Below the pieces are notes generated by a model that did not search any database, was not told the origin of the DNA, and was given only the letters and a program-made list of their open reading frames with translations. Shown in pieces: positions 1-64,000 of a stretch of 64,000 nucleotides of DNA. The DNA lies in assembly GCA_038049695.1 (NCBI GenBank), contig CP142456.1, positions 66,615,922-66,679,921 of the forward strand, written 5' to 3'. This DNA comes from Cinnamomum chago (Eukaryota; Streptophyta; Magnoliopsida; Laurales; Lauraceae). The position numbers and the translations under genes are program-made. The first letter of the stretch is position 1, and each line of letters begins with the position of its first letter.

Positions 1-654
1 TTTCTTTAATCCCTAATCTCTAGCCCCCTAATCCCAGATCCCTAACCCGATTTCCTTAATACAAAACCCTGACAATAAAACCCAAACCCACATTAACCTA
101 ATTCCTATTTGGGTTCAAGACAAGCTCAATCTGAGATTGGCTAGCCTCTTCTTATCATGCAGAAGTAAAGAGAGGCATTTGGTTTCCCGCCCATAGCTAG
201 TCCAAGGACCATTTTGGACTCAGATTGTCACCCATGGGCTGGATCCAGCCTTTTACATCAATAAACATGTCTTTATTTTTTATCAAGAGAATTAGAATAG
301 CTAAACTAATAACTATTTCTCTAATCACTAATCTCTAATCCAAAGTGAAAGAAAAATTGAAGAGAGGTTTTTGTAGTTGTGTTACAATATAGGAAACCTA
401 GTAGAGAAAGATCTATATAGGACTCTTTAGATTTGTTAAAATCAATTTAAATTTGAAACTTCTCTCTAAATTGGATTCTTTAGATTAGTTAAAATTTATT
501 TTAGTTTGGAGGCCAATCTCTCAATCAATTGCAAAATTGGAAGTCAATTTCTCAATCAATTGTGAAATCGGACTCCAATTTCAAAATCAAAGTATCAATT
601 GCGAAATCGGACTCCAATTTCAAAATTGAATCCTACACCAATAATATATAATAG

Positions 655-687
655 CTAGCAAAATGCCCTCGTGCTAAGCACGGGCAT
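655..687 (-). mobile_element. Helitron 3' terminus
   Basis: Read on the minus strand, this is a GC-rich hairpin (arms 678-687 and 663-674, three-base loop) followed by a short spacer and CTAG (655-658). That is the Helitron 3' end arrangement: hairpin, then CTRR. The next host base is C rather than the usual T. The element would extend rightward, but its 5' TC end was not identified. The same terminus is present in copy 2 near 56823. Confidence 0.6.
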
Positions 688-1875
688 TAGAGGTCATCCA
701 AAAAATATCATTTAATTTTATGAAATAAATAAAAATTTTAATTTTGAATTCATTTGTTTATATTTTATAAAATCTAAAATATAAGTATTTCTCACACATA
801 ACAAATTTCTAGGCTTTCTTAAAAATCACACAATTGAAAATCTAAATTAATAATAAATACAAAAAATTAAAGATTTAAGTAGAAACATGAAATACGAAAT
901 ATTGAGATGGAAAAAATTATAAGAAATTTAAAATATGAGATCTTTCAATTAAAGGCAAGTTTGGTAGTTAGTTGGTTGGGTTCAAGGTAGGTATAGAGGT
1001 TTTTAGATTTTGACTCGAACAGAGTTCAAGACCAGCTCAGATTTTGGTTTGTTTAACTTGCCTTCCCATTGATAAAATTATTACTACTTACTTTTTTCTA
1101 AAACTCATATCATGTAAATAAAGAAAGAAAGAAAAAAAAAAAAAAAAAGACCAAACAAAGAGATATAGAGAGGTGTTCCTAAGTGTGGGGGTGGGGGCAG
1201 GGGCGGGGGTATTTCAATGCCATTAAAAATGGAAGAGTCGTATGGAAAGAGTGAGAGGTGGGGAGTGAGTAATGAATGACATTTTATTGAATTGAATTAG
1301 ATTAAATAATATTAAAAGAGAATTCAAAATTGTGGAGGATAGTCAAAATCAATTAGAGCTGATTAATATTTCAATTTGAAATCAGTCTCTTTCGTATATA
1401 TAAAGGAGGACCTAGACGTAGCCTTGCATTCTATTTAGATGGGGCTTACTTTAACCATTCCATTCACGGACCAACAATGCAATGACTATAGTAGTCTAAA
1501 GGCGTTTTCCCCGTCTCCAATCATCTTATTGTCAATTAGTAGAAAAAAGAAACCCATTAAACCAAAAAAGAAATAGTGAAAAATGAGAATAACAAAAATC
1601 TTAGACAATAGAAAATACACTTTGCTTTGCTTTTGAGATCCATCTTCCATCCACCACTTTCAGTTGAAGAAAAAATAAAATTAAAGTGGTAAAAGCACAA
1701 AATACCCCATAAAGATGAAAAGATAAGAGATTAAGAAAAATAGCAAAAATCCCCTAACTTTATCACGCCCACAAACAAATTTTGAAAGAAATACACTATT
1801 TTTTTTTACTGTAAAGAAATTAATAGATGAGATCTAATGACATGGAAAAGAAAAAAAAAGAGTGTGTGTGTGTGG

Positions 1876-1876
<1 letters not shown>

Positions 1877-1909
<33 letters not shown>
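1877..1909 (+). repeat. 33-base G homopolymer
   Basis: An uninterrupted run of 33 G follows a short GT run. Copy 2 of the block has only a few G at the matching place (near 58010). The tract could form G-quadruplexes on the plus strand. Its exact length should be treated as unreliable because long homopolymers are prone to assembly and read errors. Confidence 0.9.
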
Positions 1910-1910
<1 letters not shown>

Positions 1911-2285
1911 GGAATCTATGCTTAATGTGTCTCTCTTGTAGAGAAGGAAGGATACATAAAACATGAGTTAATTAGAACTCCAGTAGGCTTCCTCAAAATA
2001 AGGGATCTCACATCCCTTGTCTGGATCATTCAGGTAGAAGGAGTGATTCGAGTGAAATCCACACCCCAATATATAGTGTTCGATTTTTCCAAGTGGGGCA
2101 CATGCTTTGTTGATCAAAACATTCATGAATAAGCTCCACTTTGGATGGTCTGTGGATTAGAAACCTATATCATGAAAGTTTTATTGGACTTGATAAATCA
2201 ATCTTCTCATGTCTTGAGTTGGTTCCGTGGGGTGAGGAGCTGTGACAAAAATTCGATGATGGAATACTGACCATTATTATAATTT

Positions 2286-2437
2286 TAAGTGACATTGCAT
2301 AAGAGAGAGTGAGGCTCATGCAAGTGGTCTTAACTTAATTTAGAATACATAGCAAAATTGTTAAGTGGCATTGTATAAGAGAGATCGAGGCTCATGCAAG
2401 TGGTCTTAAATTAATTTAGAATACATAGCAGAAGTCA
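2286..2437 (+). repeat. Tandem repeat, 76 bp x 2
   Basis: Two neighbouring 76-bp units share the phrase GGCTCATGCAAGTGGTCTTA. The same pair is present in the second copy of the large block (about 58382-58530), so the tandem duplication predates the block duplication. Confidence 0.8.
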
Positions 2438-2803
2438 TCAAAAGTCAATAATAACTCATCTTAGGACTGGGCCCACATATCATAGGTCTTGTGGGAAATT
2501 GGATTGTCTGACTAAACTTTCTATCTTTAGGCCCCAATAATATGAGATTTATAATCAAATGGATCGTAAAGATCATGAAATTTTAAAGATTAGAGAGAAG
2601 CTACAAAAAGTAAAAGCTCTTTGAGCGGTGAAGAGAAACATATTATTGTAAAATTCCTAACAAAATCCTAAGATTAAGGATATAATTTGAACCAATTTAG
2701 AAGTGAGTAATTTTAGGAATGGATAGAGATAAAAAAAAATCTAAGTTCTCGAAGCCCAAACTAAATGGAAATCTCAACTCTCCAATCAAAATTAATTTTG
2801 CAA

Positions 2804-2833
2804 CTAGCAAAGCATGCCCGCACTAAGCCTGGG
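2804..2833 (-). mobile_element. Helitron 3' terminus
   Basis: On the minus strand a hairpin (loop TTA between GC-rich arms, about 2816-2833) is followed by ATGCTTTG, then CTAG (2804-2807), then T, the canonical Helitron CTAG|T boundary. The copy-2 equivalent has CTAG at 59993-59996. The 5' end was not located. Confidence 0.65.
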
Positions 2834-3359
2834 CCCAGAAATAAAAACATGTTCAGTTTGTGGCTATTTTATGAGATATTAATTAATGAGAAAATAAATA
2901 TAAAACAAACAAATATACTATTTATTACGGTTTGAAGCATAGTCCAGCCCGACATTTATACAAAGTAAATACTTTTTAGATAAATGAGTATGAAACTTCA
3001 AGTCTTATGTAAATTAACATTTGCAAAATTGCATGTGGCCCCGTCTTTAGGAAATAGAATATGAGGCCCATTTTAAAAAAGTTTATTGCACGTGGAGCCC
3101 ATATGTATAAATCACCATCAAGGATCCACTTTTAAAAATCACAAACATTAAGGATTTTCTAACTATAATAGATATATTAAAATTCTAAATCCACCTAAAG
3201 AAGACTCATTTTAACTTGGTTGGATAGAGTTATTAAGCAAGGTGGATTTTTTCATATGGACTCTTTAAACACCTATCTATAATAGATATATATTAAAATT
3301 TGAATTCACATAAAAGAAGCTTAACAAAAGTGGACTCTGAATTGATTGATAGAGCTTAT

Positions 3360-3640
3360 CTCTAGAAATTGATTTGAGATCCAATTTCTCAAATTGATTT
3401 GAGCTTAGAGTCCAATTTTGCAATCAATTACGAAATCGGACTCCAATTTCGAAATCGAGTCCTACGTCTATAATATATATCAATTGAGGCTCAATTTCGC
3501 AATCAATTGCAAAATCAAGCCTCAATTGCAAAATCGGTTCCTAGCTCTTTAGTATATATTAATAATTGAAATCGAAATTGAGCTCCAATTTCTCAATCAA
3601 TTGAGAAATTGAACTCTTAGTAAATTCTCAATCGGTGAAA
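3360..3640. repeat. Degenerate palindromic short-repeat block
   Basis: The region repeats variants of CAATTGCGAAATCGG and CTCCAATTTCGAAATCG in both orientations, interspersed with TATATATTAA motifs. Related blocks lie at 505-640, 31075-31165, 56690-56812 and 60555-60800. Sense and complementary phrases alternate, so the block can fold on itself. It has no coding content and is probably internal sequence of a non-autonomous element family. Confidence 0.7.
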
Positions 3641-4784
3641 ATTAGTGGAATAACTTTGGATAAAGTCTGAATAAGTTTTAGATGAGTTCGAATAGTTTGA
3701 AATACTCTCATTTTTTGTTTAAACTATTCTTATCTGATCTAAACATGGCCCTCTTACAAAACTCTTTAATCTCCAATCCATAATTGATATATTAGAATTT
3801 TAAATTCACCTAAAGAAAGTTACAAAAAAGTGGACTCTATCCAATTAAAATTAAAATTGAAATTGAAATTAGAAGACATGCCAACATTCATGGAATTTAT
3901 AATGTAGTCCCACCATTATAATTTTATAATATGGGCCCACCTTTTGTGATTGTGACCATGTAATTCACCTTTAGAAATCACAATGTCATGCCCACCTTTA
4001 GAAATTAAAACATGGGGTCTACATCCATAGAATTTATAATGCGGTCCCACCACCTTTAGGTATTCCCAAGTGGGGCCACTTTATTTGAAATAAGTGAGAG
4101 GATTTGAAATCTTTAAATGTCATTATTTAAAAGGCAAGAGATAAGTATGAAACAATTGTGCCAGTGACTTGTTTCTTAAAAAAAATAAAGTTTTTTTGTT
4201 CCAGCTTTCGTATGCCAGCGGGTTAAGATTTTGAGATGGGAATATGGGAACATTCGAATGACACAATGCCAAACGCATTGAGCCCAAGATAGACTCAGAT
4301 GGCAAAACATAATTCATATAGCGAAGCCCAGAATAGTTGGCACAAAGGCTTTGGTGATGATGCTGCATTCAGAATGAATTGCTTCCTTAATCCTCATTCA
4401 CATTTGACGCAATTTTGAAATACATTGCCCTCTATATACAAAAGTTAAGAATGAAAAAAAATATATATATTAGAGATGTAGTCAGCTACATCCAAAAGAA
4501 AACACCAACCAATTGTTAAGAAGATTACAGAGAACCCATTCGTGTTCGACAGTGGTTGCCTACAAGAAATTTTACTTGACTTGACCCATGAAATATGGAC
4601 AAGCCACGGACTCTTCTAGGAGTTGTTTCGTCCGAGCCAAATCCAACAAGGAACCTGTGTCTCAGGTCGGTAGAACTGAGCCTGAGCCTCCATCTGCTGC
4701 CACCTATGGATTGAATTGGATATTGGTATTGTCAGTGCACATCAAGCAAGTGGTGTAATGTTAGGAGGTCGTGCGACACATAGA

Positions 4785-4962
4785 CATCTCTGAACGATCA
4801 CTTACATTTGCCCAAGAGACATTGGCAACAATGAAAGTGATATAAGAGATTTTGCCACCATCCAGCTTTTCGAGCAGCAACTGAGAATGGTGTAACATCG
4901 TAGCCAGGTGCCCTCTTTTGCGCAAGAAGGGCTATCATTGATGCCATCTTCTATGGCCTCAT
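4785..4962 (-). pseudogene. PP2C-type phosphatase remnant, C-terminal part (copy 1)
   Basis: The minus strand reads the phrases MASMIALLAQKRAPGYDVTP and FSVAARKAGW. These match the C-terminal end of plant PP2Cs of the PP2C26/55/80 (SPP-like) group, where this helix precedes a GGK...ITVVV strand. An 11-bp deletion relative to the copy-2 version shifts the frame just after the GW. The upstream part is cut off at 4962 by an LTR, so no product is possible. The N-terminal exons lie beyond the LTR at 7447-7893, and the central catalytic part is missing between them. Confidence 0.7.
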
Positions 4963-7446
4963 GTTAAGACCCCGACCCGAACTAATCGCGATTAAGGCTA
5001 ATAGACTGAGATTAATGCTAATTAATCATGGATAAATGGACTAATCAAGGTTAATGATCAAAAGGAGATAAGATAGTCCCAAACGATGCATTTAGCATAA
5101 TGGAAATGGATATGAATGAAATCATGTTGATTAAATGATTTTAGACTCAAGCAAGTTAGGCTAAGGACTTTTCCGTAAATACGAGTTTTCACGTATTTCG
5201 TCAAATACGGAAACCCTTGATACCAACGCGTGTATCTCGAGTAGTACGTCAACTTTCATAATAGACATGACTCCATTTGACATCAAATGGACCAAATGAG
5301 GTTCCATTTGACTCAAAATGAAATAAAAGTAAATGGGAGGGGGTTTTAGTGTGAGAGCTCCTCTATTAGAATGAAATTAGTCATTCTCTCATTTCCACCT
5401 CAAGAAACCCTAGAGTCCTTTTTCCTCTTCTCCCTTCTCTTCCATTTCCTTCATCAAATGCAAGATTAAGAAAGGTGCTTGTGGTTGGGTGTGAGAAGCA
5501 TCAACTTCATCTTCTTCCTTGAGTATTCCCCCATTGTTGAAGAGAAAGAGCTTGAGAAAGATCCCAAGATTTCTCTCCTTGAGCCACAAGTGAGTAGTTA
5601 CTCTCTTTTTAAGATTTTCTTAGTCTTATTGGTTACTTGAGTTGATTTCTAGCCCAAATAGCTTATGGGTTTGTATATTTTACCTTTTCATGGAGTTAGG
5701 GTTTCATTTGGAGATTTTCATCTCAAAGCCAAACCAAGCCAAGGAAAGAGGGCTTTTACTACTAATCTTCATAAGAGGCAAGTATAAACTCTTGCTTGTG
5801 ATTAGTGTTAGACATTGTGGAAGTTTATTGAGTTTTCCATAGATTTGGAGTTAATGTAATTTCCATTAGATGGCAATGTGTTTTTGGATTGAATGAGATG
5901 ATTAATGGATGAGGTATATGAGGGGAACATGAAGTTCCACTTTCTTGTAGGATTTGGAAGTGATTGAATGTGAAAAAGGAGAAGAAATGAAAAAGGAGAA
6001 AAATCGGTTTTCTCCCGGACCTGCAAAACGCCCAGGTCCGATCGATCGGACTGTCTGCTAACTGAGAGGCTTTTTCAGCCGATCGATCGGACCTGTCCGT
6101 AACTGGGAGTGAAATTTGAGATTTATTTTTTTGGAAAATCATTATGCCTTCTATGAGTCTTAGGGGTATATACATTGGTGTTAAGACCAATTATGCCCTA
6201 ATCTAAGGTTTCCAAGACTAAGGAAACTAAAAGAAAAGAATGGTGAGGGACTAAGCACTAATTTTTCAATGTTTGTCTAAACTTGCATGGGTGTTAGCTT
6301 AGTTTATTTGAATGTACAAACTACTATCAAAAGTGATGTTCATCATGGAATAACACGTATACTAAATAACAAGCGTTTCACCCATTAGTTTGGTTTAGAA
6401 TTTGATTGGAAACTTGAATAGAATTGATAGATGGGGTGCAAATCTTGAATAAGGCACCCCTCATAATGTCTTAAGCTCGTTACGGAGCTGAATCGAATAA
6501 CGCAATGAATGAACGAATAAATGAATGGATAGTTACTAAAGGTAACAATGAAATGATTAATCCTGCTGCAGCAGATGGATTTGGGGGCGTTCCGGAGCTC
6601 CGTGGTGATGCTAGTGGTCCCTGGCCCGGACACTAGTAAGTCCCACATATTCCGATCGTATCTATAGATATAGATTGATGCCTTCCATTTGGAAGATGAA
6701 TCCTTCCTTTGAGGGAAGATGGTAGATGAAAGAAAATGGAATGGAATGAACGGAATGGTAATGAAACGAAATGAATTGAAATGAAATGAATGGAAGCTAT
6801 GATAGCGATTGATTATTGATAAACTCTTGTGTTACCTATTGTTATTGTAGAATCATCTAGAATGGTAATTGTTACCCAATGAATTAAATGACTTCATTAT
6901 ATGTACTAACATGAGTTATCATAAGAATTGTTTATACATGTTGAACCGTCGTGTTCATTAGTGTTATTGATGACATCACAGGCCCGATTGCCCCTGCCGG
7001 TCCTACAGCGGCCGCAGCCCCAGCGGAGGAGACCGCTCCGGTTCCTCCAGGAGGTCTAATCGAGTGGAATGGCCGGAATACCGTTTGATGGGTATTCGAG
7101 TGCGATAAGGGTTGTAACATTTTGTGAAACGTTTTGAATAGTTATTTTGTACATTCATTCTTGGAATGTAATTAATTAGTACTGTATGGTGTTTTTGGTA
7201 TGCACCAATTGGGACAAGACGATGAGAATGATACATGTATAATTACCTTATTCTTTTGTATGCATGTAAATCGAAGTTGGATATTGCCAATGTATATGTT
7301 TCCGCAAAAATCTATATGTGTTTGATAGGTTTTGGAGATTAATATCCCTTGTGGATTCCGTTTTAACTTCGGTTAACTCGGGGTTTACGGGAGTAAGTAT
7401 GGGCCCACGGCCCGGGGTTATCGTGATTCGGGCCCGGGTCGTGACA
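4963..7446 (+). mobile_element. LTR of a Ty3/gypsy-like retrotransposon family (element A)
   Basis: The 2,484-bp segment starts TGTTAAGACCCCGACCCG and ends CCGGGTCGTGACA, so it has TG...CA ends and similar inverted termini. It has no coding domains. A pyrimidine-rich, leader-like stretch follows at 5380-5460 and contains AAACCCTAG. A second copy (element B, 7998-10048) lies inverted, and a third begins at 63886. The flanks (CCTCA on the left, CGCCC on the right) are not a target-site duplication, and the PP2C sequence on the two sides is not contiguous. The arrangement therefore looks like recombination between two insertions, or a deletion, rather than a clean solo LTR. The superfamily is inferred from end sequences only. 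Confidence 0.6.
6036..6090. repeat. GATCGATC palindromes in element A
   Basis: A perfect 16-bp palindrome, GTCCGATCGATCGGAC (6036-6051), and a 12-bp relative, CCGATCGATCGG (6079-6090), lie 27 bp apart. The homologous part of element B carries a cluster of different palindromes (GCTCGAGC core, 9369-9504). Confidence 0.85.
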
Positions 7447-7893
7447 CGCCCCTTTCTGACCACCATGAACCTACGGTCACCAATGTTCACAGCATGTATG
7501 TACTGTAACCAGAAACACAACACTTCGGCTCAATCTCAAAATGATTATGTCAAAAGTGAAATTTGAGTCAAAATAGTTACCTTATCTCCAAGTGTAGGGA
7601 TACATGCTGTTAACTGTCCTATAGCTCTTGTATTGGACAAGGCTTTCCGTAATACGTTCCTAAGATCAATGGCACCTTTAGGCTCATTATTGATTGCACG
7701 CATTGCATTATTGATGAGTTGCAAAGAAAATTCTCCCACATCAACACGCCTGTTGGCCCAAGCATCAACAGCACCGTATGCCACACCAAAGGCTTGGTAT
7801 TCCTCCCAGATAAAGTGAGCATCACGACCACAATTAGAACCTAACTCTGGAAGGTAACATGCTCCAGCAACCATCTTAAGGGGTATGTCGTTC
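7447..7893 (-). pseudogene. PP2C-type phosphatase remnant, N-terminal exons
   Basis: A 313-bp exon (7581-7893), flanked by TTGCAG| and |GTAACT, reads phrases such as GACYLPELGS, GRDAHFI and NNEPKGAIDL. A second partial exon (7447-7502) after GGTTACAG reads HAVNIGDRRFMVVRKG. Both align in order with plant PP2C phosphatases (family phrases GEDAHF, VADGVGGW, GDSGFMVVRDG). The metal-binding segment normally reading ADGVGGW is AYGAVDAW here, so the catalytic Asp is lost. The GDSGF and VRDG motifs are also altered (GDRRF, VRKG). The exon frame is still open. It is flanked by LTR element A on the left and element B on the right, and the rest of the gene is missing. It is almost certainly non-functional as an enzyme. 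Confidence 0.75.
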
Positions 7894-7997
7894 CTGCAAT
7901 TTAAAAGCAAGCCAAACACCATTATAAGTCTAAACACACACAGAAGGTTTGGGATAAGTAATTTTGTTTCGTGTCTTTTTTATTTTGGAAGGCTGGT

Positions 7998-10048
7998 GTC
8001 ACGATCCGGGCCCGAATTACAGTAACCCCGGGCCGTGGGCCATACGTACTCCCGTAAACTCCAAATTAACCGAAGTTAAAACGGAATCCACAAGGGATAT
8101 CAATCTCAATAAACCTGTCAATTACATAATTTTGCGGAAATATTTAAACTTGATAACTATCAATTTACGATTTACATGTATACAAAATAAGGTCCTTATA
8201 CATGTATCACTCCCATCAAAGTTTATCAATCGGTGCATATTCGACACCATACAATAAGTATTAATTACATTCCATAAATGAATGTACAAAATAATGGTTC
8301 CAAACGTTTCTCAAAATATTCGAGTTCTTTCTCGCACTCGGATGCCCATATCAAATGGCATTTCGTCCATTCCATTCGATTAGACCTCCTGGAGGAACCG
8401 GAGCGGTCTCCTCCACTGACGCCGGGGGCGTTGTAGGACCGGCATGGGCAATCGGGCATGTAATGTCATCAATAACACTAATGAACACGACGGTTCAACA
8501 ATGTATAAACAAATCTAGCAATTTCATATGACAATACATATACTCAATTCATTAAATCCAATTGGTAATAATTACCATTCTAGATAAATTTAGATAGTTC
8601 CTACAAAGGCAATAGGTAATATAAGAATTGATCAATAGACATTCACTATCATAGTTCTCGTTCATTCATTTCATTTCATTTCATTTATTTACCATCTTCC
8701 CTCAAAGGAAGGATTCATCTTCCAAACGGAAGGCATCAATTAATACCCATAGATATGATCGGAATATGTGGGACTTACTAGTGTCCTGGCAAGGGACAAC
8801 TAGCATCACCACGGAGCTCTGGAACGCCCCCAAGTTCATCTGCTGCAGCAGGATTATTCATTCATTCCATTTATCAAATTCATTGAACTCGTTTAGAGTT
8901 CTAGTACAGTAGTTACGTAGTGCCAACTTAAAGTTTGATGTCTTTCTAATGACCAGTTCAATTCATTTCAATAATTCTCTTCATAACAAGAGAAGGGAAT
9001 ACCGGTGGTGCCAATCTCACTAGATCGGACCCAACAATGTGAAATATGATATAATGAGAGATCTTACTACTCATTTATAACTTTACTCAATTCTGTCTCA
9101 ATCTAACCAACCATTTGGGTGTAACCATTGGTTTCCAATGCACGTGTCATTCTTGATGGACATCACATTTATGTTTAATATGTGCATTGAATAGACCCCA
9201 TAATTAACACCCATGGAGGTTAGACTCAAAACTAATTGGGAGAGTACCCATACTTACGGGAAGTACTCCAAGTTTATGCAAAATCCAAATCCCCCAATCG
9301 AACGGACCGTTAGGTCCGGTCGATTGGCCAAATTTTCACTTACAGTCCATGTTCGTTACTGTATCAGGTTCGCTCGAGCGAGTAAAGTTCGCTCGAGCGG
9401 ACACCTCACAGAACGTTAGTCGCTCGACCGCACCTTAAGTTCGCTCGAGCGAACTATCCAAATGATTTCACTCTGAAACAGAACCTTGGTCGCTCGAGCG
9501 AACTGTCCAGAGTTCCAACTCGAAAATCTGATACATTCTCTCTTCTTTTACACTCTCTTCTCCACTATTCATCCACAACCTATGATAGCAATGGGACCTC
9601 CGGTCCCCTCCTCACACATCACCCATTCCCAAAACTATACTTCTAATCATTCATTCATCATTCACACAACTCATAAACATCTCCAAACATCAATGGAAAA
9701 TGCACAATCCATGCAAAACTATATGCATTTCTAAAACAAGTAATGCTAATCACAAGAAATGCTTATACTTGCCTCTCTTGAAGTCAATGAACTCTAAGCC
9801 CTCTTTTTCTTAGCTTGGCTTGAGATTACAATCCCCAAATCAAACCCTAATCCCATAAAAATGAAAATATACAATCATGAGCCATTTGGGCATGAAATCT
9901 CAACAAAACAACCAATGGAACTTAGAAATCCTAAGGAAAGATCAACTACTTACTTGTAGTTCCAAGTAAGGGATTTCAAGCTATCTTTCTAGCTCCAACT
10001 CTTCAAAATGGGGAAAGAGACTTGAGGAAGAAGATGGAGATGAAGCTA
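7998..10048 (-). mobile_element. Second copy of the LTR family (element B, truncated)
   Basis: Starting TGTCACGATCCGGGCCCG at 7998, this is the reverse complement of element A from its right end inward to about position 5505 of A. Shared landmarks include CCTGCTGCAGCAGG (near 8846) and the leader-like region near 9950-10040. It stops around 10048 against a Harbinger transposase fragment, so the outer part of the LTR is missing. The boundary at 10048 is approximate. Confidence 0.65.
9369..9504. repeat. Cluster of GCTCGAGC palindromes in element B
   Basis: Within 136 bp there are five sites built on CGCTCGAGCG or a close variant: near 9369, 9388, 9420, 9439 and 9489. The one at 9439-9454 is a perfect 16-bp palindrome, GTTCGCTCGAGCGAAC. 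The cluster occupies the same place as the GATCGATC palindromes of element A but has a different core. Confidence 0.85.
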
Positions 10049-10086
10049 TACTCCTCACTAACCGCTAGGATCACTCATCGTTGTGA

Positions 10087-10419
10087 AACGTCATTGAGCG
10101 TTGCTTTGGCATTTTGAAGGCAAAGTTTCCTATTCTAAAGCTCATGCCACCGTATTCTTTACGCAAACAACGACAAATCGTGATTGCTGCATGCACCCTC
10201 CACAACTTTATAAAAATGAAAATGCAAAGTGATAGGGATTTTATTCGCTTTCAAGATGAAGGGTTTATAGTTGAAAATAACAATGGTGAAAACAATGGTG
10301 ATAATGGTCCATATGCACCTTTAGAGTTGGGAACTACCCAAGGAAGGCAGGAGATGGCGCGCAAACGAGATGAAATTGCGGATGCACTCTTTGCACATCA
10401 TGGTGCATTGGGAGAATGA
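10087..10419 (+). pseudogene. PIF/Harbinger transposase, C-terminal fragment
   Basis: The frame reads NVIERCFGILKAKFPILK, then CTLHNFI, and ends about 110 codons later with a stop at 10417-10419. These are hallmark phrases of the C-terminal DDE_Tnp_4 domain of HARBI1-like plant transposases, around the last catalytic acidic residue (the E of VIER). A stop codon lies just upstream of NVIER, and the sequence before it belongs to another repeat, so the N-terminal two thirds are gone. The fragment is not functional. Confidence 0.85.
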
Positions 10420-11258
10420 TTTGTATTAACTTTAATGAACAAGTTTAATTATTTCCTCTTGGAAATTTTTTATTTTTCATAAACATATGTTTTTTCTTAA
10501 TTAATTTAGTTTAGTGGCTATTTGGAAACTCTAAAAATAAGCTCTTATTTTATGTTTTATAGCTTTTTGCGTATTAGAATATTCAGTAAACCTCTACATA
10601 TTAGAATATTCAAAATGATCTAAATGTTGAGTGGGTTCTACAATATAATTATATGCCTTAAATAGCCCCCAAATATTTTTTATTTCTAAAGGTGGGTCTC
10701 ACGTTCATAATCACGAAAGGTGACCCTACTTAGTAATTCCTAAAGGTGCATCACATGTTCTGACAACAATTTGTGGCCCCACATTTTAATTCCAATAGAG
10801 GTGGGCTTTATTATAAATCCTATAAAAGTGGGCCCCATATTCTAGTTACTATTGGTGGTTCCATGTTGTAAGGCTAAAGTGGTCCCATGTGCAATGATTC
10901 TTATATGATTGTGATTTCTACATGTGGGCCCTTGTAATTCCTACATTAGGGGCTCGTATTATTGTCATATAAGAGTGGGCCCTAATGTTTCAAAAAAATT
11001 AAGATGAATTCATGAATATTCATCATAGATTTAAGTTCAACATCGTTGGTAAATATGATATTCTTGATTTTGTTTCTTAAAAAAAACTTGTTACGCTGTT
11101 ATCAAACAAGTTCCCCATAGCACATTCTCACTGGAACAATTTAACATCATGTTACCAAACAAGTTCTGCACAGATTGGTCTCGGCACACCTTGGTCTCGG
11201 CACACCTTGGTCTCGGCACAAAACCAGGAACAACACAGAAATGATGCCAAACACAGCC
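10420..11258 (+). mobile_element. 3' end of the truncated PIF/Harbinger element
   Basis: After the transposase stop comes about 300 bp with degenerate GTGGGCCC-type repeats, then three direct 17-bp units of the TTGGTCTCGGCACACC type (11175-11222). A terminus reading ...TGCCAAACACAGCC follows, and its complement GGCTGTGTTTGGCA resembles Harbinger terminal repeats. TTA at 11259-11261 fits the 3-bp TTA/TAA target. The left end has been lost. Confidence 0.6.
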
Positions 11259-14200
11259 TTAAAGTCCAACAACGGAAACATCGGCTATTAAGCCAATCCC
11301 TAACATCAAGTCAAATATAGATAATCTGGAAACTTTTGCACTTCTTCCACTTTATTTATTTATTTTTGGGTCATTCACTTCTTCCCCTTAAAACCTCAAA
11401 TAATGGTTGCTTGCATTAGCAATGTATCGCACTGCAATTCATCTTTTTCTGAATATCAGCTCCCAAAGATTATAAATTTCCCAAAAAGAGAATGACAACT
11501 CAGGCCAAATTCACTTTACAAAAACAATTTCATCCTAAAATAAAATTCGGGGCCAAACGCTTGCCTGAAAGTTGAGAATTTCCATATAATTGATGCTTCA
11601 AAGTCTGTCCAAGGTAATTTTTCTTTTCACAATGGCAAATGTATTATAACAAGCCACACCATGTTCAAATTCTGAACAATACATGATTATTACAAACCAC
11701 AAAAGTAGCTCACATATATGGGACATATACAAGTTGAAGTTCAGAAGAAATAAGGCCATACATGGTGTTCCCTTCCATGGACTTGGTATCCAAATGCATG
11801 ACCAACACCAACCGTAAACCCACCACTCATTACACAATCTGCAATAACTAAGCTTCAAAGGCTGTTGAAGATAACTGGATGTACATTCACACATAACAGT
11901 ACCCGTCACTCTTCCTAGCTATCAGCCAGGAACATAATAATCCATTCTCTCCACAGGCAAATTTAGAACCTATGTTTCCACCTGTAGACACAAAAAAAAA
12001 AAAAAAAAAAAGGTAAGTGTAATCGAATAACAATACTGCATGTAATAATTAACATTATCAGAGGAACTTAAGAACTATTTTAACTGGCAAGTAATCAAAA
12101 AGTCTAAAACTTCAGGATGGGAAAATTGTTTTGGACAAGTATCCTAGGTTTTATTAAACAGCAGAAATAAATCATGATCGAAGGCTAAAGTCAGCAAGCA
12201 ATTCGCCCATAGGTTGCTAGAGATTGTAAGGTAGAAGACAATCTAAGTAATACAACTACATATAATTGACTCCATTCCCAATAGATTTCTTCTTCCCGAA
12301 TGTGTTATTCACAACTAACCCAAAAGCCTAAGTGGCGAGCTGAATCAAGATGAGACAGGGTGGACAACTCAACGACTATAGTGCCAAAGAACTATAAATT
12401 TATGAAGCTTTAAAAGTCTAATCACGGATGCTGAGAGTCACTCACTCACAGTATGTGATCAAGAGCTATAAAAACTAAGATGGCCCCCTCTAAAAACTTA
12501 AAGAAAGGGACTAAAACCTGAAGCATAGTAGCCCTTCTTATGGGAAAAAAGAAAATAAAAAAAAGGATTGTTATAAACTCTATGAACACCTCCATACCCT
12601 AAAAAAGTTCTTGAATACCCAAAATTATGCTAAAAAACACATACAGGATCTATTCAGCATATACCACGCCATGTCATCCAATGAGAACATCGACCACAAC
12701 TCCCCGGCCATTAAGCATAACAAAACCTGACTCACGAACTCATCGTCGCACAAACACATAGGATCTATTCGGGAGATGAAAGCCCCTCCTCCCTAGGTCA
12801 TTTGCGGTGCGAATATACCCCATGCCACATATGAAAAACGCAACCTTGGAAGGAACCTTCTGCGACCAAACCCATCACATATCCAATGGTGGTAGCCAGC
12901 CACTGCTTTAGAAATGATGTTTTCATGCAGTGATACAAGGTTATCTCACTTTATTGAACTAGCAAACAACAGAACAACAGTCCAAGAATGCATCCTATAC
13001 AATGTTTACATGGAAATGTTTTACCATTTTTCTCGGTCGCACACGACGTCAGACACAAAAGACACACCCAGTCACCCATACCATATTCCAGTTGTGTGGT
13101 ACCTCAGAGAGATACTTCTTATTATCGATTGAAAAAAAAAAAAAAATAGATGCTTTTCATATCCTAAAGTTTCCATATAACAACTCAGGAATGCCATGTC
13201 TGTTTTTTTATACATATAAAAAATATATCAAAGGCAAATGTAAAATTTATTAAATTTTCAAAAAGCATCAATAATTGATTCTATGCTAAGTTTCTACGTA
13301 ATTTCCGTAACAGAGTTCGTTACAAACTTATCACTATTTTTTTTTGCAAAGCCTATTTGAAATCATCTTTCATCTGGTTTGCAAAATTTATTATTCGAAA
13401 AATCAGAAAACACTCCTTTAGATTGGGTTAGAAAATTGCATAATTTGCATCTCTTCATGTTTTACTCACTTACGAGTGATGAATCCACTACCCAAAAAAA
13501 GAGAGTCTGCGGCAACTATGTGATTATTTTAACCAATCGAAACAGCATATTAAATATAAGAGATGTATTATATTTGATAAACATATTTAACAGCATATTA
13601 AATATAAGAGATGTATTATATTTGATATACATATTTAATGGTTGGAGAATTTCAAATTTATTTCAAAAAATCTAATAATAAAATATTTTGTTGATAGGTT
13701 AAAGGGACACTGACACTAATTTTAAAAAAAGTCACGACTTTTTACACAATATATATATGTGGGTTGTTGAAAGATGAGAGGGGCAGTTGCCCCCCTCTCC
13801 CATCCTTTTAACTATTAAAAATTTCAGATTATCCCCTAAACCACTTGAATTTATTTCACATTACCCGAAAACCAAACAACCAACATATTTAGGAAGGAAA
13901 AAAAAAAGTCTACATGTATATTAAAATGCACGCATCTAGTGTCCATAATTGAGGCATCGCGAAATCAATGAACACAATTAGAGGTACAAAGTGATAAATG
14001 TAATAGTTTAGAAAACAATTTAAAGCGATACACATAATAGTAGAGAAACAATGTGAAGTAGGGACATAGTTGAAGGATCAAATTGTAATTTATCTTAATT
14101 GATCATAGGCTCCCAGTAACATCATCTTGTTTCGCAAAGATTATTTCCAAATAAATGTTAGTGACGCATGTAAATTGTCACGTGTTAAAATATTTGAATG

Positions 14201-14442
14201 TACAACATGTTCAAATCAATCGTTGAGTGGGCAAAATGAAATCAATATGATAGTGTAAGGGGACAAAGTATAACTAACCCTTCCCCATTATTTGAAACTG
14301 AGATGAATTGCACAAATTCAGTTCTTTCAAACAAAATTTTGTCAAGTGCAAACATGCATAAGCTCTATAGAGAAGGATGACTAATGACCATTATTGTCTT
14401 ACAATGCAACTCCAAAGACTGTAGCTTAAGTTTGCAATGAAG
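11259..14442. other. No recognisable gene; AT-rich intergenic DNA
   Basis: Short frames here show no conserved motif. One weak candidate is a minus-strand terminal exon near 11890-11978 after a TACAG acceptor (it would read GGNIGSKFACGENG and stop about 30 codons on), but it matches no family I recognise. A-tracts lie near 11990 and 13130, and a 48-bp tandem pair lies at 13541-13636. This region is also the 3' flank of the O-methyltransferase gene. An AATAAT motif (minus strand, near 14390) could serve as its poly(A) signal. Confidence 0.5.
13541..13636 (+). repeat. Tandem repeat, 48 bp x 2
   Basis: Two adjacent 48-bp units begin AACAGCATATTAAATATAAG and differ at only one position by eye. 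Confidence 0.85.
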
Positions 14443-17400
14443 CTAAGGGTTTACCCTTTTATAGAACTCCATAACCCAACTGTTAGAAGCACTGCATATG
14501 ACTTCACAACCCGAAAATCCAGATTTTATCGCCAAGGCCTCATATTCCTTCTTTGTCCGCTCTTTTCCACCAGGACATTGAACTAACATGAAAACATCTT
14601 GTTCGAAGACGATATGTGAGGAAACATTATTCTCAGGAGCCTCGGGGAGAATTGATTCTACAATAATCACCTTTCCACCATGGTCAGGGAGAGCTTCCCA
14701 ACAATTCTTGAGAAGCTTTAAGCAATGCTCATCACTCCAGTCATGGAGTATCCACTACAAATTACAAAAAACACCAGATTAAGACTTACTAAAGCAGAAC
14801 GAGGAGAGTATCATTGAAGGTTGAGTTCTGCCAGGAGAAATAATTTAAAGAACAGCATAGTAAGTGTAATTTTGCTAAAATCTATTTTGTAAAACCACTT
14901 GATATCAAACTCTATTTGTTATTCTTTAATCATGTAAAATAAGCTTAGATATATATTCTAAGATGAAAAGGTTTCCTAATAGGGCTGAAGTCACATGTTA
15001 TGGAACTAAGATGAAAAGTTTTCCTGATAGGACTGAAGTCACATGTTCTACTACTAATTTGAACTCTACATCCTTAGTGTTGCTTGAACAATTAAAAGTT
15101 CACATGAAAAAAATTTAGAGTTAAGAATGTGGCGAAATAACTCTGCTAAAGCAGAACAAATTCAATTACATTATTTTCATCTCAATGATACTTCTCTCAA
15201 CTGATTCCTCGATAGGGGACTTGGATTTCCACTTTTTGATGTAAATTCAAATTAAAAAGTTCTGACTTTTTTTTCATTTTTTCCGAATAAAGCATTAGTT
15301 ACCGATTAACATAGAATAGGCACTGGAAGGGCACCAGTCTCTCACCTTCATAAAAATAGCATCACCTTTTGGAACGCTAACAAACATGTCTCCCCCAACA
15401 TGCTCCACTCCTAGACCATAATAGATCAATTTGTAAGTCATAGCTTGCATTGCATCAAATAGCCCAAAACAATTAAAAAACAACACTACACTAAATCAAA
15501 TAGGTGGGAGAAAATAAAAAATCAACAGTTGGATAGGAAACAATGGTTGTTTGCCAGCAGAATACGTCCCAACTAGCCAGAGCAATTATATCTAATGGAT
15601 AGGAAAGACACTGTCTTGGTAAACCTCCTGCCTTGTATATGTTAGTGTGATGCACTGTAAAATTGAATTCAATGCCTAAATTATCCGGAAAAACAATTGA
15701 CTCTGGTGTTTGGATTTAAGCTACGGAAACAGTCTCTCCACACGCACAGATAAGATTATGTACATCAACCTCTCCCAAACCCACAACTGACGTGGTGAGA
15801 CTAGTGTACTGGGTTGACATTTTTTAAGAGAAAAAAGAAGCAGGAAATTTCTAGTGAACAAAGTAGGGGGTTGACTCAATACCTGAATAAGATAGGGCAT
15901 CAGCTAAAACATGAGGCAAATCATAATTAATGCCTTTCATATGAGGATACTTGGAAGTGATGATATTGAGAGTCACTCCAATGCCACCACCCACATCAAC
16001 CAACACTTTGAGGCCTTCAAAACCTTTGTAAATGTCAAGGATCTTCCTCATGATCAACGTCGTGTGATGCGACATTGCCTGGTTAAATACCCCATTGAAC
16101 CTTTGGTCTGTTCCTGGGTATTCAAATGCAGTCATTCCATAAGCCCTGTTAAATGGAATTCCCCCTTCAAGTATAACATCATTCAAGTGGTACCTGAGAC
16201 CAATAACCATAGAGTGAGCCTATGAAGACATATAATCCGCACCAAAAAATGAAGAAAACTTATGATCATGGATATAGCAGGTCTCCAAAGTACATTCAGA
16301 GTGCAACTCCATAAGAAATAATATATATCATCATTATTTGATCAAATTATAATTTTGAGGTGGGCGATGTTTTGTAAACATGTTTGATTCAACAATGAAC
16401 TAACTAATCGAGGATCCACATTTGCTTCGGAAAAAAAAAAAAAAAAAGAACTCAAGGATGCAGATTATCACAATTTGTGCAATGGGAATGAATGTAAACT
16501 GCATGTAAACAAAATCTTCAGTAAAAAGTACGATCAGAATGACACGACACAAGAAATTTTAGCCTTTTGATGGAGAATAACTACCCTTTTCATAGATTCA
16601 CAAATCATATTTTGTATGTTGAATTTTGAGTAATGAATTTTGGCAGTATGATAATAATTGGTATGAAATCAAGTAAGTCCTAGGCCCAGTATGCTTATTA
16701 AGTCATGCCTAAATGTTGTTTAGGAATCTAAAAACTGATGCAGAGCAGAGTACCATAGTTATCATCTTGTGAAAGTAATCCAAGACATCTATGCTTTAAA
16801 AATGGATTGGTGTTCCTACGGAACTAATTCTCTAAAATTCTGTAAGAACTATTCATCCATCACAAAGTTAACATATTTTCTAGGACCCACTTGCACAAGT
16901 TAACTTGAATTTTGGGCAGGTGATCTAGTACGGAAGAAACTAAAAGAACAAAAATAGATGATCTGTTATCTTTTTTTTTTTTTTCAAAAAATGATCTTGG
17001 AGCTTGTGTAATGCTTACTCTCAAACTCTTCATTTACACAGTAGTGATATTCTTTATTCTCTCTTCATCTTTGGATTCTTATCTAATGATCTTGGAAGTA
17101 ATCTTGGACGAGAAGAATAAAATAAGAAATCAGTTTTCCTCGCTTGATTTTGGGTCCTGATTAGTTTGCATCTCAGAAAACAGTATCCGAAAACTGTTTT
17201 TAGTGTTTTTTGTGTTGCAAAACTTGTTTGATTATATGATTCCAAAAACAATTTTACGGAATAGAAAACATTAAAACCTGTTTGAACAGTAACCCAAAAA
17301 ATAATGAAAACAAATATGTGATGGTTGTGGTGTGGTGGTGGTGGTGGTGGAAGGGTGGTGGTGGAAGTGTGGACGTGATGGTGGTGATGTGGTGGATGTG

Positions 17401-19486
17401 GTATTAGTGTTGGTGGTGTGGTGTGGTGTGGTGTTGGTGGTGTGGTGGATGTGGTGGTAATTTTAACCTATTACCCATTAACCCGCCCATAAATAAATGG
17501 GTTGGGTATCTATATTAATTAGTGCGGGTTCTAAATGGGTTCAGTAATATGATTTATTTTAATTAAGCAGGTTAATATGGATTACTTATGGGTACCCACT
17601 GAATCGAGTATTTCTTTTTCTATTATATAGCACAAGTAATAAAATCAAATAAATATACTAACATACCAAAAAAAAAACACACACACACACACTAATACAC
17701 TAAAAAATATATACACATATATAGTACACAAAAATAAACAAACACTAATACACCCGACCTGTGACCCACGGCCAACCCAACCGATGACCCACGGCCAACC
17801 CGAAACACGACTGAACCAACCCATGAATTGACCCGACCAGTGCTTTATGGTGTGTTAGTATGTGCGTGTGTGTGTTTTGGTGTATGAGTGTTTGTGTGTA
17901 TTTTGGTGTATAAGTGTGTGTATATTTTGATGTACGTCAATGGGTTTAATCCAACGCTTTATAAACCCAACCCATCATAACCCATTTAATACGTGAGTGA
18001 AAAATGAATTGGATTTATTTTGACTCACCCATTTACCACCTCTACTACTGTGGTTTCTCTTACCACAATTACACACTCTCAGTTGCCACAACCCAACAAT
18101 TCCAACTTTCACCCAGCACCACTCAGCTACCCACTGCCAATATTCAAAAACCACAAAACAATCAAACCAAGTCAATGAAACCCTCACAATTTTTAGACTT
18201 CAAATCGCAAAATTTAATTTAATCAAAACTAGAAATATCGCCTCCCATTCATTTCCCAAAAAATCCTCAACACCACTCATGCCTCCTATTGCACTCTCTG
18301 CAATAATCCAATAATTCAAACCTCCACCCATTACCACTCAGTCATCAACTCCCAAAATCCAAAAGCACACTACAATAATCAAACCCATAGGAATCTCATA
18401 TTCCAAGTCCTTGAATTCAGATGAATCAAAAACTGAAATTGAAATTCTCCAAATTTGATAGTGCTGAAGACGGTAATATTTTGGGTTGTCTTCGGCCATG
18501 ACAATGAGGATGGTCTGCGCCAGAATTGGAGGAGCTTTCATGTGCAGACAACATTAAGAGGGCTATTGGGTTTTTCGGAAGAGGGGTTGAGGAGGATGGT
18601 GCGATGGTAGAGGTTGATAAAGAGGCAGCAGTGACAAAAGTTGATTAAGAGGCAGAAGTGTTCTGTCGGAGGTCTGGCAATTTGGCAATTACGGTTTCCA
18701 GATACATTAAGGGTTTTGGGGTGGGGGGACACTGCAAAAAAGTACAAGTACGGAGTGACAAAATATGACACTACTCACTTAACACGACAAGAACACAACA
18801 TGAAATGATTAATAAACAAATCGGGTATGGGTGAAGTTAATCAAAAGAAATACACAACATGACTCGTTTATATACCGGTTATACACAATACGAACCCAAT
18901 ATGACACAACTCGTTAGACACAAATTAATAAACGAATTGAGTATGGATGGACTGCTTTTTGACATTAACCCGCTAAAATCCGACACGAACCCATTTCACC
19001 CGAAACAATTGATAGACTTAGATACAACTACCATTTATGACACAATACGAACCCAATATGACACAACTCGTTAGACACAAATTAATAAACGAATTGAGTA
19101 TGGATGGACTGCTTTTTGACATGAACCCGCTAAAATCCGACACGAACCCATTTCACCCGAAACAATTGATAGACTTAGATACAACTACCATTTATGACTT
19201 TTTTTCATTTTTTAATAAGTTTATTTGAGGGTATATTTGTCCATTTAAAATTTTATTTTTAGAAAACAATTATTTCACATGTCTTGGGTAGTGCTTGTGT
19301 TTCAAGCTCCGTTAAACTATATGAAATTTGTTTTTTTAAACTTTATTTTTCAGTATGAGGGGTTAAGTGCAACCAATAATAGTTGAGGGAGGTGATGTGC
19401 AACTCACCCTAAGTTCAAGGAGACTATATAATTTGTCCAAAAAAACAGAGTTTTGGTCCTTAAGCTTCTCCTCTTCCAACAATGGA

Positions 19487-19540
<54 letters not shown>

Positions 19541-21322
19541 ACCAAGGCTGCCAGATTATTTTTCTCCCCATCTTTCATTTGTTTTCGTTGTATTTATTCG
19601 CTAAGGAGTGACAACTTCTGCCAAATTAATTGGCAAGTCATGGGCTATGGCAAGGAGTGACGTACTGCCATGAAGATGTCAGGTGAAGAGTCATGAGATG
19701 CAATGACTGATAATTATATTTTGTGCCCACCTGCCATGACCGATGTGAGCTAAATAGTCATGGGCTGCAATGACTGAAAATCATATTCATTTTTTTTTTT
19801 TGGAGCTAATTTATTCAATCTCGTAAAATTAATTTAACTTAAGCTAATTTAACCTCGGTATTAAATATAATCAATATTATACTAGTCGGACTCGTTTTCA
19901 TGATTCAACGGTTATGTCTGTTTGTTCCTCTGAGTTGTCAATGTTTTTGATAACTAAATATATATATATATATATTATGGGTTTTCCCAGGGTCGTCATG
20001 CTATTTTTGTAATTGTCAAGGGGTCTCCATGTCAATTGCTAAAATGTTAGGGTGTGTGGATGAAATTTACTCAAAATCTAAACAAAACCCTACTTAAAAT
20101 CTTGATTAGATTTTGATTGGATATGAGTATCAATCTAGCTTTGGGTATGAGATGGAAGCTAATAGGGGCAATTGTTGAATTTTGTAATGTCAGGGGTCTC
20201 CATGTCAATTGGTCAAATGTCAAAAGAGTGCGAATGAAATTTACCAAAATACAAAACCAAACCCTCCTTAAAAAGTAAAAGAGTAAAAATTAAAAATAAA
20301 AAACAATAAAAGTACTATTAAAAAAATGATACGGTGGCAAAAGAGGTGAGCTGCGGATCTAGGAGGCGGGGCACCCCAAGTTTCAAAAAAAACCCTTTAA
20401 TATTGAATAAATAGAATTTTTGAGGGCGAATTATATTTTGAACCCTGAAAAATTTAAGAACATTCACATTGTATTCTAAAATATTATATTTTTTGTATTA
20501 CATCCTCAATACAATAAAAATATTGCAATGTAATCCTTCTTCTGTTAATTTTCGTTATTCCTTTTGTCAAAATCAACTCTGTTGATGTTTAAAGAATGAG
20601 TAAAGGACAATATTATAATATTTTTAACACATTGACAATAGAATATGAAAATTTTCTCCTTTTGAGGATGTAAAATAAAAAAACTTCAATATTTTGGAGG
20701 TAAGATTTCCCCAATTTCTGAAGTCATTGTTTCAATTTGACCCATCCTGGTTTTCACTACATTGGATTCAAAATCCAATGCAATTCAACATTTTCTTCAA
20801 TACTATATTTTTTTGAGAAACAAAGAAAATAAAATTATAGGATTAATTTCCCAAACAAAAACAAAGAATAAATGGCACAATAAAACCTTACCAGCTCTCC
20901 ATGAAGACCTTGTCATGGTGCAACAAAAACAAAGGCCCCACAGACCCACCATCCTGATTCTTCCTCAAGAACTCGCATATGGGTCCCACACTGTACAGTC
21001 TCTGCACTTCACCATTCTCTCCGGTCCGTAATTGGCACCGTAAGACATCATAACTCGCCAAAAGCCTTAAGATCCGGTCCAAAAGAACCGGCGCGTCGGG
21101 GTTGCGGGTGGGGAGATGAGCCGCGATCTCGGAAGGCAAGAGGTACGCGCCGTTGCCCGCGGTGAAGATGGCATCGATGAGGTTGAGCTCCAGAGCTGAT
21201 TTTAGGGCCATTGGAAATATCACAGCATTGGCTAGCCGGACTGCCTGTTTGCCCACCTCTTCTTGGTCGTCGTGTGGGTGATGAGGGGTAGTGTCTGTTG
21301 GGTTTGTTTGTGCAGTACTCAT
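14443..21322 (-). CDS. Caffeic-acid-type O-methyltransferase (four exons)
   Basis: The spliced reading is 20892-21322, 15883-16193, 15346-15410 and 14443-14754: 1,119 nt, 372 residues, with GT-AG introns in matching phases. Length, four exons and a 65-bp third exon are usual for plant COMT genes. The family transfers methyl groups from S-adenosylmethionine to hydroxyls of phenylpropanoids, flavonoids or alkaloid precursors in the cytosol. A dimerisation region is followed by the SAM motif LVDVGGGIG (208-216), DLPHV (235-239), the catalytic His in HDWSDEHC (273), Glu302 and Glu334 (GKERT). Three phenol-contact positions known from alfalfa COMT differ: Asn131 is His135, His166 is Pro170 and Asn324 is Cys329. 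The substrate is therefore probably not caffeate or 5-hydroxyferulate. The start ATG follows a CT-rich leader. Intron 1 (4,698 bp) is repeat-laden. No disabling mutation is seen. Confidence 0.9.
17318..17458 (+). repeat. Imperfect GGT/GT microsatellite
   Basis: About 140 bp of interrupted TGG, GTGG and GATGTGG units on the plus strand lie within intron 1 of the O-methyltransferase gene. Being strongly G/T-biased, the tract could form unusual secondary structure. Confidence 0.8.
18884..19197 (+). repeat. Tandem repeat, 157 bp x 2
   Basis: Two almost identical 157-bp units (one visible difference, GACATTAACC against GACATGAACC) lie head to tail, each starting CACAATACGAACCCAATATG. They lie in intron 1 of the O-methyltransferase gene. 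The near identity points to a recent tandem duplication. Confidence 0.9.
19489..19537 (+). repeat. (CT)n microsatellite, about 24 units
   Basis: An uninterrupted CT dinucleotide tract of 49 bases lies in intron 1 of the O-methyltransferase gene. Confidence 0.95.
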
Positions 21323-21875
21323 TTTGTGATGCTTTGGTTGAGGTGGTGAACAAGAGTTTATACTGGAAGGGGGGAGAGAGAGAGAGAGGTTGTGGGTTTT
21401 TTACTTTTTACCAGGATTTGATAGTACCATGCAAAAAGTTCGACTTTATTGGTGCGCATTTTTGAAAATTGAATCACCGATAAGACTACATAAAAAACAT
21501 TTAATTGAAAAAAGTCAATCTATGTATACATTTTTTTTAGTATTAAGTACAAGTTTAAATATTAGAAAATGTTACATAACTCAAATAAAGTTTAAAAGTT
21601 AAAACTCAAATAATGTATACATTGATTGATATGTATTTGAGTTTTATTTAGGTTGATTTTAATATTTTTTTCACGTCTTCAAGTTCAATTCTAAGAAAAT
21701 TTTAAATTTAATTTTTTTAAACGTTTACCCTTAAGTCTTTTAAGGCCTCTCTGTCTTCATCCTCTTAAGAAAAAAACAATAAAATTATAGTTTGAGAGCA
21801 ATCAATTGAAGAACATTACCATGATAAATTAAGATGGTAATTGCAAAGATAAAGAGAGTCGTGATGGCTGAAGAC

Positions 21876-21903
21876 CTGGTTGGTAGAGTCGTGGACCAAC
21901 CAG
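21876..21903. promoter_or_regulatory. Inverted pair of AC-element-like sites upstream of the O-methyltransferase
   Basis: CTGGTTGGT (21876-21884) and its complement ACCAACCAG (21895-21903) form a palindrome with a 10-bp spacer, about 555-580 bp upstream of the O-methyltransferase start codon. ACCAACC is the AC-II form of the MYB-binding AC element found in phenylpropanoid gene promoters. Whether it works here is inference: the distance is large and the flank may belong to a repeat. Confidence 0.35.
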
Positions 21904-22029
21904 TTCAAAAAAGCAAAAAGGAGGGAGTCTTGGCCGCTGGACTGGGGGTTGAGATAGGTTCCAAACCCATGCAGTCGAACCATATCCCTCAGCCTCGACA
22001 CAGAAAGTTACCTCAGACATCGGAGGCTA

Positions 22030-23050
22030 TGGTAAGACATAAGCTGACACATGAACCTTGTCTCCAAAAATGGACTGCCACTTGGCATCCCCTGATACAG
22101 TCTGACACTGACTGTTATCATCTGATGAATCACTTATATACTTCAAACACAATGAGGCATGTCAGTACTGTCAACAAAAATTAAGCAACACTTAACAATA
22201 CATGATTATCAGTAATAATGACTACTTAGGCTATCTCTTTACTCAAACCAACTTATAAATACCTCTCATCAATGAAAGGAAATGATAGGCAACAAGAGAT
22301 GAAAAGAAAACACTGGCCATTAGGTCACTAATCCTTTCCACTCACACACACTATTCTTACAATTGACTACTTCACTTATTGACTTGGGCATCGGAGGTGA
22401 TTCGGCTGGTACCACACTAGTGCCCTATTCTCTTAACCTTTCTTGATAGGTTCTGATGCTACTCAAAATTTGGCCAAGGTTGAGCTCAGTCCTTCAGCTC
22501 GGCCATCTAAATTTGAGTCATGCAGCTCATTACAAACAGCCAGAGACACTCAGGTCGGCTCCCCCTGGGCAATAATACCCTAATGGGAACAGCAAGGATG
22601 ACAACTGGCACCCACCAAAATGCTATGCATTAACCGCAATGGTCCTGCATTCAGGCAAGAGAGCCGAAATCGCCTTAGCGCTATCCACAGTAATTGCATA
22701 ACAGACGCATCCGTTACAAAGAAGATGCAAGGATCACGTCAGGAAATCAGGCAAGGCCCTGGAAGACTATAAATAAGAGGCATATCCCTCACAATGTAAC
22801 ATAAGCAATTAGCCTAAACAAATATTCTGTGTAACCCCCTCCTTTATCAATAAAATCTTCCCCAGGAGCAAGAGACTCCTTTAAGAGTGGATTGGTCGTG
22901 CTCCCGAGCTGGTGAACCACTATAAACCCTCTGTCTGCAATCCCCAATCATTTGTTCAATTCTGAAGAGCCTAGGAGCTCTGACTGAATCACCTAGTGAT
23001 TCTCTGACCCCTATAAATCACAACCCTATTCAATTGCACAGCACACACCA
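22030..23050 (+). mobile_element. 5' LTR of a Ty3/gypsy retrotransposon
   Basis: The right end is fixed by the primer-binding site just after it: ...CACACACCA then TCAG then TTGGCGCCGTCTGTGAGA. The left end is placed at TGGTAAGACAT to give matching TGGT/ACCA ends, which is less certain. A TATA-like ACTATAAATAAG lies near 22767 and AATAAA near 22850. No 3' LTR was found in the window. Confidence 0.6.
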
Positions 23051-23055
23051 TCAGT

Positions 23056-23067
23056 TGGCGCCGTCTG
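23056..23067 (+). other. Primer-binding site of the gypsy element
   Basis: TGGCGCCGTCTG, a few bases after the LTR end, is the conserved sequence found at the start of many plant Ty3/gypsy internal regions. It marks the direction of the element as plus. Confidence 0.75.
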
Positions 23068-24111
23068 TGAGAAACGTTTGTTTCCTATTAAAAACTCTAC
23101 TGATTACTTTGGTAATTGATGTTTATACGTGCAACATGAGTAAAAATCAGATGAACCCTCTACGTTTGCAAAACCAACAAGAAATCACCACTGGGAGGCA
23201 GTAGGAAAATTCTCTAAATCCCCTGCCTAATCCTGAAACTAATCCACCGATGGCGAACTCCCCTCCAAACAACGAACTCGAGGCCCTCTGTCAAGCCAAG
23301 AACCGCCTCCTCCAGCAAAATGAGGAGTTACTAAACCTCATACGCACCCCACATCCCCCCGGGGCACAACCAGCCCAGGATGATCCCCAACGAGGGGAGC
23401 ATCAACACCCTAATCCCTTAAGGGAAATTACGGAGGAGAAGGAGCACAGTCAATCAGTTGGCAAAGTCCGCCGTCGAGCTCAAAGGAATGAGGATAAGGA
23501 GATTCAAAGTCAGAATAGGGGAACTCTCAGAAACGAGCTCCCCCCATTCCTTCAAGAAAGAAAGGAGCAATTTTGGGAGCGACGCTTCAAAGAAATCCAG
23601 CAGAAGCTCAACCACATGAAGGAGGCCGTAAAAGGCAAAACCCCGATGTAGACACCTTGGTCCAACAGATGGAGTCCTCGTTCACTCCCAAAGTGCTGCA
23701 TTATCCTCTTCCCCAAAAATTCAGAATGCCACAGATGGAGACCTTCGACAGAACAAAGGATCTCATGGACCACCTCAATACCTACACAAGAACCAAATGA
23801 AATTGCATGGATACCAGGATTCAGTGTGATGCTGAGCTTTTGCTATCACCCTGAAGGGATCTGCCTTAGCCTGGTTCAACAGGCTAACTCTATCATCAAT
23901 CTCCTCGTTCAGAGAACTCTCCATTTCATTTGTGTCCCATTTCATTGGAGCTCGGACCTATAGAAAGCTTAGCTACCACTTGCTGAATGTGAAGCAAGGA
24001 CCGAATAAATCGTTGCGGAGCTACGTCCAACAGGTTTAACTAAGAGTCCTTAAAAGTGGACATCCTAGATGAAAAGTTTGCTCTCACCGCCTTCATTGTT
24101 GGATTAGGAGT

Positions 24112-24499
24112 CATAGTTATTAATTTCGTTTCGTTTCGGCCGATGCCAAAACTTTTCAGTTTAAATTTCGGTTAATCTCGACCAAAATTCAAGATTTCGG
24201 CTTATTTTGGCTGAAATGGAATTTTAAGTAAGTAATTTTTTTTTTACTTTTTTACACATATACATTTTGTATTTCTTATATTTTCACAAAATATAATTCC
24301 AAAAAAATTACTATAATGGATTAAATCTATATTTATTACTTTTTCTATTTTTTACTTATATATGTATATATATATATATTATGTTATATTTTTCTCGAAA
24401 TGTAATTCCGAAAAGTTTCTCCGAAATCCCAAATTCGTTGAAACTTTTTATTTTGCAGGTGAGAGCGAAATGAGGTCCGAAATGATATTAATAATTATG
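24112..24499. mobile_element. hAT-type MITE inserted in gypsy gag
   Basis: The 388-bp insertion has imperfect terminal inverted repeats (CATAGTTATTAATTTCG at the left; complement of the right end CATAATTATTAATATCA). It is flanked by an exact 8-bp target duplication, TTAGGAGT (24104-24111 and 24500-24507). Removing it with one duplicate restores the gag frame. An 8-bp target duplication with short inverted repeats fits the hAT superfamily. It contains no transposase. Confidence 0.85.
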
Positions 24500-25299
24500 T
24501 TAGGAGTACAATCGAAAGATCTAATGTTCTCTGTCTCCAAAAATCCACAAGCCAATATGCCCGAGGTCTTGGCCAAGGCAGAGAAATACATCAATGGCGA
24601 GGAAGCTTTCCTCTCAAAAGTGAAGAGCTCTACAACTCATAAAGAAAAGGAAAAGAGAATAATAGACCGAAATCCAACAAGGACAAGAGCCGAGTGTTGG
24701 AACGGAAATCCCAAGAACCATTGACAGCGCGTATGTATCGAATACTAAAAATTTTCCTTTAAAACCTACAAGGCGGAATTAGGGTTTACTACCTTAGAGA
24801 TCACTCTAGTGTGATCTTGTCTCAGCACGAACGCACAACCCAACAACGAACACGGAAGACAGCTCGACGAACCTCGCGGCCTTCTGTCGTATATCCCCCA
24901 ACGTCAGAGTCCGGATGCAGAGTGGGCTATCAGAACCTCTCAACTTTTGCTCTCCCTTTCATTTCAGCCTCTCTCAAAAAAGACGAGCAAAGAATAGATG
25001 CTCAATTAGAGAGCCTAGACGTCTACATATAGACTTCGACAGTGACCCTAGAAATAATTTGGAAAATCTTATCTGTATAAAGTGGGTAGCGTTTGGATTC
25101 TTTTATTTTTGCCTCTTATACACTTAAAACTTATTGAATCCGTTTTTAGAATGTTTGGTAGGGGTATTTACTGTGTCCATTTCAATTGGTTTTACGAGGA
25201 AGGATGTATATAAAAAGAAGCCAGCAAAAGCACCTAATTTGAATAAGGGCTTAATGTCTGAAGCGGAAAGACTGGGTATGCTACAGTGAAACGGACGTC

Positions 25300-26560
25300 C
25301 TTTTAGGACAGTCCGCTTTTTCATTTTTTTTAATTTATGGGACCCAAAATCATGATACAGACCATTAGATATTTGCAGAAGGTCAAACACGGCCATGTGG
25401 CAAAATTTCAGCCGTTGATCTATCTCAGAACTCAAGATATTTGCAGAAAAACGTGAGCCCTTCGATTTGAAATTCTGGAAATTGTGCGCCCCATAATCAT
25501 GATCCAATCTGTTGATTCTCTTTGGATGGCCAAAAACGACCACAGGCCCCAAAATGAGCCTCTAAATCCAAGCGGGTCTTGAGAAATTTATAAAAATGTT
25601 TTTGATCGTTGATGTACCATGATTATTGACTGAGTTTTGAAATTGTACAAGGGCAGTGTGGTTTTTTTTTTTGTACATTCAGCCACCAAATATCATTATC
25701 CAAATCATTGGATATATTCAGAAGACCATGCACGATTATGGGTCCAAATTTTAGCCGTTGGATCATCATAGATTTGGAGATATTTACAAAAAAAAACGCA
25801 AACATTTATATCTACCTTTTTTAAAACCATGGCCCCCAAATGCAAGATCCAAATCATTAAATGATGATCCAAACGGCCCATAGTCATTAAAATGTGGAAC
25901 ACATGTTTAGGATAAACTTTCAACCGTTGGATGATCACAGATCTTGAGATATTTGCAAAATGCCTAGACCATTAGATCTATTTTTACATGTGTCTTACCA
26001 AACAGTCTATTTTTAAAATATCTATATCTTACCAAACAGTCAATTTGTAAAACATCAATTTCAAACTGCTCCATTTGAAATAGATCTATATCATACAGAT
26101 CTGTTTCGTAAAGATAAGATTTGCCAAACAATGATATAGATCTGTTTCAAATGGGGCGGTTTGAAATAGATGTTTCCAAAATAGTTAGTTTGGTAAGACC
26201 AAAAAATATTTGAAATAGATGCTTAGAAATCCAATGGTTTATGGTTTTTTCATTAATTTCTTGAGATATAGCATGAATCGGGGCCTAAAATTTGGACTTG
26301 TAGTTATTTTCATTATTCCAAAGAGGATCAACGGTTCTGATCATTATTGTGTGGCCCCCAAAAGTTCAAAAATGTAGATCAATGGTTTCGTGGTTTTTGG
26401 TAAATATCTCAAGACTACATAAAGATCAATGGTTCAAGTTTTAACACATAGCCGTTTTTTATCTTCTTAAGATTCTCAACGGATCGGATCATCATGTATG
26501 GTCCTAAAATTTTGAAAAAATGTCGGTGCGAAAATCATCGCATTATGTACAGTAGTCACA
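25300..26560 (-). repeat. Internally repetitive region related to the 58865 Harbinger-type element
   Basis: On the minus strand this region repeats variants of GCAAATATCTCAAGATC followed by ATCAACGGCTGAAATTT. The same phrase recurs in the Harbinger-type insertion at 58865-59950. Ends are not well defined. It has no coding potential. Confidence 0.55.
26028..26197. repeat. 170-bp foldback (hairpin) repeat
   Basis: Arms 26028-26092 and 26132-26197 are imperfect inverted repeats of about 65 bp (roughly 80% by eye), both ending in CTTACCAAAC-type sequence, with a 39-bp loop. The transcript of either strand would fold into a long hairpin. It is probably a foldback MITE nested in the composite insertion. 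Confidence 0.75.
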
Positions 26561-26915
26561 CCCGTCTTCGTGCTTCAGATTTCTACGTCTACTTCAATTC
26601 TGCCACTTTTCGTTGCTTTTCAAAACAAAGAGATTTTGTCTTTATGCGTTTCCAAATAAAGGACGCCGTTTAGTTACCAAACAGACTTTTGGCCTTTTCA
26701 AACCTCTTTTAGGCAATAAGAGGTGGATAATAGACTTGACAAACGGGCACTAAGTCAGTCCACTAAAAACTTATCATCGATCTCATGAGCCTTATCTCAA
26801 AATTATATTCAAGCTCCTTAATAATCTCCCCACATTTAAGATTACAAATGTCCTTCACTTAATTAAATTGCTGACAATTATATTTGATTGACTTATTCTA
26901 TTCCTTGAGACCTTA

Positions 26916-27693
26916 GAGCAACTCCAACAGATGAGTTATTTTTCCAACTCAGCATGGAGTTGATATGCAACGGTAAAAAATGGTATGTGGGACGACCTCC
27001 AACAGCAACGGTAAAAATGAGCTAGAATTAACATATGGGTTGGTATGTCTTTTTTGGCATACCAAAAGGCAGCCTTCATTTCTTTCTTTTTTTAATATAA
27101 TAATACAAGGGCAGTGGTTCAACCGTTGCATACTTTATTTTCATCAGCTGGTGATATGATGCTCTGATATGATGGTAGTTAGTGAACGTTAGATTATAGC
27201 CGTTGCATTTTTTTTTTTACTTATTTGAATTTTAATGGGTAATTATAAATTGTGAAAATTTGAGAAACTCTTGACCTTGGATATCTATAAATTATGAGTG
27301 TTTGAAGTCTTTTTTTCCCTCATTCACACTATGGATTCTCAATTTCCTCATTCACAATATGAAGAAGCTTGTGATTGACTATAATATTATGTAATTTGAT
27401 TTTACCTTTTCAATGAAAAATGGGTTTCAAGTACGTACAATTTGTACAGTTTTTATTTTTTAATAATTTATTACTTTAATAATATTTAAATCGTACCAAA
27501 TCCCGTTAAATATAAATAAGATATATGTAATAAAACAAATGAAGATTAAATGAAAAAGAATAAAATAATAATTTGACATCTCTATTGGAGTTGCCCAAGT
27601 GAGATGTCAAATTTACATATGCCTTTTTTGCCACATAAGCCTTTATTTTTGAAAAAGGCATATGGAGAAATGAAGTACCTGTTGGAGATGCTC
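26916..27693. mobile_element. PIF/Harbinger-type (Tourist-like) MITE
   Basis: The 778-bp element has inverted ends GAGCAACTCCAACAG (left) and, as complement of the right end, GAGCATCTCCAACAGG. It is flanked by TTA on both sides (26913-26915 and 27694-27696). The 3-bp TTA duplication fits the PIF/Harbinger group. It has no coding content. Confidence 0.8.
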
Positions 27694-28680
27694 TTACCAT
27701 TCAACTTATTTGTCATGTGGAATAATTAAATCCACCTGTAGGATTTGACCTGGACAAAACTTATGAGTTTCCTCAAGAGGACATCATCAACCCATTTTAA
27801 TACTGGGATGTGGTTTCCTTTAATAATTAATTTCCACCACACAAATAACAATATCTCCTAATTCACCGAGCTTATTAACTCAATATAAATCTCACCCTTT
27901 GATGAATTAAAGTGACAAACATTATATGCATGTGGCAATTAAATATTTTGGGATTAATTAAGAGCATAAGCAATCATAATAATCGATCATGAGGTATTTA
28001 TTATCTTATTGAATCTGTAAAAGATAACTAACAACCTCAACATGGGTCTGTTCAATACACAAAGTGTACTAGTGCAATAATCCAAGACATCAAACAGTCT
28101 CCTACGGTCAACACATACTAGGTCAGAATATTACGCTATAATCATACTGATGGTGTGTCCAATTCCATCTAGGATTGTAAACCTATACTCATATTATACA
28201 AGGATCCGATAATTTGGTCTTCTGTGCATAAGCCGAACTCTACACACCAAATTATCTATAATATAAAATATAAGACACACATCCATACTATGTACTAAAT
28301 ATAATGCAAACATTTTGCCCATATAGATTCTCAATAAAATAGAAAGGACAAACTTCTATTAATTAATAAAACGAGTTTAATTACTAAAAGCAAGCTTTTA
28401 GTATACTACTCTATCAACGAGAACAATCTCCTTGGAGGGACAGAGATCGCTCCCCAAAGAGGAAGAGGAGGGGTGACATTAGAGATCGTTTGGGTCCTCC
28501 ACCTCAAGAGCTGCAGCCAAGGTATGCCCCATGGCAGTTCACTCCCCTCAATGCTGCGGTGTCACAGGTGCTCTACGAGGTACAAAATAAGAAGTTCTTG
28601 AGGTGGTCACCTCGGATGAAGGCTGACCCCGCTCCACAAGATATAATGAAATACGTACTGCAAATATCACTGGGACACAG

Positions 28681-29289
28681 TGTTGGGCAAAACACTGCAC
28701 CACCATGACATCATCTAGAAGAATCTACAAGATCCCTTGTTGGCTTTTCTAGAATTCAAATCCATCAAAAAGGTCTTAGCTTTTTCATCATTCTTCTAGA
28801 AAGAACCATTACAAGAGTTCTCACCCACCTACACAAACGGACTTACTCTTTCCAGAATATTCAAGACCGACTTCACTTGTAGTGATGAATGAGACTACGT
28901 GGATTACTTGCCGTTCACATGAGAAACACATCCACCGACCTTACACACCTATAAATATGAGGCCTTGCCTCATTTGCAAGACAAGTGGAACACAACTCAA
29001 GTGTGAAGTGAAGTCCACTTAGTAGAGTGTGGAGTGAGACACACTAAAGTGTGTAGTGAGAAATTAAAGTGAGTACTCATTTGTAGTGAGTGAGTATATT
29101 GAGTAAAGTGCAGTAAGTGAGTTTCTTACTTGTAAGCGTGTAGGCTTAAAAGTGTATTCCTTTGTAATAGTGTATTTGTGTAAAATTTATAAAGTGGGTT
29201 CTTGTTCTTAGTGTAATTTGTATTTTATAATTAAGCTATAGCTAGTTAGTATCTCCCATTGTCTAAACTTTCAAAGCCATCTTCCAACA
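28681..29289 (+). mobile_element. 5' LTR of a Ty1/copia retrotransposon
   Basis: The LTR starts TGTTGGGC and ends CTTCCAACA (609 bp), so its ends are short inverted repeats, TGTTGG and CCAACA. A TATA-like CTATAAATATGAGG lies near 28951. It is inserted in gypsy gag. No 3' LTR or right-hand target duplication was found because the element is truncated. Confidence 0.85.
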
Positions 29290-29292
29290 AAG

Positions 29293-29304
29293 TGGTATCA
29301 GAGC
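29293..29304 (+). other. Copia primer-binding site
   Basis: TGGTATCAGAGC, three bases after the LTR, is the standard plant copia primer-binding site complementary to the 3' end of initiator tRNA-Met. Confidence 0.95.
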
Positions 29305-29325
29305 CAGGTTCCTCTACAAGCAGAG

Positions 29326-30949
29326 ATGGCATCAAGCTTGGTTCAACCCCAGATCCCAAAGCTGACGAAGGAGAACCATGAGAACTAGAGTATCTAGATG
29401 AAGGCGTTATTCGGATCGCAGGATCTATGGGAGATCGTCACCGAAAGATACGTGGAACCCACTACAGAGCAAGAAGTTGCGTACACTCCAGAGCAGAAGA
29501 CTGCCCTAAAAGATCAGAAGAAGAAAGACAAGAAGGCTCTGTTCCTATTCTATCAAGAGGTAGATGAATCAACCTTCGAAAAGATTGCTGAAACACCATC
29601 TAGCAAGAAAGCATGGGAGACCCTTAGCACTATCTTCAAAGGTGTTGATCGAGTCAAGAGGGTTCGTCTAAAACCCTCCTAGCATAGTTTGAAGCTACTC
29701 ACATGAAAAAAGGTGAGAATATTTCGTATTATTTTTCACGATTGCTAGTAATAGTAAATCAAATGAAGGGAAATTGTGAAAAGATAGAAGATATTAGAGT
29801 TGTAGAAAAAACATTAAAATCCCTCACAACCAAATCCAAGCATGTGGTTATGGCTATTGAGGAGTCCAAAGATTTAGAGACTCTCTCAATAGAAGAATTA
29901 ATGGGATCACTCCAAGTCCATGAGCAACGTATGCAAAAGAATAGTAGCTCCATGGTCTTGGAATAGGCACTAGAGTCAAAATTGACTCTAAGTGAGAAAA
30001 AGCCAGGTCGAGGAAGTTCGAAGCGGGGCGGTAGAGGAAAAGAGGGAGCAAACCCTCAAAGCCGAAGGCAGTCTCAATCACGGAGCTCCAACAATCGTGG
30101 AAGAGGAGCTGGCCGAGGTGGATTTGCCCGTGGTCGTGGTAATTCAAGAAGTGTTCAATGCTACAACTGCAACAAGTTTGGACACTTTGCCTCGGAGTGC
30201 TGGAGCAAACCCGCTGAAGGGGAGGAGCAATCTAACTTCGCAGAAGCAAGAGGTGAAGAAAAAGAATTATCCACATTTCTCCTAGCGCAAGAGGAAGGCT
30301 ATGGCCAAGAAAATGTTTGGTACCTGGATTCCGGTACAAGCAACCACATGTGCGGGAAGAAGGAACTCTTTGAAGAGCTTGCGGAAGATGTCAGCGGAAA
30401 AGTAAGTCTCAGAGACTCATCAAAGCTTCAGGTACAAGGTAAGGGAAGTATTAAGATTTATCAAAAAGATGGTGTGCTTGCATATATATCAAATTTGCAT
30501 TACGTGCCCAATATGAAAAGTAATCTCCTTAGTCTTGGGCAACTCCTAGAGAAGGGGTATGTAATACACATGGAAAATCTCTCTTTGTCATTGAGAGATG
30601 TACATGGGAGGCATGTAGCTCGAGTCCAAATGGCGAAGAATCGCATGTTTCCACTCTATCTTAACACAAAGGTGGAGAAGTGCTTCCATGGACTTATAAA
30701 CAATGAGTCATGGAAGTGGCATCTTAGATATGGGCATCTTCACTTCAATGTGCTCAAGCTATTATCCACTACAAACATGGTGCATGGCTTGCCTACTATT
30801 GAAAAGCCCAAGCATGTGTGTGAGGCATGCACACTTGGCAAGCAACAAAGAAACTCATTTCCAGTAGGGAAATCATGGAGAGCAAAAGCACCATTGCAGT
30901 TGGTTCACACAGATATTTGTGGGCCATTGAAGACACCTTCTCTTGGAGG
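29326..30949 (+). pseudogene. Ty1/copia gag-pol, truncated in integrase
   Basis: The polyprotein begins MASSLVQPQIPKLTKEN at 29326 and meets two early TAG stops (29395 and nearby), then a frame shift plus stop near 29680. The last long frame runs from 29982. Domains in order are a UBN2-type gag region, a CCHC zinc knuckle (CYNCNKFGHFASEC), the protease motif WYLDSGTSNHM, the GAG_pre-integrase HHCC zinc domain (HLRYGHLHFN ... CEACTLGKQ) and the first integrase residues, LVHTDICGPLKTPS. Similarity ends at about 30949. Most of integrase and all of reverse transcriptase, RNase H and the 3' LTR are gone. The element is non-autonomous and dead. Confidence 0.9.
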
Positions 30950-31517
30950 TAATATATTACATGAGAAAGAATTTTATCTAAAAGTCTAATATATAAATAG
31001 ATGTGTTGAATGTGTTGGACTCTATATTTAGATGACTAAAATAAAAAATTTCTCCCAAATCCCTAAAATTTCTACTTAAATTAAAATTGAAATCGAAATT
31101 GAGCTCCAATTTTGCAATCAATTGCGATATTAGAGCTTAATTTCGAAATCGATTCCTAATCTCTCTTTAATATATATTAATGGGACTGTGATGCATAGGA
31201 CTGCCTTATCGTCCAACACTCCCCCTCTAGAGTGAGAATATCAAGAAACTTGCTTTTCAAAAAGTTGACAGATGACAGCCAAGTGCTTTAGTGAAGAGAT
31301 CCCAAGATCATATGATAGTAGTGGTAGGATTGAGCGAAATTCTATTTTTGCACATGAACAAGAGACAGTAAATTATTTCTTGCTCTTCCAATAAATGTGG
31401 CTCTCTCCAAGAAAGTAATATAATAACTAATAGAATTTTTACAAGTCCACCAACTGCTTGGGTAATGAATATTTCTTTTTACCCAGTATAAAAAAATAGG
31501 GGAACCCCATCAAATAG

Positions 31518-31702
31518 AAGTCATAGAAAGTCATAATACACATTAGGTTGAGAACTCCTGATTTAAACTAGAAACAGAAGTCATAGCAAGTCAAAAATTA
31601 ATGCACATTAGGTTTAGAACTCCTGATTTGAACTAGATACAGAAGTCATAGCAAGTCAAAAATTAATACACAGTAGGTTTAGAACTCTTGATTTGAACTA
31701 GA
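31518..31702 (+). repeat. Tandem repeat, 58-65 bp x 3
   Basis: Three head-to-tail units start AGAAGTCATAG at 31518, 31576 and 31641 and share TTAGAACTCCTGATTTGAAC. The first unit is shorter (58 bp) than the second (65 bp). Confidence 0.85.
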
Positions 31703-32483
31703 TGACCTGATCTGACATCCTTTAATGCAACTCTCTCCTAATCCTTTTATGCAAGTTGTTGATGTCTTATGTGGGAAAAAGGGCCTTATTTGGTCGAGCA
31801 TGCAAGTGGATGATCTGTTTTTGCCGAAATTATTTCACTAACCTTTCTCCAATAATAATGATTTGATATAAGAGAAAAAGTTTGATGGTCACTTGTTCAC
31901 CTCTAACCTTTACCTACCAATGACCCTAGTCCACACCTAATATGCAAACACCTTACTTTTTTTTTCTTTTTTTCTTTTTTTAAGATGATGAAAACACCTT
32001 TGTCATGAGATTTCCGAGAAAGTAACATGCTATTAGAAGTGATTAATTTAAATCCTTATCTATTTTTAACTATCCATTGATCTACTAGCTTAGATTCCTT
32101 CTAGAAATTAAAGTTGAATAAATTACAAACATCGAGTCTGGTACACTCTGTTAAAACAGAAAACTTAGGGGTCGTTTGTCTACACCCATTTACATATGTA
32201 AATGGTGAATATGCGTAACATTTATGTATCAGTTATGTTTGTGTACAATTATTTACGCATTTTGCTTGTAAATCAGATGTGTAAATGGTGTGAAAATGAG
32301 CCCATTTTCACACCAAGATTTGATCACTTGTTGATGTGGGAAATAGAGATTACCAAAACACATACCTTTCAAAGAATACCCGTTGGATGCAGAGGTGTTG
32401 GGGCATTTCCGTAAAAGACGTTATAGGTTTGAAACCCCCTCTAGCGCATTAGAAAAATAATAATAAAAGAGGTCTAAAAAAGA

Positions 32484-32775
32484 TGATTTTAAGGGACAAA
32501 ATCTGTAAGACAAAAAGTACATATTAGAAAATGAAAGTATCTCCAATGATTTTAAGAGACAAAATCTGTAAGACAAAAAAAATATTAGAAAATAAAAGTG
32601 TCTCCAATGATGTTAAGGGACAAAATCTTTAAGACAAAAAAACAATGAAAGTGTCTCCAATGATTTTAAGAGACAAAATCTTTAAGACAAAAAAACATAT
32701 TAGAAAATGAAAGTGGCTCCAATGATTTTAAGAGACAAAATCTATAAGACAAAAAACATATTGGTAGTAAGAATC
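32484..32775 (+). repeat. Minisatellite, five units of 53-64 bp
   Basis: Units start GATTTTAAG(A/G)GACAAAATC at 32484, 32548, 32609, 32662 and 32724. Each contains a run AAGACAAAAA and ends CTCCAAT. Length differences lie mainly in the A-run and an internal ATATTAGAAA segment that is missing from the short unit. Confidence 0.85.
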
Positions 32776-32932
32776 TTAAAGGGCAATCTATAAGATAAAT
32801 CTCTCAATGATTTTTCTATATAAACTTTGAACTAGTTAATTACCTTATTATTTTAGTTTTCTTCCAATATCTCAATGATTTTTCTAAACTTATTTATTAT
32901 CGCAATACTTTAAAAATCTTTAAACATGTATA

Positions 32933-33084
32933 TATGAATGGAAGAGAGAAGGAAGAATGTATTTTATATAGCATTATGGGATCATTCAAAAATCATGTAT
33001 AAATGCAATATGAATGGAAGAGAGGAGGAAGAATGTATTTTATATAGCATTATGGGATCATTCAAAAATCATGTATAAATGTAA
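32933..33084 (+). repeat. Tandem repeat, 76 bp x 2
   Basis: Two nearly identical 76-bp units begin TATGAATGGAAGAGAG and contain TTTATATAGCATTATGGGAT. The near identity suggests a recent event. Confidence 0.9.
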
Positions 33085-33377
33085 TTTCACCTAACCATAA
33101 CAAAATTGTGACACTTCTAATATGATTGAACTTAGCCACAAAATACAAATTTTAAGAACTTTCTATAATTGATTAATATTAGTATAAAGCCTATGAGATG
33201 CATGGGTTAAGTTTAATGCAAATTCATGAATAATGAATTAAGATCAATATTGAATTAAATATATATTAATAAAAATATTAATAATAATGCTATTTGCTTA
33301 ATCAAACATGTTGGAATGCATTTTTGTGAAGGTGATCATTGATAGAAATGTATATTTTTTAAAAGTGTATTTCATGT

Positions 33378-33530
33378 CACTACAAGAAAATATAATTTTA
33401 GCGTCGGACTTATAGAGGCGGCCGATAAAATTTGTCGCTATAGTATACTTACAGCCCGCTATAAAGTTACTTTTACCCGCGGCCTTCGCTATGTCCGTCG
33501 CTAAAAACATCAGTCCAACGGTGGCAAGCT
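33378..33530 (+). mobile_element. CACTA (En/Spm-like) terminus and subterminal region
   Basis: CACTACAAGAAAA (33378-33390) is the classic plant CACTA terminal repeat. The next 140 bp carry GC-rich subterminal motifs of the GTCGCTA and GCGTCGG type. The element should run rightward, where a pyrimidine-rich, leader-like stretch lies at 33600-34030. No opposite end (TTTTCTTGTAGTG) was found in the window, so its extent is unknown. The long plus-strand frame at 33552-34025 is low-complexity and shows no CACTA transposase motif. Confidence 0.75.
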
Positions 33531-34030
33531 CCGGCGGGAGTCAAGTTTTGGATGGCGCTACAAATTATTTGTTGCGGTAAAAGTTTTAGATATATCGGTC
33601 CCTTTCTCGCTCACCTCCCTCATTGTCTCACTTCTAACATCTATCCCTCTCTCATTCTCTCGCGCACCTGCATGTCTCCCTCCCCTGCGCAGCAAGCAGC
33701 CCTCCATCTCTCGACCTCATTCATCTCTCTGTCACGCCGATCCCTCTTCTCTCACTCATCCATCGCCGGAGGACTGAAATTCCTCTCCAATCGAAAAGCC
33801 CCAAATCTCCAACCCTTACCCTCGTCTCTCTCGAAGCATCGTCCATCCCATCATCAAAAACCCTCTCCATTCGAAAACCCCCAAATCAAAAGTGTTCAGA
33901 CCTTCTCCCTCAAACTCTCTCGACTCTCTCAATTTCCAGGCAACATAAAACGAAGGAAGGGAACAAAGAAGAGGAGGAAAAGAGGAAGAAAAAAGGAGAG
34001 AGGAAGAGAAAAAGAAATGCCTTGAAAACT

Positions 34031-36128
34031 CAGGTAGGGGTTTCTTAATCGATTTTTTTTTTCTCGTTTGATGGCTAATCCGCAGGCGCTCTTAATGGGC
34101 AAAGCCTTATCCATTTTTGATATGTTTGGAATGACAGCCCTCAATCTGATTTGATGGAGAAATTGACGGATAAAAAAAAAACTCTGCTTTGACGAGGAAT
34201 AAAGAGCGGAAAAAAAAAATACAAGAAGCAGGAAACACATTGCAGATTCAACATGAAGAACAGCAGAGACCTGGTGCTCGGAAACGTCTCAGTGCAGATT
34301 TGGAGAACCTAACTGTGAGTGAAAAATATGACCATTTTTTTATTTTGTTTTTTGTTTTAGCTGTTGTTCTCTCTGTTACAATCTCTCGTGTCAATTCAAG
34401 AGCTTTTGGATGCTATCCAGAATCCAGATTGCCTTTTGGTCTGTATATTTTGGAAATAGAATTATTTGTTGATTCTGTTCTTCCATGTTTTTTTAATGGA
34501 TATTCTGTTCTTCCATGTTAATCGATATTCTGTTCTTCCATGTGTTTGGGAAAGTGTGGAAATCCAATCTCACATGAGGTAATGGACATTGTTTATCAGA
34601 TTTTTCTACCCCAAATCAAGATCAGTCTCTACTAATTAGTAGGGGTGGATGACACAAGAAATCAGTGCCTTCCATCATCACACACACAGTGATGACCATC
34701 CTTAATACCAAAATATTCACACCACTCATGATTTGTAGTTACTTCCAAACAGCCTGAAGTCACATCCCATTGTCTTGTCTCTCATGAAACCAAACATAAG
34801 CTGTAAGCCCCGGCATTCCTGCAGACAACATATGTCAGGAGGAATCAAACAAGTCATGGTTGAGTTTGACTCTGACCTGATCAAATTGTATATAAATATG
34901 ATAGTATTGTTTACACAGTATTTCATCCAGCGATGCAATGTAATGTAGTATCCTAATATGTAAAGATGAATGATTACTAATTTGATTATATGAAAGATAG
35001 AAACTATAGAAAATTGTGTCCTAAAACTAATATGTACAATCCAAAGTCAAATAAAATTTTCAGACTGAAAGGCAGCTGGTTTTGAAACCTATGTATAAGA
35101 GAGAGTTCCTGCCTGATACGCAGTCAATGAAGCTGCCTGTTTTTCCTATCTTCCATGATGGAAGATACCTTGTACCTCAAATGGAAACTCCCAAAAAGCG
35201 CATGGCACTTGTGTTGCCTTGTATCTGCATCATTTTTGCTTCTCATGATGCCCCCTGATAGACTCGTACATAGGGCCCTTTGAACCATTACCTCTCCCCA
35301 AGTCAGGGCCAATCTGATTTGGACGAAGCTATTGCTCCACCTATAATTACATCAGAACTGCAAATATTCTTCTATTTTGAATATAGAAGAGGACAAGTGG
35401 TGTAGATCACCCAACCAATGAACAATTCACGTTGGTCAATGGTGTCAAGGGATACACTCGCACAGACAAACCTTCAATAAATTTATATTTTAAATTGATT
35501 TCCATACCTACTTAACTACATTTCTTTTATTACTAATGACTACAGTTTCTTTTTTATAGCCAAAATACTCAAGCTATCCTAATTAATTTAGATAACCAAG
35601 CAAAATGAAAACCAAATCTTAAGAATGACTAACTAAGATTCTTCCATTCTAAGATCCTACTAAAACTTTCCTAACTAAGACATCTAAAACAAAGAAAGAA
35701 AAAAAGTAGTGCATTTAAACACATCCTCTAAACACCACTTTGGATTGTTGGGAAACGCTTTTCCGGCCAAATATCATTCTATTACGCTCTAATTCGAACC
35801 CTACCCGAACCCAAATGGCGCTAAATGAAGATTTTCAGCAGAATGGCATTAAAAAAACCACTGCTTTTCACACCACCCCAAATGCATCAATCCTTAAACA
35901 AACATGTGTTCAATAGCACAGCTACTGATCTTGAATACATCCAAAAAACCAATCAAACGAGTCTTTTTCAAGAAAAAAGCTGGATAACTGATGAAACATT
36001 TCGATCTCTAAACCGAAAAGTAAAAAGGAAATCGATCGCCTCATATCCAAGGACACGAAAACAAATCTAGGGTTAGGGTTTCTACAACCGCTACATATGT
36101 ATAAGATGTGGCGTGGGGGTGTACGGAC
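34031..36128. other. Non-genic or intronic stretch
   Basis: No conserved protein motif was found. It lies downstream (minus strand) of the OB-fold gene first exon and could be its intron, but no exon matching the rest of that family was seen. A minus-strand ...CTGCAG followed by a short open stretch near 34826 is not recognisable. Confidence 0.45.
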
Positions 36129-36378
36129 TTTGATCGTTGCGAGCGGTGAAGACGATGGCGGCGGTCTCGTCGCCGATGAGGCATTCGGCAATGCGGGTTT
36201 GGCGGAGGTGGGCGGAGGCGGCGCGGCCCTTTTGGAGGACGGTGTTGGAGCTGACGACCTTGACAGTGAGGGTGTGGCCGCTCGTCATCGGCTTCAGCTG
36301 CTCCACCTTCGTAAACACAGGCTTCTTCAATGCGGGCTTCACTCCATCTCCTTGCGGTGCTGCTGCAATCGTCGCCAT
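36129..36378 (-). CDS. First exon of an OB-fold nucleic-acid-binding protein gene (At4g28440-like)
   Basis: From ATG at 36376-36378 the frame reads about 83 residues, including KKPVFTKVEQLKP, SGHTLTVKVVSSNTVL, TRIAECLIGDETAAIVFTAR and NDQ. This matches the N-terminal half of the small plant OB-fold family of At4g28440 and At1g10590 (about 130-150 residues), whose members normally continue VDLMKPG...LRNAKIDMFKGSMRL. After NDQ comes A|GTCCGT, a possible but weak donor. The second half was not found down to 33.5 kb, so the gene is either split by a long intron reaching beyond my recognition or truncated. The upstream leader (36380-36480) is pyrimidine-rich with telo-box motifs, so the promoter end looks normal. 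This exon alone could not form a full OB barrel. Confidence 0.7.
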
Positions 36379-36456
36379 GGCTGAGATGGTCGATAAAACC
36401 CTAACCCTCCCTGTTCTTGAAGGAGAAGAAGAAGAAGAAGAAGAGAAAAAAATCCA

Positions 36457-36480
36457 AAACCCAAACCCTAACCCTAACAC
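36457..36480 (-). promoter_or_regulatory. Telo-box motifs upstream of the OB-fold gene
   Basis: On the minus strand, tandem TTAGGGTTAGGGTTTGGG lies about 80-100 bp before the ATG, with a second TTAGGGTTTT close to the start codon. AAACCCTA telo-boxes are common near start sites of plant ribosomal and growth-linked genes. A pyrimidine-rich (TTC)n leader follows. Confidence 0.5.
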
Positions 36481-36803
36481 TCGTGGGATGACTGATGAGG
36501 AGAAGAAGAGAGCGCGGAGAAAAAGGGGCGTGGGCCCACCGGAAAACGGATTGCGGATTAACGGGGTCCCTGTTATCTTAAATTGAAAAAGGAGAGGTGG
36601 GACCCGCAATGAGATAGGGATTGCATTGTGATGGTGGCCCATTAATGATGATCATTTTCATGATTGCGAGATCGGGGTTAAATTGATGGTAAGACCCTCC
36701 AAATGAATAGGCCCCTTGGTGTATTTCATGACGTGTTACTGGACCTAAATTGATGGGAGTGTGACCAACACCAACTCATTGTGAGACTGATGGACCCAAA
36801 TTG

Positions 36804-36967
36804 AACTCCAATGGGTAGCTCAGTTGGCCTAAAACCATGGTTTGTGGAGGTTGTAGTACTACCATACTGAGGCTATAATCGAGTTTATCCGGCTTTTCTC
36901 TGGGTCCCGAGGGATTAATTCAGCCCAAAGGGCCGAGAACCCTCTGATTAAAATAAAAAAAAAACTA
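36804..36967 (+). mobile_element. tRNA-derived SINE
   Basis: The 164-bp unit carries a tRNA-like A box, TAGCTCAGTTGG (36816-36827), a degenerate B box (AATCGAGTTTATCC, near 36873) and an A-rich tail (AAAATAAAAAAAAAAC). It is flanked by an 11-bp target duplication with one mismatch, GACCCAAATTG (36793-36803) and GACCTAAATTG (36968-36978). A plant SINE inserted in plus orientation fits all of this. Confidence 0.75.
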
Positions 36968-37748
36968 GACCTAAATTGTTGGTAATTTTATAACATTGTT
37001 AGAATTTCATGCCATTAAAAATAGCAATAAATTTTGGCTTTAGCTATTGGTCTGCACTGTTTCATAACGTAGTTTTTCCTTACCCTTCTACAGCTAATGA
37101 TCATCATGCCTTGAGAGGTGGAGTTTGGGATTTTGATTATTAATAAAACAAAATTGGAGAAACCTTCGTAAAGCACCCGCGCTCATAGTGAGATGACCAT
37201 CGTGCGTCTAAATGCCCGGTGGGAGACACCTTATGAGTTATGACCAATCCAAGTAGACCATAAAACAAGGAACAACCTTTATATCGTCACTGATCCGGGT
37301 TTGACACCTATCTGAATGGACTGGACCGTTGGATCGACTATATATTTGCTTTAGACAATCAAAACTTGTTGAATGTTAATCAAGTAGTAGTTAGGATGAT
37401 GGTTCCAACCACCTGCACCATAAATAGCTTGGTGGGGAGGAGATCTTTCAACCCCTTAGTCCCATACCCAAATATTGAAAAGGTAAAGGACAGGGGCGGG
37501 CCCAGGTTCATGGCTCTGGGCTAAACCCCTAACCAAGCCTGAAAAAGGTTAAAACTTCTTAAAACCACCCTGCAAATTTTAAAAACTAATGTGTATTTTA
37601 ACAAATGTGGATTGATCATTATAACAAGTGTGATGTGCTCTATAATCAAGGAAGAGAGTTGGACTAACATCTGAACAAGAACATGAGACGTGAGAAGAAT
37701 TCGACCAATATCAAAACATGGGGCATGTGACATACTAAAGCGTGATAT

Positions 37749-38213
37749 TAGGGGCAGTACATGGGCAGTTCGGATCGATTTAGCACTAAAACCAACCACC
37801 AAACCGAACCTATCGATTTTTTAATTAACCAATCCGATCCGACCAATGGAGAGGACTTACTTAGACCGAACCAAACCGGACCGAAGTAATCGGTTCGGTC
37901 GGTTAAATCATTTTAGTTTTTATTTTTTTAAATCAGAAATTAAAATTTTCAAAATGATGACACCCCTATCCTTTGCATTTATCCCAATGTTTAGGGCAAA
38001 GATAAAAATCCAAATAGTTAAATACTCCAATTACATAATATACCGGTCGGTTCGGTTTAGGTAGTGAACCGAGGGTTCAAACCAATAACCGACCGAACTA
38101 AGCGGTTTCTTCGATTTTCAAACCATAGACCGAACCGATTTACTATAAAACCGATCTGAACCGCCCGGTTTGGTCTGGTTTAGCGGTGATATCGAATTTT
38201 CTATGCAACCCTA
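37749..38213. mobile_element. hAT-type MITE, 465 bp
   Basis: Ends are TAGGGGCAGTACATGG and, as complement of the right end, TAGGGTTGCATAGAAA. They are flanked by CGTGATAT (37741-37748) and TGTGATAT (38214-38221), an 8-bp duplication with one mismatch. The inside is packed with CCGAACCGACC-type repeats in both orientations. It has no coding capacity. Confidence 0.75.
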
Positions 38214-39762
38214 TGTGATATGAATGGGTCATACTTTAATCACAAAATTGCAACAACATAATGTAGGCTAGTCTCAACAAGCAAGATTACTCTTTGGTAA
38301 AACCTTCTTTCGCCACAAAACAAACTGCTAAAGTAGTACAATAAATCAAATAATAAAAATCCTTGCCTGGGTCCTACTGTCCATGTGTCTCACGCAACAC
38401 CAGCCCTTTGCAGTGGCAGAGCCACATAGGGTTGAGGAGGGGCAATTCAATTTCTTGTTTCCTTTCAAACTACAAAAGAAAATTTGTGTATATTTTTTTT
38501 CCTTTTTTGTCCCTCTTCAATATTTTTTTGGGCAAGTTTGTCTTTTAACTTAAATAAGAAGAGAGCGACTAAATGCACACTAGTTTTTGCTCTTTCCACA
38601 TTGGTACGCTCTACACTCCCCACACTTACTCCATACACACCTGGTATAGCCCAAAATGCCCTAACCTATGGAAACGCCATTCCTCCTTACACACCCCTAC
38701 TCTCAACTCTCCCTCTCTCCCTTTCGGCTGACACAAGCAGTTTGGCGGTCTGCCATCTCTGCCTCTCCCTCTCCATTTCTCCCTCTTTCTCTCCCTCTCC
38801 CCACCTCTCTCCCCCTATCCCTCTCGCCCGCCACTGCCCGTCTCTCTCCCTCTCCCTCTACTCCGCCCGCCGCATTTAGCAGCTCACTTTCCTTCTACTT
38901 TCTTCCGCATGACAACTGACTAAGGCCTTCCCTATGCTCAAATAAATATGCATCGTGCACTCCTCTTTTTTTTAGAGAGCTGTTAATGGCACACCCAAAA
39001 CTTCTTTTTGCACGCCCCTTGTCTACACACACACCACTTTAAGTCAAGAAATTACCAATTTTTTTCTACACACCCATTTTTTTTTCCAAATTACCCAAAC
39101 CTCTCCATCCTCAATTTGTCTGTACACTCCCCTTCTTCCCCCCTCACTCTCACCCTATCCCTTCTCCCTCTCCTTCTTTTTTTAACTTTTCTTTTTTCTT
39201 TACCCTTTATTGAGCCTACAATGCAGTATGTCTTATGTTTGGCACTTATAGTTAGAACATTTTGAATGCTTGCCCATTAAGTTGTGATTATGTTTTGAGT
39301 TTTTTAAATCTTAATCCAAAATATCTCACAACTTAGTGCAAAACAGAATGTAAAAATCCTTCTTCACCTCAGGTGATATCATCATTAATTGACAATAAAA
39401 AAGGAATTTTTACCAAAAAATAAGAAAGAATTTGCCTAAATGCTAATCAGTGAGTTTTTACCAAAACAAGATAATCGGATCTTAGAAAAAACTTTTTGAC
39501 TAAAGTGCATAGTTTGCGATATCGCAACCTATGTTCACTATCCACCTCACTAGAACTCTCCTTTTCCCCTTTTATTACTCAGGGAACCCTGGCCCCTGTC
39601 ATGTAATTAATGAATTAACGAATTGGATGGTCCACAGCTTAGATGATAGAATCTGAACCTTTTCATTTCATCCATCTTACAATTGATGGGTTGATCGATC
39701 AACTGCAATCATATCCTGGCACATCCCACCCATGTAATTATCCCCTGATTTAAATATTTGAA
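38214..39762. other. Non-genic, pyrimidine-rich stretch
   Basis: 38600-38930 and 39120-39200 are strongly CT-rich and give long but low-complexity Ser/Pro/Leu frames with no recognisable domain. CAGTGGCAGAGCCAC at 38411 resembles a hAT terminus, but no partner end was found. Confidence 0.5.
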
Positions 39763-40201
39763 CTAGCACAATAACCCGTGCTAAGCACCGGCATGTTCAC
39801 CAACACATGCAAAATATATTGTATGATCCATTAGAAAAAAAAATAGATCACGCAAAACCAATGTCAAACACCAACTAATAGCGATCTGATTTAAATAGAG
39901 CATAAAATTTTAAAAAGAGAATAAAATAAGAGAAGATTATGAGAGTACCTCTTTTCTCAATCCAAAATTCCGTAGAGTAGAAATGGATTAGGAGAAGTGG
40001 AGTTGGAAGAAAAGAGGAGAATTATATTTAGGATGAAAATGAAGTTGTTGCATTGAGGGAAAAGTGAGAAGAAGACTTGAATGGCTACAATCTAATTACA
40101 TGTTGAAAGTGGGAAGAAAAAGTGAGTTAGTTATAGAACATGAGAAATAACTTCCGTCAAAATTAAAGCCAAAACCCTTGGCTTTAATATATTATAATGG
40201 A
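39763..40201 (-). mobile_element. Short non-autonomous Helitron
   Basis: On the minus strand the element ends with hairpin CCGGTGCTTAGCACGGG, then TTATTGTG, then CTAG (39763-39766), with T as the next base. The start is placed at TCCATTATAATATATTAAAG (near 40201), which matches the start of the element at 42332. It is about 439 bp with no Rep/helicase coding. The 5' limit is less certain because the preceding base is not A. Confidence 0.65.
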
Positions 40202-40746
40202 GGAGGAGAAGTGAGCCTCATCACAATCATAAGAAAAGAAGAATGGTAGTTTCCTGAAGGCACCCAACTAGAGGATCCCCACTTAACCAAGGAGAGAGAC
40301 GTTTCAATTCAAGTTTTACTTGGCAATGATAAGTGGTTTTGTCAGATACATTTTATACAGAAAACTATAGGCTCCTAATTGGAGTTCTTTGTTCTTTCTT
40401 CATGGTTTAGAGCAAAATATGGAGCCTGCAATTGATTGCAAATGGCAAGAATGTGATTAGATTGTGCAAAACCCACCTTGAGCAGTAGCAGGGCCTACCT
40501 TTGATTCGGATAACTCTACCATCTCGGCCGTTACTTAATTTGAATGTGGGTGACTTTTTGACGACCTTTTTTTAAATCAAGGGGTGAATTTTGAAATTTT
40601 ATTCTCTCGATATTATGTCAAGTGAATGGATGCTTTACTCCACTTCACCATAATAGAGCCGGTAGTGTCAAATGATAGATGCATTACTTGGATACACGAG
40701 CAACCTCCCAAGTAAGGGAGACAGGCATTCTGAAACTACCTGTGCA

Positions 40747-41127
40747 TAGGGTTGTAAACGGGTCGGTTCCAGTCCGGGTCCATGGTGGACCCGGAACCAG
40801 AACCGGAACCGTTAAGGAGAATGTGAAACCGGATCCGGACCCAGAACCGGTTTCTTAGCTCCGAAACCGGAACTAGAATCATATGTGGGACGGGTTTGGA
40901 TCCGGGTCTACGTTTAGGTAGAGAATGATATTAAAAAAACATGATTTTTAGGAGAGATTTTCGAAAATTGAGGTAATATGTCAGGTCTCGAGTCCACGGG
41001 TCCGAACCAAGGTGGAACCGGACCCGGACCAATTTACTTATCGGGGCCTAAATAAGGACCCAGATCCAGTTTTTAATAGATCGAAACCTCGGGTAATCGG
41101 AGAATTGGGTACCCAATTACATCCCTA
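40747..41127. mobile_element. hAT-type MITE, 381 bp
   Basis: Ends are TAGGGTTGTAAACGGG and, as complement of the right end, TAGGGATGTAATTGGG. They are flanked by the exact 8-bp duplication CCTGTGCA (40739-40746 and 41128-41135). The interior is rich in CCGGAACCGGACCC-type repeats. It belongs to the same broad group as the element at 37749. Confidence 0.9.
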
Positions 41128-42331
41128 CCTGTGCATCATGACATATAGATTATGGAGTGGTGGGACACCAGGTGGAATCGTTCTAATTATTAAGGAGTCC
41201 ACATAGTGGGATCTTTTATGAGACTATGGGCAAGTTGTCGACTCTTCTCTATTGTGAAGAAAATAATTTCGTCATTGCTCTCACAAAGATCAAGAGATCT
41301 AGGATCTAGCAATCTGAGAACCACTCATATGCAGGGAGGAATGTGAGCATCTTGTCATGACCTAATTAGTAATAGGGTTTCTTGACTTGGAGGGGAAAAT
41401 GAAGAGTTTGGGTGAGGAAGGTTGTAAATTAATATGGGCACTTTAGAAAAAGAAAAAAAGTTTCATGGGGTTCAATTATCTTGTTTTGGCAAAAATTCAA
41501 ATCCCTATTAATAATACGTATTTATTATAATTATTTTAAACTTTTTGATAAAAACCCCATAAAAGTATAGCTTTGTAGATATTATTATGGAATAGTTTTT
41601 TTTTTTTTTAAATTGAATCACCTGACTCAAAATTTAACGTCATCTCTATTCACAAGTATAACATTCCATCTTCACCCACAATATTCCATTTTCATTCTGT
41701 AAATATTCACAACCTTCCAAAGGAAAGAGAAAAAACCAATAAAAGAGAAGATGAAGATGGAATGCAATGGGGCTAAACAAGAAGAAGAAAGCAAATAAAA
41801 AGTAAATAAAATTGGCTAGGGGTACTCGTTCGTTAATATAAAACATTTGGTCCCTCCACTGTTGAATAAAAGTATAAGGGGGTTTTTCCTGTAAAAACCC
41901 CAATTCAAGTTAGGACATGGAATACCTGAACTCACACACACCCATGTAAAAAAAAAGTTTTTTTTTTTAAGGAAAAAAAGTCCATCTTTCTTTGAATATC
42001 ATCTATTTACACTAAGGATATTAGTATTTTTAGCAATCTTTGATTCAACTATCTCTGAAGGACTCTCAATACTTTCTCAATCTAAATTGCAGGAATCTAC
42101 TCAAGAGAAAAGCCAGAAATCACTAATTGTTGTCTGTGGAAGGCCTTTTGTCATGTGATTTATATCCTTGTTACAAGTATTAATAATCTAAAAGTTCATC
42201 ATCAACTGGAAAATATATATGAAACTCAAAAAACAATGAAGGAAAAGGGCGTGTTGGGAGCTCTGCAGCCAATAACTTTTCCTTGAAGAGCTACTCCATC
42301 AAGAGATAACAAGAAATTATATAAGAGGCTG

Positions 42332-42675
42332 TCACATTATAATATATTAAAGTCAAGGGTTTTGGCTTTATTCTTGGCTATCAATTGTAATTTTGATCGA
42401 CAATTATTCATTTTTAGTTCAAATGGTCCACATTCTCTCCCCACTACTTATCTATAGCTCATACAACTACCTTCTCATATCTTTATCTCATCAAACTACT
42501 GACATTTTTACTCTCCACTTTTTAAAGCTCCAATTCTTCCTTTTTATAAAAACTCTCGTGCTACCCCATCTCTTCTGATTCCCTTTCAAACCTGATTTTC
42601 CTATTTCCATCTTGCCTTATTGTGTGGGCATTTTAATTTGCAGGGCATGAAACTGAGCACAGGTTACTGTGCTAG
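42332..42675 (+). mobile_element. Short non-autonomous Helitron
   Basis: Starts TCACATTATAATATATTAAAG and ends with hairpin GAGCACAGGTTACTGTGC running into CTAG (42672-42675), then T. The first 50 bp (including CAAGGGTTTTGGCTTTA) match the 5' end of the element at 39763-40201 in opposite orientation, so they are one family. 344 bp, no coding. It lies about 240 bp downstream of the transporter stop codon. Confidence 0.65.
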
Positions 42676-42915
42676 TCTTTTCTTACACCGGAAGTTATGA
42701 AGCAAACCCACATAATAAATGGCCTCCTAAATTTTAAAATTATATGAATTAGGTATCAAGAATTACTATTTCCCAATAAACCAATAGAATTCTACTTGAA
42801 AAGCAAAACCAAATAAAAGACATCAAATATAATTAAGCAAATTAGAAGTCTCTATACATGCTCTAGTATTTTAATTAAAAAAAAACACAACAGTGAGAGA
42901 CCACACCTACTAGTC

Positions 42916-45900
42916 TCACTGAAACACTGGGCAACCTTTAACCACTATCCCAGGGGCAGTGGGACAATGGGCAAGAGGGCAATGGTCATCCACCTGTAAG
43001 CCCCACCAGGATACCCCAAATACATCTTTAAAATTGAGAGCAAAATAGACAATGATACCCATGAAAGCTACCCCAGCATCTAGCCCAGCTGATAGAACAT
43101 AATTGTGCCTAGCCCACCATTGCTTGAACCTCCTGTAGATAACAAAGTTGAAGATGAAGCCTACTGCACCCCAACACAAGTAGTTCACTGATCTTGCAGG
43201 GGGCATGGATGCTGTAGCCCCTAATATGATGGGGACATTGATTAGCCTAATCCACTTAGTCCCTGGGAACATGCGGGAGAGACCCCACACCAGTATTGGC
43301 AATATAAAACCAATGAGGAAGAACCAGTTCATCTTGGAGTACAGACCAAGGTCTGCGAACATGCGACGAGGACCTACAACACCCCAAATGATGGATGCAT
43401 TGTAGAACACATCATCACCAGGACATGTCCAGGGACTCCCCACCGGCAGTTTCTCTGGGTCGCAGATGTTCTCGACCGTCATTAGGAGCCACCATGAAGT
43501 GCCAAAGTAGACCGATGTTGAGATAATTGTGCCCACTAACTGTATCAATCAAGAAAACCAATGTCCAAGTATTTGAGACATATCAAACTGGTAAGAATGT
43601 ATAAAGAGATGTCATGATCAAACAGGTAAGAGTGTGCTCTATAGAGTTCAAGGTGGCAGGTATCAAACAGGAAAGGAACTGGTTTGCATTACCTGAACAA
43701 CAAACATGGACCTTGGAGGAATCTTCATGTAGTGCCCAAGCTTGAAATCTTGGAGGAAGCTCATCGCCTGTGACATACTGATATAACCATAGGTCTTGAA
43801 AGCTACATTAGCTAGGGGCTTGCCGGGGTACAAGTAACCAATGACTAGCTCTGTAATTACATTTAGCCCCGGTTGCTGCATGCAAAGATTAGCAAAATCA
43901 GTTGGGCAAAAAAAATGTCTAGAAACTTAAAAACCTTGTCTTGGTACTATGGGCTTGCTAGCTAGTACAGTTACAATGGATCATACCAAGGCATTATTTG
44001 CTTGTTGATTTGGACCATTGAATTGGTAAGCCACAACACAAACTCAGGCATATCTAGTGTTCTTACGTGCCCTGATTGTTTGCATAGAATACATAGGAAT
44101 TCATGATAAAAAAAAAAAAAAAAAAAAAGCTCCTAAAAAGGATATTAAAGAGGTGAGGGGTAAAGAACATGAGGTGAGGGGTGGAGGATATGAGGTGGAG
44201 ACGTAGATGGGATTTTTGACCTTCTTAGGGCTTGAATTACTAGACTGACGTCTTGGTATTCATTTCTCATATTCTCTTGATTCAATTTCCATTAAATGGG
44301 ATATTATTTGTTGATCGTTCTTTATATTCACCTTCTATTCTTCTACCTTAACTACTTATTGGAGTGTATAGTATTAGAGTTCCTAGGAATCCAACTAAAT
44401 GAAAAAACTATGCAGTTCCCTGTAATATAGCTTTCCAACATTTCAATTAAAGGTAGGATTGTAGTTTATGTTCTTTAGCCCATCTGAGAGATTGTTTGGA
44501 TCAATGAGAAAATTCTATCAATTGAACAATCAGGTAGGCTACAGTATATCGGCGCATAACATTGATCATACTACTGAGAAGAGCTACCTGGTTTGTTGTT
44601 GCTTGAATGACTCCAATTGGGAGAGTGAAAAAGAGAGCTATAGCCGCAGCAAGAAAGAGACCCCAGTAAGGAAGTTGCATCTGCTTATGAAAACCTTCAC
44701 AAGTGTAGAGGGCGAGACCACCCACAACAGCTAGGATTATGAGAAACCACCAGTGAGGAACAACCGCATAGTTTTTCTTCATCGTTCTGGTGTGGACGTC
44801 TTCGAACTCAGTTTTGTAGGTCGATTTGGCTTGCCTCCAGATTGTTCTACAAAAACAAATAGATAATACTTCAGACATAATATTTTGAGATAGTAACCTA
44901 ATATAGAAATTTGGAGATGGCTTTTAGAGACAATGACATTTATTGTACGAACCCCAACAGCAAATGATGTGAAAAAAGTGAAAGAAAAATGATGTGAAAA
45001 AAGTGAAAGAAAAACAATTACCTTCCATTGAAGAATGCAACGTGAGAAATCGCAGAAGAAAGTGTTCCAAAGCTCAATCCATATGTGAGTGCAAAAAAGA
45101 TGCTAAGGTAGATCTTACTGTAAGCATCATATGCCTCTCTGTTGAAATCGAAGGTCGCTGGGTTTATAATTTGCGTAACATTGTAACTATGCCCCTTGCC
45201 ATCAAACACATGTGAAGAGATGATTGGAAATCGCTTCGCTTCGTATGCATTAGTCCAGTAAAAAATAGGGTTCAACATGTAAACAACTATGAAGAAACCA
45301 GCCATCACATTCACAATAGCATAGAATGGGGTTCCCAATGGACTTCCTAAGAAGCCAGCTACAGCATTCCAGTCGAGGCCAAAAGAACCGATGCCTAGGC
45401 CATTGAGACCAGAACCAATTTGTTGGGCTGTGACAGATTTTGTCCAAATCCAACAAACAAATGAGAGGGCAGTTATCGAAGGGAAGAGGTAGTTGGGGAC
45501 AATGTAGTAACAGAAGCTTGCGATGAGGACTATTAGAAAGAACTGGAGTCTTGTTAGTCCTCCCTTAGGCCTCCTCTCTGTTTCATTCAATGCCCTACAA
45601 ATTCACAGGAAAAGTTAGTCATACATTTGAGATCATATTTGTGTGTATTCTTCTTGGTTCAATGCAAGAAGTATCCTACAACTTAATATAAACTATTTAG
45701 TGAGTATGATGTATCATGTGTCTGTATGAGGGAGGGAGAGACCTGAATAAGGAAACCTGAACAAGGTTGGAGGGCCACCACATATAGGGAGAATCAACAA
45801 GAAACTTCCTGAAAAGTCCAGCCCAACTATATCCAAGCATCTGACATTTCATTGAAATAAAATCAGCACATTATCTATGAAATTAGAATTTTCACAGAGT

Positions 45901-48900
45901 CTCATTAAATCACAATGTTCTTGAATGATTGTCCATATTGCAAATCCTATTTGTTTGAATTGCCCAATCAATGCATGAGGAGACCCATCAGATTAATTAC
46001 CCAAAATGATGGATGGAAGTCATGGAACAATTTTTCAATGATTCTAAACACTCTAATACTGCTTCAGAGTCCTCACTGTACCAAATGTATTGATTATCAA
46101 TTATGTATATTAAAAAAGGTCCATATCCTATGGTAGATAACGTTTTGGGGGTAATTGGGCAATCCAAGTTTTGTTTCTAGCCTTAGCAGGTTGCGCCAGC
46201 AAATGTAGACTACCTAACACAATGTTTGTTTTTCAAGAGGTAAACTGGAAAGTGTAGGAAAGTAAACCCTGCGGTAAGTATTTCAACTTTACGCATGTTA
46301 GGCTCATGTTAGGCTGATGCCCATAAGTCAAAAAGTAAAGTCTAGCCATAAAAAAACTTTTATTTCATGAAATGCAAGTAATTAAACTGATTACTTCTAT
46401 CAACTGTTAACTTCTCATCTCATTTTGAATTATTTTACGCCATAAAAAACAAACATAAATGCACTTTACTAGAAAGTATGCTTATGTACACAACTATTAC
46501 CTTTCCCATTTATTTGAGATTTAGTTATATTACTTTCTAAGTAAACTATTCAAACACCACCTAAATGGTCATCAGTATACAACAATAAAATAGAAGATTA
46601 CTTTTTAAGTAATGACTCACCTGGGTGGTGAGAGACAGCAAGAATGCAGCCCAAGGGCTCATGCTCCTGTGGTAAAATGCCTTCACTATGGTAATGATAT
46701 TCACAGCATAAACAGAACTTGAGCCTGAACTAGCAAATATGGTGATCAGGACATGCTCTTTCATGCTGAAAGGCCCTGGGTTCAGTGTAAACGACCATTT
46801 TGTCATTGGAACGCGGATAAATTTCTTCGGAAGAGTCGCGGCCATCAGCTTGCCAATGGGAAGAACAATGATTTGAGCAGAGACAGATGATATGGAGAGT
46901 GGATTTTGACGGTAGCCAAAGAATTGATTCAAGAAGGCCAATAGAACGCAGCTGATCAGACCCAAAACCCATGTTCGGAAGGTCAGAGCCGGCATTGTTG
47001 GATCATCAGTGATTGGAACCGTGAGTCTAACTTGTTCGATAGGACAATCATTCTCATCTGCAACATAGAAAACCAAAAAGAAGGTTATAGATATTGTTTA
47101 GAATGCTAAGATCCTTTTACTTGCTAAAATAGATAGGAATTCATGAAGGTATGAGCTCTACTAAGGAGCCGAGGGATGAATTATATGGGGGTGGAGATGT
47201 ATATCTGGCTAGGCGTTCAAATTTTTTTTTTAATCTCTACCATTGATTCAATTCTTATATATGAAAGCAGTTGAGAAATCAGTCTGCATTTGTTTCATTG
47301 ATTTTGACTCCACCCCCTCCCCCCAAACCAAATTCAAGTTGATTGAATGATTTTGATGTGTCTTAAATCCAATCCTTCCTTTTATTTCTCCTTAAATCCT
47401 CTCCAACAGTTTTTAAAAACTATAGTCCTCTCCTCTTCCTCACTGGAACTTGCGCATTTTGCAACTTCTCCACTTTTAATGTACATGATCCGTTATCTTT
47501 TCTTATTCCTTTCTCTCTCCAGCTCCTCTATTCACGAAAACAAACTCACTTCCACCATCTCTCTCTTCTACCTATCCAAATACACATCTCTCTATGCGCC
47601 TATACAAACACACTATTGCATACCTGTCCGCCCTCCTCTCACTTTTCTTCTAGAATCTGGGTTCTTGTGAAGGCTTGGATATGTATGTGTGGTGTGGGTG
47701 GTGAGACAGTTCTCAGTTCAATAGTTGTTTTTTGTACAACTTTTTGAGCTCGAAGCTAAATCAGGCGCTCAGGAACAAAAAGGATGGAACTAAAGAATTA
47801 GGAAGGGTCTTTTCGAGTGTTGGAGAAAAGGAAGGTCTACCTCAATGATTTTCAATTATAATGTTTTGGATGGAATGTTTTGAATTTTGTATTGAATTTT
47901 GGAATCTTGCTTTTTATATGTGGTGAGTAGTGTTCTTTTTTCTTTTTTTTTTAATCAAACAATCTTGTAGTAATGTGGCTTAATTTAAACATTGTTATGT
48001 GTTGCTTTCAATTTTCATGTATGAACAAACCCACTTGTTGTTTTGTGTAGTTAGTTTAGTTGTTAATTTAAATGTTGCAGTTTCTCCTTTTTGTAATGTC
48101 GTAGTACCAAACGGAAGTATGTATAAGAAGAATTTACATCAATAGAATTTACTTCAATTGAAATCTACCAGATTGATTTTGACTATGCTTTGTAATTTTG
48201 ATAATCATTTGATTACAATCTAATTTATACATGCGGTTACTAAAAGTTTTAAATCTCTACTTTCTCATTTCAATCTCTTCCACTACCCCACCATCTAGCT
48301 AATTTATCTTCCCTAACATGTTATTGAGGGATACGATCACAGAAAACTTGGATTCGTTTTTCAAAATCTCAACATCTTTAAGAACTCTAAGATCATATTT
48401 TATGACACTTTTGGTGTTTGAGCTCCTTATCTTCTCTTCTTGAGTTATATATTTTTATTTGATTTCCAAACAACATATACTTATCTCCTTAAGAAGGACC
48501 TAGAGATTGGATGGACTTCAATTAATTTTGACGTAATGGAAAGTCGCCCAAATATCAATTTTTCTTGGCCATACTCAACCGCAAAGGGTTTGGGGTTTGT
48601 GACGCCAAACCCACCCTGTAACTGGTGTTGGTCATGTTGACTTTATTCATTTTAAAAATAAAAGGGGTACTCATGAGATGGTTAGGAATGCAACGCATGA
48701 TTGTATTGTGTATTACCACTTGTGCTACCACAACTTTGCTTTGAAATATTTATTTAATAATATATAAGTTAAAGGTAGACAGCTCAATACAATTCATAAG
48801 GAAAATAAATATTTTAAATGTCATAAAATCTCAAAAATCTTTATATCATGAATGATAAGCACGGGCGTGCTTTGCTAGTGTTCATGAAAGGGAAGGTTAT

Positions 48901-51900
48901 TTGATGGCCATTCATGAATATTCACATTTGGTTCTTCTGTTTTTTTAATTGCTCATAGAAATACAATCATCCATGTATTAAATTACATGAAACAAACCAG
49001 TTGTAAAATTATATTTTGGTATTGTTAATGCAAGAGTTAAAATTGTTATGCTGTAAGTTACTCTATTTTTTCTTATAATGGACATTGAAGATATTGCCAA
49101 CCAATTAATGATATCGTCAACTCGAGTAAGTTTGATTTTTTACGCCAACCATCTTGAAGAATCCCATCTATATGGCAAACTATGCATGAGGATTTTGCCT
49201 TTCTAACCGAAGAGCTTTGAAACCATACCCATCTCTATATATGGAAAGCCATTCTGTATTTGAGAGTTTGGGTGTTGAGTTTTATGATCAATGTCATCGT
49301 TAAATTATTTACATGTAGAGTTTACATAAATAATTTTTAAACTGATTACTCCTATTTTTTTAATTTCTTATTTCTTTGATTTTAATCATTATATAAAGAT
49401 ACAGATTCATTACAGCAGAAACCAATTCAAATAATTATTACAAATTAAACATGAAATCCACCAAATTGAATCGAGGAAAAATAAAACCAGAAAATATTCT
49501 GAATATGCGATGAGCATTTTTTTAATGTTGCCTAGTGATTCCTATATAGGTTGAGGTACATTGTTCATGCCTTGGGTAAGGAAAGGGGCTGTATTTGGTA
49601 GAGCATGCAAGTGGATGGTCTGTTTTCTGCCTTTCACCAACTTTTCTCCAACCCTACTCCAATAAGAACTATTTATATATATGAAAGAGACTGTTTCAAT
49701 TGAGAAATCAGCCTCTTTCAATCCAATTTATTTTGACCAGCCAATTTGTTTTGACCCTCTAAGATGGATTTTTAACTTTTCTCTCCACATTCCAACTTAA
49801 CTCCACGGAACGTTTTGTTGCATTAATTCCTATTTTGAGACGTTTAATAAGATCTTTAACAAAAAGATTCTCTTCTCTCCATGTTCTCTCTCCCCATTAA
49901 CTCCTCCCTCCAATAACTCCTCTAAATGTTTTTATTAAATGAGAAATGCCCATTTATTTTGATTTCCAGATCTTCCTCTCCCCTCCCATCAAAACTACTC
50001 CTTTCCCCTCATGTTGTCTACTGCTGCCATCTCGAAAAGCCTACGATCAAGTTAAAGTCCACATCACCCATGACTCAAGCAAAGACAAGCAAGAAGACAG
50101 CAAGATAGGGCTTTACAGTCGTCAAGTTGCCGTTTGATACATGGAAGGATTTTAGGGATTCAATGGTAGAGTTGATTGTGGATAACTACATCCAAGAGTC
50201 AAGATACTTGGAGGAGTTGTTTGCTTGCTATTTCTCTTAATTCAGATGAGTATCTTGAGATGATTGTGAAGGTTTTTAAGCAGATATGGTTTGATCTCAC
50301 TACAACTTGATTTTGGTGTAGATAGAAAAAAAGGCTCAAAAAGATGGGATGGGATTTTTTATGCTGATGTAAGTGGATAAATTCTATTGATATGTTTGGT
50401 GCATTCTTCTATTCTATTATGTCTATCATTGGTTTCGATTATAGATTATTTCTATCATTTGCTAAATGCTCAATCTGCATGTCCCTTTTATTTGGTGTTT
50501 ATGTTCCTACTTGGTGCTTGGTATGGACATTCTCCAATAATTTCTCGTGTGCAATAAATGAGATCAACATGTCACTATGTATTCTGATCTCAATTGAGAA
50601 ATCAGCCCTCAGCCTCTCTTGATTTTATTTTAAGTCTCTTCTCAATCTTATTTTAGCCAGTCTTTCCTATTTCTTAGTGATTTTAGATTATTCAGAATTT
50701 TAGGAAGATTTGGACTCTTTTGCATCTCATTAAGTTATCAGTGATTCCGGAAAAAAAAAAGGTTACCAGTGATAATTTCAACTAACAAGATACTAGTCTG
50801 GTTTGATCCATAATTTCATACTAAAAGTTCCGTTCCAATCTCTCTATCCAAGATAGGAATGTAATAGTGCCTATCCTTAAAGTCTTTCTAAACATGTCTC
50901 TTAGTGAAAATCTCCCATGTCTTTTAAGTATATCCAATAAAATTCTTTCCTAATTAATCGCTATTACATTATAAACGGTTTCCAAATTTTTAATGACACC
51001 ATCTAACCAAGTCCATTTGTGGGGATAAGAGGCTTCGATGATCCGGATTCTAATCTAGACTAGACACTTTTTATCCTTTAACTTTGTACCTTTCTTCTAA
51101 TCTAGAAAGGGATCAAATATAAGACTATACTACTTCTCTGTGTGCTAAAGTATTTAATAAATGTTCATGACCCCTTCTTCCATCTCTGCTAACTATCTTT
51201 CCTTTTTTATTAGTCCTAATTTAGTATCATATTTTTCTTCATATCTAAGAATGGAATATATAAGAGATATTTATTTTATATAAAGTATGGCTTTTCTGTA
51301 TCTGTAACCTAAAAATATTAAATATATTTTACAGTGAATTTATATTTACTAAGAATTCTTTTTATAAGTCTGAATACATTCTATAATTACTTAATATTTA
51401 TTAAACAAACTTCTTTTTACCATGTAAAAAAGAATTATTTTCAAACTGACTTATTTTTAAATGAAATTCTTTAATCACGATGAAAGTCTGCAATGGATTT
51501 TAAAAGATTCTCATTCGCATTGCAAACCAAGCAAAAGAGGCACTCATTTTGAAATTATACTGGGCTTAACAAAGTTACAGTTCTATGAGTCATGTAATAT
51601 TTGATGTTTAATGGATATGAGTTTTTTGTTTCAATTAGTGTCGGTAAAGTAGACCATGAGGACTTTCTACTATTTGACAATAGGGTTGATAGCATTACCA
51701 TTTAGAATTCTCTTGGGCATGTTTGGTTGGATTATGAACCAACATTATATGATCCATCCATCATTGGGCCATATGTTGATTGATTGGTTGTGGCTAAAAC
51801 TGACCCCATTTGATAATCCCAACCATTAAAGTTGATGGATTGGATGACGATGATGAGGGGGCATTTTGCTCCAAAACATGGCAACAAATTTAAAGCTGAG

Positions 51901-52989
51901 CAAGTGAAAAAGGACGAAAAGGCTCCTCTCCCTCTCCTTCGCAAGTGCAGGCAGATGGGAAGGGAGAAGAAAAAGAAGAAGAAGAAGCAGCAGACAGAGT
52001 TATATGTAAGAGGCTCTGGGCCCCACTGACGGGGTTCCTTAGAGGCAGTCGTAGGAAATTTGGTGGTCACGCGACAGGGTTCTCTCTCTCTCCCACTCTC
52101 GCTTCCTTTGCTGCTGGCTTCCCTGAATGCTTTCACAAGAGTGTTCAGGGTTTCGGCTTCATATGGTAGGCAACTGTAAGCACATCCAAACATACCCATC
52201 TCCATCTCTGTCTCTCTCTCTGCAACTTATCATGTGGGGCCCACATTTGATGATGATTTGATCAGAACCATCATCTACTAGGTTGGTGCCATGCCATCAT
52301 GGATATGGATGGGCCAATTTCAAGAATTAGTCTCAGCCCTCTATTTCAATCTAGATGATCCTTTATCATCCGGTGACCACTGAAAAATGGACCCATGTAG
52401 ACGTATGAAGGCAAAACAAAGATGATCGAAGAGTATGATCATCTGGTTACCACTCTAGGTGGGTGCCCAACCAGATGATTATCATGTATATGGATCAACT
52501 CGGTGTTGTGACTTGTGAATGGAAAAGGAGAGTTGTTTTCAAGAAAGGATATGGGTCCTGCTATTTTTTATTTTTTTCTCTCTCTTTAGATGTGTCGTAC
52601 AAGGCGTGTGCAAGTGTGCAACCATGAATGCATGGTTTCAGAAAATGAATGTACAAGTGTTTACGTGTTTATATACAAATGAAAGTTGGAGATGATTTCC
52701 TTTAAAAGAAAAAAAAAAGGTGGGAGATGGGTGATTAGAGTCACGGTCTTCCTTTTTAACCAAACAAAGATACGTAACCTGTAAACGTTACATTGAAGTC
52801 TTCAAATCATAAAATTTACCAACATGAAGAGAAATAAACAAGCAAACAGAGAGTACGTGGGAGAGAAAACTAACCACTATTTACTAATATGAAGTGAAAT
52901 AAACACACAAACAGAGAGTACACAGAGATTGGGAGAGATAACTAACCACCAGACAAGATTCCTCTTTTATCACTCCCTGACAACGCCAT
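42916..52989 (-). CDS. OPT: Oligopeptide transporter (OPT family, seven exons)
   Basis: Exons are 52950-52989, 46621-47057, 45743-45840, 45022-45594, 44588-44846, 43693-43875 and 42916-43539 (GT-AG, consistent phases): 2,214 nt, 737 residues, the usual size for plant OPTs. The family couples proton entry to uptake of small peptides, glutathione or metal chelates across plasma membranes. Seen are the conserved N-terminal [16 protein letters not shown], the NPG motif (about 106-108, in SFTLNPGPF), many hydrophobic spans, the KIPPR motif (520-524) and a C-terminus reading DDHCPLA...KGCPVFQ. It fits the peptide-type (OPT1-5) clade rather than the YSL clade. The 40-nt first exon ([13 protein letters not shown]) is inferred from correct phase, a donor and a TATA box upstream; a second donor 3 nt on would add one Gly. 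Intron 1 is 5.9 kb. No defect is seen. Confidence 0.88.
48838..48878 (+). mobile_element. Helitron 3' terminus in the transporter's intron 1
   Basis: AAGCACGGGCGTGCTT forms a hairpin, followed by TG and CTAG (48875-48878), then T, as in Helitrons. The element would extend leftward. Its TC start was not found, though much of the AT-rich 47.2-48.8 kb region may belong to it. Confidence 0.6.
50696..51474 (+). repeat. 0.8 kb direct repeat, copy 1 (in the transporter's intron 1)
   Basis: This segment is about 97% identical by eye to 54502-55299, in the same orientation. It starts AATTTTAGGAAGATTTGG and ends near TTTTTAAATGAAATTCTTTA. It has no coding content, no clear inverted ends and no target duplication, so it could be a TE fragment or a local duplication. 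Confidence 0.9.
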
Positions 52990-53084
52990 TATTTCCTTCA
53001 GTCTTCTCCAAAAGATGATGGTGAAGGAAGGTGGTGGTGGTAGAAGACAAGACAATGAGAGGTCTAGAGAAAAGATATGCACGT

Positions 53085-53096
53085 CCTATATAAAGA
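53085..53096 (-). promoter_or_regulatory. TATA box of the oligopeptide transporter gene
   Basis: The minus strand reads CTTTATATAGGA about 100 bp before the ATG at 52987-52989, a normal spacing for a start site some 30 bp downstream and a leader of about 65 nt. GACGTGCA follows directly and has an ACGT core of the kind bound by bZIP factors. Confidence 0.55.
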
Positions 53097-54089
53097 TATG
53101 AACATGCAACACCATCTTCAATAGAGTTCTACTCCAAATTGCTAAAGTCAGAGTTTCAATTTTTGATCCTTCCTACCTGTTTTTATTTTTGTTCCTTCCT
53201 AATCCTAATTGCATTATGTATTTTGTTTCTTATATGGTTTCTTTTATCTCTGTGTTTTTAATTTTGTTCCTTCTGCCCCTTCAATTCATTAATTATATAT
53301 ATATATAGCTCTTTAATAGATCCACCAATTACATTATAAACTAGCTCGGGGCCAAAATCAATGATATGTTAAAATTTAGGAGTTTATAAATATAATTAAT
53401 GAAAAATAAATATAAGAATTATGTTATAAAGAATAAATGAATGGAGTTAAATTCCGGTGGATTATAAAATCCACGTGGTATCAACCAGATGGACTTTGTG
53501 TTGGCCCATTCTCATCTCCAAACCCACCTGACTTGGGTCATTCCTAGGTATCACAATGGGTCGGGCTAAACCTGTACCATTACCCTACTTGTGTAGAGGT
53601 TTCAATTGGTTCTGGTCAGATTTGTGTTTATACATTTCTACCTGAGTGGGGTTTGCGGCGTGTAGCTTTTACCTGTTTGCCCCTTTTCATGTTACTTAAA
53701 ATAAAATACTATTAACAAAAAAATCGAGAATGAAATTTTCTATGAAAAAAATTTACTCTTATTTGCATGGACATGCGGTGGTTAATAGGTGGAGTATTGG
53801 ACCTCTGACCCCTCACGTTTCTTCCACATGATATCCACCCAAAAAACCCATGGGCCCCACTTTTTTTTTTTTTTAAATGTAAGCCATTCATTAAGAGTGG
53901 ATATGGTAAAATTTCTCTCTACTTCAAAATGTTTCTCTAAAGTCTAAAGCCTTTATTTTTAGGAGATGATGGAGAGAAGGCCCCACTTGAAAAGGCAAAG
54001 CTCTCTCACTATTTTTTAAGTGATTTTTGGCCCAAAGGGCTGGAAACCTGCATTATAAAAAAAAAAACTCCTCTAATTATAAGAGAGGA
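53097..54089. other. Upstream flank of the transporter gene, no gene seen
   Basis: AT-rich DNA with a T-tract near 53860 and an A-tract near 54060. The text CCCAAAGGGCTGGAAACC before the A-tract (near 54033) resembles the end of the SINE at 36804 and may be a degraded SINE tail. Confidence 0.5.
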
Positions 54090-54120
54090 CTAGCAAAACA
54101 CGCCCATGCTAAACCCGGGC
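54090..54120 (-). mobile_element. Helitron 3' terminus
   Basis: The minus strand reads GCCCGGGTTTAGCATGGGC (weak hairpin), GTGTTTTG, CTAG (54090-54093), then T. The end layout is the same as at 2804. The element would extend to the right, and no 5' end was found. Confidence 0.6.
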
Positions 54121-54501
54121 ACAAAATAAAATTATATTCGATTTGGGACTATTTTTTAAACTACTAATTTATGAGATTAACAGAAATCCAAAATAAATCA
54201 ATGCACCATCTATCATGTTCAGAATTTGAAAGGAGAATGTATACATAGTAAAACTACACAATCTGCAAATCAATTTTGGATTTATTAAATTTCATGCATT
54301 TTGATTTTGTTTGATATAAAAATCAATAAAAAAAGAGAAATATTAATCCTTTAAACTCTACAAAGAGATCAAAATCATAAATGTCGATTGTTTGATAAGA
54401 TTTCAAGTGCATAAGAGTCAGAGTTATTGAGAGAGAAAAGATAGGGACTTAGGATAAAATAATGAAAATTTTGTAAATATAAGAGTAAAACTGTCATTTT
54501 T

Positions 54502-55299
54502 AATTTTAGGAAGATTTGGATTCTTTTGCATCTCATTCAAGTTATCAGTGATTCCGGAAAAAAAAAAGGTTACCAGTGGTAATTTCAACTAACAAGATAG
54601 TAGTCTGGTTTGATCCATAATTTCATACTAAAAGTTCCGTTCCAATCTCTCTTTCCAAGATAGGAATGTAATAGTGCCTATCCTTAAAGTCTTTCTAAAC
54701 ATGTCTCTTAGTGAAAATCTCCCATGTCTTTTAAGTATATCCACTAAAATTCTTTCCTAATTAATCGCTATTACATTATAAACGGTTTCCAAATTTTTAA
54801 TGACACCATCTAACCAAGTCCATTTGTGGCCATAAGAGGCTTCGATGATCCGGATTCTAATATAGACTAGATACTTTTTATCCTTTAACTTTGTACCTTT
54901 CTTCTAATCTAGAAAGGGATCAAATATAAGACTATACTACTTCTCTGTGTGCTAAAGTATTTAATAAATGCTCATGACTCCTTCCATCTCTACTAACTAT
55001 CTTCCCTTTTTTATTAGTCCTAATTTAGTATCATATATAATTTTCTTCATATCTAAGAATGGAATATATAAGAGATATTTATTTTATATAAAGTATGGCT
55101 TTTCTGTATCTGTAACCTAAAAATATTAAATATATTTTACAGTGAATTTATATTTACTAAGAATTCTTTTTATAAGTCTGAATACATTCTATAATTACTT
55201 AATATTTATTAAACAAACTTCTTTTTACCATGTAAAAAAGAATTATTTTCAAACTGACTTATTTTTAAATCTTATATTTTTAAATGAAAATTCTTTATA
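54502..55299 (+). repeat. 0.8 kb direct repeat, copy 2 (upstream of the transporter gene)
   Basis: Second copy of 50696-51474. It differs by scattered substitutions, a few short indels and an extra CTTATATTTTTAAAT near the right end. The two copies bracket the transporter's promoter and first exon. Confidence 0.9.
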
Positions 55300-56000
55300 A
55301 AAGCTCAACACAAACCTTTCAGTGGTTTCCTGATCCCATTAAGACCGCTGATTTTGAGGATATGGAAGGTAATAAAATAAAAGGGCATGGGAGGGGGTAT
55401 ATACAAATACTATAACCATAAGGTCGTAATTATAAATTCCATAAACCTTAGGGGATAAGTAAATACAAATACCGAAACCACAAGGGTCCGTATTTAAAAA
55501 TTCTATAAACCTTAGGGGATAATTAAAAAAATTAATTGCATTTTTAATATAAAACCAACCACAAATGGAAATAGAGCAGAGACATATCTCCACCGTGGGG
55601 TCAAGTGTCTCCTATGGAAGTTATAGGGCACGGGTCGTTAAATATTCTAGATTCTAAAATGTCAAATAATCTTTGATCATAGACTTTCAGAAAATTCAAT
55701 GCTACATATTCTGATAACAATTTGATCAATTTCAAAATTATCCAAACCAAGTAGGATAAACAAAATTCACATCATAAAATAAGTGCCACTGTGAAATTGA
55801 TCGAGTTTTTTTAAGAAAGTTGGCAATTTGTCCATTATCACTAAAACATATCTATCTAATTTTGTATTTTAACCATGTGTTTATCACACTGATGTTTTTC
55901 TTATATGAAACAAGTTTAGATCAAGTACCATGTTTACATCAATAAACATGTCTTGATTTTTTAATCAATAGAATTAAAATAGTTAAACTAATAACTATTT

Positions 56001-56095
56001 ACCAATCTCTGCCTTGTCAAGATGGTTGGAACCTATGGTTTAGACCATTAGGTCATGGGTTAGAGATATGGCACCACAAAAAAAATAATAATAAT
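56001..56095 (+). mobile_element. Short SINE-like insertion
   Basis: The 95-bp segment contains GGTCATGGGTTAGAGATATGG, a B-box-like phrase, and ends in an A-rich tail, AAAAAAAATAATAATAAT. It is flanked by AACTATTT (55993-56000) and AATTATTT (56096-56103). A related sequence at about 285-325 runs continuously across the site without it, which supports an insertion. Confidence 0.5.
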
Positions 56096-56169
56096 AATTA
56101 TTTCTCTAATCACTAATCTCTAATCCCAAAGTACTAATCCTAATTTATGATGCCTAATCTCTAATCTCC

Positions 56170-59100
56170 TTTCTTTAATCCCTAATCTCTAGCCCCCTAA
56201 TCCCAGATCCCTGACCCGATTTCCTTAATACAAAACCCTGACAATAAAACCCAAACCCACATTAACCTAATTCCTATTTGGGTTCAAGACAAGCTCAATC
56301 TGAGATTGGCTAGCCTCTTCTTATCATGCAGAAGTAAAGTGAGGCATTTGGTTTCCCGCCCATAGCTAGTCCAAGGACCATTTTGGACTCAGATTGTCAC
56401 CCATGGGCTGGATCCAGCCTTTTAGATCAATAAACATGTCTTTATTTTTTATCAAGAGAATTAGAATAGCTAAACTAATAACTATTTCTCTAATCACTTA
56501 TCTCTAATCCAAAGTGAAAGAAAAATTGAAGAGAGGTTTTGTAGTTGTGTTACAATATAGGAAACCTAGTAGAGAAAGATCTAAATAGGACTCTTTAGAT
56601 TTTTTTAAATCAATTTAAATTTGAAACTTCTCTCTAAATTGGACTCTTTAGATTAGTTAAAACTTATTTAAGTTTGGAGGCCAATCTCTCGATCAATTGC
56701 AAAATTGGAAGTCGATTTCGCAATCAATTGTGAAATCGGACTCCAATTTCAAAATCGAAGTATCAATTGCGAAATCGGACTCCAATTTCAAAATTGAATC
56801 CTACACCAATAATATATAATAGCTAGCAAAATGCCCTCGTGCTAAGCACGGGCATTAGAGGTCATCCAAAAAATATCATTTAATTTTATGACATAAATAA
56901 AAATTTTAATTTTGTATTCATATGTTTATATTTTATAAAATCTAAAATATAAGTATTTCTCACACATAACAAATTTCTAGGCTTTCTTAAAAATCACACA
57001 ATTGAAAATCTAAATTAATAATAAATACAAAAAATTAAAGATTTAAGTAGAAACATGAAATACGAAATATTGAGATGGAAAAAATCATAAGAAATTTAAA
57101 ATATGAGATCTTTCAATTAGAGGCAGGTTTGGTAGTTAGTTGGTTGGGTTCAGGGTAGGTATAGAGGTTTTTAGATTTTGACTCGAACAGAGTTCAAGAC
57201 CAGCTCAGATTTTGGTTTGTTTAACTTGCCTTCCCATTGATAAAATTATTACTACTTACCTTTTTCTAAAACTCATATCATGTCAATAAAGAAAGAAAAA
57301 AAAAAGACCAAACAAAGAGATATAGAGAGGTGTTCCTAAGTGTGGGGGCGGGGGCAGGGGGATTTCAATGCCATTAAAAATGGAAGAGTCGTATGGAAAG
57401 AGTGAGAGGTGGGGAGTGAGTAATGAATGACATTTTATTGAATTGAATTAGATTAAATAATATTAAAAGAGAATTCAAAATTGTGGAGGATAGTCAAAAT
57501 CAATTAGAGCTGATTAATATTTCAATTTGAAATCAATCTCTTTCGTATATATAAAGGAGGACCTAGACGTAGCCTTGAATTCTATTTAGATGGGGCTTAC
57601 TTTAACCATTCCATTCACAGACCAACAATTCAATGACTATAGTCGTCTAAAGGCGTTTTCCCCGTCTCCAATCATCTTATTGTCAATTAGTAGAAAAAAG
57701 GAAACCATTAAACCAAAAAAGAAATAGTGAAAAATGAGAATATCAAAAATCTTAGACAATAGAAAATAGACTTTGCTTTGCTTTTGAGATCCATCTTCCA
57801 TCCGCCACTTTCAGTTGAAGAAAAAATAAAATTAAAGTGGTAAAAGCACAAAATACCCCATAAAGATGAAAAGATAAGAGATTAAGAAAAATAGCAAAAA
57901 TCCCCTAACTTTATCACACCCACAAACAAATTTTGAAAGGAATACACAATTTTTTTTACTGTAAAGAAATTAATAGATGAGATCTAATGACATGGAAAAA
58001 AAAAAAAAACGTGGGGTGGTGGAAATGTGTCTCTCTCATAGAGAAGGAAGGAAACATAAAACAGGAGTTAATTAGAACTCCAGTAGGCTTCCTCAAAATA
58101 AGGGATCTCACATCCCTTGTCTGGATCATCCAGATAGGAGTGATTTGAGTGAAATCCACACCCCAATATATAGTGTTCGATTTTTCCAAGTGGGGCTCAT
58201 GCTTTGTTGATCAAAACATTCATGAATAAGCTCCACTTTGGATGGTTTGTGGATTAGAAACCTATATCATGAAAATGTTATTGGACTTGATAAATCTATC
58301 TTCTCATGTCTTGAGTTGGTTCCGTGGGGTGAGGAGCTGTGACAAAAATTCGATGATGGAATACTGACCATTGTTATAATTTTAAGTGACATTGCATAAG
58401 AGAGAGTGAGGCTCATGCAAGTGGTCTTAACTTAATTTAGAATATATAGCAAAATTGTTAAGTGGCATTGCATAAGAGACATCGAGGCTCATGCAAGTGG
58501 TCTTAAATTAATTTAGAATACATAGCAGAATTCAACAAAAGTCAATAATAACTCATCTTAGGACTGGGCCCACATATCATAGGTCTTGTGGGAAATTGGA
58601 TTGTCTGACTAAACTTTCTATCTTTAGGCCCCAATAATATGAGATTTATAATCAAATGGATCGTAAAGATCATGAAATTTTGAAGATTTAGAGAGAAGCT
58701 ACAAAAAGTAAAAGCTCTTTGAACGGTGAAGAGAAACATATTATTGTAAAATTCCTAACAAAATCCTAAGATTAAGGATATGATTTGAACCAATTTAGAA
58801 GTGAGTGATTTTAGGAATGGATAGAGATTAAAAAAAAAATCTAAGTTCTTGAAGCCCAAACTAAGGGCACGTTTGGTAAACGGTGAAGAATCATATATTT
58901 AGAGGATTCTCTCCATCTCCAAAGAAAGCCACAATCCTCAAGTAGAATTCCCAATGAAAGTTCCATGTTTGGATGGAGGGAGGATTCTTATAAGTTGTAG
59001 AATGTATGATCCAATTGATGTTTATACAAATATCTCAAGATAAAGTAAGGATCAACGGTTGTAATTTGGTCACCTTACCGTGTTTGATCGTCCAGAACTA

Positions 59101-62100
59101 ATGACCGGTTTTGATCTTGATCGTGGACCCCACATAAACCCAAAAATGAGAAAAAACGGACTGTTTTCAATGATAGTTTGCACAGTAAGACATTTTGGCA
59201 CATATCTGGAGATTTAAGATGAATTAACGGCTGATATTTGGTGAAGTGACCGTTTTGGAGTTTTTAAAGATGACTAACGGTTTGGATCTTGATTAGGGAA
59301 TCTAAAAGGTACATTTCCAAAGCAAAAACTTATTAGGGTCACATTACTACTTACCTTCACTGTCACTTATCGTCACTGTCCCTCACGGTTTTGCAAATAT
59401 CTCAAGATCTAAGATGAATCAACGGCTGAAATTTTGGAACATAGTCGTTATGGACCTTATTAACACAATTAACGGTTCAGATCTTGATCTTGGGGCCCAC
59501 AGGAACCAGAAAATCGAAAAAAATGGACTGGATTTAATCCCGTTTTTTGGCCCACAACATATCAGAATTGTCATCTAACGGTTTGGACGATTTTGCAAAT
59601 ATCTCAAGATCTAAGATGAATCAACGGCTGAAATTTTGGGAGATGGCCGTTTTGGACCTTCTTAACAATATTATCGGTTCAGATCTTGATTGTAGGGCCC
59701 AAAAAAACCAAAAAAACGCAAAAACCGGTCTGCGCTCTATTAACGCCCAAAAGTACTGTAGCTCCACAAATCCCCTCTTGCGCGGAATCCATGAATCCGA
59801 TGGGGGGGGTGTCCGACTCTACAAATATTCAAAAGGGTGGATTTTTGCAATCCATCTTCTTCAAATCCATGCCATTCCAAACAAGGAAATCCGCGCGATT
59901 GTGGATTTTGGGCGAGGAATCCGTGGCGAAGATCGTTGCCAAACATGCCCTAAATGGAAATCTCAACTCTCCAATCAAAATTAATTTTGCAACTAGCAAA
60001 GCATGCCCGCGCTAAGCCCAGGTCCAGAAATAAAAACACGTTCAGTTTGTGGCTATTTTATGAGATATTAATTAATGAGAAAATAAATATAAAACAAACA
60101 AATATACTATTTATTACGGTTTGAAGCATAGTCCATCCCGACATTTATACGAAGTAAATATTACTTTTTAGATAAATGAGTATGAAACTTCAAGTCTTAT
60201 GTAAATTAACATTTGCAAAATTGCATGTGGCCCCCGTCTTTAGGAATTAGAATATGAGGCCCACTTTAAAAAAGTTTATTGCACGTGGAGCCCATATGTA
60301 TAAATCACCATCAAGGATCCACTTTTAAAAATCACAAATATTAAGGATTTTCTAACTATAATAGATATATTAAAATTCTAAATCCACCTAAAGAAGACTC
60401 ATTTTAACTTGGTTGGATAGAGTTATTAAGCAAGGTGGATTTTTTCATATGGACTCTTTAAACACCTATCTATAATAGATAGATAATAAAATTTGAATTC
60501 ACATAAAAGAAGCTTAGCAAAAGTGGACTATGAATAGATTGATAGAGCTTATCTCTTGAAATTGATTTGAGATCCAATTTCTCAAATTCATTGGAGATTA
60601 GAGTCCGATTTTGCAATCGATTGCGAAATCGGACTCCAATTTCGAAATCAAATCCTACGTCAATAATATATATTAATTGAGGCTCAATTCAATTGCAAAA
60701 TCAAGCCTCAATTGCAAAATCGGTTTCTAGCTCTTTAATATATATTAATAATTGAAATCAAAATTGAGCTCCAATTTCTCAATCAATTAAGAAATTGAAC
60801 TCTTAGTAAATTCTCAATCGGTGAAAATTAGTGGAATAACTTTGGATAAAGTCTGAATAAGTTTTAGATGAGTTTGAATAGTTTGAAATACTCATTTTTG
60901 GTTTAAACTATTCTTATCTGATCTAAACATGGCCCTCTTACAAAACTCTTTAATCTCCTATCCATAATTGATATATTAGAATTTTAAATTCACCTAAAGA
61001 AAGTTACAAAAAAGTGGACTCTATCCAATTAAAATTGAAACTGAAATTGAAATTAGAAGACAGGCCAACATTCATGGGATTTATAATGTAGTCACACCAT
61101 TATAATTTTATAATATGGGCCCACCTTTTGTGATTGTGACCATGTGATCCACCTTTAGAAATCACAATGTCATGCCCACCTTTAGAAATTAAAACATGGG
61201 GTCTACATCCATAGAATTTATAATGCGGTCCCACCACCTTTAGTTATTCCCAAGTGGGGCCACTTTATTTGAGATAAGTGAGAGGATTTGAAATCTTTAA
61301 ATGTTATTCTTTAAAAGGAAAGAGATAAGTATGAAACAATTGTGCCAGTGGGTTGTTTCTTAAAAAAATAAAGTTTTTTTGTTCCAGCTTTCGTATGCTA
61401 GCGGGTTAAGATTTTGAGATTCGTTCCAGTGAGACCAAATTTCGAAACAGTGATTTACAATTACCAAACATGTTTTCTACAACCTTATCTCGTGGGAACA
61501 TGGGGACATCCGAATGACACAATGCCAAACGCATTGAGCCCAAGATAGACTTGGATGGCGAAACAAAATTCATATAGCGAAGCCCAAAATAGTTGGCACA
61601 AAGGCTTTGGTGATGATGCTGCACCAAGCATTGTATTTTAACGGCAACAAAAAGTCCGAAGAGGGAAAAAATTACATGGTTTGTGTTAGATAAGTCTGTC
61701 ATTCAGCTTACATTGATTCCATGAATGAATTGCTTCCTTAATCCTCATTCACATTTGACACAATTTTGAAATACATTGCCCTCTATATACAAAAGTTAAG
61801 AATGAAAAAAAATATATATTAGAGATGCAGTCAGCTACATCCAAAAGAAAACACCAACCAATTGTTAACAAGATTACAGAGAACCCATTCGTGTTCGACA
61901 GTGGTTGCCTACAAGAAATTTTACCTGACTTGAACCATGAAATATGGACAAGCCACGAACTCTTCTAGGAGTTGTTTCGTCCGAGCCAAATCCAACAAGG
62001 AACCTGTGTCTCAGGTCGGTAGAACTGAGCCTGGAAGGCAGCCTCCATCTACTGCCACCTATGGATTGAATTGGATATTGGTATTGTCACTGCACAGCAA

Positions 62101-62340
62101 GCAAGTGGTGTAATGTTAGGAGGTCGTGCGACATGTAGACATCGCTGAACGATCACTTACATCTGCCCAAGAGACATTGGCAACAATAACACTGATATTA
62201 GAGATTTTGCCACCAATAACTCTCCATCCAGCTTTTCGAGCCGCAACCGAGAATGGTGTAACATCATAGCCAGGTGCTCTCTTTTGCCCAAGAAGGGCTA
62301 TCATTGATGCCATCTTTTGTGGCCTCAAGTCCTCCTTCTT
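56170..62340. repeat. Large duplicated block, copy 2
   Basis: Direct repeat of 1-4962, with the same Helitron termini, palindromic blocks and PP2C remnant in the same order. It is longer because of a 1,086-bp insertion (58865-59950) and because it keeps two segments near 61435-61500 and 61623-61725 that copy 1 lacks. It lacks the long G run of copy 1. Similarity continues to about 62335, where copy 1 is cut by an LTR. The left boundary probably extends before 56170. Confidence 0.9.
58865..59950. mobile_element. PIF/Harbinger-type non-autonomous element, 1,086 bp
   Basis: Ends are GGGCACGTTTGGTAAAC and, as complement of the right end, GGGCATGTTTGGCAAC, flanked by TAA on both sides (58862-58864 and 59951-59953). 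The homologous site in copy 1 (2761-2766) has a single TAA and no insertion. Terminal repeats and TWA target fit PIF/Harbinger. Inside are four spaced copies of an AAATATCTCAAGATC motif (about 59031, 59204, 59399 and 59601), each followed by ATGAATCAACGGCTGAAATT or a variant. No transposase is encoded; the 145-codon frame at 59547-59984 is repeat sequence. Confidence 0.93.
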
Positions 62341-62361
62341 GCCGTGTAGACTAGCCCCAAC
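62116..62361 (-). pseudogene. PP2C-type phosphatase remnant, C-terminal part (copy 2)
   Basis: The minus strand reads LRPQKMASMIALLGQKRAPG, YDVTPFSVAARKAGWRVIGG and KISNISVIVANVS. This is the C-terminal helix and final GGK...ITVVVA strand of the plant PP2C26/55/80 group, with a stop shortly after. Here the frame is open, unlike copy 1, where 11 bp are deleted. The final strand normally reads GGKxDDITVVV; the Asp pair is SN here, removing metal-binding residues. Upstream it is split by a hAT element (62362-63692), and the gene continues at 63693. Confidence 0.75.
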
Positions 62362-63692
62362 CAATGGCGGACCCAGGATTTTGACTTGGTGGGGGCTTAA
62401 GATAGTCACTTGAAAAAGTCAATTGATATTTTGTTGGTATTTCTTAACATTAACTTTTGCAAAAGAGAAAATGTCTTGCATTTACAAAATATCGAATTAT
62501 TTGATCAACTAACATTCTATCATCAAAAGTCATGATCAGTTGATCACCTAATTACAAAAAAATTTCTTTAGCAAAAAAAAACAAAAAAACCCTCAAACAA
62601 AGCTTTTACAATTGCCCTCGACGATTCTTCATGTTTTGAAACCTTTGCATGATTGTCTCATCGTCAATGCTATTAAATATATCTTTTTCAATATAGACAA
62701 GTAAATCTAATGGTTAGGATTGTTAGGTTTTACTCATTATAAAATAAACTAGAATTTGAACAATATGGACTGGTGCCTGCCACATCCCACATGTGCAGTG
62801 GATGAGTTAGCAGTAAGTATTGTCATGCTCAAATGTAAAGATGCATCAACAATTTAACATAATGGTAACCATCAAAACCTCAAAACAACAACCAAAAAAA
62901 AGAAAGAAAGAATAGCACTGAGAATAGGTTTCCACTGGATAACAATTTCCCATCATTCCCCACTAACATTTTCTGCAGGTTTCATTTTCCAAATGAAAGC
63001 ATTTTCCACAATTTTTCTCGGAAAGCACATTCAGACCCAAGTGGTAGAAAACCATTTCCTATAGTGTAACACCAAAAAAGGCAGCACATTTCACTCCAGA
63101 AAGTGTTCTGCCACACCAAACAATACAACAGAAACTGGAATGAAATGAAAGATTTCAGCTTTCATTTTCATCAATGTGGTGCAGATCAAACCAAACAAAA
63201 ATAATCCAAAAATCCCACTTTTCCTAGTAAATCATTTTCCACTTCTTCTCAACCAAACACACTCAATCAGTTGAATTACCACTGAAAACATCGTTGACGG
63301 AACTGAAGAAATCCTGATCTGGGTTAATGCGAGACCGAGAATCTTCCATTGCTTGAGCAATCAATTTGGAGAAATCGGCCCCTTTGCTTTTGGGCGCTGC
63401 AATTCCTTGCGCTAATCTGGCATCGATGAGAGGCAGCCAGGGCATAGTAGTCTGAGTCCTGAGATGGGGATTTTTGAGAGGGGGAGGGAAAAAGATGAGA
63501 AACAGAGAAAGAAAAAAGGGTTTACTGTTTTTAGGTTAAAGTGGTAAGGGAAATAAAGGGGACTGGCCTACTGGGGACTTGGGCCATTTCTAACTGGGGG
63601 CTGGGCTTAAGGGCCCATAGGGCCCTTATGGGCTTTTCTCCAATTAGGAGGGGGCTTCAGCCCCCAGCCCATTACATGTAAGTCCGCCACTG
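62362..63692. mobile_element. hAT-type element, 1,331 bp, inserted in the PP2C remnant
   Basis: Ends are CAATGGCGGAC and, as complement of the right end, CAGTGGCGGAC. They are flanked by the exact 8-bp duplication GCCCCAAC (62354-62361 and 63693-63700). The 8-bp duplication and CA...TG ends indicate the hAT superfamily. There is no transposase. The right part carries an exon-like gene segment (63263-63445), so the element appears to have captured host sequence. Confidence 0.88.
63263..63445 (-). CDS. Captured gene exon inside the hAT element
   Basis: ATG at 63443-63445 opens a 60-codon frame beginning MPWLPLIDARLAQGIAAPKS and containing DFSKLIAQAMEDSRSR. It is preceded by a 90-bp pyrimidine-rich, leader-like stretch. 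Codon use and base composition differ from the AT-rich surroundings. A possible splice donor, CAGTG|GTAATT, lies near 63273, so the true exon may end there rather than at the TGA at 63263. I do not recognise the family. It looks like the 5' exon of an ordinary plant gene carried by the transposon. Expression is unknown. Confidence 0.5.
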   Translation of the reverse strand: MPWLPLIDARLAQGIAAPKSKGADFSKLIAQAMEDSRSRINPDQDFFSSVNDVFSGNSTD

Positions 63693-63885
63693 GCCCCAAC
63701 CACTTCGTTGTCAAACAAATTATTAAACAACCTATCTGTACCAGCACATCTCCTGGTGCGAGGTGGAACTTGATATCCTGCTTTCATCAAAAGGCCAAGA
63801 TTAATTTTTCTTCAAATCTACTGCAAACAAAGCTGTAGATATGCATCCTCATGAAACTTTTTCGGATCTCAAGCATGCTAAATCC
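63693..63885 (-). pseudogene. PP2C-type phosphatase remnant, central exon
   Basis: The minus strand reads FHLAPGDVLV, then in another frame AGTDRLFNNLFDNEVVG. The PP2C family has ...APGDVVVAGTDGLFDNL..., so a frame shift splits the motif, and the catalytic TDGLFDN has become TDRLFNN. It joins the C-terminal part across the hAT element at the duplicated GCCCCAAC. To the right it is cut by an LTR fragment. Confidence 0.75.
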
Positions 63886-64000
63886 GGAACGCCCCCAAAT
63901 CCATCTGCTGCAGCAGGATTATTCATTTCATTGTTACCTTTAGTAACAGTTCATTCATCAATTCATTCATTTATTGTATCGTTCAGTTCAGCTCAGTAAC
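63886..64000 (-). mobile_element. Fragment of the element A/B LTR family, running off the window
   Basis: From CGGAACGCCCCCAAATCCATC and CTGCTGCAGCAGG the sequence matches the interior of element A (about 6560-6596, complement) and element B (near 8820). It has the same orientation as B. It starts in mid-element and continues past the window end. Confidence 0.75.

Follow-up and report, generated by a model that had tools for sequence, protein, structure and literature searches.

A COMT-like O-methyltransferase gene with an altered substrate pocket in a tandem array of the Cinnamomum chago genome

The substrate pocket of COMT, the O-methyltransferase (OMT) of lignin synthesis, can be described by 13 residues that bind or position the substrate, as listed in PMC5916939, which cites structural work on the alfalfa enzyme; 11 of the 13 are given also by PMC3734214. 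For the sorghum enzyme, docking and earlier structures indicate that two asparagines orient the acceptor ring by hydrogen bonds, and the sorghum enzyme SbSOMT, recruited from COMT, is described in the same source (PMC10261104) as carrying Ile and Phe at both orienting Asn positions, as methylating neither caffeate nor 5-hydroxyferulate, as bis-methylating resveratrol, and as having its resveratrol activity abolished when both residues are mutated to Asn. Three COMT paralogues of Brachypodium, with 7 or 8 of the 13 sites changed, are reported to have low or no activity on the common COMT substrates, the catalytic His being missing in two of the three (PMC3562662), and barley paralogues without the substrate residues have been classed as COMT-like (PMC6381794). 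According to PMC12013660, the peach enzyme PpCaOMT methylates caffeate and has Gln at position 323, a residue given also for CsCaOMT; the same report attributes the choice between N- and O-methylation to three residues, which in the ANMTs are Cys271, Asn298, and Arg324.

Here we describe a COMT-like gene in a 64,000-nucleotide stretch of Cinnamomum chago DNA (C6:66615922-66679921, hereafter the window) and its relatives in the same assembly (1.06 Gb in 14 contigs). Splicing of four exons on the minus strand at GT-AG sites yields an open protein of 372 residues, hereafter the window OMT (Table 1), and the clean exon structure claimed in an earlier note on this DNA is thereby borne out. Enumeration gave three in-frame exon combinations, one of which disrupts the family motif around exon 3; the remaining two differ by a single residue at the tandem acceptor of that exon, and we adopted the option that restores [11 protein letters not shown] / [10 protein letters not shown]. 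A suspicion that DHGGKV contains an odd extra residue was dropped, as the sorghum COMT chain shows LPEKGGKV at that loop. All three intron positions agree with those of the Citrus OMT genes described in PMC4994406. Brassica COMT1, as reported in PMC5104432, usually has four exons and a highly variable first intron of 85-2742 bp, a range that the first intron exceeds here.

Table 1. Annotated features of the window (positions are those of the window).
Feature	Position	Strand	Remarks
OMT exon 1	20892..21322	-	start codon at 21322; residues 1-144; carries L134, H135, F140 (COMT M130, N131, L136)
OMT intron 1	16194..20891	-	4.7 kb; GT-AG
OMT exon 2	15883..16193	-	carries P170 (COMT H166) and SAM motif LVDVGGGIG
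OMT intron 2	15411-15882	-	shorter than intron 1; GT-AG
OMT exon 3	15346..15410	-	[21 protein letters not shown]; tandem acceptor 15410/15407 settled by homology
OMT intron 3	14755-15345	-	shorter than intron 1; GT-AG
OMT exon 4 with stop codon	14443..14754	-	catalytic H273, D274, E302, E334; changed Q321, F324, Q328, C329
Retrotransposon polyprotein fragment	29967-30989		zinc knuckle, GAG-pre-integrase, and Pol_BBD domains
Ssb-like OB-fold protein gene, first part	36091-36651	-	
OPT oligopeptide transporter gene	41540-48560	-	Pfam PF03169; in the same tandem segment as the OMT

By its domains, the encoded protein belongs to the plant class II (cation-independent) O-methyltransferases, with Pfam scores of 234.8 bits for Methyltransf_2 (cut-off 22.3) and 61.8 bits for Dimerisation (cut-off 25.6). 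Residues were matched by alignment with alfalfa COMT chain 1kyw. The catalytic residues H273 (H269 in COMT), D274, E302 (E297), and E334 (E329) are all retained, as are G212, D235, D255, M256, and K269 of the SAM-binding site, so that the window OMT has the catalytic His, Asp, and two Glu and the SAM residues that mark a class II OMT.

Within the pocket, 6 of the 13 substrate residues are retained and 7 differ (M130L, N131H, L136F, H166P, I316Q, I319F, and N324C). The earlier note had named three of these replacements, N131 by H135, H166 by P170, and N324 by C329; all three hold in the 1kyw alignment, but the list was short by the other four. Its remaining observations on the residues agree with the same alignment: the SAM site, His273, Glu302, and Glu334 are intact, the equivalents of Phe172, Phe176, Met180, and His183 are kept (as F176, F180, M184, and H187), QC replaces HN preceding PGGKERT, and HH replaces NQ preceding DKV. 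The six COMTs with structures in the PDB retain 12 or 13 of the 13 residues, and by this measure the window OMT is not a canonical lignin COMT. The Clarkia (iso)eugenol OMT (IEMT, 3reo) likewise retains six, although it is 57% identical to the window OMT and has other replacements, keeping both H166 and N324. We rejected alternative splicing that would restore the usual pocket residues, because all seven changed codons are intra-exonic and distant from the alternative junctions, and also because the four intact gene copies of the same assembly share six of these changes.

The best PDB matches of the window OMT are LcCOMT (7v6j), an O-methyltransferase (6i70), alfalfa COMT (1kyw), and pCOMT-S (6iwt), at 60-62% identity, compared with 74-92% among those four themselves; for the monocot COMTs 3p9c and 4pgg, identity is 52-53% with the window OMT and 61-65% with the same four, which places the window OMT about as far from the eudicot COMTs as the monocot COMTs are. 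With canonical COMTs (MsCOMT 1kyw, LcCOMT 7v6j, SbCOMT 4pgg, and, by sequence, C3:120.288 of the host genome) it shares the fold family, the domains, and the retained residues listed above; it departs from them in the seven changed residues, N131, H166, and N324 among them. SbSOMT, compared through the residues described in PMC10261104, is similarly COMT-derived, has lost both orienting Asn, and retains its catalytic residues (the Asn-Asn spacing in the sorghum chain is consistent with N131 and N324 in our alignment). Where SbSOMT has Ile and Phe, however, the window OMT has the polar residues His and Cys, and it thus falls outside the hydrophobic type of stilbene OMT that SbSOMT represents. 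It fits the definition of a COMT-like paralogue used for barley in PMC6381794: like HvCOMTL and BdCOMT1-3, it is a COMT paralogue without some of the substrate residues, whereas several of those proteins lack the catalytic His and many have A131, as described in PMC6381794 and PMC3562662, and the window OMT keeps the catalytic His and has His at 131. A literature search on the combined pocket-residue names found no report on the window enzyme.

A search of the assembly with a C-terminal query of 117 residues returned at least 73 matches. Arrays on C3, C6 (67.6-68.2 Mb), C7, and C11 match at about 49-73%, with weaker matches elsewhere; these arrays were sampled rather than covered in full, and the copy counts, which come from exon-4 and MsCOMT queries, are lower bounds. 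Among 21 loci examined (20 and the window), 16 gave gene models; no model was obtained for L011, L017, L018, L019, and L025, which are absent from the tree, and the L015 model, truncated at 318 residues, was retained in it. N131, H166, and N324 are present together in 3 of the 16 models (C3:120.288, C3:120.412, and C7:58.930 Mb), which retain 12 of the 13 pocket residues, are 71-74% identical to alfalfa COMT and 63-64% identical to the window OMT, and are likely to serve as the lignin COMTs of the host genome. Nine other models retain 2 to 10 of the 13, so that pocket change is common among the COMT paralogues of this genome; it is seen also in copies that look degenerate. One paralogue (C3:120.464 Mb, L021) has L130, H131, and F136 as in the window OMT and yet falls within the C3 branch, a pattern suggestive of parallel change, and Pro at 166 occurs, among the 24 rows of the tree, in the window lineage only.

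In the tree, the four intact copies group together at 100/100, with a stem of 0.46 changes per site beneath them. Their lineage joins the other proteins of the COMT type at an open fork, as the window protein did in an earlier nine-protein tree. The clustering with a non-COMT clade that the earlier note had looked for is therefore not seen in the strict sense. Clade tests rejected two named groupings (p-AU 0.008 and 0.021), but these results bear little on the window lineage, because the groupings were drawn across the branch that joins C6:67.956 and two more distant paralogues. The loci at C7:58.914 Mb (L023) and C9:70.838 Mb (L028) are more distant OMT paralogues, whose best model has three exons and is without intron 1.

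The window OMT belongs to a tandem array of at least five near-identical copies (95-98%) on C6, at 66.630 (the window OMT), 66.709, 66.789, 66.858, and 66.927 Mb, spaced 68-80 kb apart. Four of the five have full open frames and hold L130, H131, P166, Q316, F319, and C324 in common; the copy at 66.927 Mb is set apart from the other intact copies by L136 and V162. At 66.858 Mb (L011, C6:66857300-66867200), a one-base deletion in exon 1 shifts the frame and leaves the copy with no open model, and this copy is probably a pseudogene. DNA flanking the OMT is found again around each of the four other copies, 96-99% identical. The OPT gene, about 20 kb upstream of the OMT, has counterparts of 99.1-99.6% identity at the expected offset in two sampled neighboring units (L029 and L030); the amplification is thus segmental and recent.

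We favor, with moderate confidence, the interpretation that the window OMT is a working class II OMT descended from a COMT-type ancestor, that its lineage was freed from lignin duty by the canonical COMTs of the host genome, that tandem amplification came later, and that its acceptor has shifted. By homology, a homodimer would bind SAM at the GGG motif, and H273, oriented by D274, E302, and E334, would deprotonate a phenolic OH, which would then attack the methyl group of SAM. His and Cys stand in for the two Asn that hydrogen-bond the acceptor ring in COMT and, with Pro in place of His166 and Phe at two further positions of the wall, the ring should be held differently, so that the acceptor is probably a phenolic other than caffeate or 5-hydroxyferulate, such as a stilbene, a flavonoid, or a simple phenol. 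Catalytic activity, loss of caffeate use, and substrate class are all things that we infer. In favor of a changed acceptor we count the intact frame, domains, and catalytic residues, the seven altered substrate residues and the fact that six of them are common to the four intact copies, the constraint on those copies described below, the canonical COMTs elsewhere in the genome, the O-type selectivity residues, and the precedents of SbSOMT and the Brachypodium paralogues as described in the reports cited above. Against it we count the weak pocket enrichment described below, the polarity of His and Cys, the caffeate-methylating PpCaOMT with Gln 323, the frequency of pocket change in the family, and the open fork in the tree. 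On this balance, the suggestion in the earlier note of a working enzyme with a changed substrate, outside lignin synthesis, appears likely, with the reservations that the Gln of its QC phrase is found in a caffeate OMT and that clustering with a non-COMT clade is not seen in the strict sense. The window OMT would probably be one more COMT paralogue with a different phenolic substrate, reached in a way that is ordinary for the evolution of plant enzymes, and a new case of a known kind (the COMT-like OMTs), since cases are already documented in which relatives of COMT were recruited to new acceptors.

The alternative that survives best, although we consider it unlikely, is that the enzyme remains good at methylating caffeate-type catechols, its preference having broadened or shifted, and that the pocket changes are tolerated drift. 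Compared with alfalfa COMT alone, 142 of 362 aligned positions differ, and 7 changes among the 13 pocket residues are not unusual (P 0.21), meaning that the pocket is no more divergent than other parts of the protein; it has, moreover, kept six of its residues, and every catalytic residue is retained. Some caffeate activity could persist, given the polarity of His and Cys and given that PpCaOMT, which has Gln at 323 as the window OMT does, accepts caffeate (PMC12013660); for the latter reason a changed substrate should not be read from the Q of QC, and we rejected the QC phrase as a whole as a mark of one. On the other hand, both of the Asn that orient hydroxycinnamates are lost along with His166, and SbSOMT and the Brachypodium paralogues are reported to have lost or lowered caffeate use (PMC10261104, PMC3562662). 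At columns invariant in the six PDB COMTs, furthermore, change is commoner in the pocket than elsewhere (6 of 12 columns there, compared with 38 of 174 overall, P 0.025). This enrichment is modest: when only changes common to all four intact copies are counted, it involves 5 of 12 pocket columns, with P 0.036 for nine reference COMTs and 0.083 for six, and the same test gives P values of 0.0008 for IEMT, 0.004 for C3:120.464, 0.025 for both C6:67.956 and C11:32.131, and 0.28 for C6:68.225, so that the signal in the window OMT is weaker than in IEMT, a proven case, and no stronger than in several paralogues.

It is quite improbable, in our view, that the gene is a decaying duplicate without a useful product in a family that expands and contracts, as the exon 1 frameshift in one of the five tandem copies and the lack of an intact model at several other examined loci (L017, L018, L019, and L025) might suggest. 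Full open frames persist in the other four copies, and these look constrained: pairwise dN/dS is 0.23-0.30 in five of the six pairs (the sixth differs by one synonymous change only), and the widest pair shows 11 nonsynonymous changes among 22, where about 78% would be expected to be of this type (P 0.003, the site counts being approximate). Catalytic and SAM residues have, in addition, been retained along the stem of this group. An N-methyltransferase of the anthranilate type, an idea prompted by Ruta ANMT, whose similarity to the COMT-like PpCaOMT exceeds 74%, can be rejected with near certainty, as the Cys, Asn, and Arg that the ANMTs have at the positions of COMT D270, E297, and H323 are absent from the window OMT, which has there Asp274, Glu302, and Gln328, the O-type set that PMC12013660 describes for PpCaOMT (the two being compared at these positions only).

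Returning to the shifted-acceptor interpretation, a bolder extension of it, which we regard as doubtful, would have the H131/P166/C324 pocket confer a new acceptor specificity within the COMT clade and serve a lineage-specific pathway, with selection for dosage having amplified the gene to five tandem copies within a 68-80 kb unit that also holds the OPT transporter gene in the three units where this is visible. If the acceptor has changed, the array would offer a natural test of the pocket residues that turn a lignin enzyme into one of specialized metabolism, for which the same genome supplies canonical-pocket COMTs to compare and the array supplies two pocket variants of its own. If it has not, the annotation is still corrected, in that the gene is COMT-like and should not be counted as a lignin COMT.

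The window contains repeated DNA besides the features in Table 1. Its left end (1-4961) is found again near the right end (56170-62327) as four blocks that are 93-97% identical and lie about 56 kb away, and a direct repeat of about 770 bp lies at 50696-51462 and 54502-55270, the two members being 97% identical, 3.8 kb apart, and possibly a pair of terminal repeats.
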